This document shows, in pieces, positions 1-64,000 of a stretch of 64,000 nucleotides of DNA. Source of the DNA: Coffea arabica (Eukaryota > Streptophyta > Magnoliopsida > Gentianales > Rubiaceae); NCBI RefSeq assembly GCF_036785885.1, contig NC_092320.1, positions 13,269,557 through 13,333,556 on the forward strand, given 5' to 3'. Position numbers and translations under genes: made by a program. A model generated the notes under the pieces. The model saw nothing but the letters and a program-made list of their open reading frames with translations. It was not told the DNA's origin and made no database searches. The first letter of the stretch is position 1; each line of letters opens with the position of its first letter.

Positions 1-289
1 AATCTATTCATATGCATTGCACATAACAAAAGCTATGAATGATTTTGTCCTTGTGCAAGATAAGAATGACACTATGTCATTATCATTCAGCATTCAACTT
101 CAATAAGTATTAAACTTGAATTAATTTTTTGTTATTTTTTTCGAAAAGGAAATAAAAACACAATGCCTTTAGATATTACTAAATCGATGCAATATATCTA
201 ATCACCATGAATTTCTAAGACTCCAACCTTGGTAACTTTTGCAATTTATTTGAAATACAATGTTGAGAATTGCCCTTTTATCCTTCTTT
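1..289 (+). repeat. Duplicated 5' flank of PMEI-like gene (copy 1)
   Basis: This stretch matches 11330-11593 in the same orientation. Shared landmarks are 'aaaagctatgaatgatttt', 'attcaacttc', 'aaatcgatgcaat', 'gactccaacct' and 'aattgcccttttatcc'. In both places it lies where the upstream region of a PMEI-family copy would be, and here it runs straight into a decayed PMEI copy. I infer a duplicated promoter and leader segment of the cluster. Confidence 0.6.
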
Positions 290-518
290 TGCTGCCTCAT
301 GGCTGCCCCATACCTATAAAATGTGAATAACCAAAATTTGTTCGAAAACACAGCGATTTGACTGTTGCTTTATTTGCATCCGAGGTGATGATAATCGCGA
401 TAAAGAGGATAAAAAAGGGCTTGCAAGACAATCAATAACTTGTTCCGGGGTACAAACATTATACGTTCATAATGATTTCGACAACTTGTACTCTTACTTG
501 CACAAAAGGAAAAAATAA
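290..518 (+). pseudogene. Decayed PMEI/invertase-inhibitor-like copy
   Basis: The opening 'gcctcatggc' matches the signal-peptide region of the intact gene at 17894. From 339 to 518 one frame stays open for 59 codons and reads CSKTQRFDCCFIC, then DKEDKKGLA. This aligns with CSKTPEYAYCQIC and DKRGLA in the intact paralogue. The first conserved Cys pair of the PMEI fold is therefore visible. The part joining the signal peptide to this frame contains stops, and the second half of the domain, with the second Cys pair, is missing. It is host-gene debris, not an active gene. Confidence 0.65.
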
Positions 519-1725
519 AGGGTTTGTTCCCAAGCAAGGGAGTCTAGGGAGTATTAATGAAAAGAAAACCAGCAAGTTTTTTGGCACACGCTTGTCTCCT
601 TCGATAGAAGTATAGACATTTGCAAACTGCTAAAAATCACATTCAATTCGAGGATTACTAAATTCTACATATCACATTACACATAATCACAAAACTATAT
701 TGTCGCTTGGAACTTTTTATTTTAACATAAGCTATGTCCATTCGAAGTACTGCAACCAGAGGCAAATTGAAAAGTGGACAGCAAAAGAATGGAAGTCATC
801 GCAAAAAACACTTCAAAACTCTTGGAAAATATTGCCCAACTTTTGTTCAAATGCTTCAAACTGAACGAAAATTAAAAGATTTGCTAATATGCCAACAAGA
901 ATTTGTCATTGCTAAATTTTTTCTCTTTGCTATCTTTTCGTTACTTTATTGTAGAACCCCATAAGTAGACGGGTTTTTCTTGAGACGCATTTTTTCATTT
1001 GTAGTGTATATACTTAGAATTGTGCTCCCAATACACAACCAAATTCTCAATTAAACTTTTTAATTTTTTTTCCCTATGAAATTGTCAGCTAATGTCTTTG
1101 GGAGCTCAAAGAATAAATTGGGAACAAACTTTGTCGTCAAAATTTTCAATCTTATGAGTCATGACAGGGGTTAATTTTATTACCAAAAACCAACATATTA
1201 TTTCAAAATTAGAGGGGTACTAAGTGAAAATATCAGAAAACATCACAGTAGGTTTTTGAAATTATCACAGTAGGTTTTTGAAAGTACCTAAAAATATAAC
1301 TGATTTGGCAACGTCTAACACTTGTCAACTAATGGATGAGACTCTTGTTTAAAGAAGATATGGACTACCACCAGTCTTGTATTTTCACAACTCAAACCGA
1401 CCGAATTTATGTTGCAATCAATTGCTGGTTGTCGTTTCTGGAAGCCTTGGATTTCATTATTTAAGAGAAGGGGTCCAGGAGTTCTTCATTTCAATTCTCG
1501 TTCAACAGTTTTTGTTTGGGTAAGTTTCTCTTCGATGTTTTTTTCATAATTTGCTCTCTTTACTCTATTCATGGATGATTGTTTTAATGTCTCTGCTATA
1601 GTGATTATTTGTCATGTAAAGTTGATGTATTCAAATATTTTCTTGATCCTTTCACATATGTACATGGAGTATACTTCTTTCGATCACTATGAATTTATCT
1701 CGAGCCCCTTAATTTGATATATGTC
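519..1725. other. Intergenic, no gene recognised
   Basis: AT-rich sequence. A 76-codon open frame at 734-964 has no recognisable domain. A 22-bp unit (atcacagtaggtttttgaaa) is repeated in tandem near 1243-1285. I see nothing else I can support. Confidence 0.5.
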
Positions 1726-2028
1726 CGGAACACTGATTTCCTAAAACACCATATTTCCCCCTCTCTCACCACTACCACCTCCTTTGCCACCCATCAGGAA
1801 TAGCCATTCTCAAATCTCACCCTTTCCTCTTTCCTCTCCTTCTTTTTCTTCTGCCTCTGACCATATCCGTGACGCCATCCTCTTCACTTCCTTCCTCGTT
1901 GACCTAACCCGCCATCCGTCCTCCTTCCTCTTGCCTACTACCTACTACACTCCTCACTCTCTCTCATTTTTTTTATCCCTTCTCCCTCCCTCTCCTCCGC
2001 CTCCATTTTCCTCCTTCTCCTCCCTCTT
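1726..2028. repeat. Pyrimidine-rich arm, possible inverted repeat with 9557-9786
   Basis: A strongly C/T-rich tract. Read on the opposite strand, 9557-9786 gives similar words: 'aaaacacca', 'caccactgccacct' against 'caccactaccacct', and 'gattt' just outside. The gypsy element separates the two arms, so the earlier locus may have been a MITE with long inverted repeats into which it inserted. The match is patchy. Confidence 0.35.
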
Positions 2029-2809
2029 TGATGAGGAACCACCAAGACCTTAAGTCGTCACTTCACAAGGCTCGAGTAAGAATGATCTACACGCACCATC
2101 AATAAACCCTGGACCAATGACTCAAGCAAGAGCAAGAAAGATGCGTGAGAACCTCCAAACATTTCTCCAAATTGTTCATAAACGCATTGGAAGGGTTCAA
2201 GAGGCTAAACACACGATGGTGAGCTTACTCCAAGTCCATGAAGAAGCCTTAGATTACTAGAGAAAGGATGAACCGCATAATGGGCTTCACTATCGAGTTA
2301 AGCGACTAATATAGGCTTGAGAATAAAGGTTGGACAACCCATGTGGGCCCTAGCTGACCAGCCCATGTTGGGCTTCGTTTGTTAGCTTCCTTAGTAAGCT
2401 AGGTTTAGGGTTATTTTGAGTTAATATGGTTTTCCATTGCTAGTTAGGATTAGGAGTACCAAAACCTATAAATACAAGGCTTGGCCAAGCTTGTTATTCA
2501 TTCAATAATCAATAAACAAATTTCAAATTTAAGAGTGTTTCTCTTAGCTTCGGTTAAGCTTTGAATATCTTAGATTTGTTCTAAGTGTTCTTATTGGCTT
2601 ATCAAACAAGAATCACACTTGTTTGTGGCGCCTTCCTACTAAAAACCATAAGTTTCTTTAATCTTTTCTTGAGGGTTAAGAATTATTCTTAGTTCACATC
2701 CAAGAGGTTCTAAGGGGGTTTAGGGTTCCGTACACTCAAACCTTGAAGTCACGTGTCTAGATCCTATTGTTAGAATACGAGTTCGCCAAGTACGGTTGGC
2801 TTTGTATCA
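2029..2809 (+). repeat. 5' LTR of the gypsy element
   Basis: Begins TGATGAGG and ends GTATCA, and pairs with 8774-9556. It contains a promoter-like CCTATAAATAC (about 2465), followed by the transcribed part of the LTR. The preceding five bases, CTCTT, recur after the 3' LTR. Confidence 0.93.
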
Positions 2810-3201
2810 TCTGGTAATCAAAGTTAGTTGACAACTTTCAGGTTATATCCTACCTATTCTTTTTGTATTGAGTCATATCCCTATTGTCCAATTCGTTATT
2901 TGTGTCAAAAAAAAATTCCTTGTTGTGTCGCTAGTTTTTCTTTTAGTTCTCTTGCTGCCCGAGTTGTTCTTGTTGTTTGCTGAATTAATATTGTTGCATC
3001 TATCCAGTTCTTTACTCATTGATTATCGTGTCTTTTGGGTCTTCAAGTGTTGGGTCAAAACAAATTTTGCGTCACCAATTTTCTTGTTTACGTTGCTGTC
3101 CATATTGTGTTTTGTTGTTGCCAATCTGTTATTGCTTTGTTACTATCCGAATTGTGTTTGTTGTCGTGGCCATTGAGTCTTCAATTGTCAAGTCAAAAAA
3201 A

Positions 3202-3298
3202 AAACAGAAACTCTAGTCGCTAATTTTGATCAAGCAATTCGGATTTCTCAAAACAGAAATTCTGGTTGCTAGTCTTGATAAAGCAACTCAGATTTCTT
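3202..3298 (+). repeat. Two-copy ~48-bp tandem repeat in the gypsy leader
   Basis: Two adjacent units share 'aaacagaaa', 'gctagt/gctaat', 'ttgat', 'aagcaa' and 'cagatttct/cggatttct'. They lie in the untranslated leader between the 5' LTR and gag. Confidence 0.6.
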
Positions 3299-6200
3299 GA
3301 ACAAGAGGGTTGGGAAATTTTTGTTTCTTGCACTACCATAAGGCTGACTTACCTTGTCTTAAGGAGTCTTGATTCAATTCTTGAATTGCCAAAAGGTTCT
3401 TGCACGCAAATCTGAAAATTCGTGAGTAATTCTTGAAATTTTTTTAAATCACTTCATCCAATTCTTGAATCTTGAAGTAGTCGCGGCTGTTCCTGCTCAC
3501 AAACATAGCTGAAGTCCTGTCTTGGGGTTGTGACCGAAATTGGAAGAAGAAAAGAAAGCAATCTGGTTTGCATCAATACCAAAAACAAAAAAAGAGAGAC
3601 ACAAGAAAGAAACAAAAAGGAACCAAATTCGGTCCTACTACCAAGGAAATAGAATTAGGAAGCTTAGTAGACTTGGGTTTGTAAAAGCAAATCCTAGTTC
3701 TACTTGGATTCCCAATTTCTGATTAGGCAACTTAAACCACGTGAGAAACTAACCCATCAGCAGCAACACCTACCCCAAAAGAGTCCAAGAAGCCGTATCT
3801 TACTCCTTCTCAAAACAGCCAAGTGCAAGTCGGGTAAGTCCTTCTAGGATCCACAATACTTCAGCCACTATCTTCTTGTTTTTTTTTGTCGGGTCAAGTC
3901 ACTCACTAAGTTCTTATTTGTCCATTGTCATAACTGATCACTCCACATCAAGTATCGTTTGTGTTAAAGTTGTCTTAGTAGAGTCATTACTTGTCTCGTG
4001 TATTCCAAATCTGATTCCCTAATACTTGTCTCGTTGTCTCTTAGTTGTGTCCAAATCTTTCCTTTGATAGGCCGTTTCATCCCTTGTGAACTGATCTAAC
4101 CTCTTCAAAGGCACAAATCAAGCTTTGAGAATATACTTTTGTGAGCCAAAAAAAACGAGAGTGTGTGATACGTGAGAGCGAGAGTAAACACTAAAGGAGC
4201 GAGTGAGGAAATTATTTTTTTTCAAGCTAACCTTTTCTTGCAGGAGTACCAAGCATGTTTACTGCAGGAGGGGATAGCCCATTGGTTTTTGACTTTAAAA
4301 TCTTTGCCGAATCCCTAAAGGGTGACATCCGACGAATCATGGACCAAAAATTAGAACTTGTCCATGAACGGCTTGACAAGGTGGAAGCTACCCAAAACGG
4401 CACACGAAGGAGTATGAACTGGCGGAGAACAGTCCAACATGAGTCTGAAGGGTCCAATTATTCCGACGATGAACTTGGACCACACACAAGAAGGGCTAAC
4501 AAGAGCTACAAACCAAGGGGAGAAGCAATTAAAGGCATCAAAATGCAAGTGCCACCCTTTGAAGGGAAATCCGATCCGAATGCCTACCTCGAGTGGGAAA
4601 AGAAAGTTGAACTTATGTTCAATTGCAATGACTATACGGAGGAGCAACAACTGAAACTAGCAGTCATGGCATTCTCCGAGTATGCCATCATCTGGTAGGA
4701 CCAAATTACCACTAGTCGAAGGCGTAGTGGAGACATTAAGATCGCTACTTGGTCTGAGTTGAAAGTCCTTATGCGCAAACGCTTTGTTCCTAGCTATTAA
4801 CATCGTGACTTGTACCACAAGTTACAAAATTTAAGGCAAGGAAATCAAAGTGTTGAAGATTACTATAAGGAGATGGAAGTAATCATGCTCCAAGCGGATA
4901 TAGTGGAGGATCGGAAAACTACCATGGTAAGATTCCTTAGTGGTCTACGAGTGGAGATCGCGGATGAGGTCGAGATGTACCATTATGTGGAAATAAAAGA
5001 CATGCTCGAGAAAGCTTTGAAGGTGGAACGAAGGCTAAAAAGGAAGGGCCAAAACAGGACATTTTCTACACCATCACCCTCTTATAGCCGTACTAGCAAT
5101 CCGAGGAGGGAGTTCAAGCCCTCGGGGAGCTTTACCACTCCAACTAAACCAAAGCCGACGCCGTTCAAAGAGGAAGGTAAAGTCATGTCAAAGTTGAACA
5201 ATGAACCTTCTCGAGCAAGAAGTCGTGACACCAAATGTTGGAGGTGCCAAGGACTTGGCTATATTGCTAGCCAATGTCCAAATCAAAAGACAATGATCAT
5301 ACTTCCAAGCGGAGAGATAATATTCGACGACAAGAAAGAATACAAGGAAATGCCACCATTGGAAGATGAGGGCGACATGGAAGCGGTCATACAACTACCA
5401 TTGGAGGAGTCCATGAGTTTAGGACTCTTGGCAAGGCGCGCACTAGCCGCACACATTAAGGAAGAGGAGATCCAACAGAAGAACATCTTCTACACCCGAT
5501 GCCATGTAAATGGTAAAGTGTGTAGTTTGGTAATAGACCCTAGAAGCTGCACCAATGTAGCAAGCTCAGTGATGGTCGAAGCATTAGGGCTTCCAACTCG
5601 CGAGCACCTCCGACCATATCGTTTACAATGGCTAAACAATTATGGAGACATCCGAGTGTCTCAATAGGTACTCATTTCTTTTAAAATTGGCGCTTATGAG
5701 GATCAAGTACTTTGTGATGTAGTACCTATGCAGGCTAGCCATATTTTACTTGGTAGACCGTGGCAATTTGATAGATGTACTAGCCATGATGGTCGTACCA
5801 ACATGTACACTTTCCTACACAAAGGAAAGAAGATCACACTTGCACCACTCACACCTAAGCAAGTGTATGAGGACCAAATGAAAATCCAGCATGAGTGTGA
5901 GAAAGTTGATGAGAGGGAAAAAATTGAAAAACAAGAAAGAAAAGAAAGGAAAAGATCCGTGCAAAATGAGCGGGAAAATGCAATAAATGGGACGGATCTT
6001 GAAGTAAAACAAGAGGGAAAAATATTGCTAAGTGCAAAAGCCAAAGATGTGAGGAAAGGGCTACTTGGAGGCAAAACCATGCTTCTATTTTATACCAAGA
6101 AAGTTTTGAATGATGCTAACACATTTGACCCTTCGTTGCCTAGTTCTTTTTCTAAGTTTTTGCAGGAGTATGAGGACGTTTTTCCCGATGATGTGCCAAG

Positions 6201-8773
6201 TGGATTGCCACCCGTGAGGGGTATTGAACACCAAATAAACCTCATACCTGGTGCATCCCTACCTAACCAACCGGCCTATAGAAGCAACCCCGAGGAGAAA
6301 TTCAAAGGCAAGTGGAGGAGCTTCTAGGCAAAGGATGGGCAAGAGAAAGCTTAAGCTCTTGTGCTGTTCTAGTCATCCTTGTGCCAAAGAAAGACGAGAC
6401 TTGGAGGATGTGCACTGACTGCCGAGCTACCAATACCATAACGGTAAAGTATCGTCATCTCATCCCTCATCTAGATGACATGTTAGATGAATTACACGGG
6501 GCAATTATATTCACAAAAATTGATCTGAAATCTGGATATCATCAAATTAGAATTAAAGAGGGGGACGAATGGAAGACTGCATTTAAGACTAAGTACGGGT
6601 TATATGAGTAGTTAGTCATACCTTTTGGCCTTACTAATGCACCAAGCACCTTTATGCGACTAATGAACCATGTCTTGCGTGAGTACTTAGGCAAATTTGT
6701 AGTAGTATATTTTGATGATATTCTCATTTATAGCACAAGTCTAGAGGAACATTTACAGCATGTTAAACTTGTGTTAGAAATACTTCGAAAGGAACGCCCA
6801 TATGCTAATCTAAAGAAATGTACTTTTTGCACTGACCAACTAGCGTTCCTAGGCTATGTTGTGAGTTCACAAGGCATCAAGGTGGATGAGAGTAAAATCA
6901 AGGCCATCCAAGAATGGCCAAGACCAACCACCATTGGGGAAGTAAGGAGCTTCCATGGACTTGCAAGCTTCTATCGACGCTTTGTGCGTAATTTTAGCTC
7001 CATAGCCACACCATTGACCTCCATTATTAAAAAGGATGTATCGTTCCACTGGGGTGAAGAACAGGACAAATCCTTTAACTCTCTTAAACGCGCACTCACA
7101 CACGCACCCGTATTGTCTCTGCCTGACTTCTCTAAAACTTTTGAAATTGAATGTGATGCATCAGGAATTGGTATAGGAGCAGTGTTGATCCAAAGAGGAT
7201 GACCAGTTGCTTACTTCAATGAGAAATTGAATGGTGCAATGTTGAACTACAGCACCTATGACAAGGAGTTGTACGCCTTGATTCGAGCACTACAAGTGTG
7301 GCAACACTACCTACGACCCAAGGAGTTTGTCATACACACTAACCACGAATCACTCAAGTTTCTCAAATCTCAAAACAAGCTGAGTAAGAAACATGTGCGA
7401 TGGATCTCATTCATAGAGACTTTCCCGTATGTTATAAAATACAAGACTGATAAGTCTAATATAGCCGCTGATGCACTCTTACGAAGGTACACACTTCTTG
7501 CTACTTTAGATGCTAAATTACTTGGTTTTGAACTTATCAAAGACTTATATACAACTGATGACGATTTTAAGTTAGTGTTTGAAGCATGCAAGCAAAAGGC
7601 CCAAGAGAAATTCTTCATAGACAACGGGTTCCTTTACTACTTAGACCGCTTATGCATCCCTAAATGCTCAATTCGTCAATTACTAGTTAAAGAATCTCAT
7701 AGTGGGGGACTAATGGAACACTTTGGGATAACTAAAACTCTTTCTATCTTGCAGAAGCATTTATACTGGCCAAACATGCAAAGGGATGTCGAGAGAGAGG
7801 TTGCACGATGCATTCAATGCCTTCGCGCCAAGTCCAAGGTAAACCCACATGGTCTCTACATGCCTTTGCCTATACCTAGTGAATCTTGGGTGGATATTTC
7901 TATGGACTTTATTCTTGATTTACTTAGGACAAAAAGAGGACATGACTCCATCTTTGTAGTAGTAGATAAGTTCTCAAAAATGGCACACTTTATTGCATGT
8001 CACAAAACTGATAATGCACCATACATTGTTGACCTGTTCTTTAAAGAGGTAGTCCATTTACATGGTATTCCCCGCACCATAGTCTCTGATCGTGATGTTA
8101 AATTTTTTATCTATTTTTGGAAAATACTTTGGTCTAAATTAGGCACTAAGTTGTTATTTTCAACTACTAGTCACTCTCAAACTGATGGCCAAACCGAGGT
8201 AGTTAATAGGACTGTGTCTACTATGCTACGTACCTTAATCACGCGTAACTTGAGAACGTGGGAAGAATGCTTACCTCACATTGAATTTGCTTATAACCGT
8301 TCTACCCACTCTACCACTCAATTTTCTCCTTTTGAGGTGATGTATGGTTTCAACCCATTAATACCACTAGATCTTATGCCCTTACCCTTGAGTGAGCATG
8401 CTAGCCTTGATGGTAAGAAAAAGGCCGAAGTGGTGAGACAACTGCATGAGAAGACATGTGCAAACATTGAGAAACTCGTGGAGCAATTTACCAAACATGC
8501 AAACAAGGGACGTAGGCAACTACTGTTTGAACTTGGAGACTGGGTATGGTTACACATGTGTAAGGAGCGTTTTCCTGAGAAGAGGCGAATCAAGTTGATG
8601 CCCCGTGGAGATGGGCCCTTTCAAATCCTTGCCAAAGTCAATGACAACGCCTACCAACTTGACCTTCCAGGTGAGTACGGTGTTAGTTCTACTTTCAATG
8701 TTGCTGACTTACTTCCATTTGATGTAGGTGACGACTTCGATTTGAGGACAAATCCTTCTCAAGAGGAGGGAAA

Positions 8774-9556
8774 TGATGAGGAACCACCAAGACCTCAAGT
8801 CGTCACTTCACAAGGCTCGAGTAAGAATGATCTACACGCACCATCAATAAACCCTGGACCAATGACTCGAGCAAAAGCAAGAAAGATACGTGAGAACTTC
8901 CAAACATTTCTCCAAATTGTTCATACATGCATTGGAAGGGTTCAAGAGGCTAAACACACGATGGTGAGCCTACTCCAAGTCCATGAAGAAGCCTTAGATT
9001 ACTAGAGAAAGGATGAACTGCATAATGGGCTTCACTATCGAGTTAAGTGACTAATATAGGCTTGAGAATAAAGGTTGGACAACTCATGTGGGCCCTAGTC
9101 GACCAGTTCATGTTGGGCTTCGTTTGTTAGCTTCCTTAGTAGGCTAGGTTTAGGGTTATTTTGAGTTAATGTGGTTTTCCATTGCTAGTTAGGATTAGGA
9201 GTACCAAATCCTATAAATACAAGGCTTGGCCAAGCTTGTTATTCATTCAATAATCAATAAACAAATTTCAGATTTAAGAGTGTTTCTCTTAGCTTCGGTT
9301 AAGCTTTGACTATCTTAGATTTGTTCTAAGTGTTCTTATTGGCTTATCAAACAAGAATCACACTTGTTTGCGTGGCGCCTTCCTATTAAAAATCATAAGT
9401 TCCTTTAATCTTTTTTTGGGGGTTAAGAATTATTCTTAGTTCTCATCCAAGGGGTTCTAAGGGGGTTTAGGGTTCCGTACACTCAAACCTTGAAGTCACG
9501 TGTCTAGATCCTATTGTTGGAATACGAGTTCGCCAAGCACGGTTGGGTTCGTATCA
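8774..9556 (+). repeat. 3' LTR of the gypsy element
   Basis: Same TG...CA ends and TATA box (about 9211) as the 5' LTR, with about 4% divergence. Its first 230 bp also encode the C-terminal tail of the polyprotein, which ends near 9005. The LTR ends 241 bp upstream of the ATG of the PMEI-like gene at 9798. Confidence 0.93.
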
Positions 9557-9786
9557 CTCTTTCTCCTCGCTTTCCCGCGATCCCTTCCCTTTTCCCCTAT
9601 CCGATTTGGACCAGTGGTGGGAGGGGACAGGGATAGATAGAAAGTTGGGGAAGGAAAGGAGGAGAAGGGGGTAAAAGGAAGAAAAGAAATAGCAAGAAGG
9701 TGGCAGTGGTGTGGAAAGGGTGATTTTTTTTTTTTTACAGTGGTATATTTGTTTGTTGGTGTTTTCTTAAATCTTCTACAGAAACA
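9557..9786. repeat. Purine-rich arm, possible partner of 1726-2028
   Basis: A G/A-rich tract directly after the gypsy element, beginning with the second copy of its target duplication. See the entry at 1726. It also forms the immediate 5' flank of the PMEI-like gene at 9798. Confidence 0.35.
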
Positions 9787-9797
9787 CACTGATTTTA

Positions 9798-10340
9798 ATG
9801 ATTCTTTCAAATTTGATCACGAGTGCAGTAAAATCACATGGCTTCATTTGTCTGTTTGCTTGGCTCTTGTGGGGAAGCTTAGGGGTTCAAGTGACAGGCG
9901 ATGATTCCAGAATCAGATGTGTCTGCGACAAGACAGGCAGTAACTTTTACTATTGCTACGATTGCTTGAGTGGAAAAAAGGGTTTCAACAGCAACGGAGC
10001 AGACTTTGGTGGCAAATCCATCTTGTGCGCTAGTGATGCATTTGTCATCGTGCGAAGAACAACTTTAGAGTTTTCATTAAATTCTACCGGACATTTTCAA
10101 GGAACGACCAAGGTTTGTTTTGAAAAATTTGACGCATGCATGGGTTATTGTAGAGCCGCGCTTAAAGCATGGAGACTGAAACGAAAATCAGATACCATCC
10201 AGTTTCGTAATTTTGGTTATGATAAGCATTTCGACTGTGCTATGCTGATAACAGACCCCATCTCGCATGAATATGTCAAACAACTAACCAAAGCGAAAAA
10301 TCTTATTGAGGTGTCTCTTAGAATTATCTCTCTATCATAA
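9798..10340 (+). CDS. Divergent PMEI/invertase-inhibitor-like secreted protein
   Basis: An intact 180-aa frame. Residues about 12-33 (SHGFICLFAWLLWGSLGVQV) form a hydrophobic signal peptide. The mature part starts with CVCDKTGSNFYYCYDC (41-56), matching CSKTPEYAYCQIC of the paralogue at 17894, and a third conserved Cys region lies at 107-118. In this family four cysteines form two disulfides in a four-helix bundle that inhibits cell-wall invertase or pectin methylesterase in the apoplast. Here the fourth Cys (HQRC in the paralogue) is replaced by SHEYV near 156-160, and extra cysteines are present. The protein may have lost inhibitor function or changed target, or the gene may be young debris that still reads open. 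The first ATG was chosen because it precedes the signal peptide. Confidence 0.6.
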   Translation: MILSNLITSAVKSHGFICLFAWLLWGSLGVQVTGDDSRIRCVCDKTGSNFYYCYDCLSGKKGFNSNGADFGGKSILCASDAFVIVRRTTLEFSLNSTGHFQGTTKVCFEKFDACMGYCRAALKAWRLKRKSDTIQFRNFGYDKHFDCAMLITDPISHEYVKQLTKAKNLIEVSLRIISLS

Positions 10341-11329
10341 TCAGCATTAGTTTTGCTCCAAATTAAAAGTACTTGAGAGAGAGAGAGAGAGAGAGAGTTA
10401 ATTTGTAAAATTGAAGTCTATTATTATTATTATGTTAATGTTCATGGACTCCGATTGACTTCAATGTTGTATTATTCTTGTTACTTGATTTAAATTTAAA
10501 TTTATAGTATTGTTAGCAAATTTATCTGGTTAAGCGTGATGTTATTTAGCGGAGTCCCAAAAAAAAAAATTCCACCTGATTCTTGTGTTGTAATTTTAGC
10601 TTGCCCAATGTAACGGAAATTTTGCATTAAGGGTACAAGATTTCCCTTTACACTTCCAGAGTTTATTAAGAGAGATGGGGTGGTTGGGAAGGCACAGGTG
10701 AAACGAGTCTTCTCTTGAACCAAAAACAAAAATTTTGGATGTACTCTCTAGTGCCTTTTAGAAAAATGATAATGGTGAACTTTTTCAAATCGTCTATTAA
10801 TGTATATTAAATTGATTTGAGAGGAAAGAATCTTTTCATCAAAGATCATCCAAGATTATAACAATCTGTTAGATTTTTTTGATCAAAGGGAAATTTTTTG
10901 ATCAATTAAAAATGTTTCAAGGAAAAAATTTTAGGTCAAAAGTTAGATTTCACCCGACTGCAACGAATTTACGAGAAGACTTGTAACACCTTTGTTAACA
11001 TCTTTTGAAAGTCATCACACAACAACAACTTTTGTCATCATTTTGGATGTCACATAGAATAAGTGACAATAATCTGTTGTCATTAATTTATAACAATTCT
11101 TGTGATACAAACAAATTCATGCATAGAGGCACATTGAGAGAGAGAGAGAGAGAGAGATGGTCATAAATAAGAACAAATTAAGTTGGATTAGTTGCTAGTC
11201 TTATCCCCCCAACAATCCAAGTGTATGATGACACATATTTGTATAATATCTCCTTTTTTATAATATATCCTGTTTAACATTTTATGTGGAGGGTAAATGA
11301 GTCTTTTCTAGCTCAAATATTCATGTTCA
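10341..11329. other. Intergenic with GA microsatellites
   Basis: AT-rich. It holds (GA)n runs at about 10375-10397 and 11134-11157 and a short ATT run near 10422. No gene recognised. Confidence 0.6.
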
Positions 11330-11594
11330 TGCCCCGTAACAAAAGCTATGAATGATTTTGTCCTAATTGATGCAAGATAGGAAGGCCATTATTATTCAAT
11401 ATTCAACTTCCATAGATATTAATCATGAATTAATTTTTTTTTTCCAAAAAAGAAATAAAAACTTTTCAATGCCTTAAAATACCACTAAATCGATGCAATA
11501 AATCTAATCACCTTAGATTTAGATTTCTAAGACTCCAACCTCGATAATTTTTGCAATTTTATTTGAAATACAATGTTGGGAATTGCCCTTTTAT
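11330..11594 (+). repeat. Duplicated 5' flank of PMEI-like gene (copy 2)
   Basis: Matches 1-289 (see that entry). The match ends at 'cccttttatcc', where the copia element's 5' repeat begins. The copia element therefore inserted at, or very near, a PMEI-family copy. Confidence 0.6.
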
Positions 11595-11787
11595 CCCAAT
11601 TTAGGTTTTCCACGTAAAAATCTTGGTGTCCTGTGCCTTTTATTTTTTCTTGCATTTTATTATCACTATTGGTATTATTACTTGGTGATTTGGTTTATTC
11701 CTATTTTAACTGGTATTTGGGGAAAGAAAAATTTATCCTGGACTAACTCTGATATTGTGTGCCTGTACTGGTACTCCTTTCCCAACA
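11595..11787 (+). repeat. 5' LTR remnant of the copia element
   Basis: Matches about 16311-16503 of the 3' LTR at about 95% and ends CCCAACA, two bases before the primer-binding site. Confidence 0.88.
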
Positions 11788-14700
11788 AGTGGTATTAGAG
11801 CAGTCAGGTTAGGCTGCTCAATTGTAGCTGTTACAAATGGATGATTCGGATAGTGGTTGCATGATAAAATTGAATGCTACTAATTATTCGATTTGGAAGC
11901 CTAGAATGGAAGACTACATGTATTGTAGAGATTTATTTGAACCTGTTCTAGGAGATAAAGACAGACCAAGTGATATGAGTGATGAAAAATGGGCCAATAT
12001 GCACAGAAAAACTATTGGTAATATTAGAAAATGGATTGGTCAAAGTATTTTTCAACATTTTGCTAATGACACCAGAGTTGATATATTATGGAAAAGGCTT
12101 GAGAGTATGTATGAAAGAAAGACAGGTTTGAACAAGACTAGTTGTCTGAAGCAGATTATTCGAATGAGATATAAAGATGGGGAAGATATGACTGAACACT
12201 TGAGTAATTTTCAGAGATTGATAAACCAGGCAACTACATTAAATTTGAACCTGGATGATGAAGTGCAGGCTTTATTATTATTCAGTTCAATACCGGATAG
12301 TTGGGAAACCATGGTGGTTTCCATCAGCAATTTAGCTCCGAGTGGTGTGTTGACCATGGCTATTGCAAAAGAAGCTGTGATGAATGAAGAGTTCAGGAGG
12401 AAGGAATAAGGAATTGTCTATGAGTCCTAACCTCTGGTGACAAAAAAGAAAGAAAGAAGAGGGAGAAGTAAAAGTAGAGGACCCCACAACAGGAATAATA
12501 AATCTAGAGGCAGGTCTGAGTCACGAAAAAATGTTGCATGCTATTATTGTAAAAAGAATGGGCATTATATGAAGGAGTGCAGAATTCTAAAACGGGATCA
12601 AGCTGAGAAAAAGGGAAAGACGAAGGAAAAAGGTGATGAAGAGACTACAGCAGTTGTGGTAGCTCATGATGATATGTTTGTGTTCTGTGATGATGGCCAG
12701 GTGAATATTATTCATTATGACAATGATTGGGTAGTTGATTCAGGTGCATCCTACCACGTTACTCCTCACAGGCATTTCTTTTCAACCTACACTGAAGGAG
12801 ATTTCGGATGTGTTAGGATGGGAAATGAGGTCTCATGCAAAATTGTTTGCATGAGAGACATATATTTGGATACAAATACCGGGTACCAGCTGATATTAAA
12901 AAATGTTCGACATATCCCTGATATTCGCCTTAATCTTATCTCTACAGGAAAACTTGACGATGAGAGTTACCATAGTTTGCAAGGTGGAGGCAAATGGAAA
13001 CTCAGCAAAGGAAATCTCGTTGTTGCTAGAGGAAAGAAACAGAGTACTCTCTACGTGATGCAAGCCAAGTTGAGGAAGGGAGAAGTGAACGCAGTTCGTG
13101 ATTCCTCAATTGACCTTTGGCATAGGCGACTTGGACACATGGGTAAAAAAGGGATTCAGACACTTGTTCGCTAACAGCTCCAACCTGAAGTTAGAGGTAA
13201 TGCACTTAAACCTTGTGTTGACTGCATTTATGGGAAATAACACAGAGTTGCATTTCAAAATTTTCCTCCATCTAGAAAATTGAATTCTTTAGAATTGGTG
13301 CACACTGATGTCTGCTATATGAAAGATAAGTCTCTTGGTGGTGCTGTTTATTTTGTAACCTTTATTGATGACTTTGCTAGAAAGGTTTGGTGTTTTGCTT
13401 TGAAATTCAAAGATTAGGTTTTGGATGTGTTTAAAGACTTTCATGGCAAAGTTGAAAGAGAAACTGGTAAGCAGTTAAAGTGTGTACGTGCTGATAATGG
13501 TGATAAGTACAGAGAACCATTTGAAATCTATTGCAAGTCCCATGAGATTAGATTGGAGAAGACTGTACCAAAAACTCCTCAAGAGAATGGAGTAGCGGAG
13601 AGGATGAACAGATCCATCACTGAGCGGGTCAGATGTATGCTCTCTAATGCTAAGTTGTCAAAATTTTTTTGGGATGAGGCAATGAGGACTGCAGTCACTT
13701 TGATAAATCTTTCTCCATCAGTTTCTCTAAATGGTGATATCCCAGAGAGAGTATAGACGGGAAAAGATGTGTCTTTTAAGCATTTAAGAGTTTTTGGTTG
13801 CCAGGCATTTGTTCATATTCCCAGAGATGAGAGGTCAAAACTTGACGTAAAATCAAAACAGTGTATTTTCTTGGGTTATGGACATGAAGATTTTGATTAT
13901 AGGCTGTATGATCCTGTTGAAAATAAGGTGATCATGAGCAGAGATGTTGTCTTCTTTGAAGATCAAACCATTGAAGACATTGATAAAGGTGACAACTCAA
14001 AATCCTCAGATGACATTCCTGCTAGCACAAATTCAGGTCCAAATCCAATTCCAGTACCTGTTGATTTTAATCAAGGAGGAGCTGAGACGGAGCAGAGAGA
14101 AGATATTAATGATGGTAATAATCCTACTGCTGATGAACCTAAGCATGAGGCGCCACCTACACCACCACCGCCACCACAAGAAGAACTTAGAAAATCTACC
14201 AGAGAGAGGAGACCCTCTAGTAGGTATAATCCTCATGAATATTTGTTGTTAACAGATGGAGGAGAGCCAGAGTCCTACAGTAAGACTCTAGAGCATGAGA
14301 ATAAAGAAGATTGGTTGCGAGCCATGTAATAGGAGATGATATCCCTGCATGAGAATCATACTTATGATTTAGTGAAATTTTCTAAGGGTAAGAGAGATCT
14401 GAAAAACAAATGGATTTACAGGTTGAAAACTCAGGAGCACACCTCACAACCAAAGTATAAAGCAAGATTGGTTGTGAAGGGATTTAGTCAAAAGAAGGGT
14501 GTAGACTTTGAAGAAATTTTTTCTCCTGTGGTAAAAATGTCATCAATTCGAGTTGTTCTTCATATTGCAGCCAGTTTGAATTTGGAAATCGAGCAACTTG
14601 ATGTGAAAACAGCTTTCCTGCATGGTGACTTGGAAGAGGAGATCTACATGGAACAACCGGAGGGGTTCAAAGAAAGTGGCAAGGAAAATCTTGTATGCCA

Positions 14701-15844
14701 TCTCAAGAAGAGCTTGTATGGGTTGAAACAGGCACCGAAACAGTGATATAAGAAGTTTGACTCCTTCATGACAGACCATGAGTACCACAGGACTACATCT
14801 AATCACTGTGTTTATGTGAAAAATTTTTCAAATGATGATTTTGTTATTCTCCTGCTATATGTTGATGACATATTGATTGTTGGACGTGATACTGTGAAGA
14901 TTGACAGGTTGAAAAAGGAATTAAGTAAATCTTTTGCAATGAAGGATTTGGGTTCGGCTAGACAGATTCTGGGGATAAAAATCTCACGTAACAGGCAAAA
15001 TAGGAAGCTCTGATTGTCTCAAGAAAAATATATTGAGAAAGTGCTCAACAGATTTAACATGAGCCATGCCAAGGAAGTCTCAACTCCACTTGCAGGTCAC
15101 TTTAAATTGAATATCAAACAGTGTCCTACAAGTGAGAAAGATAAAGAAGACATGAAAAAGGTTCCTTATGCTTCGGCCGTTGGTAGCTTGATGTACGCTA
15201 TGGTTTGCACCAGACCAGATATTGCTCATGTAGTTGGAGTGGTCAATCGGTATCTCTCTAATCCTGATAAGGAGCATTGGAATGCTGTCAAATGGATTTT
15301 CAGGTATCTCAAGGGAACTTCTAGATTATGTCTATGTTTCGACAATGGTAAGACTATGCTAGATGGATACACTGATGCAGATATGACAGGTGATCTTGAT
15401 AATAGGAAGTTCACATCTGGGTACTTGATGATTTTTGCAGGGGGAGCAGTGTCATGGCAAAGTAAATTAAAGAAGTGTATCGCCCTTTCTAGTACGGAAG
15501 CAGAGTATATTGCAATTACTGAAACATGTAAGGAGACTCTTTGGTTGCAGAAATTTCTTCAAGAGTTGGGTATGAAACAAGAGAAATATAGTCTTTACTG
15601 TGACAATCAGAGCGCTATTCATTTGTGTAAGAACTCCACATTTCACTCTCGATCCAAATACATTGATGTGAGATATCATTGGATTCGGGAAGTATTGGAT
15701 TCCAAATTATTGACACTTGAGAAGATGCATACAGATGATAATGGTGCTGACATGTTTACCAAGGCACTGCCTAAAAATAAACTCTTATTTTGCAGACAAG
15801 AAACAGGTTTGATGGAACCCCCCAAATGAGCTGGAGGAGGAGAT

Positions 15845-16503
15845 TGTTGGATTTGTGGGCCAGCCCATTTGTGGGCCAACCCACTTATGCAAAAAGCTTG
15901 AGGGCTTCTCAAGCTTTATTCAAATAGCAGCTGCAGGTAGCCTTTCGGTCCTTTGTGCGAAGAAAAAAAAATTCCAGCCGCCACTTTGAGTGAGACGAAG
16001 AGAGAGAGAGACTTCAAGGTCTTGATTGAAGGGCGATTCGAAACCCGATTGAGACGAAATTTTACCCATGCGATCCTCTCATCAACTTCTACTTATCTAC
16101 CGGTTCAGATTGTAGATTTCCTTTTCGTTTGATAACACCTTTCCAAACCCACTTCTTTGACAGTTGTAGTTTTTGAAGAGTGATTTTGTAGCAGATTGGC
16201 TTGATTGGTATTGGTGATATTATTGTCATCCGAATATTTCGGGTAAACCTGTGTATTCTCATTATTGTGATAGTGGAGTTTTTTTTACTGAACTAGATCC
16301 CGTGATTTTTTCCAATTTGGATTTTCCACGTAAAAATCCTGGTGTCCTGTGCCTTTTATTTTTCCTTGCATTTTATTATCACTATTGGTATTATTACTTG
16401 ATGATTTAGTTTATTCCTATTTTAACTGGTATTTGGGAAAAGAAAAATTTATCCTGAGCTAACTCTGATATTGTGTGCCTGTACTGGTACCCCTTTCCCA
16501 ACA
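15845..16503 (+). repeat. 3' LTR of the copia element
   Basis: 659 bp with inverted ends TGTTGG...CCAACA. It is preceded by the polypurine tract and followed by TTTAT, which is also present at the left edge of the element. Confidence 0.9.
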
Positions 16504-17289
16504 TTTATTTACCTTTTTGATATATAATGCTGATCAAGAACAAGCAACGCAAAGAAATATTTGCGGAGCATGATTCTTGAATGATTTTTTATTATTGTAC
16601 CTCTTCAAAATGCTATAATTCTGATCCGAAGTCAAGTATTACCTATAGTTTTGAGGATATGTCAAGATCACTGCCATATGTTGATGTAGCATATTAGTGG
16701 AGCTATACAGGGATTAATACACCAAAAACTAACCAAAAGGAAAAATTTATTGATTTGTGAGGTAATATGTAGAGCAGTGTTTAAAGTGGCGATTTACATG
16801 ATAGCAGATTAGATTATAACTACTATATATAGTAATTTTGGGTGTTATGGTGCATAATTGTAGCTCTAGAAAGCTTACAGTTTTGAAGAATTAATGCATG
16901 GAATTTTTTAGATTTTAGTGAGATAGCTGCTTTGAAGCCATAAAATATTTGAAAAAAAAAAGGAAAAAATCTATAATATCAACTAAAATCTACCCGGTTT
17001 CAGATTTGAAGAAATGCTTTCCTTAGCTCGCGTTTTTATATTCATCAATAGATCTAGCTAGTTGGAGAATACTACTACGTAAGAAAATAGAGAAAGGTTA
17101 GAGGGTTTGGATAAACATGAGATTGAGCAAATATTAGAGCAACTAACAATTAGACATCTCTTTAGGGGAAAAATTAGAATATTCAACCTAAAACAAGGTT
17201 GTCGGCAGATTACCGATTGTCTAAACTAAGAAAGCCAATTTAATTCAAGCAATTATGATATGCGTTTAAAGTTTATATAAATCTGGCAA
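16504..17289. other. Intergenic, no gene recognised
   Basis: AT-rich sequence between the copia element and a PMEI scrap. I find no supportable gene or structured repeat. Confidence 0.5.
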
Positions 17290-17425
17290 TTGCGTGCCGC
17301 AATTGGGTGAATGGGCATTTCAAAGAATCTTCAAATTTAGTGAGAGTAGCTCTCGATGATTATCAAAGATGTGCCCAGACATTATGGACCTTATCATTTC
17401 CACGAGAATTTGTTATATATTAATT
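17290..17425 (+). pseudogene. C-terminal PMEI scrap
   Basis: One frame reads VALDDYQRCAQTL at about 17346-17384. This resembles the last conserved-Cys helix of PMEI proteins (AxxDYxxC). Upstream frames are closed. The following 'accttatcatttccacgagaattt' and 'caattccttaccctttt' recur after the intact gene, near 18580 and 18690, which supports a duplicated 3' end. Confidence 0.4.
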
Positions 17426-17893
17426 TTAGTACGTTGAAGGGATATTATATATAGAGTCTATAGTTGTACTCCATCAAATGTAATTGTAGCAATTCCTTAC
17501 CCTTTTCTGGTTTCATTTCACCATAAACATTTTTATCTTAGACAGATTATGGAAGCAATTTTGCTTCTTCACCCATCTGATTCCAGTATGTGGTACTAGT
17601 TATAATATGATAGGGATGTTCGAGGATAATTATTAGTCATTTTTCTTTTCTTTTTTTTTTTTTTGTGCAAGACATGTAATTAGTTCGTCCAAGAAAGATC
17701 AGGAAAGTATTAAATGATTTGGTTTAATATTGCCGAATTTGCAACTAAATTTAGCTATGCCTTTTGTCAACTAGTCACATTTCATTTAATCTGGTGAATG
17801 AATGAGCTTATAAGTGCCAATGAATGCAGAATCGCAAATCACAACCACCCCCCATCCCCATCCAACCTTGTCACAAGAAACAGTGGCAACAAG

Positions 17894-18415
17894 ATGCTGA
17901 GATTTGGTCTTTTTGGGTTGTTTTGCAGCCTCATGGCAGCTCAATACATACAAACCATAAGCTCAGACGAAGCACTTGTCGATTACATTTGCTCAAAAAC
18001 ACCAGAATATGCATATTGCCAAATTTGTTTTTCGCAGGACGAGCATCGTTACGAAAGGGATAAAAGAGGGCTTGCACTATTAGCCATTTCTTGTTGTCAA
18101 TCACAGAGTGATAGTGTTCTTATAGATCTTGAAGCCTACCAAAGAAATTCAACAGATACCGGCTTTAAGGAAACATGCCGATCATGCCAAATTTATGTTA
18201 AATCTGCTCTGTTGAATATACTAAATGCAAAAATTTATTGCAACCATGGACGTTATCATGAAGCTTCAGCAGTCATACACAATGCTATACGTGATCATCA
18301 GAGATGTCTCAAGAGAATTGGAAGCAAGCAGATTCCCCCGGTTTTTGATGGTGAATTCTTTTTGTTAAAGGGCTTCTATAGAGTTGCTAGAGCAATTCTC
18401 CTTCATATTAAATGA
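17894..18415 (+). CDS. Putative invertase/pectin methylesterase inhibitor (PMEI domain)
   Basis: 173 aa, the best preserved member of the cluster. Residues 1-17 (MLRFGLFGLFCSLMAAQ) are a signal peptide. The PMEI domain follows: C33 and C42 (YICSKTPEYAYC) form the first conserved pair, RDKRGLALLAIS is the typical helix after it, and C95/C98 (ETCRSCQIY) and C138 (DHQRC) supply the second pair. Proteins of this family bind apoplastic invertase or pectin methylesterase. Sequence alone does not say which, but the first-pair motif resembles invertase-inhibitor/Pla a 1-like members. An in-frame ATG lies upstream at 17798. The one at 17894 is preferred because it starts the signal peptide and matches ATGCTCAAACTTGG in the decayed paralogue at 19792. 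There is no intron, as usual for the family. Confidence 0.82.
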   Translation: MLRFGLFGLFCSLMAAQYIQTISSDEALVDYICSKTPEYAYCQICFSQDEHRYERDKRGLALLAISCCQSQSDSVLIDLEAYQRNSTDTGFKETCRSCQIYVKSALLNILNAKIYCNHGRYHEASAVIHNAIRDHQRCLKRIGSKQIPPVFDGEFFLLKGFYRVARAILLHIK

Positions 18416-19064
18416 TATTATGAGTTTGGAACTGTATTTGATTGAGTGGTATGAATTTCAATTGAACTAATTGTGGAAGGAAATTTATGGAATCTCCAGT
18501 TCCAGGAGAGAACTTAGATCCAAAACTTGGTTACCTTGCCCTCAGTAACATGTAAAAAATGTGCCTCGAGAATGGTTACCTTGCCATTTTCACCAGAATT
18601 TGGTATTGATTTCACTATGTTAACGGGACAATATTGAGTTTCTGTAGCTCCACTTCTTGAAGTATAAATAAAAATATAACAATTCTTTACCCTTTTTTTT
18701 TTCCTTTTGCTTTCATCATAAGCTTTTTATCTTAAAAAAAAAAAAAGCATCTTAGCCAGGGATTGCTATGACACATGCATGTTGCCTTTTAACCACCTTA
18801 TCCATATGAATTGAATATACGGTCCTAGTTAGACCATAGGGATGTCTTCTAAATATAATTCTTACTCATTAGTTTAAGGTGTATTTCTTATTCAGACTTG
18901 TCATTGAATCATCCATCAAAGATAAGATATGGTACCAGTGTGGTTGTCATTGATTGCCAAGCGTGGTGAAGAATGATGCAAGAGTCACAAGAAAGTATTA
19001 AATGAGGTTGGCTTGATATAGCCAAAACCATTGCTGAAATTAGCTATGCTTCATGTCAATTAGT
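18416..19064. other. Duplicated 3'/5' flanks between PMEI copies
   Basis: 18570-18740 resembles 17400-17545 (downstream flank). 18985-19064 resembles 17705-17775 (upstream flank: 'aaagtattaaatga', 'gaaattagctatgc', 'tgtcaattagt'). The pattern shows that the copies arose as tandem duplications of a unit of about 1.3 kb before the LTR-like insertion. Confidence 0.5.
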
Positions 19065-19715
19065 TGTTTTTCGTGTACGAGGATGGTGATTCCGGCTCGG
19101 CTTACCGAGTCAGCCCTCCTTTCTACCTAAGGATGCTTATAATGGTCCTATCGACTCGGCCGTACCTAGATGGTCTCTACATCACTTGGGACGACCCCTA
19201 TCCGTTTTGATCACCCCAGATAACATCGCATACGAATAACCGAGGTGACTCCTGCATTTACTATCATCTCGGTTTGGCATTATGCCTGACACGACAATCG
19301 AGGTCCTGTCCAAGATCCTGACATCTGCAGGGCAGACAGGACATCTGACGGGACCTCTCCACTGCACCGACTTGTCAAATCAGGTTGATACGCTCAATCT
19401 CAGTTAGATTTTGGGAGCTTGGACCCCACTACCCTTCCCTCCAAGTTGTCTCATATAAATATCAGAACTTCTCACTCAAAAAAGTCACTACTGAATATTC
19501 TGTAAGAACCACTTTCAAAAACTCCCTCCACTTTGATTCTTATCCAAACTGACTAGATCGTCGGAGGAGAATCGAGGGATATAGCCCCGTCTCTTGTAAT
19601 CTTAATAGGTGCCTCTTGAGATAGCTGTGCCTCGCTTAGGAAGAAATCCCCAGCTGGTCAGCACAGCTCACCAGACCAGAAATCACCTCTTCAATGTACG
19701 TTTTGTAAATCAACA
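19065..19715 (+). mobile_element. Probable solo LTR (gypsy-like), fossil
   Basis: 651 bp, TG...CA, more GC-rich than its surroundings, with 'catataaatatcag' (TATA-like, about 19452) and a pyrimidine-rich stretch after it. It ends 'gtaaatcaaca', a common ending for plant gypsy LTRs. Comparison with the paralogous flank at 17760-17820 shows the sequence is extra here: homology stops at 'tcaattagt' and resumes at 'agtaccaatgaat'. No exact target duplication is seen, so the edges are approximate. There are no coding parts. Confidence 0.5.
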
Positions 19716-19791
19716 GAGTTTAAAGTACCAATGAATCCACAGCTGCAACCACCACAGCATTTGATCCCATAAACTTAACAGTGACAACAAC

Positions 19792-20292
19792 ATGCTCAAA
19801 CTTGGTCTCCTTGCCTCAATTTGCATCCTCTTAGCAGGTGAATACAAAGCAATTTGTAGATGCAAATGAAGCACGGATTAATTAGGTACATGTCTTCAAA
19901 AACACCAGAAATGGATCCGTATCACAACGAAAGGGATAAAATAATGCTTGGATTGTGTCTGCTGTTTCTTGTTCTCAATTGCAAAGTTATAGTGTTCTTG
20001 ACGATCTTAAAGCCTGCCGAGAAAATGCAACAGATCCTGAAATTGGGTATCTATCGGTTTCATCATTCACAGCTCTGCTCGGCTTTGCAGGATATACTGA
20101 ATGCAATATATATAATTGGGCCCTCAAACGTTATTATGAAGCTTCATCTCTGGGGATGATGCAATGTGTGATCATCAAATATGTGTCAAGCGAATGGGAA
20201 ACACAAAAATTCCCCATCTTTTGATGCTCAACTCTTTTAAGTTAAAGGCTCTCTATAGAGTTTCGGGAGCAATTCTCCATCACATAAATTAA
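19792..20292 (+). pseudogene. Decayed PMEI-like copy
   Basis: ATGCTCAAACTTGGTCTCC encodes the start of a signal peptide (MLKLGLLASICILLA), but that frame stops after about 23 codons. The rest matches the gene at 17894 at nucleotide level, in shifting frames: 'tcaaaaacaccaga', 'cacaacgaaagggataaa', 'gttattatgaagcttcat' and 'agcaattctccatcacata'. About 40 bp covering the first Cys region are missing, and several frame changes follow. I infer a dead copy. Confidence 0.75.
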
Positions 20293-20923
20293 TAATATAA
20301 ACTGTCTGGATTTTTATTGAATTGAATAGTATGACGTGTGGAAAAAAAGGTACAAAATGTTTGAATATTTGTGATTTAGGTACGTATCAAGCTAGATGAC
20401 ATCTCAAGGCTGGTCCTGTTTTTATTGAATTTTTTTTTTTCGTGGAAGTTAAATTCAACCAATGTTGCATATGATCGGACAATCTTAGCATTCAAGAATT
20501 GTCTTGTTAGAGGATAGTGGTAGGTTTAAGATTTTCTTGCGACAAAATCTCAAATTGATTGGGTTCAGCTCATTTGAAGGACTGTTCAATTGTCGGTCAA
20601 CAAATATTTAGGAAATAAATTTATGTAATGTGCACAGCAGGGATGGTTTTTACCCGTACTGTTAGTGCTAAATAACCTAAACTAACTACAGTTTCTACTC
20701 AAATTAATGGTTTTGCAGCCTAAACTTCCTGCAAAGAAAACAAAGAATGAGGAATAAAATGCAGGAATCTATAAACCACACCACTCAAGCAGGCGAATCG
20801 TCTTTAGCAGGATCACTTGGGAGAAGCATAATTTCCAAAGCCTATTCTCATGTTTATTTACAATTCTAGAGCTTTATCAAAAAAATTCCTGTCGATAACA
20901 AAATGAATTTGACTAGCTTTAAA
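20293..20923. other. Intergenic and probable TAF13 3' UTR
   Basis: No gene recognised. The part nearest 20923 should hold the 3' UTR of the minus-strand TAF13 gene. Confidence 0.45.
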
Positions 20924-23900
20924 TCATTCAGTTGATGCCAATTTCTCTTCATCAACCTCAAAGGCTTTTCTCGCTTGTTTCAACTCTTCATTCATAGACA
21001 GCAATTCTGTACAGCGATTAAGCTTCGGGAGGTCCTGCAGAATCAGATAATGACTTATGATTAGTCCAAACTGACTGTAGCCAAAATTTTGTAACATACA
21101 TAAAGCTTGTCAATTGAATTGAAATAATCATAACACAAAAACTTCCATAGAAACTGAGGATATCCAAATTTAAGTACAGCGGCAAAGATAATTGTAATAC
21201 AGGTATTGGTAATCCTCAGGGAGAGTCGAACACAATATGGAGGATTTATCCAATTTTTCGATCTGAATGGCATCAACAAGGCAGCCGAGCAGAATATACT
21301 CAGGTTAGTTAACAATTGTCAAGAGAGCTATTTGTTCAGAATCCCTTTTAAACCAACAAAAAAACCAAAAGCAAAAATTCCTCCAAGGTGGCAAAAGAAT
21401 TAAACAAAAATTGAGACATAAAAAGGATCAGACAGGTCTTAAAGCCAATGGCACATCGAATGGACAGGAAGGATCAGACAGGTCTTTAAAGCCAATGGCA
21501 CATCGAATGGACAGGAAATGCAGATGAAGAATAAATCTGGCAAGGGAAAAAACATTATGTCACCCCCCATGGCCAGAAAACAACTCCATGTATGGCGAAT
21601 GATGAAATGCAAGTGAAATAGTCATCCCAAGTTAAAAACAAACACAAAATGAAACCACTAAGATTAAGGATTCTCCAATCAGAAGGAGCCAATTAAGTTT
21701 TTCTCTGACCAACTACATGAGTGCTGAGAAATCAATGTCTTAATCTCCTGTATATACTGCAAGATGGAATTTATGAAATTATACTTCTTGGGCTGCAAAG
21801 ATGCTTTCCAATAGGGTGCCTAGAATTATAAGTATCAAGTTTTTATGTACTTTTTAATTCAGTGAAAAAAGAATAAAATGATCCGTAAACCTTCACTCGC
21901 GAACTAAACTCCTATCATTTTGGGATGAAGATAAAAATTGTCAGATGTGCTGTTATATTGAACATTAAGAATCTCAGACACTATTCTGGGCAACTTGAAA
22001 ATTCCAAGTATGTTATACATCTAACAGCTATATAAACACAACAACAAAAGCCCATCAACTCATATCCTTATATTCTGCAGCAACTTCATAAATTCTAAGG
22101 ATCTGGTTTAAAGTTATAGCTTTATCTTCAACCATTTGGTGAGATATTTAACTTCCTCAACAAGAATGGCCATGCAATACACCTAGGCTTGTCAACGGGG
22201 CCGGGGCCGGGGCGGGGTCCGGGCTGGAATTCATTATTCTAGACCCGGACCCGGCACACTATATCGGATCCAAACCCGACCCGTTTACCCGACGGGTCTT
22301 TACTCTGTTCCGGATCCGGATCCGACGGGTCCCAGATCCGGGTCTACCCGAAAAAAAACTAAAAAAATTTATAATTCCTAACAAAAATGAGAAAAAAACA
22401 TATATTTATAAACTAATTTCTAACTAATACACAAAAAATCAAATAAGAAAAGAAATCAAATTAACCTTACTCAAATACATCACCCTAATCAAATCATATT
22501 GATTAGGATCCGGGTCCAATTATATTGATTACTCAAATACATCATCCTAATCAAATTATATTAATAAATATATATATTTTAAATTATTAATCCATTTATA
22601 TCCGGATCTGGGTCCAATACGGGTCGAAATACTATATTCCGTATCCGACCCGTTTTTTTGTTTGGCAAAACGGATCCGGATCCGGGTCCGGGTAACGGAA
22701 TTAAATCCCTACCCATACCCGGATAAATTTGACGGATCCGGTCCGGGTCCGGGTCTAGACCCGGACCGTTGACAGCCCTAAATACACCCACTATATCACA
22801 AGTAAACACTCTACCCCAGCCAACTCCCATTACCTTTTTCTGGTTTGATGGAGCTGAATTGCAAGAAAAATGAATAATGTCTTAAAACAACTAAATTCAT
22901 ATGTCAAATAAGTCTTATAAAAAGTAAGGCTAAGCATATATGGAGGAAAATGAAATGGCCAAAGCATGCATTATACATGGTATTAAAATCATGTGCTGCA
23001 GGAAATTTTACCTTCCTGATTAAAAACAGAAAGTCCTCAGTCAGAAGCTTTCCTCTTTTTGATGCAATATCTTGAGCTTTATGGACCTGCAAAAGTTAAA
23101 TATACAGAATCAGACCAAAAGAAACATACAAGCTCTCCATTATAAGTTCCCTGAGTAGTTGTTTATCTTCTATACGAAGGATTTTAGCTTACCATATCTG
23201 TGACATACTCCACAACAATGTCTTCCACAAGTGCCACAGTCTCGGGAAGAGGCTGCAAGTATAACAGAAGAAGGTACGACACAAGTAAGATTTTTTCCTA
23301 AAAAAATAACCAAGAAAAAAGGACACACATGATTTTACACCAAATAAAGCTAGAACAAAACCATTTCATGATAGCTGCAACAATATGATTGCTAAGCCTA
23401 TAAAATCGCGTCCTAAAGATGATACTTAATACCAATTTGACCAAAAAATTGTCCATGACCTCATTGTGTTACTTATACACATTCTAAACATTCAAGCCAC
23501 GCATCCAGAATGATTGGACCTATTTGGAAAATAACATCATCTACCAAGCACATTATACAGTGCTCATTAATTTACTTAAATGATATCAATTACAAAAGGA
23601 AACAGAAAGAAACTTTTGTTTATTTCTTTAAGAATGACAGTATAAATCCTCCAATTCACGACTGAAGTAGTAGCAAGCAATGCACTGCAGATAATTTGTA
23701 AAGACATCAATAGAAGCAATCAACATGGTCAAAGACTGAAGAAATTAAGACATAGTTGATTGCCCAAATCTTCAATTCCCCTATATTTATAATAAAGAGG
23801 GGCATTTATGTGACCTCCGCCTCGAATTATTGAAGTCACATACCCTATCCTCTGGTTTGTATTACATTCATAAACATTTGGCAGTCCACTAATGCCATCA

Positions 23901-24503
23901 AAATTTGCCACAATCATGAAAAAAATTCATCATACTACTAAAACTACATTATTAAGGGGGTCATTAGCAAGTACCACATAAAGGTGACTGCCAAAAGGAA
24001 TCACCTTATGATAATAGAAAGAGATATAAGGCAAACCTCATGAAGGTTTGGAAGATTGGTTTTATGTACCCTTATGATAAGATCATAACTCGCATTTTTC
24101 CCCCAAAAGTGAAACCAAATACTTTCCCCCGGTCTTCACTAATGTGAAAGAGATAAATATATAATTCTTAAAAGTAAGATAAAACCAAGTTTTGATAACT
24201 AAAATTTGCAGCAGGAAATAAGTATTGAGTGAAAGGTGATTAAGCAATAGAGATAACACGTACATTTGGATCATCGCCAAAGCCATACATCATGTGCTGC
24301 ACTGTTACATCAAATCAAATAAATAAAAAGAATTAAAACCAAGCATACCTGTCCATTCAAATGAAAAGACGAGAGAAAGTAACAACTCTCAATTACTTAC
24401 AGTCTTTCTGAAACACTCCACGCTTGCGCTTAAATGAAGTTTCAGATGATTGGGAAGACCCTACTTTTGTTTTTGACGATGGTCCTGCTGAAGGGTTGTT
24501 CAT
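20924..24503 (-). CDS. TAF13: TFIID subunit TAF13 (spliced, 5 coding exons)
   Basis: Built by joining exons with GT...AG borders: 24401-24503, 24264-24301, 23193-23252, 23012-23086 and 20924-21034. The product is 128 aa, close to the usual plant TAF13 length. It starts MNNPSAGPSS (low-complexity tail). The histone-fold region follows: FQKDLQHMMYGFGDDPN (31-47), PLPETVALVEDIVVEYVTDM (48-67), VHKAQDIASKRGKLLTEDF (68-86) and LFLIRKDLPKLNRC (87-100). It ends QARKAFEVDEEKLASTE. TAF13 pairs with TAF11 through its histone fold inside TFIID, in RNA polymerase II pre-initiation. All exon phases fit exactly. Intron 4 is long (1,977 bp) and contains a hAT MITE and a 46-bp tandem repeat. A non-coding first exon ending at 25167 (donor GTAGGT) is likely. 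No frame break is seen, so the gene looks functional. Confidence 0.93.
21425..21517. repeat. 46-bp tandem duplication in TAF13 intron 4
   Basis: Two adjacent copies starting 'ggatcagacaggtctt', identical except for one extra T in the second. The near-identity indicates a recent event. Confidence 0.9.
22184..22780. mobile_element. hAT-type MITE in TAF13 intron 4
   Basis: 597 bp flanked by a perfect 8-bp duplication AATACACC (22176-22183 and 22781-22788). The ends are TAGGCTTGTCAACGG and, read inward from the other side, TAGGGCTGTCAACGG (13 of 15 identical). Inside each end there are about 100-150 bp of GGATCCGG/GGTCCGGG repeats in opposite orientation, around an AT-rich core. There is no coding capacity, so a transposase supplied in trans is inferred. 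Confidence 0.92.
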
Positions 24504-25166
24504 CCTCTAGGTGCTGCTACCTCCTACCTCAGAGCAAGATGAATGACTTAAATCTCCATTTGGTACTCAGAAAGGCACAAATGATGCAGCACCTTCAACA
24601 GTATATGTAACCACAGTTTACAAACATGGAAAGAAAAAATCTTTTCATTTCATAACTTTGTCTTAGATGTTTCAATATCTCAGAAAACCAATAATGTCAA
24701 ACTTAAATATTTCTCTAAGAAAGATACCACTTGCACGAGAAATTGCACAAACAAAAGAAGGATAATCAACCAAAAAAAGAAAAAGAACAAAGCTCTAGTC
24801 GGTATTTTTAGCACTCAACAAAAGCAACACCAGGCGTAATCAATGGACTTGATCAAGTCCTACAGGCTGAAAAATGAAAAAGAATAAACAACATTTCCTT
24901 TTTTAACCCAATACTTCAAGAAGCACAACTCTGGTTGAAATTTTTAGCAGAATAGTTGATCATACAACCATCAATCTCAGAATAAACCACTTGGTAACAA
25001 TCCTATAACATTTGTCGAGTCGTATGAAATACAAACGTCATATTTTTGTAAGTTACCACAAAATTTCCAAATTCAAATTCAATTCATAATAAACTAAAGA
25101 ATGAAAACTGAAATATACAAGAAAGTTTTGAAAAAAAATAAAACAAGTTTACGAAATATAACCTAC

Positions 25167-25585
25167 TTGTTTTGTGCACGGAGATGAGCCAAATCAGCTG
25201 CTTTGAGGTGAAATTTATGAACCCAGATGCCAATTAAACTGAAATTAGCAGGCTTCTGGTGCAATAAAAAGAGAGAAAGCGCCAGAGAACGGTCACCGGA
25301 GGAGTGCGGAATAGAATCGCCGGGAGACTAGGGAAGAAGAGGAGAAAGCAGCAGCAACAGCAACTGAATTTATGGTTTGGGTCGGACAAGTGAAACCTGT
25401 ATTCAGCATTGAATGTCCATTAGGGCCCATTTACAATTGGTGGACACGTTACACTCATCTTAAGTCCAAACATTTCGTTTTTCTTTTCAGGCCCTGTACG
25501 TATCATTCCTGCTTGACAAGCCCAATTGGAATTGTCATTCTTTTGGCACCACCTTTGGGTTTTGTACGTATTGGGCCTTTTGAAT
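25167..25585 (-). promoter_or_regulatory. TAF13 5' UTR exon and promoter with GGCCCA (site II-like) motifs
   Basis: Read on the minus strand, a pyrimidine-rich leader (about 25350 to 25167) ends CACAAAACAA followed by GTAGGT, a good splice donor. Upstream of it lie four GGCCC/TGGGC-type motifs, near 25423, 25490, 25520 and 25573. Such motifs (TCP-bound site II elements) are typical of constitutively expressed plant genes. The exact start and the acceptor before the ATG are uncertain. Confidence 0.5.
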
Positions 25586-25599
25586 ATTATATTAAATTT

Positions 25600-28500
25600 C
25601 AACTAAAAAGGACACTTTTTTTTTTATCAATTTTTCCTGTATTGATAGTGTTCAGTATTGAATAAATGATAAATATGTGAAATTTGAATTTGAAATTTAA
25701 CTTTATATATATGTCATGAATACAACGGTGAAAGTATATACAATTTATATAAAATTTACTTTTTTTTTAATCCTAGCTATCTATATCACAAGGATTCTTA
25801 GCCAAATTTCAGGATATAACAAAGTATATTCATTAATTCCATCCAAAATAATGATGAATGATCCACATACAAGCAAGCTATCCAGTTAAGAATATGTCAA
25901 AATTTGATTCACATAGAATTTCATTTCACTTAATTGTTATATTCAAATTAGACTTATAGAACATAGTACTTTTTTCGAGAATAAAAACATCCAACATATA
26001 AGTGGACAAGTAACTCATATGGCAAAGGAGTTAGATTGGGTTGTGCGCTGAGATGGGTGGGATTGTAAATAGGATTGAAAACAAGTTTCAACGAGTGGGA
26101 CAGAGGTATGTTCAGGATTGGTTTGAAGATTAAAATAAATGTGTTGAATTGGCTTGTGTTCGAAAATTTTTTGAAAAAAACTGATCGAGTTTGGCTTGAA
26201 ATTTCATATGTATGTTCATGGAAAGTTTGGTTTGACTTGTTAAAGTATTGAACAACTTGGCTTGGTTTGAAATTTCATTTTGTATTACATAGAGATTTTC
26301 ATCCTAATTTGTTGCTTTTTTTTTTTCCCTTAAATTTTGCTCTCTGATATTCAAGAAATCTATTACGATGAATTAAGGATGTGATTCAAATCAATTATAC
26401 GATGAGTAGATTTAAGCAACGCTTGACCTTCGACTTCTTGTCTTCCTAGATAAAATGCTTGTCCCCACTAATCCAGTCCACCGGGATATCACAGGGCCAA
26501 CAACTAACAATGATCTTGTATTTTATTTATCTTCTTGAATCCAATATATTACCTGGATAATGCAAACAACTTGCTTAATGCTGATCAATTCATTTAGAAA
26601 GTTCACAGCCTAATTATCATCCAATTAAAGATCATTGAATCATAACCACATGGTGGTCCACCTGATTTCTGCATCTGGTTTCCACTCACTGGTTATACTA
26701 AGCTCACTTTTTCGCTTGGTAATCGTGACAAATCTGAAATCTGCATCTTGACTTTTTTTCTGTAGTATTTAGCTTTTCTCTTGTTTACTGCCATTTAGAG
26801 GTCCTCAGATTAGGGCCACAACAATAATGATTCATGAGTCCTAGTTTGGATGCTACATTAATTCTAATGCAATAGCTCAATACGTTTACCTGAATGCACA
26901 TTTTAGATTGATGTTGTGCAAAAAAAAATCAGTGAACTTCAAACCATTTTGTCTGTATCAAAGTCTTAACAATTCCTTTGACTCTATCAGCATTATAATC
27001 ACATTCTATCTTATCAAACAATCAAATCTTCGGTCAATAGTTTACAATGGATATTGATGAAATTGTACCCTAAGCATACAAGTAAAATATAGCCTCTATT
27101 TATAGTTTCTAGGCATAGAATCCAATCAAGAATCTAAAATTAATACCACGAATGCATCATAGAATTTGAAGAGTGTAAACATTAAAATAATGTCTATGGA
27201 CACAACATATACATCAAGCATATGAAGTCCTTAACGAGATTCACATGCATGAATACATGCTCTATCAAGATTGGTTCAATAACGTTCCAATCTTTATCCC
27301 CCTCTCCACCACGTTTCCTGGTACGAAAAAAGGAATTGATTTGTAAAAGAAACACAAGAATTAAATTTAAAAAAAAAAAAAAGAAAAGGAAAAGCATCCC
27401 TTTATGCAAAATGATAAGCTACTACTAAGAGTTCAGAAAAAAAGAAAAGCATTCTTCGGTTCAAAATGATAATGCATAAATCCGTATATATTATATGGTA
27501 CACCACAGTCACCTGCAGATCTTAGAAGACCTGAGGGTTGTTCATGTGGGTAGCAGCATCCCATGCAACGTGGTCTCATCATAACAAAATCATCTTTTAC
27601 GACTTACTATTCATGAATCATGAGTTGCTTCTCTTTTCCTTCTTTTTCTTTTCCATATCATTCATGGTCGAACACTCTGATTTCTGGTGTCTGATCTCCA
27701 GGGTCATAGAAAACGGCTGGTCTCAGATATTGACAATGCAGAAAGCATAAAATGAAAAAAAAAATATTATTCTAATGAGAAAGGCTCTGCTGCGGCTTTT
27801 TGGTCCCATTACCCAAACCTTTCTTTGTTGTGCTTTTCGATCTTTCAATATGGCGTGGAGGTTTGGTCTACTTTCTTCCTTTCAGCATCATCTGGACATA
27901 ATTAACTTATTTTATAATCCCTTGTGTTTTGTCACTAAGTAAGATTAGATGTACTTAGGACGAGGATTTATGTCAACCGTCTATTGGTTAATACTTTGTC
28001 CTTTCTTCCTTTGGGTCTTTTTCTTGTTTGCATATAACGGTGATGATATGAAATATTAATTAACTGCAAGTAGATGTGCTTCCATCTAGGATGTATAGTA
28101 ACTAAGAAAAACCTCATAAATTTCACAATTAAAAGAAATTTCCATTGGGGAACTATTACAGCAAATTATCACTGGATTTATCTGAGGATGATGTCGAGTA
28201 TCAGAACTTTGTAACTGGACTTTATTATGGATGTGATCGAACGGTTAACATCAAGAAGTGGACAAACCAAGCTGCCTTGTTGACCAATAAATCAACCCTG
28301 TTCAGGTTAAGATTATGATAACTTTTGGTAAAGTATGATAGTTAATCATATATTTTCAAGCTTGGGATCATGAGAGGCTACGTCAATTTTATGTGTAACA
28401 CCACACCATGCAACGGAGGAACAAAGTAGGATTTTATTTACAAGCTTACTAGAAAGTTTTAGCATCCAATATATATATATCTTGATAACTTCGATATTTT

Positions 28501-29240
28501 GCTCATCTAAGTAGTAACTTGCAATCTTCTCCAGAACGCAAGCAACCGATGGAACAAATAAGAAAAAGGATTGAAGCAAAATAGAAAGGAGGTTGTCTAT
28601 ACTTTATTCATAGCATTTGGATTTAAGAAGATAGTGTTTACTTCATTCACGCATTGGTTAAACACTTAAACCACGAACTTGGATAATTCTACTCTGATTG
28701 TAGTCTAAAAGGGTGTTAAGATCTGTACAGTTATTAGTTAAAGCATTTGGCAGCGGCATTACAATGGAATAAAGTGAGGCCATGAGGGCGGTCACTACTC
28801 ACTAGCATTGCATTCACAGAAAGGCCTTAAATCTTGGCACCTTTTGCCATTCTCTGCTTCAAGATAAAGAGAATAGCAAACTGTAAAATCAAAAAGCTTC
28901 TCTAAAGACTAATTCAGTCAGTAAAGTGCAAAGATATCCAACCTTTTGCTTTTTGGAAAAGTAATAATACTCTAAATTGTCCCTTGGCTTGGTTCCTTTT
29001 CCTTTGGATTTCTTTCTCCAGTTTTTTTCCTTTTTTTTTTCTCTCTTTTTTGGCTAGAGCTGGCTGTAGGGCGGTACCCTCAAAATCCCTTTTAACAAAT
29101 CATAGCCCGCGTATCTATTTATTTTACCAAGTCCCACTGGATAACTTTATGAATTTTAATTTCCATTACCAAACCCTCATACTCATGGTCCCATCGAATA
29201 TCCTCTACCCAGTAAACTGAATAGTTCCAAAATGTAAAAT
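25600..29240. other. Gene-poor intergenic region
   Basis: AT-rich throughout. I checked it for split genes and terminal repeats and found nothing supportable. 26090-26290 contains repeated 'ttggcttg/tttgaaatttcat' words that may be worn repeat sequence. Confidence 0.45.
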
Positions 29241-29249
29241 TAATTTTTA

Positions 29250-29570
29250 CCAAACGAAAATCAATACAGATATCATGTTAAATTAACATACTATGTTGAG
29301 TTTTTAACTTAGGTAAAAACATAGAACTTGCATAAGAAAAATTCAAAATTTAATGAAGGGTTAAATCAACATTTTTCTGTCTTTAAACATTAATTATTTT
29401 CATTTATGGCATTGCGTATCGGATATTAGATTTTTAGGATCCTCCTATCAAATTCTATCGGCTTACCTATCGATAAACCCTTATTAATACTAAACCCTAA
29501 TAGATAACTCTTTGGTCATTTAATTGGATTAACCATCGAGTTAGATACTTGAGGGTATCGACTTTTACCC
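29250..29570 (+). repeat. Dispersed repeat, copy 1 (pair with 32391-32695)
   Basis: Shares with 32391-32695 the words 'tgcataagaaaaattcaa', 'ttaaatcaa', 'aattattttcatt', 'aatcctatcga' type variants and 'gattaaccatcgagt'. About three quarters identical by eye, same orientation. Family unknown. Confidence 0.6.
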
Positions 29571-29850
29571 TACCCCTTACTATCCCTATTTTTCATGGCA
29601 TTTGTTAATAGAATTTTAGGTAAAAATAATTATCATTATTAGAATGCTAAAATTTTTTTAGGGAAATTCTTGGTCCTTTTAGGATTACATATCCTCAATT
29701 TATTTCTTTCAATGATGATAATGGTTCATATTTTAAATTTTTTAAGTTATTATTATTTAATGATTAAAAATACTTGTTTCACTATCCAATGGTGGATTTA
29801 ACTTGATAATATGATACTAGAAAAAACTATAGAACCTTCCTCAAAATTTT

Positions 29851-29853
29851 ATA

Positions 29854-29889
<36 letters not shown>

Positions 29890-29898
29890 TGTATGTAT
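29851..29898. repeat. (AT)n-(ATGT)n microsatellite
   Basis: About six AT units followed by about nine GTAT units. Confidence 0.97.
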
Positions 29899-31870
29899 TG
29901 CAATGAGGGTTTTTAGGATGGTTAAATCAGAATGTTTCCAACACCTTATTCTTTTTTATAGAATTTTGAATTTTTTAAATTGTTATAGATCTTTTCATGT
30001 CTTTTGAATTTAAAAAGTAAGAAGTGGCTTCACTTATATAGGAATTTGATTTGAAATTTATTAATGTGAGGTAAATAAAGAGGAAACATAACCAATTACT
30101 AAAAGTATACAAATAAATAACAATATTTTATCCTTCAACTTAGTAATCCTAACTAAAAGGACAATTTATATAGAAAACAAAAACAAAGTAATATTCATTG
30201 GTCATGGATTAAAAAATCAGGAACGGCAGCATTCGTGAACCATAAATTATGAAATCACTAAATAAAAAACAAAGTACTACTAGCATTTCAAAATAAAAAT
30301 TTTTATTTGAAATTTCTATTTTAGATGAAAAATAATACAGTAATAAAAATAGCACCAATTCTACCAAAAATTAAAAAATAACAATGCAATTTAAAGAAAA
30401 GATATAGAACTTTTGACCCCAAACTATATATCTATTTAATTGTATATATTTAATCCAAATTCGACCTTAACTAAATATGAATAAGAGTGCAACACCCAAA
30501 TGCTAAGAATAGTCTTGGGTATTATTGGTTATTTTATGTATTCTTCGTATGTAAATCTACAATTACTATGTCATTTTTATATATTATTTTTGTAGTAGTT
30601 AGGGTTTTATAAGATATTATCAATGTTTCATTTGCATTTTGAAATGCCAATACGTGCAACAATTGTGATTAATCTTCATTTTTATATGCTTTTCATATTA
30701 TGAGAGGTAAAGTTAAATATATTGTAAAAATGTTCAATCAAATTGCAGGTTATGGTTTTCTTTTTTTCTTTTGCTTCAAATTTTATCTTTTCAAATTTAT
30801 TTTGAAAGTACAAATATAAGTATATTTTAAAATTGTAAAACCAAATTGCAATTTATGAAATTTTTTTTTGCTTCAAGCTTTAACTCTTCAATTTGTATTC
30901 AACCTCAATATTTCTCCTTTGGAATCATTCAATTCAAAATTAATATGAAAAATAACTAAATATGGTGTGTTTGTACTTTTGTATTGAATTTTCATTTTTA
31001 TATTTTACTAGCCAAATTCACTTTATTATAGTGTAACATAAGTATATGTTAAGTTATATTTTGAATAAATAAAAGAGAAATATTAGGTGGCAAGGATAAG
31101 AAACTAGAGGCTAACTATATGCAAGGGAAAGACAGAGTGACGAAAAAAGTTGAAAAAAAGAAGGTGAACTACTACAAGGTTAGACGAAGAGAGGAGAGAA
31201 GAAAAAAAAGGATTTTTGGGACATAACCGGAAGGACGGTTGTGTGGTAAGAGTTTTGAAAGTCATAGAAGCTAACGGAGAGCCAGTTATCAAGCAAGAGA
31301 GGATGGAAAGGGTGATAGTTTTTAATAATTTTAAAAATTTTAAAAACACATCTTACAAAGATTTTTTTTTAAAAATTTATATTAAAGTTTATGAAGAACA
31401 CTATTTTATAAGCACTCAAGAATTTTAGGATTACAAGATGGGAGAAAAAAATTTCTAAAAATGAGGAAAATGAATTAGTTAAAATTTATATTTTTAATAA
31501 TAAAAATTTTTATGTATGGGTATAACATGATATATTGATAAATAGGTTTACAATTGCTCTATCATGTAAATCCTTATAAATTAAATTATTTTATTCAAAT
31601 TGTTATCATGCATTGACAGAGAATAGGTAAACAAATTTTGATTTCAACTTATTTAAGATACTAAAATTAGCAAAATACATTTTGTACTTATGAAATAAAC
31701 TTTTTTTAACATGTTAAGAATACACTTATTTGAATTTTTTTGCCTTTTTCATATACTTTATCCTATACTATAATATATAAGTATATATATTATTGTTTTA
31801 AATTGAAATATAAATCCCCTATAATATATAATTATATATATTAGTATTATTTTGAATTGAAATATAAACC

Positions 31871-31898
31871 CGTGCATTGCACGAGTGAGAATGCTAGT
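31871..31898 (+). mobile_element. Helitron 3' terminus
   Basis: A hairpin CGTGC-ATT-GCACG (31871-31883) is followed by ten bases and then CTAG (31894-31897) with T as the next base. This is the hallmark of plant Helitron 3' ends: a hairpin 10-12 nt before CTRR, inserted before T. I could not identify the 5' TC end. The AT-rich DNA to the left (back to 29-31 kb) is the probable body. Confidence 0.6.
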
Positions 31899-31916
31899 TG
31901 TATCCTAGGGTCAATA

Positions 31917-32262
31917 GCCAAGATGTGTGATAATATAAGCTATACACATTTACGTTACATATTTGAGGATGTGATAAATTCAAACAATCAAATGCGACCA
32001 AAAAAAAAAGCCAAGATATGTGATAAGATGATTTGTAGCTGTGTGATAAGATAAAACTATACACATTTACGTTACATATTTGAGGATGTGATAATTTGAA
32101 AGAATCACATGCGGCCAAAAAAAATCCAAGATATGTGATGAGATGATTTGTACCCATTTACGTTACATGCTAGAGGATGTGAAAAAACAACCGATCATGT
32201 TTGACAATTGTTTCAATCCTCGATCTAGGTAAGACTAGTTCTTGGTTTTTTTTTTAAAAATT
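31917..32262 (+). repeat. Tandem array with TTTACGTTACAT units, copy A
   Basis: Three units of about 90-120 bp, each with 'tgtgataagat', 'catttacgttacat', 'gaggatgtga' and an A-run. It ends with 'gatcatgtttgacaattg'. The whole block recurs at 32755-32985. Confidence 0.75.
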
Positions 32263-32390
32263 TAATTTGGGTATTTAGTCATATTGGCAAAGAATACTTA
32301 GAACTTTTTTTTTTTTTTTTTTTATAAATAAAAGGTTTTGAATCCAAAACCTCCTACTTACAATTCTCTCACCGTACCACCCAACATGAC

Positions 32391-32695
32391 CCTAAAATCA
32401 ATACATATATCATAATAAATTAATACACTATATTGTGTTTTAAACATGGGTAAAGACACAGAGGTTGCATAAGAAAAATTCAACATTTGATGAAGGATTA
32501 AATCAATATTCTTTTGTCTTTAATCATAATTATTTTCATTGGGTATTAGGTGTCAATTTTTAGAATCCTCTTATCAAATCCTATCGATTTATCTATCGTA
32601 ATTTCTCATCAATTCCAAAACCTATCAAGTAACTCTTCAATATCTAATTTAATAAGATTAACCATCGAGTCAAATATCCATGAGTATGAACACTT
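32391..32695 (+). repeat. Dispersed repeat, copy 2 (pair with 29250-29570)
   Basis: See 29250. Here it lies between the two TTTACGTTACAT blocks, so the two repeats appear to belong to one larger composite repeat. Confidence 0.6.
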
Positions 32696-32754
32696 ATTTT
32701 TTGCTTTACGAAGGGTGTTCATATAACCCTTTTGTGGTTTATCACTACCGTTCT

Positions 32755-32985
32755 GCGTCAGCTTACATATGCGACAAGATGCTCTGCGCACATTTACGTT
32801 ACATATTGATTCAAACAATCAAATGTGAAAAAAAAAAAAAACAAAAACAAAAGCTAAGATGTGTGATAAGATGAGTTGTACAGATTTACGTTACACATTA
32901 GTGGTTGTGAAAATCTAACTGATCATGTTTGACAATTGTTTCAATCCTCGATCTGGGTTAAAAAAAATTTTTTTTCGTTTTTGGT
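32755..32985 (+). repeat. TTTACGTTACAT block, copy B
   Basis: Repeats the end of 31917-32262, including 'gatcatgtttgacaattg' and 'tttcaatcctcgatct', followed in both by a long T/A run. Confidence 0.75.
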
Positions 32986-33163
32986 TTATTTTTTAATTTT
33001 AATGGGGATATTTTGTCGTATTGGCATGGAGTCCTTAGGCCTTAAGGTTAATTTATTCCAGTTTCGTACTTAATTCTTAATAACATCCACATGATCCGCC
33101 ACATCCTCAAAGATGTTACTACTGGCAGAAATATAGCGTATCAAGTTTTACGTATAAAAAAAA

Positions 33164-34568
33164 GGGAAAATCGTTCAAATGTCCCTCATATTTTACAAAA
33201 TAAATTTTTTTATCCCTCATTTTTAAAATATAATTTTAAGTCTCTTACAAATTCACATTGATCAAATTTGATTCCTACTTAGGTTTCCGATTAATTTTTG
33301 GTTGGAATTCACCATGTGCCTTGCACGTGATCATATTTTAAGGGCACAATTATCAAATCAAATTTTATATAATTCGATTCATAACCCCTCACATTTCATA
33401 AAATAAATTTTTTTATCCCTTACATTTCACAAAATAAATTTTTTTATCTTTCACATTTTTCAAAATGAATTTTTTTCATCTTTTATTAATCATGTGTGTA
33501 AATATTTTTTTTAAATCCATGTATCTATATATTTGATTTCACTTGAACAGTACGAATAACATGTGAAATCAAATAAAGATATATTACATACTATTCGTAC
33601 TACTCAAGTGAAATCAAATAGATATATACATGTGTTTAAAAAAATTGTTAGTTTTTCACTTATATTCATTTTCTTTTACTCGAATTTGAAAATAAAGATG
33701 ACATTTAATCCTTAATATTATCAAGTATTTATATCGAATTAAATTTGGATAGAAAAAGTAAACAAAAGAAACGTATGACAAAAAGAAATAAGTGATTGAC
33801 ACTTTCAAAATTCAAGACAACACAAAGCAAGTAATTCAATTGTTGGTCTTAAAAGTGTCGAATAGAAATTTCAGATTTAAACTGAAATTTGTTAGCACAA
33901 TTATAGAATTCGAGTTAGGACCCATTAATTAGATGACCTTATTATACAACTCAATAAATAAATTATTACCAAAAGAAAAAAGTCACAAATATTGAATAGG
34001 TTCAAATGATAAAATCATATAAATATATACGTGGGTTTAAAATAAAATTATTAGTTTTAAACCCCTATATATATCTATTGAATAGCATGTGTATAGCTAC
34101 GATTAGCATGCTTAGATGAATCCAATAGCGATAAATTACATATTATTCATACTGTTCAGGTAGAATCAAATAGACATATACGTAGATTTATACAAAAAGA
34201 GCTATTCGTACACATGATCAATGAGGGATGAAAAAATTCATTTTGAAAAATGCGAGGAATGGAAAAATTCATTTTTTGAAATGTGAGAAACGAAACAATT
34301 CATTTTGTAAAATATTAGGGACGAAAAATTCATTTTATAGAATATGAGGGACTATGAATTAGATTATGTAAAAATTTGATTTGACAATTTTATGCTTTAA
34401 AAATGATTACATACGTGGTGAATTTCGATTAAAAACTAGTCAAAAACCTAGGTAGGGATCAAATTTGATCAATGTGAATTTGTAAGGGAGGTAAAATTAC
34501 ACTTTTAAAAGTGAGGGAGGAAAAAAGTCATTTTGTAAAATATAAGTGACGTTCTTAAACGATTTTTC
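33164..34568. mobile_element. Long-inverted-repeat MITE (MULE-like), ~1.4 kb
   Basis: The two arms (about 33164-33640 and 34160-34568) are inverted copies. The left opens GGGAAAATCGTT and the right, read inward, AGAAAAATCGTT. Both contain 'atattttacaaaat', 'acaaattcacattgatcaa' and several 'tccctcat...aaaatgaattttt' steps. Arms of about 400 bp suggest a Mutator-like or foldback element. It has no coding capacity. The target duplication is unclear because the flanks are A-rich. Confidence 0.75.
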
Positions 34569-34599
34569 TAAAAAGAAAAGAAAAATGAAAGTTGTACGT

Positions 34600-36860
34600 A
34601 TAAAAAGAGAATTCTCAATCGCAAAAACTATGGCAGATTAATGCACTTTTCTTTTTGTTTCTGCTGCTCCTCGAGAACTGAAAGGCAGGTATGCCCTTTA
34701 TTCTCCATTTTCCTCTTCATTTTCTCACTTCTCTTTTTTTGTTTGTATCTCCAGTGGTGCATGAAACATCTATGACTTTTTTATATATGCATATATAGCA
34801 TACCACATAGTGAGAGGCTCCAAGAAGCGAGAAATACAATATTTGTTGTTGTACTCTCTATAACATATATGGCATGGCTTCCAGTGGTATTCAAGAAAGT
34901 TGTGTTTGATCTTTGAAGATCTGTCCTGAAAATGATTGATATCTTTGCACTTTATTGTCACTGATCAAATTCAGATCTCAAACATTTCTTTGTTGTCTTC
35001 TTCTGTTTTTTAAGACTATCATTGTCTGAAACTCCTGGTTTGGTAAGAAAATTATTGCACCAGACCAAGTCCCCTGGATGAAGTCTTGTTGGACTGGACA
35101 CAATCTTAATCTTGGGGTCCTAATTCTTACGTCCTTTTGGTTTTTCTTGTTTTTCCTCCGCTTAATTCTTTCTCTTTTTCTTTTGAGTTGAAATGTGTTC
35201 TTTTTCCAGGTCATAGCGTAATCAAGATCAGGTGATGATTGTGATTCTGATTCTTGAGTCTTTGTTTGCCTTGAACTAGGAGCTTTGTCATTCTTGTTCT
35301 TCAGGTACTTCTCTTCTCCTTTATGCGTTTTGGCCTGGAGAATTTTGAAGCTTTTTTCTGAATTCTGAGTTGTCCTGATCAGGCATTTTGTCCCTTGCTG
35401 TTCTAAGTTGTGCTATCGCATATAAGCCTGGTTTTTTAGGCCAATCTTCAAGCTTAATTCCTCGTTCCTGAATCACAATTCCTCCTTGATGAGGTGCAAA
35501 ATTACTAGTCTGCATTACGCTGGCAACCATCCCTGGTAATAAAAGTACTACACGAAATAGAGGAAGAAAAATTAGATTGGTCATGTTTTAGTCACCATAT
35601 GTATAGGCCTAAAATTTTTAAGGGATTGATAAATTAAAATTTGCTCGATTACAAACTAAAATTAAGATAGACCCAATGGGCTAAAACGGCGAAATTCATT
35701 TCTGCAATTCTTCTTGTTTTGCTTGTTCATCCAGAAATTTTGCAGTGAAGAGAGGAACAAACATGAACGTGATACGAGAAACGCGGGGACGATCTCACCC
35801 TTTGACTGAAAGACAAATTAAGGCCCATGAGATTTAAAATAAACTTCAACATGGGACCCCAAACGGAGGTATGATAGTAGTAGTATTTTATTGACTAAGA
35901 GGTCAAAGTAATTCATTGAAAATGGCCAAGCCTGCTAATTAGCCTCAGCTGCTGTAGCGCCCCCCTAGAAAACTCCACACAAACGAATGTTAGGCCATAA
36001 ACACTCCTCTGGTCTTGGGGTTGGGAGTTTTCAGTTTTGTGTTTGGTTGTAGTCTCGAGAAGAAAAAGTCCTCGAACTTGATGCGTGCATTTGGTGTCGG
36101 GAGAGTCAGGTCCATCAATAAAATACTTGCATATTACTGCAAAGCTGAAACTGTTGCTTAACATGGCAATGGTTTGAATCCTAAAGTGTTGTTGTTCACA
36201 CTTCACACCCTTTAATCTCAAAATTTTCCACCTTTTTATCTGGCGTGAGGCGAAATTTTAAGAGGGATACATGTAAATTTAGCTCTTCCCTTTAAATTTG
36301 ATTTATTAAAGAAATACAAATTTAATGATATTCTAAGAAAATTTGGACCTGTTTGCTTATTTGAAATGTCACACTTGATAATTGTCTATAGCTTTGGTAA
36401 AGAAACAGGATTAATGTCCACATACATTTAACATAATGGTATTGTACTAGTCAATTGGGAGGATTTAAGGAGAATATTTGTGAGTTATAAAGGCTAAGCA
36501 AGGAAAGGAAGTAGGACAGAGATTGCTTGAGCAAATCTAGCTAAAATGGGCATAACTCATTTTCGGGCAAGTCTTGCAAATTGATTCAAGACACCATAAC
36601 TCATTTTCATGCTTATTCACTGGGAGTCGCATCACTATGTTAAGACAGCACAGTGACACATAGCCCACATTCGACTGTGTACACATACTCACATAGTAAG
36701 CAAAAAGAAGCAAAAAGAACAAAGCGTCTTGAGCTGTTCTCCTCCTCTTCATTTTCTCATGCTTCTGCTGCCTAAACCATGTTTATTATCCTTCTGATTT
36801 TCAAGAATAGACACCCAAAAAAAAAAAAAAAAGAGCCCATCATTTTTTTTTAAAAAATAA
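34600..36860. other. Gene-poor region, no gene recognised
   Basis: Contains several minus-strand open frames of 60-100 codons (34978-35214, 35321-35584, 35913-36221, 36537-36752). None shows a recognisable domain or a paralogue in the window. It is probably intergenic. Confidence 0.4.
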
Positions 36861-37142
36861 TATGGTTCCCTTCCATTCTATAAATATCTCTCTGGCCTTG
36901 TGTTTTACTTTTTCCTTATTCATCTGTCATGTGAGCTAAACTGATGCTAGCTAGACACCCTTTAGTCTTTTAGTTTTAGCTGTCCTAGCTAGCAGACTTT
37001 TAAAGTGAAGACTAGACAAAGAACCTCACTTTCTAGTTTCTACTGGCTGGTTTTCATCTGATCAAACAGTTTTCCTTGGCGGTGGTGCGACAGTCGTGCA
37101 AGAGGCTGAGCTCTGTCTGAGGCTGGTGGCTGCAGTCAAACG

Positions 37143-37280
37143 ATGAAAGCTTTGGAGAATATTTGGGTGCTCTGGAAAATGGCTTCATTTTCTAGCAGCC
37201 ATTTGCGCTCAAGGGCAACTGTAAAAGCTCCTCCTTCGCCGGTACTTCATGTTTTGCAGGGCGCTATCCATTTCCTTTGA
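37143..37280 (+). CDS. 45-aa small open frame in the miR171-mimic locus, unrecognised
   Basis: Starts MKALENIWVLWKMASF and ends HVLQGAIHFL. It is rich in Ser and Pro in the middle and matches no peptide-hormone signature known to me. It is about the first sizeable ATG frame after the TATA box, so it could be translated from the candidate transcript or be chance. Confidence 0.2.
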   Translation: MKALENIWVLWKMASFSSSHLRSRATVKAPPSPVLHVLQGAIHFL

Positions 37281-37375
37281 TGTCACATCACATTAGATAT
37301 TGAGGGTTGTGGTGCTGGTGGAGGAGGAGGGGGAGCGGTGGCGGTGAGGGGTGGTAGCCAGCGCAAATGGTGGGA

Positions 37376-37401
37376 GTGATATTGGCGGGACGGCTCAATC
37401 T
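37376..37401 (+). promoter_or_regulatory. miR171 target-mimic site (eTM-like)
   Basis: The + strand reads GTGATATTGGC-GGG-ACGGCTCAATC. Against miR171b/c (recalled sequence UUGAGCCGUGCCAAUAUCACG), positions 1-9 and 10-20 all pair and three bases bulge out between positions 9 and 10. Against miR171a, positions 2-11 and 12-21 pair with a 3-nt bulge between 11 and 12. A 3-nt bulge at positions 9-12 with full seed pairing is the published rule for plant target mimics of the IPS1 type. The mimic protects from cleavage and sequesters the miRNA. Confidence 0.6.
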
Positions 37402-37430
37402 GATTATGTTACATATGGTAATATATATGA

Positions 37431-40085
37431 TCTTTAATTTAGTTCATGGTAAACTGAACTATGATTTTGCCTAATGATGGTGTTTTGTAAAGAATGGTAT
37501 GTCAAAGATTTGTCCCAAATTGTTAGAATTTTGCAATTCTTTTTTCTACACCAACAGATTGCTGCATCCTGGGAATAGAAAGCTATCTCTTCAGTTCTGG
37601 AAAATGTGAAAAATGATAGTCCAAGTTTTGCTGTCTCATTTGGGCTTTGATCTATCCTCAATGTTAGCAATAATTTGCCTTACAAGTTCCACTGTCAACC
37701 GAGGCATGATTTGTCTCTACGGCTGCTAACCTTAGTTACAACATTGCTAATCTATGCTCGGTAGTCTCCATTATGAATACTATCTTTTTAATCAATTTTT
37801 TTTTTTTGCTTGTCCTGACTACTAATACTAGTATAAGGTTTGCAAAAGAAAACGGAAAAAAAAAAAAAAATCAATTGAGCTGGTAATGTGATCAATTCCA
37901 TGAATCAACTGGTGTGTTGGATTTAATGAATCAATGACGAATGCTTGATGTTAATTTGCTGCCGGACGGCCATATTTTTTCGTAGTTGTATGATTTGTCT
38001 TTTACGTTCAGTTGGACAACTGATGTGGGCTGTGGGGTAAACTTGAAAATGATCGATGGAATAATAATAATATATTTCTAGCAAAAAGATTATTGATTCT
38101 AGCAAGCAACGAGGTAAAACTTACTTGTGTTTGGTAGGTACCCTACCCTATGCCTAGATTTGGACAACACTTATTTTAGTTGTTTTATTTGCATTTATCA
38201 AACAACATATAATAGTAGTGTCTACAAAAGAAAAGACTTGTCGGTACAATCATAGAATGGGAGATGGATAAACGGATTAGCCATAACGTTGTTGGCTTTC
38301 CATGAAGCAAAACTAAGCCCTAAAAAATTTTTTTTATTCAATTATTTCTTTTTTTTTTTTTTGTTTCCTTCTTGGGCTGTAGGATTTGCAGCTTTTTATT
38401 TGTATGCATGTGAATTAAGGTGTAGCTATTTGGTTCTTCAGTTCCCTTTTGTTGCTTTGTTCCAAAGCTTCTTTCCTCCGGATTTATGGATTGGTGGGGG
38501 TCTTTGGACCCGGAAGGATGATTGGAGTACATAAACTTTAAAAGAAGGGAACAATGAGTACTGGTACTGCATAAAATTGGTGACAGGTACCCCTACTGTT
38601 GGCCTGTTGTATGCAAAAACTGTTCACAAGCTTTTGGATTTTCTCCCCTGGCAAAAAACCCACAAGATTTTTTTGAGTTTCTTTCTAATACTAGAGGTAC
38701 CTCGGCTGTGGCTAGCCCCCTAATAACTTAATTGAACATATAATAACAAAACTTTTTGGTACGTAATAGATAAAAACACGAGAAAATTTGAGCATAAGAA
38801 GAAATTCCATCTATGAAGTTAACTCTTCTAAATCAAGGAGACAATAAGCATAACATCTATTAAATCCATTACTAATCTTGATATTAATGAACAAGTGACA
38901 ATAGGGAAGGAAGAAATCTGATTTTTTCGATGCAACGTTGAGAAACGATTTATAAAGAAATAGAAAAAGAGACTTTAATCGATTACATAAAAGAGTTGTT
39001 TAAATGTAATAGTTGGTTAGCTACTAATCAAATATAATTAATCAATATCCAAGGATTAAAATTTTTTTCATTAATCTATAAAGCTTGATCCTATAGTCAT
39101 AAATTAAACAATATATAAAAACAGTAGAAGTTATTATAGTTATGCAACATGACTTGCAATTGAAATCTTTTGTCTTTATCCTGTATGATACATCTTTTGT
39201 CTTGCTCCATCAAGATAGAAGTAGGGAAATAAAAAATGGAAGAAAAATCATAGATTCCTCAAAGGAGAGTTACATCACATGTCAATAAATAAGAGTGCTA
39301 CATTAAATTCCCATGTCTCTTATATAACAGGTAGACAATTAGAACTAATGAAAATTGATCCAAGGGTTGTAATGCAGTGTTATTGTATTAAAACTAATCT
39401 AACGGTGATGAATTAAATAATAGACTCACTTAGTCAAATAATTAAGGTTAAAAAAATTCTTTGGGCACAAAAGGAGAATAAAGAAGCCAAACTTGCTCAG
39501 TTTGGTATGAAAAAAAAAAGCAAAAAAAAAAAGGAGATATGCAAGAGGTAAGAAAATCATGTGCAAGAAAAATATTAGACTTATGACACTTGTCAAAACT
39601 ATTGATATCAGTGGTGGTGAAGGGATGAAGTCAGAAGTGGACTGTTTTTACTGTGTGTGTGTGGTGTTGGTGGTTGCATTTACTGAGCTTGATACAGAAA
39701 TTGGCAGCTTGGTAGGGCCGGAAAATTTATGAGGGTGATTAAAAAAATGATCAGCGAAATGTGCAATGGGATGAAGGGAACAGAAAGGTCTGCAGTTATT
39801 GCAGACTGCACCATATCTAACAGGATAGATTTCTGCCTATGCAATTGCAATTCATTTGGCTTGCAGAGCTCAGTGAACTGTCCCATTTCCTCTGCGGAGT
39901 GTGTGTACCGTGAAAATGGTTAGTTAGGAGCAATTTTAACGTTTTCATTTCAAGGTAGTATTATCAAATTGAGACTTTTTTTTTTGGTGGGAAATTTCCG
40001 GGGCTACAGATCACAGTGGAGTAGTTTTGTTACATGTAATAATTAGCTGTATTATTCTTTTTTTTCCTTTAACACTTGTAATTGG
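37431..40085. other. Intergenic, no gene recognised
   Basis: AT-rich sequence with poly-T/poly-A runs. Short frames at 37923-38534 and 39680-39923 show no domain. Confidence 0.45.
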
Positions 40086-40265
40086 TGACGAGCATGGTCT
40101 AGTTGATAAGATATTTTACCTGTAATCGACAGGTCACAGGTTTGAATCATTAAAAAGTAAGCGGGAAATCACTCTTAATCCTCATTGGAGGAAGAAAAAT
40201 TTGCAATTGGGGAAGATTAGGGGTTGGTAAAAATCAAATGCAAGCATATGTCCTCCTGCATATAT
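40086..40265 (+). mobile_element. tRNA-derived SINE-like element
   Basis: An RNA polymerase III A box (TGGTCTAGTTG, about 40095) and a B box (GGTTTGAATC, 40139-40148) stand at tRNA-like spacing, without a tRNA cloverleaf. A tRNA-unrelated part follows. No target duplication was found, and the 3' end is approximate. Confidence 0.5.
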
Positions 40266-40769
40266 TTCTTTCACCTCTTTTCTTGCCCTTTGGCTAACAT
40301 TTGCTCCCGTTAACTACTTCCTCTTTGTTGACCATGCTGTGTAGAAAATTTTGGTAGTCTAGTTGAGTCTGGTAAATAATTTAATCAATTTTACTTGATC
40401 TTCTACTAGTAGGCTTTCTCAAAAATCATCCAAAAATAAAAAGAGAAGAAAATGAAACCAAATGACATTTGATGGCATTGATGAGAAATGATGGTGGTTT
40501 TTCTCTTTTGGGTAATCAAATGCTGGGCTTGTTTGAAAATGCAACGCAAAGGTTTACTGCTGGTGACTGACTCGTGGCGAAGTTCCACCTTTTGAGCCTC
40601 AATGTTGCTTGCATTGTCAGTACTGGCCCAAAAAACTTTTTTTTTTTTTTTTTTCTGTCTAACTGAGCTTTAGGTGGTGACCACATTGATGTGACAGTGC
40701 GGCCCATCATGTATTTAGAAAACTTCAAGGCCCAAAACAGATTGTTACATTACGAATGACGACGTGGCT

Positions 40770-41150
40770 ATACTTGATTGGCGCTTTGGTTCCTAAATTC
40801 AAAATTAGGATACTTTAGTCCCTAAATTATACTTTGATTTCTCACTTTAGTCCCTAAATTCTAAATTTAAATACCTTAATTTCGAACTATACCTTGATTC
40901 CAATTTCAATCCCAAAATCCTTTCCTCCCTTTGACTTTGGGTTTATCCGATTTTCCTTTTATGTCCTCGCAATGTGCAATCATGCTGCTCAAATGACCAG
41001 TATTTAGTTAATTTTGAGAATTTGGTTAACGATTGTAGTTAACAGGACAACTTTAATAGCTTACGGATTCAGGTGTTCCAATTTGTAATTTAGGGACTCA
41101 AATAAGGAATGATGTATAGTTAAAAGGTGCAAAGTGCAATTAACCCTTGA
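40770..41150. repeat. MITE-like sequence with 'tccctaaatt' words
   Basis: The left part has three 'ttagtccctaaatt' type words. The right part has the inverted form 'aatttagggact' and ends 'aagtgcaattaaccct', a common plant MITE ending. Edges and duplication not resolved. Confidence 0.4.
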
Positions 41151-43775
41151 GAATATACGTCCTCTTCTTGATATTTTTGCCCATGTATTTTGATGAACCA
41201 TTAACCGCGATTAAAGATTTGATCTGGTAGTGCAGTGACTTGGGCTGCAAATTCAGTACCGTGAACACCTCACCTCTGTCACGAAATATTGCCAGTTTAA
41301 AGACACGCGAACCTTCTGCTGTTAATCATTAGAACTCAAAAGAAGAACCATGGAGCCCAGAAAACAAAGGAATGGGTACCAAAAGAGCTGCCCTTAGACA
41401 AGGAAGGCAACTTTGCAAAAGTTTCAATGCGGCCCCTGAACTCATTAGATTCTCACCGTACCGGACCGGACCGGACCACTTCATTTGCTCCACTCCCGCA
41501 ACAAAACATCCAGAAGTTTGCAACAAAAACAACCAGCATTCACTGGGACATTCACAGAGCAATATCATAATCCAATTCCTAATGCAATGCCTACGAATAT
41601 GCTGACTCGAACGTTCAAACTAGTACTTGACAAATTGTCTTTTTATCTGGTCATTGCGACAAATACATGTATCTTCAAAAATTCAAGCAAGTATAAATCC
41701 GTCAAAGAAGACAAAGTTCATGATGAACCGAAGCTTACACAGCCAACAGAGTAAGCCAAGAATGCATGCATTGCTTGAACCATATAGAAATTTGATTGAT
41801 TTATTCGAAACCCAACTAATTGGACATCTACCATGAAAGCGACAAGTTTATGGGAAAAGCCGGCAACATTCAAAAGCATGAGCAACTAAAGCGCCAGCAT
41901 GTAAAGAACTAATCCTTTCCTGCGGTAGTTATACTGTGGTATTATAACAAAGTGTTCTATGCTCAAGACAGTAAAATTAGCATGTGCGCTCAAGGTGATT
42001 TCACGCATGGGATTACGTTAAAAGAGAAGATCCTTGCAACCAATGGCAATCAAGACCAGCTAAAGTGACTCTCATCTGAAGTCTCAAAACAAACTTAAAC
42101 TTCTAAGACCAGACATGGCAACTGAAAACTGAGTCAGGGAGTGAGCTAGTTCCATTCTTATATTAATACAGGAAACTATCATGCATAAAGCATTGGAACA
42201 GATTTTACATGCATTTGAATGATTAGCTGCCAAGATTTCCAAGACCAAGCAAATCTCAAATGGCTAATCTAGATTTACTTTAATTCCATATTATGGAGAT
42301 CAAACCACTTGCACCTAATATACATTAATGGAAACTATCATGTCATCCGTTCAAACTGTATTCAACCACATAAAAGTTCTCGATTTCTGAGAGGAATCAT
42401 GTGTCCACATCTAAAAAGATCAATTAACTAATACCATGAACCAAAAATTCCAATTAATTTGTCATCTCGAGCATTTCAGTATCAGGAAAATGCTTTCTGG
42501 GGCTATCCTGAAGTAGTCATACTTCAAGGTAGATGGTTATCTATCCTACAATAGAGAAGCATCAACAGATGCAAAGTTCTAAATCCCAGATAGGCAATTT
42601 AACTGCATACAGAAACAGAGATAGCCTTAAATATCAGTACACACACTCCTGCAATTCGGAATTTTGGATGGATAATTTTATCGGTAAAACTCCAATAACA
42701 ACAAAAAAGTATCTTAAGTAGCTAGTATAAGGATTTCAGACCAAGCTCATTTCAGCATTCCCATTTTCTCCTACATCTCTCTCTGAATGACAGCTGCTCT
42801 CTTTTTCCAGCTCTTTGCACTTCTACTCTACCCTATAGTATGGTACCACAATCTGCATCTGCAAACCATCTCCTTAAACAGAAAAGTACCAAAAAAGCAA
42901 ACTCTTGCCTGATGATTTCATCATAGCACTAACAAGTTTAAGACAACCAGGTCTCACACTCTCTGGTAATCAATCATATTCAGCTAGTTCATCTTGAGAC
43001 TTTGACTCAAGATATGAAAATATTCTCCCTCCCTCTCGTGCTCCCTTCCTCTCCTAAATTTCAATATATACTCTCAATGTCAAGCTTTCCAACATTTTCC
43101 AGTAAACTTCACCTCCACACTCATAAATACGACCACCTCCATGTTTTTGTCTTGATAAATTGGGATGAAACACAAAGGCAAACAAATGCCACCCAGAGAA
43201 CAGGTCACTGAAGACACGTGTAAACTCAGATCAAGCAGTTGTGAGGCAAAAATTTCATTCAAGAAACAGCCTTTCCTCTCAAATTTCACAGGCTAGGACC
43301 TTTTGAAATACGTTAAGCTTGTCTAACTCAAAGTAGCAAATTCACTATTTACGAGATGGAAGACGAGGCAAGGAAAAAAATTCCCAGAATAAATGACATA
43401 AAACACGTTCACGCTATTGGATTGACAATTGCCCAAGTTTCTCATTCCATAACCAACAAACAACAATACAGAATAACTCCAGCACATCACAGTGAAAATA
43501 TAAGAGAATAAAGCTGGTCTATAATTGGATAATGCCAAGTGTCATTATGATACTACAAAATGTAACTTCAATTCCTATATTGATCTGGAGCAACAAGTCT
43601 CCTACAACAAAGTAGAAGTAAATACTCCTAATACTCTTATGTAGTGATAACTGATACAAACCAATTTTCAGATCCACTGGTTCAGAAAAATAGAATACAA
43701 CATGAAGAATTTCGAGTAAAAAAACTCACTAATTTGACAATACAGAACAAATCTTGTGTAAGATCATGACCTGCA
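41151..43775. other. Intergenic and GER 3' flank, no gene recognised
   Basis: No conserved frame on either strand. A short (ccgga)n run lies at about 41460-41476. The part just below 43776 should hold the 3' UTR of the GDP-fucose synthase gene. Confidence 0.4.
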
Positions 43776-44714
43776 TCACTGCTGAACATTCTCCAAATAC
43801 CACTTATACGTGTCCGCAAGCCCATCTTTCAGCGAAATTTTCGGCTGCCAACCCAATGACTCAATCTTCGAATTATCCATAAGCTTCCTAGGAGTTCCAT
43901 CAGGCTTACTTTTATCCCAAACTAACTCCCCTTCAAATCCCACCACTTCCCTAACTAATTCAGCCAATTCCTTTATACTCACCTCCTTCCCACTTCCCAC
44001 ATTAACATGCTCCAAACCACTGTAATTCTCCAGCAAAAAGAAAACCGCGTCCGCCAAATCATCAACGTGTAGAAACTCCCTCAAAGGCGTTCCACTCCCC
44101 CAAACCACCACTCTCTCATCCCCTCTAACCTTAGCCTCATGAAACCTCCTCAACAAGGCAGGCAAAACATGCGAATTCTCAGGGTGGAAATTGTCATTTG
44201 GTCCATACAAATTCGTGGGCATTGCCGAAATCGCATCGAATTTGTGTTGCAGTCTATAAGCCTGGCACATTTTAATCCCAGCAATCTTGGCAACCGCGTA
44301 CCATTCGTTTGTGGGCTCCAAAGGACCCGTCAACAGCGCGCTTTCGGGGATGGGTTGGGGGGCGAATTTGGGATAAATGCAAGAGGAGCCGAGGAAGAGG
44401 AGTTTCTCGACGCCATGGGAGTATGAGGAAGTGATGACGTTGGTCTGGATTAGGAGGTTGGTGGTGATGAAATCAGCAGGGTAGGTGCTGTTGGCGTGGA
44501 TGCCGCCGACTTTAGCGGCGGAGAGGATGACGTAGCGGGGCTTCTCGGCGGCGAAGAAGGCGTCAACTGCGGATTGGACGGTGAGATCGAGCTCGGCATG
44601 GGTGCGGAGGAGGAGGTTTGTGAAGCCTAAGGATTGGAGCTTTCGGACAATGGCTGAGCCGACTAAGCCACGGTGGCCTGCTACGTAGATTTTGTCGGAT
44701 TTGTCTAACGACAT
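43776..44714 (-). CDS. GER: GDP-L-fucose synthase (GDP-4-keto-6-deoxymannose epimerase-reductase)
   Basis: An intact single-exon frame of 312 aa, the same size as plant GER1-type enzymes. It makes the last step to GDP-L-fucose in the cytosol: 3,5-epimerisation of GDP-4-keto-6-deoxy-D-mannose and then NADPH reduction. The product feeds fucosylation of xyloglucan, pectin and glycoproteins. It is a short-chain dehydrogenase fold with the nucleotide motif GHRGLVG (13-19). The catalytic residues correspond to E. coli S107, C109, Y136, K140 and H179: S110 and C112 in LGSSCIYP, Y139 and K143 in YAVAK, and H182 in SHVLP. The substrate-loop motif [18 protein letters not shown] is intact. A hAT MITE starts 133 bp upstream of the ATG. 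No defect is seen. Confidence 0.96.
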
Positions 44715-44846
44715 TGGATCTGTGAGAGGGAGGCAGAGGGTGTGGGAGAGAGGTTTTAGGTTTTGGAGAGATTAAGGAATCCGATTGGGGACTGGACTTT
44801 TGAGCGAAATGGGAATTTCAACTGTCAAAGACTTGTTACAGTTGGA

Positions 44847-45347
44847 TAGGGCTGCAAACGAATCGAGCCGCTCGCGAGCCGCTCGAGTCAAGCTCGAGTC
44901 GAGCTCGATGTTAATCGAACTCGAGTCGAACTCGAGCTGGCTCGAGTCGAACTCGAGTTCGAGCTCGAGCTCAGATTATTAAGCTCGTTAGCTCGCGAGC
45001 TTGGGTATATATATATATTTTTTTTATTTTTATTTTTATTTAATAATAAAATTACGTATATTATATATATATTTTTTATTTTTTATTTTCATAGTAAAAT
45101 TACGTATATGTCCTTAATATTTTATTATTTATTAAGAAAAAAATATTATTTTATTTATTTATTTTTTAATAAAATATTTATTTTTTATTTTTTTTTCGAG
45201 CTCAAGCTCGGCTCGACTTGATTCGAGTCGAGCTCGATCTCGAAATTTGCCGGCTCGTCGAGCTCGAGCTCGAGCTTGGTAAAATTTAGTCGAGACTCGG
45301 CTCGATTAGCTCAAAGCTCGACTCGGCTCGACTCGTTTGCAGCCCTA
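44847..45347. mobile_element. hAT-type MITE with CTCGAG subterminal arrays, upstream of GER
   Basis: 501 bp with a perfect 8-bp duplication CAGTTGGA (44839-44846 and 45348-45355). The ends TAGGGCTGCAAACGA and, inward from the right, TAGGGCTGCAAACGA are identical. Each end carries over 100 bp of GAGCTCGAG/GAGTCGAG words around an AT-rich core. It has no protein of its own. It sits in what should be the core promoter or 5' UTR of GER. Confidence 0.95.
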
Positions 45348-45355
45348 CAGTTGGA

Positions 45356-46046
45356 GAGACGGATTTGGATTGGGTGTTTGTCTTGCTTTATTTTACTTTT
45401 CGGTGACTAGATGGAGAAAGAAATTGGTTTTTTTTTTTTTTTTTTTTGTGTTCGGGGGAGGAAATGACGAAATTTTCTGGAAAAAAAAAAGAAGTTAACA
45501 AATTGTTTTGGAAATTTTCTGGATTTTTTTATAGAAGTTAACAAATTGGATGAATGACAAATTGTCCTTCGTAATCTTAGCACATAAAAATTGTCCCGCA
45601 GCCAATTTGTCAAACATGAGACATGTTTTGGATTTTTGAAGGACAAAATTTTAATATTTGTACCATATAAGGGACTAAAACTTAATAATGGTAAATATGA
45701 AAGATGATCAAGGATCTAGGGCTTCTGCAGCGAAGCACAATGTAGAATCTAAAATGTTGACATTAAACTGATTCATGTACCCAGAAACTAAAATAAAAAT
45801 GAAATGTAAAAACACAACTACTTTTGTAACTTATTGAAATTTGAGCCAACATCTACAATTCAATCATCAAATTGTAAATTATTCAACTGAACCATTAAAT
45901 TGCAGTGTACAGTTGCCATTACAAATATAGAAGATATGGATCCCACGGTCAACTACATTTTTTACAAAACTAGCAGAACTTTAGCAGGGGTTCATGGTCG
46001 TGGTCATTGAGTCAAACAAAATGCCAAAATATTTTAGAATCTACAC
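45356..46046. other. Intergenic
   Basis: Contains a 20-bp T run near 45427 and a short 'agttaacaaattg' repeat (about 45494 and 45536). No gene. Confidence 0.5.
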
Positions 46047-46219
46047 TAGGGATGGCAATGGGGGCGGGTGCCCGCCCCGCGGGGGGCTCACGGGGCGGGG
46101 GGTGGGGCGGGGGCGGGGGGGAATTTTTTCCCCCCGCTTAGAAACGGGGCGGGGGGCGGGGGGCGGGGGGCGGGGGTATACTCTCCCGCCCCATCCCCCG
46201 CCCCGCCACCTGCAAAAAA

Positions 46220-46250
<31 letters not shown>

Positions 46251-46875
46251 GACTATATATTATATGTAAGTTAATTAGTTATAAACTTATGATAATGATA
46301 TTATTAGTTAGATGTATTATATAATGTATATTAGTTTATGTAATATAATTGATATTATCAATTATATGAATAATTATACATGTCTACTAATAGAATTTAT
46401 TAATTAGTTATATTAAATTTACTAATACATTTATACTAAATTTCTAATTACACTTAATAGAATAACACTTTTTTCTCAAAAAAAAGCACAAACACAATGA
46501 TGAATTAGTGATTGCATTTGTACTAAAAGTGAAAATTTGACTATTTTAGTTATATTTATTTATCATATTGGATTGTATTCAAATAACTTCTGTTTGATTG
46601 TTTTTATGAGTTTCAATTGTAAAATTACAATGAATAATAATTTGGTGATGTGTTGATATTTTAGTACTTGATTATTTATTAAAATTTAATTATAATAAAA
46701 TTATATAATAAAATTTTATTAACCCCCGCGGGGGAAGCGGGGCAAGGCGGGGCGGGGCGGGGCGGGGGGAGCGGGAGGCGGGGGACGGGGCGGGGGACGG
46801 GGGAAACTAATAGGCAACGGGGCGGGGGACGGGGGAGGGGTCCCCCGCCCCAACCCCGCCCCGTTGCCATCCCTA
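46047..46875. mobile_element. hAT-like MITE with GGGGCGG subterminal arrays
   Basis: 829 bp. The inverted ends are TAGGGATGGCAATGGGG and, from the other side, TAGGGATGGCAACGGGG. About 150 bp at each side are almost pure G/C (GGGGCGGGG runs) around an AT core of about 500 bp with an (AT)n run. The flanks share only an imperfect duplication (ACACTA-like), so the superfamily rests mainly on the ends. The long open frames inside the G-rich parts are low-complexity artefacts. Confidence 0.8.
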
Positions 46876-47067
46876 ACACTACTAAAAATGAAAAAAGAAG
46901 TAATGTTATCTCCCAACTTCTTCCCAATAGAAATTTTTTTTAATCAATCGGCAATAACTTCTTCAAATTCACACGAGTGCGTAATGCATCCATTTGGTCC
47001 GATAGTGATTGAATCACATCATTTTTCTAATCGACCCCGTTAGAATTATGCTCATGCTCTCTATAAG

Positions 47068-47945
47068 TAGGCCTGTCAATCGAGCCAATGAGTCGAGATT
47101 TCACAAGTTTGAATTCAGCTCATTTAATTTATAATATTTTTTGGGATTTGGATTATGAGTTTCTGATTAATAAATGTGAACCTCATACTCAACTCACATA
47201 ATATTCGAATTGTGGGTCTTATTCACGCTTAGTCCAAGCTCATTTATTACTCCTTGATTTTCTTAATATAATTACTATAACTATTAAGTTGTAAAACTAA
47301 TTTAACATTTACAAGACTACAATATTAAAACTAAACATGAACAAATAATAGTTCTTAAAAAGTATATAAACCAAAAAATTTTCAACAATATTTATATTTA
47401 ATTCGTCCAAAATACATGAAAAATAGTAATAAAACATACGGTCATGTGCCAATACAACTTTAAAAGTTGAAACTTTTTTATAACCTTGTGATTTGAATCC
47501 AAACATGCTTGATGATTTGTGTTTTTAGACCAAAAAAAAAAAAAATCAACCAATATTATGCCAACACAAAAATTTACTCAATTAATAAGAAAGTTAGAGA
47601 TTCAATTATGCATTACTGATATTGGCTCTCAAGAAAGCTCATAGAAGAGTCTTCAGATGTATTTTTATGTTTTGTAATTTATATATATTTAGTATTTAGT
47701 AATACTATATTTGGATATATAATTATATATAATATCAAAATATAAATATTATATATATAGGTAATTAAAGAGCCGAGCCTACATCAAGTTTGAGTCTAAT
47801 GAACCCCAAGCTCGATTCATATTAAATTCAAGTTTAATTTTTAGGTTCAAATTCAAACCGACTCACTAAAAGGTCGGATTCATCGGACTTTTTGTCGGGC
47901 CAAACGAGCCGAAATTGGGCTAGTCTAGTCCCATTGACAGTCCTA
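47068..47945. mobile_element. hAT-like MITE, older copy
   Basis: 878 bp with ends TAGGCCTGTCAAT and, inward from the right, TAGGACTGTCAAT. The flanks TCTATAAG and TTTGTAAG match at 6 of 8 positions, which fits an aged 8-bp duplication. Subterminal words (GAGCC, GAGTCGAG, GCTCATTT, CAAGTTTGA) are degenerate. Confidence 0.75.
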
Positions 47946-48589
47946 TTTGTAAGACAGTACTAGCTTGGAAATGTGATCTTCTCCCTCCGAAAGACACGTA
48001 CTAGCTTGGAAATTTTCCCTCCGAAGATTAGACCGCGGAAAAAGGAAAAAACCAGCAAGAAAATTTTCCCTAGAAGAATCAGCAATTAAGGCCAACTTAA
48101 TGAATGAGTTTATGGACTTTGGATTTGTATTTAGAACATTTCGCCCGAATGGTGCAACAATAGCACCAACAGAAATTGCACAACGCCTCGATTCCATGTC
48201 TCTAACTGAAGCAGATAGGCGCGCAAAAAACGCTTTCTCCCTGACTATAACTTATGACCAATCTCGAGTGTCCAGCCTTGTGGCCAGAAGGCCCAAAACC
48301 GAATAAATTATAAGGTACTTGAAATTCGATAGTGGAGATAAATTTCTTTTCATTCAGCCTACAAGATACACAAAAGTCACATGAGAAAACAAAAGGTACT
48401 TGAAACTCTAACAAGATACACAAAAGTTACATGAGAAAACATTTTGCAATATTAGATAAATTGTAGATTTATTGTATAAGGTACTTGAAATTCCATAGTG
48501 CGAAGAAGAAAGAAATCCAGCGAACAAGCAAAGAAACACACACTCTCCTCTGACAAAATATACAAGAACAGATAATTTTGCAGTCAAAA
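47946..48589. other. Intergenic with short repeats, LEA_2 gene 1 3' flank
   Basis: 'aggtacttgaaa' occurs at about 48313, 48393 and 48479, and 'caagatacacaaaagt' twice. A 68-codon frame at 48100-48306 is not recognised. The part next to 48590 should be the 3' UTR of the first LEA_2 gene. Confidence 0.45.
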
Positions 48590-49237
48590 TCATGTACACT
48601 CCAAGTCTTGGAGCTGCTTGGAGGAGGTATTGAGGTTCATGGTGCAACTCATGTTGGTGGACTTTTTCTTCGTGAAAATCAACATTAGTCTCACTTTTCC
48701 ATTCAACGTTGCTCGACTGGTCAGAGGGATCCAAGCGTGCTGATTCAGTTCACTTCCAAGCACATCTCCAGGCACGTTGGTAGAGGACAAGTCCACTGGA
48801 ACAGCGAATTTCTTCGTTGATTTGAAACTAGCCTTTCCCTTGGGAATCGCAGCTTGCCCTACCTTGTAGTTCTGATAGAAGAATTCAACAGTGCTATCTT
48901 GGTACTTGTAGCGACCAAAGTTCGGATTCTTGACAGAGAGTTCTGCAAACATCTGGGTACTGAAGGAAGAATTTGTGGGCAATGTTGCAGCCTTGAAATC
49001 CTGAAATGTGGCCGACCTCACGCGGAATTTTGGCGTCCTAACCTTCATCACCACGAGGGAGAAGACCAATATAACAGCAGTTTGGAACACAACAAAGGCC
49101 GCACCATATGCAACATATTTCATTCGCTTCTTGCGACGCTCTTCCCTTTGGGCGACCGAGGCCAACTCTTCATCCCCTCGTCCATGAGGATTGGCAGTTG
49201 CCGCGGCAAAAACCTTTTCTCCCCCGTTCTCTGCCAT
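48590..49237 (-). CDS. LEA_2 / NDR1-HIN1-like membrane protein, array copy 1
   Basis: 215 aa, resembling At1g64065-type proteins. It has a cytosolic tail with a basic stop (REERRKKRMK, 31-40), one transmembrane helix at about 41-64, and an extracytosolic LEA_2 (WHy-type) beta domain. The domain contains FRVRSATF (71-78), the conserved NPNFGRYKY (104-112), FFYQNYKVG (119-127), P.GKA.F and WIPLTSRATL.GK. Potential N-glycosylation sites include NSS at 89, NMS at 195 and NTS at 203. Family members sit in the plasma membrane or ER and several act in defence or abiotic stress; the exact role here is unknown. The first ATG matches the start MAENG of copies 2 and 3. No intron. Confidence 0.9.
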   Translation of the reverse strand: MAENGGEKVFAAATANPHGRGDEELASVAQREERRKKRMKYVAYGAAFVVFQTAVILVFSLVVMKVRTPKFRVRSATFQDFKAATLPTNSSFSTQMFAELSVKNPNFGRYKYQDSTVEFFYQNYKVGQAAIPKGKASFKSTKKFAVPVDLSSTNVPGDVLGSELNQHAWIPLTSRATLNGKVRLMLIFTKKKSTNMSCTMNLNTSSKQLQDLECT

Positions 49238-49380
49238 TATATTTGATGCTTTTGATCAATATTTAACAAGAGACGGTTCTAGGCTTTTTACTTGCGGCTC
49301 AACGAAAGCTGAAATTTTGTATAGCTACAGATCTAGGAAGCTTCAGTTGGTGATGAAAAAGTTTCGGCAGTCACTGGGAG

Positions 49381-49388
49381 TATTTATA
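49381..49388 (-). promoter_or_regulatory. TATA box of LEA_2 copy 1
   Basis: TATAAATA on the minus strand, 144 bp upstream of the ATG. The same box occurs at 113-147 bp in all five copies, followed in most by 'gactgcc.aaacttttcatc', so it is part of the duplicated unit. Confidence 0.7.
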
Positions 49389-49399
49389 TTGTCCTATTA

Positions 49400-51468
49400 C
49401 TGAAGACTTGCATAATTAGAACTCCTTTCTTGAATTTTTCTTGTGCAAACGAGTAATTAATGCTAAAGGCGGTAAAGGTAGGAGTAGACTTTGTAGACAC
49501 GTTAAAGGGCTTTAATTTCTCGACTTTCCAGATGTTTGGGAAGTTGCCCTGAAAACCCTGATAAGCGGTTTGTTGAAATTGAGGTTGTAACTGCGGAATT
49601 GGGAGTACCATAGATTCTGTCTTGTTGATGTTGCATAACTGGTTATTCTTGGCTCTAAGTAATCTGTTGCTCTAGAATGTTTAGAAATAATTGTTTGTTT
49701 ATCGTACACTTTTGGCACTCGAAACATTTATGTGGACTATTATTATCTAACCAGTAAGTTTATTATAGGACAGTCACTTTGAAAAGTTGCCATATGTAGC
49801 CAACTTGTTAGAAATAATTTCTTTGCACAAAAGCAATATATGTACAAGACTCAACTTTGATATCCACTCAATGTCTAATGACATATGAAAAAGATCATTC
49901 CAATTAAGATTCTAAAAAATTAGAAGTTTTGAGTACAAATTCTTTTGTCCTTCTTCTTGCTTTTTAAATTTCATCCCTTAGTTAATTACTAAATCTTTTT
50001 TAAAAATCATTTATTAATTTAGTGTTTTCTCCTTTCTCACTGTCACATGCATTTGCTACCAATCTGTGTAACATATGTATCACTTAAACCACGTATGACT
50101 ATTTCGATTTAGTAGAATTAGTTAATCTACAGCAATTCTCAAACTTCATAATTGAAACACATCAAGCGTCCCCATCCATTAAAATACTTTGACTAAAAGA
50201 TGTGTGCTCCTGGTTGTATAATAGGTATATGTATATGTACATATACAGATCATGTGATCCAAATACTTAAGAGCTAATTTGTAGAATCTAACTTTTCAAA
50301 TGCATTAGAAACTTATAGTCGTTTGAATCCAATAATTTAAGTATTTAATTTCAAACTAAAATTTGTTAGGGGATTGCAAGAATCCAGAATCATTTTAGGC
50401 CAATTAAAGCAGCATTTTGCTGATCAATTGGTGAACTTTATTGAAATTCACTCTCATTGTTTGATAACCTATATAAAGGTTCTGTTTGAGCTGTATAAAA
50501 ATTACAAGGCAAAATTAATGGGCCTAAAATTTTGTCAAATTAATTGAACATAGAGATGACAGATTCCTCTAAGAAACTACATTTTAAAAATATCCAAAAG
50601 AACGGGCTTGGTGTATCCTAATATGCTTCTTGAACATCTAAAGATTTTGTAATTACTGTGGAATGATCGCCCGTAACACTATATGTGTTGAAACGGAAGG
50701 TAAAGATATACCACAACATAAGCTGATATTTCTTTCTCATTCAATAAGTTTGACTGAATTTTGCCCTCTTGTCCCCTCAACTTTGTTTTAGTTTGAAATG
50801 AACCGAATAAAAACTGATTGATTATTATCTTATAGAAAGCAACCGTAAAAGCACCAAATGGTGTACATGCTAGGTCGAAGTCCAACATGAAATTTAATCT
50901 TTACGGTGTTCCAATAACTTTCCAAGGAGTTAGCTTATGCCCTTATCATAGGTGGATTTTTGGTCGTGTATTTGAATTAGATTATGATAGTTTCTAATTG
51001 GTAATTTTTTGGATGACGTAGTATGTCCAACGCACCCCCAATATCAAATTGAGCCTGTTCTTTTTCTTTTTTTTTAAAAAAAAAAAAAATTTTACTCCAC
51101 TAAAATGATAAGCTCAACTAAACATGGGAACTGTCATTTCGAAATTGAGCAGAAGTCCCTTTACATACCACTTGTGTCACGGAATGTGGTTATTAATTTC
51201 GTGATTACGAGTAATTGTTGCAGATAAACTGAATAGCAATAACCTGGAAAAATCGAAAGTAGAAAGCTCATTACCAAAAGGACAAATACTGCTCTATAAA
51301 ATTAGATCGTACTGCAAAAGTGTAGAAATTATTACAAGACAATAAACAAGACACATTACTCCCTCTTCAAACAACAAGTAAAAAAATTTGTAGGTAACAC
51401 ATGAAGACTAGCATATCTTCATCATACAAACGATAGTATTGATACAAACTGCTAGATATGTAATCAAA
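49400..51468. other. Intergenic between LEA_2 copies 1 and 2
   Basis: The duplicated promoter region of copy 1 reaches to about 49560 ('aacgagt', 'ccagat..t.ggaagttgccctg', also found near 53290-53430 and 55920). The rest is AT-rich, with no gene or clear repeat. Confidence 0.5.
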
Positions 51469-52116
51469 TCATTTGCAGCTCAATTCCTGGAGCTGCCTCG
51501 ATGAAGTATTGAGGTTCATGGTGCAATCCATGTTGGTGGACTTATTTTTCTTCAACATTAACATTAGCGTCACTTTTCCTTTCAATGTTGCTCGGCTAGT
51601 CAGAGGGATCCAAGTATGCTGACTCAATTCACTTCCCAATACATTCCCGGGCACATTGGCAGAGTTCAAATCCACCGAAACGGTGAATTTCTTTGTTGAC
51701 CTAAAGTTAGCCTTTCCCTTAGGAACCACTGCTTCCCCTACCTTATAGTTCTGATAGAAGAAGTCAACAGTGCTATCTTGGTACTTGTAACTACCAAAAT
51801 TTGGATTCTTGACAGAAAGTTCTGTAATCATGCTAGTGCTGAAGGAAGCATTTGTGGTCAATGTTGAAACCTGGAAATCCTCAAATGCAGCAGACCTTAC
51901 GCGGAATTTAGGTGTCCTAACCTTCGTCACGACAAGTGCAAATACTAGTATAACAGCGGTTTGAAAGACTGCGAAAGCTGCAACATAAGCAAAGCATTTC
52001 ATGCGCTTCTTGCGACGCTCGTCCTTTTGAGCCAATGAGGCCACCTCTTCATCCACACGGCCATAAGGGTTGCCTGTTGCTGAGCCATAAACCTTTTGTT
52101 CGCCGTTCTCTGCCAT
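51469..52116 (-). CDS. LEA_2 / NDR1-HIN1-like membrane protein, array copy 2
   Basis: 215 aa, collinear with copy 1 without gaps. It has tail MAENGEQKVYGSATGNPYGR, basic stop KDERRKKRMK, a transmembrane helix at about 41-64 (FAYVAAFAVFQTAVILVFAL), and a LEA_2 domain with the intact NPNFGSYKY motif. It differs from copy 1 throughout, so the duplication is old. The helix sequence is the one shared by copies 3-5, which places copy 2 closer to them in that part. Its promoter is cut by two nested MITEs (52331-53248) starting 67 bp beyond the TATA box. Confidence 0.9.
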   Translation of the reverse strand: MAENGEQKVYGSATGNPYGRVDEEVASLAQKDERRKKRMKCFAYVAAFAVFQTAVILVFALVVTKVRTPKFRVRSAAFEDFQVSTLTTNASFSTSMITELSVKNPNFGSYKYQDSTVDFFYQNYKVGEAVVPKGKANFRSTKKFTVSVDLNSANVPGNVLGSELSQHTWIPLTSRATLKGKVTLMLMLKKNKSTNMDCTMNLNTSSRQLQELSCK

Positions 52117-52256
52117 CGGATCCGATACTAGGTTAGTTATATTTTTGTTGGCACAGGGATGTTTAATTTTAGCTGTCTATTAATGAAGCTGAAAATGTAG
52201 ATATATATGAAGAAAGGTTTAGTGGCGGATGAAATGTTTTGGCTGTCGAACGGAAG

Positions 52257-52264
52257 TATTTATA
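52257..52264 (-). promoter_or_regulatory. TATA box of LEA_2 copy 2
   Basis: TATAAATA on the minus strand, 141 bp upstream of the ATG. The nested MITEs begin 67 bp further upstream. Confidence 0.7.
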
Positions 52265-52330
52265 GTACGATAAAATAGTTGCCAGGGTTGTCCAATTTAT
52301 TAGTATTGATTACTTAGCCTTGTGAAGAAC

Positions 52331-53136
52331 CGCAACTAGGGGTGTAATCGAGTCGAGTCGAGCTCGAGTATTGCTATACTCGAGCTCGACTCGACTCATA
52401 TACACCAAAGCTCGAGCGAGTCCAAAAAATCGATACTCGAGACTCGACTCGAAAAATTTTCTTTAGGCTCGAGGCTTGACTCGATACTCAAGGCTCGAAA
52501 ATTTTTTTCATTTTAGGTCTTTTTACAATTATGTTATTACTTTTTTCCCATTATAGGATTTTATTATAAAGAAAGATATATTGTAAATTTCATATAATTT
52601 ATACCCATAATGGTTATTTTATAATTATAATACATATATATTATTTAAATTATAAATATATTATTTAAATAACTCCGGCTCGTCGAGCTACTCGACTCGA
52701 CTCGAGTTGGACTATTTCGACTCGAAACTCGACTCGATTTTCATTCGAGCTACTCGAAACTCGGCTCGAACTCGGTCAACCCGAGTTCGAGCCGAGTCGT
52801 TGACCGAGCTAGTAGCTCGACTCGCGTACATCCCTAACCGCAACTACCTGTTCTGTCCACCTTTCTGTCTCATTTTTTATTATATTACTATTTTTTTTCA
52901 TAAATATTATGTTTTAATTTTTTTTATTTTCTTAAAATCTAATAACTATTAATTAAATAAAAAAATAAATACAAAAGTTTCAAAAAATAATATATAATAG
53001 AAAATTAAAAAATAAAACAAAAACATTCATTAAAAAATATTATTTTTTATGCATTTTGATTTTTTGTGTACGTTAAATTTTGTATATTAATCAGTTAATA
53101 GTGATTGAATTTTAAGGAAACAAAGAAGAACTAAAC

Positions 53137-53173
<37 letters not shown>

Positions 53174-53248
53174 TAAGAAATAATAATATAATAAAAAGTG
53201 AAATAAAGTGTAGCACAGGAAATGGTGGAACAGAAAATCCGTTGCGGC
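52331..53248. mobile_element. MITE with inverted ends, interrupted by a hAT MITE
   Basis: The outer element is about 410 bp once the inner element and its extra target copy are set aside. The left end CGCAACTACCTGTTCTGTCC and the inward-read right end GCCGCAACGGATTTTCTGTT are related. They continue similarly through CCACC and TTTTTATTATATTA on both sides, towards a central (TA)n. GAAGAAC flanks both ends (52324-52330 and 53249-53255). Superfamily unclear, possibly MULE-like given the duplication of 7-9 bp. Confidence 0.65.
52337..52836. mobile_element. hAT-type MITE with GAGTCGAG subterminal arrays (nested)
   Basis: 500 bp with a perfect 8-bp duplication ACCGCAAC (52329-52336 and 52837-52844). 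The ends are TAGGGGTGTAATCGAGTCGA and, inward from the right, TAGGGATGTACGCGAGTCGA. CTCGAG and GAGTCGAG words fill both sides around an AT core. Since its target is the tip of the outer MITE (52331-53248), it inserted later. Confidence 0.94.
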
Positions 53249-53255
53249 GAAGAAC

Positions 53256-54276
53256 TCCAACGTTTAAGATTTTCTCTTTCTTGTGAAAAGAAAACGAGTG
53301 ACTTAAAGCTAACGGCAAAGGCAGGAGGAGACTTAGCAAAGCCAGTTCTCGAGTGTTTCCTTTGAACACGCTCTTAACGGCTTTGATTTGTTGACTTTCC
53401 CAAGTTTCCAGATATTAGGAAGTTGCCCTGCAGAAGTCTACCAGATAAACATTTGATTTGAAGTTGGGAGTCACGCACCATTGAGTCAATGACTAATTCA
53501 CAGCCACTTAATTCTGCCAGTGTTGACTGCTGGGTACGATTTCTAGAAGCATTAACTCAAAAATGTCTCGTAAGTTCTCCTTTACAGCTGCCTAGACAGA
53601 TTTCAAAACTAGTTATCATCTAACGTAGTTTTCTAATATCTTTTTTTATCTATTAAAAAATATATGTTTTAAATTAATTAATATCACATCGATCGGTCAG
53701 ACATCAGTAATGCTAGTAAATTCAACTGAATTTATTTTCAATTTCGGAATCCTCTCTTAGTGTGACCGTATTCGTAATATCTAGGAAAATTCAGGAAAAC
53801 CCAAGCTCCCTATTTCCCAATTTCATTTAAATATTGAATCTAGTGACTGAGAGCAAGTTTTGGAAAATTACATTGGTCGTGATTTTATATGAACTCAAAA
53901 ATCTGTATAAAACGTACGATTGAGGCAATACACCCCAAGGGTTCAACGAGCATTTCTCCCTAGAAGTCTTCCCTTTTAACAAGTCATCATCTACATGAAC
54001 ATGACATGCCCAAAATCTAAAGAACGCCTAATTAGTTAACGATTGTCTCGATAGTTAGGCAAGTGGTTCTCCTCAAAAGCAATGGGTATTTTATTCAAAA
54101 AAAAAAAAAGTCCTTTATTTTTCAGAAAAGCGCAAGTAGAAAGATTTTTTTTTTTCAGTTTACGTTGAGCTTAATTATCTTTGAGCATTGGAAAATTTAA
54201 CTTCTTATTGCTTGTTTTAGCATTATATACTTTGCTTGTTTTAGCATTATAGACTTGAAATGTTTTCTTAATTGTA
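53256..54276. other. Displaced distal promoter of copy 2 and intergenic DNA
   Basis: 53280-53440 resembles the upstream regions of copies 1 and 3 ('aaaacgagtgact', 'ggaagttgccctg'). It is therefore the part of the copy-2 promoter pushed away by the MITEs. The rest holds no gene. Confidence 0.5.
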
Positions 54277-54606
54277 CTCCCTCCATCCCACTTTGATGGT
54301 CCTGGTTGTTTTTTCACACAGTTTAAGAAAAAATAGTTAACTTTGTTGGAACAATCAATTTAGGTAGCTATTTTTCTAAAATACCCTCACATTAATTAGA
54401 GTATAACTTTATGAGAACTTGAATTGATGGTAAAAAAGAATTAACTCTCATTAAATGGGGTAGGTTTATAGTAACAACAACTTACATTGAATAAGGGTAT
54501 TTTAGGAAAATTAAAATACAACTACATTCTTTAATTGGAAACTGAACTACAATTTGGGACAGACGTAAAAGAAAAAAATAGGACTATCAAAGTGGGACGG
54601 AGGGAG
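54277..54606. mobile_element. Stowaway MITE (Tc1/mariner)
   Basis: 330 bp with near-perfect inverted ends CTCCCTCCATCCCACTTTGA and, inward from the right, CTCCCTCCGTCCCACTTTGA. It is flanked by TA on both sides, the classic Stowaway signature. No coding capacity. Confidence 0.95.
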
Positions 54607-54999
54607 TATCTAATATTCGAATTTACTATTAGAAAAAAATAATCCTTTGAAAATTGGAAGCGCCTTTGAGAAATCAGTAACACTACTATTTATAGCACCA
54701 TCCTTCGCTGGGAATAACTTCTAGCCGTATTTAGACAGAAATTGGCAGCAGTAATCTTCAACCAGAAGTGGAAACCTCAGTCAATGACAGAAAAGCGGTT
54801 TACAAGACCAAAGGGATAATATTCACTAAAACATTTGAACTGAAAAATAGTACATACTACAAATAATGACTAATTGGAGATTGGAGTAAACTACGTTACT
54901 CTCCCAAACAATCACAAATAAAAGACTTTCTATACAAAATATCACCAATAGAAAAATATGTTACATTAGGATAAACTAGGACGAGGGTACTTGATGAAA

Positions 55000-55617
55000 T
55001 CATTTGCATTCCAAATCCTGGATCTGCCTAGAAGAAGTATTAAGGTTCATGGTGCAATTCATGTTGGTGGACTTGTTTTTCTTAAAAATCAACATAAGTG
55101 TCACTTTTCCTTTTAACGTTGCCCGGCTAGTCAGAGGGATCCAAGGTTGTTGCCTGAGTTCATTTCCTAATACGTCTCCCGGCACATTGGCAGAGTTCAA
55201 ATCCACTGGGACAATGAATTTCTTGGTCGACTTGAAATTAGCCTTTCCTTTGGGAGAAACAGCTTCTCCTACCTTATAGTCCTGATAGAAAAATTCAATA
55301 TTGGTATCTTGGTACTTGTAGCGACCAAAATTTGCGTTCTCGACGGAAAGTTCTGCATTCATCCTTGCGCTGAAAGAAGCATTTGTGACCAATGTTGAAA
55401 CCTGGAAATCATCAAACGTGGCAGATCTTACTCGGAATTTAGGGGTCCTGACCTTCATCACAACGAGTGCAAAGACCAGTATAACAGCTGTTTGAAACAC
55501 AGCGAAGGCTGCAACATATGCAAGACACTTCATTCGTTTCTTGCGACCCTCTTCTCTTTCAGCAATTGAGGCCGCCTCTTCGTCATAGGCCTTTCGTTGC
55601 TGACCGTTCTCTGCCAT
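55000..55617 (-). CDS. LEA_2 / NDR1-HIN1-like membrane protein, array copy 3
   Basis: 205 aa starting MAENGQQRKAYDEE. The frame is open four codons further upstream, but it begins there with TTG, so the ATG at 55617 is the start and agrees with copies 1 and 2. The cytosolic tail is about 10 residues shorter. The basic stop is GRKKRMK, and the transmembrane helix is at about 31-54. In the LEA_2 domain the NPN motif has become NANFGRYKY. Sequence and tail length are intermediate between copy 2 and copies 4/5. Confidence 0.9.
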   Translation of the reverse strand: MAENGQQRKAYDEEAASIAEREEGRKKRMKCLAYVAAFAVFQTAVILVFALVVMKVRTPKFRVRSATFDDFQVSTLVTNASFSARMNAELSVENANFGRYKYQDTNIEFFYQDYKVGEAVSPKGKANFKSTKKFIVPVDLNSANVPGDVLGNELRQQPWIPLTSRATLKGKVTLMLIFKKNKSTNMNCTMNLNTSSRQIQDLECK

Positions 55618-55729
55618 TGATTTTGACAATCTATTTGCACGAGATTTTTGTTTTGATAGCTTGCTGCTGCGGGTAGAATATAAAGGTGAACGAAGCTTTT
55701 AGTGGGGATGGAAAACTTTAGGCAGCCTG

Positions 55730-55737
55730 TATTTATA
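55730..55737 (-). promoter_or_regulatory. TATA box of LEA_2 copy 3
   Basis: TATAAATA on the minus strand, 113 bp upstream of the ATG. Confidence 0.65.
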
Positions 55738-55739
55738 GT

Positions 55740-57409
55740 GTCATAGTACTATGACGAGGTATGAGATTTGGCGATAAGATTTCCGCATCAGGAGATAACT
55801 TTTTTGAAGTTTTCTTGAGAAAACGAGTGACTTTTGCTTAAGTCAGATTTTGTAAAATTTCTCTTGTCGTATACGCGCTTGAGAGATTTTCAACTTGGTG
55901 ATGTTCCAGAGAGCAGGAAGCTGCCCGGCAAAAGTACTCAAGAAGGACCCTAGAAACCATTAAATATTCTTTCTTTCTAAAGCTGGAGACTATTTTTAGA
56001 TTAATAATTCAGAAATAATTATAGATAGACAAAGAATAAAAATTCAACAAGAAGATTGACAAAAGTTCTTGGAGCAAGTCTGAGGCTCTGGGTCTTTTTG
56101 GTTACAGAACCAGAGTTTTTTTTTTAAATTATAGATAGTTAAATAAAATTTTCCGAAATAATTATAGATAGTTAAAGGATAAAAATTCAACAAGAAGATA
56201 GACAAAAGTTCTTTGAGCAAGTCTGCAACTCTGGATTTTTTTTGGTTATAGAACCAGAGTTTTTTTTTTTTAAAGAAAAAAATTTACAGAAAAGAAATAC
56301 GTTATGCTATAAAGGTTTATTGGACACTTAATTTTCAACTAGTAATTTTTCTTTTTGGGAAAAACTTAAAATTTAGTCTTCAATTCTCATTATCAATGAT
56401 TTATTCCGGAAATAATTAGTAAAATACCCACGGATTAAGCCACTTTTTGGTTATTTGCCTAAGCGATGTTATTGTAGAGAAGGTATTCGTTCAGTCACAT
56501 TAAGTGGCGATCGATCGCCTTAAGCTTAATGAATCAAATATATTGCCTATGTTCAAATCGATTTTCACATTGAAAAGATCCTATCTGCCATTCAAAGCAA
56601 TCAGCTATTCTTGTCAACCCTTTCCTCCATTCTGTTTTTTCATTAGAACATTTTCATTACGAGTTACAAGATCATGGGAAGTTGATAGCAGTGACACACT
56701 ATTTGGTAGCATGTGATACTATGCCTTTTTATTTGTCTTTGTACGATTTCCACATCCATATAACATAAACTGTGAAATGAGCCTCTAAAATTATAAGGTC
56801 TTTCAATTTTACCCCTTAAATTGAAGTAAAAAAAAAAAATCAATCAATTCATCTTTTGTTTACACACCATATATATGCTAGGAAATCAAGAGATTTTGGT
56901 ACACATTATTGCATTTGTATGCTTAATAGAAAAAAGGTACAAAAAGTTTATGGGTAGCCAAAAAATTACCTTGAAACCACAGCATATAAGTATTTTTTTT
57001 CATTTCAGAGTCCTATCTTTTTAACGTAATTTCCAGAATTCTTGGCGCAAACCTCAGAATGGTAAACTGCTTCAAATTTTGGTATTTGTCTATAACTTCT
57101 TTTCTCAAAATTTTGAATAATACCGGAATTATACGGTATGACAATTCTTCTAGAACATGGAAGATGGATCGTAATGAGCGACGGGCGAACATTTTAAGCA
57201 AGCCACTTATGGAATATATTTGCTTAGTAAAACAATAAGGGGGGAGATCGATAGCCGTCAAGAAACATGCACTCTCCAGTCTCGCCTCAGACAAATCAAC
57301 AAACAAAAGAATTCGTATATTATAATAAATTCATCCAAGGAAATCTATGGAAGCGATGCATGATATTAACCAGAAAAACAAAAAATAAAAAAGGAATCAA
57401 CATGACAAA
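55740..57409. other. Copy 3 promoter, tandem repeat and copy 4 3' flank
   Basis: The promoter-like part runs to about 55940. A 143-bp unit beginning 'gaaataattatagatag' is repeated in tandem at 56012-56154 and 56155-56275, with differences. 57200-57409 is the start of the recently duplicated segment shared with 60660-60850 ('gatagccgtcaagaaacatg'). Confidence 0.7.
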
Positions 57410-58003
57410 TTATGAGCACTTCAAATCTTGGAGCTGCCTGGATGAGATATTGAGGTTCATGGTGCAATTCATGTCGGTGGACTTATTTTTCTTGAAGATC
57501 AACATTAGCGTCAATTTTCCCCTCAATGTTGCTCGGCTAGTCAGAGGGATCCAGGCGTGTGGACTCAATTCATTTCCTAGTACACCCCCGGGCACATTGG
57601 CAGAGGATAAATCCACCGGAATGACGAATTTCTTGGTTGATCTGAAATTAGCCTTTCCCCTGGGAACCACAGCTTCTCCTACCTTGTAGTTCTGATAGAA
57701 GAATTCAATAGTGCTATTCTGGTACTTGTAGCGACCAAAGTTTGCATTCTTGACAGAGAGCTCTGCAATCATCTTGGTGCTAAAAGAAGCATTTGTGGTC
57801 AATGTTGAAACCTGGAAATCCTCAAGTGCGGCAGACCTCACGCGGAATTTAGGCGCCCTGACCTTCATCACCACAAGTGCGAAGACCAATATGACTGCTG
57901 TTTGGAACACAGCGAAGGCTGCAACGTATGCAAAACATTTCATCCGTTTCTTGCGACGCTCTTCCCTTTGAGCCACTGAGGCCATCTCTTGATCATATGC
58001 CAT
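57410..58003 (-). CDS. LEA_2 / NDR1-HIN1-like membrane protein, array copy 4
   Basis: 197 aa starting MAYDQEMASVAQ. The frame also has an ATG 14 codons upstream; the later one is chosen because it aligns with MAENG of the other copies, and 'aaatcaATGGC' is the shared context. The tail is the shortest in the array. The transmembrane helix is at about 23-46. The LEA_2 domain has NANFGRYKY and FFYQNYKVG. It differs from copy 5 at only six residues (about 3%), so the two are recent tandem duplicates. Confidence 0.9.
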   Translation of the reverse strand: MAYDQEMASVAQREERRKKRMKCFAYVAAFAVFQTAVILVFALVVMKVRAPKFRVRSAALEDFQVSTLTTNASFSTKMIAELSVKNANFGRYKYQNSTIEFFYQNYKVGEAVVPRGKANFRSTKKFVIPVDLSSANVPGGVLGNELSPHAWIPLTSRATLRGKLTLMLIFKKNKSTDMNCTMNLNISSRQLQDLKCS

Positions 58004-58149
58004 TGATTTTGATTCTTTTTGGTGCTGGAATGTATCTATTTGCACGAGATGTTTGTTGAATTGTTTTGATTGCTTGTTGCTTGGCGAAGTATATAAAGAT
58101 TGAACGAAGCTTTTAGCGGTGATGGAAAAGTTTAGGCAGTCTCTTGGGG

Positions 58150-58157
58150 TGTTTATA
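58150..58157 (-). promoter_or_regulatory. TATA-like box of LEA_2 copy 4
   Basis: TATAAACA on the minus strand, 147 bp upstream of the ATG, exactly the distance in copy 5. The consensus A at the seventh base is C here. Confidence 0.55.
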
Positions 58158-58159
58158 GA

Positions 58160-60650
58160 TTTATAGTGCTAAAGAGAGGTGTTTATATATTGATGTTAGT
58201 TAGAGGTCCACTTTTTTTGAAGTTTTCTTGTGAAAGCAAGTGAACTTTTCTGCTAAAGTTAATAATGGCTTCGTAAACTTGCTATTGTAGTTTACGCGCT
58301 TACGAGGTTTTGACTTATTTGATGATCCAGAAGATAGGAAGTCGCCCAACAAGACACCAGTATGATTTTTTTGAAAATAAGATTGCTTATCCAGTTTGCG
58401 GTGGATTTGGGGCTTTGAGGAGTGTTAATGCGCCACTATGGTATTACAGAACCTTCTTTATGTTTTATCCCCTTTTGGGGTGATGCTCGTCTTTCGTTTT
58501 CCTTAACAATGGGATATAACTCAATTTTCTTCTTAGCATATATAAACCCGAATGGGATACTACAGAAGAAGTTTGCAATTCTGGTAACCCCCTTTCCCAT
58601 TTGTTTTAGCAAGGAAAAAAAGTAAAATTATTTTCATATATATATATATATATATATTGCACTTAAAAATATAATATCTTGTCCATTGCCTTAGTATACA
58701 TCGCAAGTATATTGGATTAATGTAATACTGCAACATTGTTAGATGACCGAAGACATAAAATTCCTAAAAGAAAAAAATTGCATCAAGTTAAACTAATTGT
58801 GTTGCACGTAAATTTTTTGACCTCTAAAACATCTAAAGGAATTAAATTCTAAAATCGCCCTCTAAATTGCAAGAAAGTGTCATTTTAGCCTCTCCAATTG
58901 TAACTCTTTCAATCTTACCCTCTTAATTGATCTTCTTCACTTCATGGTTAATTTTCTATATTCATCAAACATGTGAAAGGCCAAAAAAAAAAAAAAACAT
59001 TTACAAGGCCATTTATTTTAATTTTTTTTATATTAACTAAGCATTTGAATTTTAAAATTGTTCAAGTTGCAAAAAGCACTTGCTGAAGTTTCCAACAAAG
59101 CTACACATCAGAGAATGACCATTTAGAAAGCAAGTTTATTAATACCTCCTTGATGATGATTTTCAATGCACTAGTAATGCCTAAAATATGCCAAAGATTC
59201 ATTTTAAAGAGTAGAGTGAATTTTTAACCAAAAAATAAAGTTAGGTGACTAGACCATGCCAAATTAAATAGTTTAGTGATTATTTTTGACGTTTACGCTA
59301 TTGTAATATTAACCTTAAGAAATCATTTTGATATTAAGCACTTGCCCACCCTCCTAAGCTTGAAAAATGATATTTGGTAGATATGTTATTTACAATTTAC
59401 ATTTGCTCAATAAAAAATTTGAAAATCTTATATAAACAAAGACAATCAAGCTAAAAATTGTCTATCTATTGTTATGAGTTTAAATAAGACTTGTTTATCT
59501 ATCAAATCAAATGCAGATAAACTTTTCAATATTATGCTAATCAAACTAAATTCGAACCAAAATAAAATGTTTCTAAATGCAAAGGATAGGGGATTCTCTT
59601 TTTACTTCATAAAAGGTGGAATGCTGATATAGTATAGTTCACTCAGAAAAAAATCTACACGATGATAAAATATTTTTCAATGAGAAAATTCCAAGTTTAT
59701 AACATCAAAGATTACACAACGGATTAGATTTAAAATTTCCATTAAAATCCAGAAAAAATTGTAAATTAAGCCTCTAGAATTGTAAGCCTTTCGGTTATAC
59801 CCCTTAAATTGATTATCTTCATCAATTAAAATTTTTTTCTTTAAACAACATATACAAGGCCGTTACTAGTGGCTCTAGCACACACACCCTATGTGTGTGC
59901 TTCATTAAATTAAAAAGCAAAAACTTAAAAAAAAAAAAAAAAGGATGGGTGGCCTTAAAACTACCTTGAGACATTCTAGAGCTAGGAGGTCATTGCTTAT
60001 AATATGATCTGGTGTGAGCGCCTTGTACCATTTTGTCCTTTCCTATAAAGATAATGTTCGTATTCAAAAGGGGAGAAAAAACTATTTATAAGATGGAATA
60101 TATTGCTCTGGCTTTATAAATTGGAAAGACATCTTTCTTATATTACTACTCTGATCAAGTAGCAAAAAATCACTCGCAGAAGTTTCTAAAGAATGCGACA
60201 ATAATTGAAGCCAAAAGCATACGAAGTTCGATGCTTACTAGAAAAATCCAAGAGTGAAGGAAAGCTGACAAAAAATTGTGTTACCCACGTCATGTAACTT
60301 ATATTTTCTTTTTTTTTGCGCTTGAGCAGCTTAACTTCTGCAAATCAAATTTTACGTATGGCTTTATTCTTACAGAATACCCAAACTAATTCTCCAGCTG
60401 CAGCTCAAAAATGGAAAAAAAAAAAAAAATTTTGTCCAGCTGCCATGCCCATATTTTATGTATTTTTTTTTCACCTAATTTCCAAAGTACGAATCTCTGG
60501 GGTAAATTAAACATGCTTGGCGAGCCCTCAGATTATTATATCAAATGTTATATTTGTTCATTATTGCTTTTTAGGTAGAATATTGAAATAATGCTGGCAT
60601 TGTATCTGTACTGAAATTTTTCCAAAAGAAGGAAGAAAGGGAGCCACTGA
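58160..60650. other. Duplicated promoter segment and intergenic DNA of copy 4
   Basis: 58160-58620 corresponds to 61600-62160, and about 59660-60250 corresponds to 62165-62448 plus 63657-63850. About 1 kb between (58620-59650) has no partner in the second unit. It contains 'cctctaaattg...ttaccctcttaattga', a worn copy of a motif also seen near 56780, 59770 and 62270. No gene. Confidence 0.55.
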
Positions 60651-60850
60651 ATAATAGGGGAAAATGTTAAGGCAAGCAAATTATTGTATTTACAGAAGCG
60701 ACCAGGGGCGATAGCCGTCAAGAAACATGCACTATCAAGTCTCCCCTCAAACAAATAAACAAACAAATTAAAGAATCATCTACTCTAAATACGACATCCA
60801 AGGGAAAAAAAAAAAAAACAAAAGACAACAGAGGCAATCAATTTGGCAAA

Positions 60851-61444
60851 TTATGAACACTTCAAATCTTGGAGCTGCCTAGATGGGATATTGAGGTTCA
60901 TGGTGCAATTCATGTTGGTGGACTTATTTTTCTTGAAGATCAACATTAGCGTCAGTTTGCCTTTCAATGTTGCTCGGCTAGTCAGAGGGATCCAAGCGTG
61001 TGGACTCAATTCATTTCCTAGTACATCCCCGGGCACATTGGCAGAGGACAAATCCACCGGAACAACGAATTTCTTGGTTGATCTGAAATTAGCCTTTCCC
61101 CTGGGAACCACAGCTTCTCCCACCTTGTAGTTCTGATAGAAGAATTCAATAGTGCTATTCTGGTACTTGTAGCGACCGAAGTTTGCGTTCTTGACAGAGA
61201 GCTCTGCAATCATCTTGGTACTAAAAGAAGCATTTGTGGTCAATGTTGAAACCTGGAAATCCTCAAGTGCGGCAGACCTCACGCGGAATTTAGGCGCCCT
61301 GACCTTCATCACCACAAGTGCGAAGACCAATATGACTGCTGTTTGGAACACAGCGAAGGCTGCAACGTATGCAAAACATTTCATCCGTTTCTTGCGACGC
61401 TCTTCCCTTTGAGCCACTGAGGCCACCTCTTGATCATATGCCAT
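60851..61444 (-). CDS. LEA_2 / NDR1-HIN1-like membrane protein, array copy 5
   Basis: 197 aa starting MAYDQEVASVAQ, six residues different from copy 4. The same tail, transmembrane helix (about 23-46) and NANFGRYKY-containing LEA_2 domain are intact. By chance the frame stays open for 105 further codons upstream, but that stretch covers the TATA box at 61591 and the promoter, so it is not protein. The start follows the array consensus. A potentially redundant recent paralogue. Confidence 0.9.
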   Translation of the reverse strand: MAYDQEVASVAQREERRKKRMKCFAYVAAFAVFQTAVILVFALVVMKVRAPKFRVRSAALEDFQVSTLTTNASFSTKMIAELSVKNANFGRYKYQNSTIEFFYQNYKVGEAVVPRGKANFRSTKKFVVPVDLSSANVPGDVLGNELSPHAWIPLTSRATLKGKLTLMLIFKKNKSTNMNCTMNLNIPSRQLQDLKCS

Positions 61445-61590
61445 TGATTTTAATTCTTTTTGGTGCTGGAATGTGGCTATTTGCACGAAATGTTTGTTGA
61501 ATAGTTTTGATTGCTTGATTCTTGGCGAAGTATATAAAGCTTGAAGGAAGCTTTCAGCGGTGATGAAAAAGTTTAGGCAGTCTCGTGGGG

Positions 61591-61598
61591 TATTTATA
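61591..61598 (-). promoter_or_regulatory. TATA box of LEA_2 copy 5
   Basis: TATAAATA on the minus strand, 147 bp upstream of the ATG, in the same context as in the other copies. Confidence 0.7.
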
Positions 61599-61856
61599 GA
61601 TCCATAAAACGTGTACCAAAGAGAGGTGTTTATTGATGTGTTAAGAGGTCCGCGCTTAGGACAACTATTTTGAAGTTTTCTTGCGAGAACAAGTGAACTT
61701 TTGCTGCTGAAGTTAAAGACTCTGTAAACTTTTTGATCTCGTCCTATACGCGCCTGCAAGTTTTTTGACTATAGCTGCCCAGCAAGGCTTTAGTATGATT
61801 TTGTTGAAAATAAGATCATTGCCCATCCAGTGTCGGGTGGATTTGGGGTTTTTGTT

Positions 61857-61858
<2 letters not shown>

Positions 61859-61887
<29 letters not shown>

Positions 61888-61888
61888 G
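61859..61888. repeat. 30-base G homopolymer
   Basis: An uninterrupted run of 30 G followed by CGG. The paralogous place in unit 1 (about 58405) has only GGGG nearby. A (GA)n run follows at about 61948-61972. Confidence 0.95.
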
Positions 61889-61940
61889 CGGTGTTATATA
61901 TAATTCTCTAAACAAAAGGAAAGAGTGTGAAACAGGCAAG

Positions 61941-61972
<32 letters not shown>

Positions 61973-62448
61973 AGAAGAGAAGTTCCTTTCATCAAATGTA
62001 AATCCAAATTTCTTTTGGGTAGCAAAATACATACGGATCGGATCAATCCACTTTTCACCTAGTTGCTTGAACGGGTGGTGAGCTGTTGCACAAAAAGTGG
62101 TATTCCAGATGCAATTCAGGTGTAATAACTCAATTTTCTCTTAGCATATAAAATTCCTCTTGATGCTACACAAAATGTTTTCTAGTGAGAGACTTCCAAA
62201 TTTATATAATCAAAGATTACAAAATGAGTTATTTTTAAAACTGCCATTAAAGTACAGAAAATGTGTGAAGTCTTTCAATTATACCCCTTAAATTGATTTA
62301 CTTCATCAATTAAATTTTTGTGTTTGAACAACATACACAAGCTAGCCATTACTAAACGATTAATCGAGAGAGAGAGAGAGAGGAGAGATGGGTGGCCATA
62401 AAACTACCATGAAACATTCTATATATGAAAGTCACTGCTTACAATGTG

Positions 62449-63656
62449 TACAGAGAAATGCAATTTTTGGTTCCCGATATTGGCTTATGTGCTAAATTGG
62501 CTCCTCAAGTTTCCATCAAAACTAATTGGGTCCTCAAAGTTTCTCATTTTAAGTAAATTTAGGACCACTGACTGAAAATCATAATAATTAACTATCAAAA
62601 TCAAATTGTTATTACTCAAAAGTGTTCATTTTGCAATTTTTCTTCATAATATTTTAAGTAATTATAATTAGCATTTTAAGACAAAATGGAATGTGAATTA
62701 ATTAAATAAAAAATAGATGTGTTCCAATTAGTTGAAGAAAATGAGAAAATTTTGGTGTTAATAAATAACTTTATTAATTACTACTAAACAAATTCTTCCA
62801 TGACTAGTGGAATAGGTTGTAAATTGGTAGTTCGTAATGGTGATTTTAAAAAAATTAGTGAATGTAAATATCTATATGATGTGTTTTTTGGAAATTTTTT
62901 TTTTAAAAAAATCCCTTATATTTTTTATTATCTTTCTTACCTATTAAAATTCCAGGTTCCAATAGTAAAGTTTTAAAATATTTATTTTGCTATTTGTACA
63001 CATTGATAATTTTATTGAATGATTAAAATAATTCTACAATATCAACTTCATCTTAATTGATAACCTGTTGAAATGTGAAAAAAAATTGTCAACCTAATTT
63101 ACATATAGTATAGATTCTTATGTTTTAAAAGGATATTTAAATAAATGTTTAGTTATTAATACTAGTAAAAAAATGACAGACTTGTTATCAATTAATTATT
63201 TATAATTTAAAACAATAAATACACACATAATGCTAAATTTGAAACTAACTATACAAAAGGGGAAGAAACCTGTGAGAAATAGTTGGATGAATAAATGAGA
63301 TAAAAATGAAAAAACAACAAGAAGTTTGATTCATTTTTGCACTTTTTTTAAACAAAAGTTTGACCTAGTTCATATTTCATTTCATCCTAAAACCACAGTA
63401 TAACTATTTAAAACTTAATAGACCGTAATGATTCAAATTCAAAACATTTTTGGGGAGCAAAAAGGCATAATCAAAGTTGTTGACTAATTAAAATTTGTTT
63501 TTTTTTATCACTTTTTAATGTTTAATTTCCGTCAATTGTCCGAAATGTATCTAAAATCAGAAATTTTAGAGACCAAATTTGTTTTGATGAAAATATTATA
63601 GACCTAACTACTTGACACACGCGCCATACATTGGGAACTAAAACTACATTTTCGCA
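62449..63656. mobile_element. Long-inverted-repeat MITE (MULE-like), ~1.2 kb
   Basis: The left arm 'gcaatttttggttccc...tttccatcaaaacta' recurs inverted on the right ('tagttttagttccc...tttcatcaaaacaaa'). The paralogous place in unit 1 (about 60000) lacks the element and reads straight from 'ttgcttataatatg' to 'tctggtgtgagcgcc', so it is an empty site. The flanks TACAATGTG and TTAAATGTG match at 7 of 9 positions, a 9-bp MULE-type duplication. AT-rich core, no coding capacity. Confidence 0.75.
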
Positions 63657-64000
63657 TTAAATGTGTTCTGGTGTGAGCGCCTTGTACTATTTTATCCTTT
63701 TGGGTGAAGGTTATATGGGAATTCCAACGAGTGAAAAAATCATTTATGTGGAATATATTCCTCTAGCTTTACAAATTGGATGGACATCTCTCTTAAATTA
63801 CTAGTATTTGATGAAGTAGCAAAAAATCACTCCCGGAAGTTTGTGATGGCTTACGTGTTATGATTTGAGTTGGTAAGGAGAGAGAGAGTAGAAAAGAGCA
63901 GAATTCTTACTGCGAGAAATGAGTGAGCGTACAATTTGAATATTCTCAGATGCGTCCTAGTGTACAGAAAGCACTTTATTAGTTATACAACGTATCTGCC
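63657..64000. other. End of duplicated segment, intergenic
   Basis: 63657-63850 matches about 60003-60200 ('tctggtgtgagcgccttgta', 'agtagcaaaaaatcactc'). The last 150 bp show nothing. Confidence 0.5.

Follow-up and report, generated by a model that had tools for sequence, protein, structure and literature searches.

The bulged miR171 site and its surroundings

The window, by which we mean the whole stretch of 64,000 nucleotides of Coffea arabica DNA that was analysed (C11:13269557-13333556), carries a bulged miR171 site at positions 37375-37403 of its + strand. An earlier, sequence-only reading had placed such a site at 37376-37401, and re-reading of the sequence confirmed these coordinates and letters. 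The features of the locus are as follows.

36860..37720, + strand: putative transcribed unit, drawn from low divergence against the C12 homeolog, with limits set post hoc
36879..36886, + strand: TATAAATA box, putative promoter element by its sequence
37143..37280, + strand: short 45-aa ORF located before the site, without Pfam match (ORF and Pfam scan)
37367..37474, + strand: short 35-aa ORF that spans the site (MVGVILAGRLN...; ORF and Pfam scan)
37375..37387, + strand: 5' arm AGTGATATTGGCG, partner of the miR171 3' half (sequence, pairing and C12 copy)
37387..37390, + strand: central 3-nt bulge, read as GGG (37387-37389) against miR171b/c and as GGA (37388-37390) against miR171a-type isoforms
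37391..37403, + strand: 3' arm CGGCTCAATCTGA, partner of the miR171 seed half (sequence and pairing)
37418..37557, + strand: possible intron, GTAATA...CAACAG, starting 15 nt past the site (consensus match)

The putative promoter element lies 496 bp before the site, in agreement with the TATA box that had been reported about 490 bp upstream. The three + frames of approximately 36.86-38.5 kb gave no Pfam match above cut-off. The sole weak match, to DUF2304, lies downstream of the site and scored 18.5 bits (cut-off 25.5). The 35-aa ORF and the HAM proteins have only ILA-RLN in common, which is dictated by the shared site. An Rfam scan of the window gave nothing at the gathering threshold, and a tRNA scan of the window found none. 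A 1.6-kb query around the site returned, besides itself, the C12 copy alone (95% identity), in a search that skips very common words, and thus no repeat family was found.

The nearest recognised gene, among five other ORFs scanned, is located at 43.8 kb. This gene (43.8-44.7 kb) encodes an NAD-dependent epimerase, which we read as GDP-fucose synthase. The minus strand of 48590-61768 holds five similar tandem open frames. LEA_2 (NHL-like) domains were found in the two of these that were Pfam-checked, and the array cross-matches the homeologous array at approximately 79-92%. The frames at 4231-9005 and 11828-15829 are read as putative Gypsy-like and Copia-like LTR retrotransposons, respectively, and neither has a long match in the C12 stretch compared. 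Two small proteins are encoded on the + strand; that at 17798-18412 matches pectin methylesterase inhibitor with 28.3 bits, just under the cut-off of 29, and that at 9834-10337 has no Pfam match.

We profiled the divergence between the subgenomes in 1173 overlapping 860-bp intervals, covering 31,229 aligned bases in 15 hand-chosen collinear blocks. The putative transcribed unit, 36860-37720, differs from its C12 homeolog by 10 substitutions and 0 indels, compared to interval means of 23.9 substitutions and 3.5 indels. Ten or fewer substitutions were found in 54 of the 1173 intervals and no indel in 60; a single interval combined both, and this is probably the site locus itself. It should be noted that the limits of the unit were set after the profile was seen, and the low divergence is therefore suggestive and not a test. 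A comparable interval in the epimerase gene has 12 substitutions and 0 indels. The interval from 34581 (34580-35440) has fewer substitutions than the site locus, with 3 substitutions and 1 indel. It overlaps a minus-strand open frame of 144 codons, and may reflect gene conversion or a further gene.

The bulge is present in the sole relative compared, the other subgenome, and all 29 site letters are identical on C12. The subgenomes are too close for this conservation to be informative, and it carries little weight; with a divergence of 1-3%, 29 identical letters are to be expected in any case. The in-frame TAG that had been described eight codons before the ATA is present in the window copy but not in the C12 copy, where its A is replaced by C.

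Pairing with miR171 and the MIR171 genes of coffee

Three extra bases in the middle of a microRNA site are a known design of natural RNA decoys, which soak up the microRNA and are themselves left uncut. We scanned the site with sequences that we take to be those of miR171a and miR171b/c. In agreement with the sequence-only reading, 20 of 21 positions of miR171b/c are paired, with a 3-nt bulge between positions 9 and 10, and 20 of 21 positions of miR171a are paired, with the bulge between 11 and 12. The A at 37390 additionally pairs with U9 of miR171b/c. The register of the bulge is 9/10 for miR171b/c, 11/12 for AGAUUGAGCCGCGCCAAUAUC, 8/9 for UUGAGCCGCGCCAAUAUCACU and, when the A pair is counted, 12/13 for UGAUUGAGCCGUGCCAAUAUC. 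The bulge is exactly at 10/11 in no register, and at least one position off in each.

As criteria for an IPS1-type mimic we used the rules that Wu et al. published in 2013, in the form given by the available parts of PMC4274897 and PMC5148581. In brief, miRNA positions 2-8 must be perfectly paired, a 3-nt bulge must lie opposite positions 9-12, at most three mismatches or GU pairs are allowed outside the bulge, and the site must be intergenic, more than 200 nt from genes. The rules further ask for expression as a non-coding RNA, on which the TATA box and the low divergence bear only indirectly, for absence of cleavage together with lowered miRNA activity, and for site arms that are kept between species. 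At the coffee site, positions 2-8 are all paired. The bulge falls within positions 9-12 for miR171b/c (9/10) and the miR171a-type (11/12), just outside them for UUGAGCCGCGCCAAUAUCACU (8/9), and at 12/13 for UGAUUGAGCCGUGCCAAUAUC with the A pair. The IPS1-type anatomy proposed earlier stands. There is one mismatch with miR171a or miR171b/c in the forms that we used, and none with the C11/C12 MIR171 described below. As to location, no Pfam domain exceeded its cut-off in the + frames of approximately 36.86-38.5 kb, a result that leaves room for domain-less genes.

RNAduplex, run with six miR171 forms, predicted energies between -29.3 and -33.7 kcal/mol at the site, with a 3-nt bulge each time, and -33.5 to -39.5 kcal/mol at a HAM site. 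The ratio to the perfect duplex was 0.79-0.86 for the same six forms. In predicted folds, the openness of the site was below the transcript mean in three of four cases (0.22-0.29 vs 0.36-0.39), and average when the site was folded with 100 nt of context per side (0.45 vs 0.44). For a candidate transcript spanning 36910-37900, 95% of the windows along the predicted fold were more open than the site, and for 36910-37600 this was 79%. Folding of the longer transcripts is thus predicted to bury the site in part, which counts against the mimic reading.

A genome search with GATATTGGCNCGGCTCAA at two or fewer mismatches gave 108 places, compared to 34 for the control, and the 22 loci at 0-1 mismatch were classified. 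Folding identified 16 of these (8 pairs) as hairpins with a star arm. Four more, on C3/C4 and C15/C16, are open frames of the GRAS type, 805-819 codons long, in which ILARLN has HAM-like neighbours. The remaining two (C19:39.78 / C20:45.65 Mb) stay without class. In one of the hairpin pairs, located at C11:7.59 Mb / C12:6.54 Mb and referred to here as the C11/C12 MIR171, the mature arm reads CAGATTGAGCCGCGCCAATATCACT. This arm pairs with the site over 13 + 13 letters, 26 of 26, and the sole difference between its complement and the site is three extra bases (AGTGATATTGGCG-GGA-CGGCTCAATCTGA). Both mismatches seen with miR171a and miR171b/c vanish with this partner. Beyond the common core, the C11/C12 MIR171 has 3 upstream and 5 downstream letters in common with the site. 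The other 21 of the 22 loci share at most 4 extra letters in all, and the HAM loci share 0 upstream and 2 downstream. The best-matching MIR171 has the same contig and orientation as the site, 5.7 Mb away on C11.

The sequence-only reading would have been given up if the miR171 of this species did not pair with the site. Coffee's own miR171, as read from its MIR171 genes rather than from small-RNA reads, does pair. The isoforms TTGAGCCGCGCCAATATCACT and AGATTGAGCCGCGCCAATATC are ordinary miR171 forms, since both recur in published papers. No title of a paper with either form is on coffee, in the case of TTGAGCCGCGCCAATATCACT among the matches listed. From the letters shared with the C11/C12 MIR171, one could imagine a dedicated decoy of one miR171 member, that is, a linked and co-evolved pair, perhaps one derived from the other, that would buffer TTGAGCCGCGCCAATATCACT/AGATTGAGCCGCGCCAATATC especially. 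We regard this as a rather doubtful, though conceivable, refinement.

Uniqueness of the site and competing explanations

Genome scans covered 1.198 Gb in 131 contigs, of which those up to C22 are paired, with matching loci wherever inspected. A coffee caffeine synthase fragment matches at 99% over residues 25-165 on C17 and at 96% on C18, with more copies close by, in keeping with Coffea, and the 11 pairs are read as the two subgenomes of an allotetraploid. The pattern TGATATTGGC-N0..6-CGGCTCAA was found at nine places with 0 mismatches; two are bulged (the C11 window and C12:11904699) and seven are unbulged. With up to three mismatches, GTGATATTGGCNNNACGGCTCAAT gave seven places, of which two are exact and five have 3 mismatches; its reversed control gave four. 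No place in the genome besides the C11 and C12 copies is within two mismatches of this bulged pattern. The bulged pattern had 0 places in viral contigs, as expected. In the window, four miR171 forms with bulges of 0-5 nt on both strands gave no further place at four or fewer mismatches, and two at five. When the centre was loosened to six bases, 21 places were found at one or fewer mismatches, compared to 5 for the control. Four were exact, namely the site pair and C13:786891 / C14:2410182 (L074/L075). The latter pair, on both paired contigs, was set aside as a weaker miR171-like site: its outer arms match, but its six-base centre does not bring back the miRNA pairing, and 0.7 exact matches are expected by chance.

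We suggest, as a reasonably likely explanation, that a non-coding RNA gene lies here, in single copy in each subgenome, and that its transcript acts on miR171 through an endogenous target mimic site of the IPS1 type. In brief, miR171-loaded AGO1 would bind both arms by perfect seed and perfect 3' pairing, and the three unpaired bases beside the scissile position would block slicing. miR171 would then be held or degraded, and HAM/SCL6-like GRAS mRNAs, of which two homeologous pairs have the unbulged site, would be relieved. With the bulge near the centre miR171 should be held unsliced, since an Arabidopsis miR172 mimic needed a 3-nt bulge (PMC2908682, available part). Of the sequence-only reading, the mimic anatomy and the promoter-like element stand, as does the conclusion that this is no HAM gene, and they are now backed by the fit to MIR171, the presence in both subgenomes, the low divergence of the locus and a miR399 control. 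Its functional part stays conditional: the + strand may be transcribed, and its RNA would escape cleavage and sequester miR171, with predicted effects on miR171 and HAM levels and on the meristem or branching.

It is unlikely that the site is what remains of a MIR171 duplicate that formerly gave rise to miR171 from the minus strand, with the star arm since decayed and three bases inserted in the mature arm. Such an origin finds support in the 26-nt match, which includes letters missing at other loci (3 upstream and 5 downstream vs at most 4), and in the shared contig and orientation 5.7 Mb from the best-matching MIR171. However, a search of 400 nt to each side found no star arm, the best candidates having 8-9 mismatches of 20-21. 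Three miR171 forms likewise found no miR171-sense DNA in the window at five or fewer mismatches. The flanks have no clear similarity to 22 MIR171, HAM and other loci in 44 comparisons, upstream and downstream; the best score (L020 upstream) was reached by 6 of 100 shuffles, and those of the remaining 43 comparisons by more. Short flank matches from an unmasked BLAST (best 40 rows) were read as low-complexity tracts. A neutral copy old enough to have lost its flanks should, moreover, not retain 26 nt intact. The match ends sharply at the miRNA footprint, which speaks for the mimic reading. Judged from the letters, sharp borders and unrelated flanks would fit selection for pairing, with the site either new or derived from MIR171. 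A MIR171 origin would be compatible with a present function as mimic and would not exclude it.

That the match is fortuitous or without function, in intergenic DNA that is not transcribed, we regard as improbable. Rule-based eTM prediction does yield thousands of candidates per plant genome (PMC4274897, available part); for soybean the same text gives 10,410 eTM candidates for 144 conserved miRNAs, of which 144 were found expressed. The chance model, an order-3 Markov model of the window, was applied to the observed bulge placement only. Expected sites with miR171b/c pairing are approximately 5e-8 per 64 kb and 1.0e-3 per genome. For the 22 letters used by miR171a and miR171b/c jointly the expectation per genome is 2.5e-5, and for the 26-letter pairing it is 1.1e-7. 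Against chance, then, stand an expectation of at most 1e-3 per genome for one bulge placement, or approximately 0.004 for the 22-letter union with about 150 look-elsewhere trials, a nearest competitor in the genome with three more mismatches, and the low local divergence between subgenomes. A match of such quality is hard to obtain by chance.

The RNA might also be bound and yet sliced or translationally regulated by miR171, as an unusual non-coding target and not a decoy. The bulge, which in no register comes closer than one position to 10/11, speaks for this, whereas the Arabidopsis miR172 mimic worked with a 3-nt bulge and failed without a bulge or with a single central mismatch (PMC2908682, available part). 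We consider this explanation quite improbable. Very improbable, finally, is a relict or unannotated HAM/SCL6 GRAS exon with an in-frame Gly insertion (ILA-G-RLN): the insertion preserves the frame and GCGCAA is found upstream of the site here and in HAM loci, but the + frames around the ILARLN-type site gave no GRAS match, the flanks are unlike those of HAM loci, and the site fits the C11/C12 MIR171 complement better than HAM, which shares 0 upstream and 2 downstream extra bases.

Comparison with known target mimics

The miR171-HAM module controls meristem maintenance, branching and phase change. If the mimic reading is true, the coffee locus would be a clean natural knob on this module in a tree crop, present in both progenitor subgenomes. 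The tight fit to one MIR171 gene opens the question of how the decoy originated and whether decoys co-evolve with single family members.

The bulged site letters, searched as DNA and RNA in both orientations, are absent from the literature matches, all of which carry the unbulged AGATTGAGCC... isoform. No title found on coffee, target mimics or lncRNA mimics, among the matches listed, reports a coffee miR171 mimic. The available text of a C. canephora ncRNA catalogue has "mimic" a single time, in the title of a reference, and does not name miR171 in the main text.

We used IPS1-type miR399 mimics of coffee as a control. The IPS1 pattern gave six exact places in the genome, one each on C1 and C2 and two each on C11 and C12, and the reversed control gave 0. 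The loci are located at C1:51.60 and C2:45.93 Mb (L063/L064), and at C11:4.57 and C12:3.61 Mb (L065-L068). The C1/C2 and C11/C12 loci are unrelated, with only a 24-nt stretch in common (23 of 24 letters). TATA-like boxes lie 184-799 bp upstream of the C1/C2 loci and 441-1066 bp upstream of the C11/C12 loci. The two sites of the C11/C12 locus are approximately 160 bp apart, with further degenerate repeats around them. Since the C1/C2 and C11/C12 loci share only 24 nt, mimics that are conserved in little but the site do occur in coffee. Maize and soybean mimics are likewise conserved in little beyond the site, according to the available parts of PMC4608266 and PMC4274897. The miR171 locus has in common with IPS1/At4 (miR399) a TATA-like box a few hundred bp upstream, two arms with an unpaired centre, and unconserved flanks. 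Unlike IPS1/At4, it targets miR171 and not miR399, and it has no known inducing stress. It has one site, where the C11/C12 IPS1-like loci have two.

For other miR171 mimics, the following rests on the available parts of the papers cited. Predicted decoys in poplar (PMC9135444), cotton (PMC6888562) and maize (PMC4608266) have a predicted function like that of the coffee site, and the poplar lncRNA was also tested in transient assays (PMC9135444). In an alignment, the cotton site was set beside miR171 mimic sites predicted for Arabidopsis and rice (PMC6888562). The cotton decoy and 6 of 8 maize rows, in contrast to the coffee site, address miR171-5p, the star strand (PMC6888562, PMC4608266). Duplex ratios for maize miR171 are 0.65-0.72 in the eight rows, compared to 0.79-0.86 for coffee, from programs that differ (PMC4608266). 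In Arabidopsis, artificial mimics gave a phenotype for miR171a and none for miR171b and c (PMC2908682). Leaves that are round and pale, along with defective sepals, are reported for MIM171A.

In the same sources, natural miR171 mimics with experimental support are few, and come from rice, lily and poplar. A miR171 review names the rice transposon as the sole natural mimic and cites the lily work (PMC8910752, available part). In Lilium pumilum, lpu-eTM171a/b are RNA mimics of miR171, as proposed for coffee; overexpression lowered miR171 by approximately 50% and raised SCL6 (PMC9171120). Lily is a monocot, and the likeness to lpu-eTM171a/b is drawn at the level of function. Rice MIKKI is a natural miR171 decoy RNA that spares SCL/HAM mRNAs (PMC5599236), and the role predicted for the coffee RNA is alike. 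MIKKI, however, is a rearranged retrotransposon in which splicing creates the site, and this site is mismatched at positions 11 and 14 (PMC5599236), whereas the coffee site is contiguous in the genome, has 2 copies only and has a clean 3-nt bulge. As MIKKI, the lily eTM171 and the poplar lncRNA are already natural miR171 mimics, the coffee site would join a known class. By its letters, it is a candidate addition to the known natural miR171 mimics, and one in which the pairing is unusually good.
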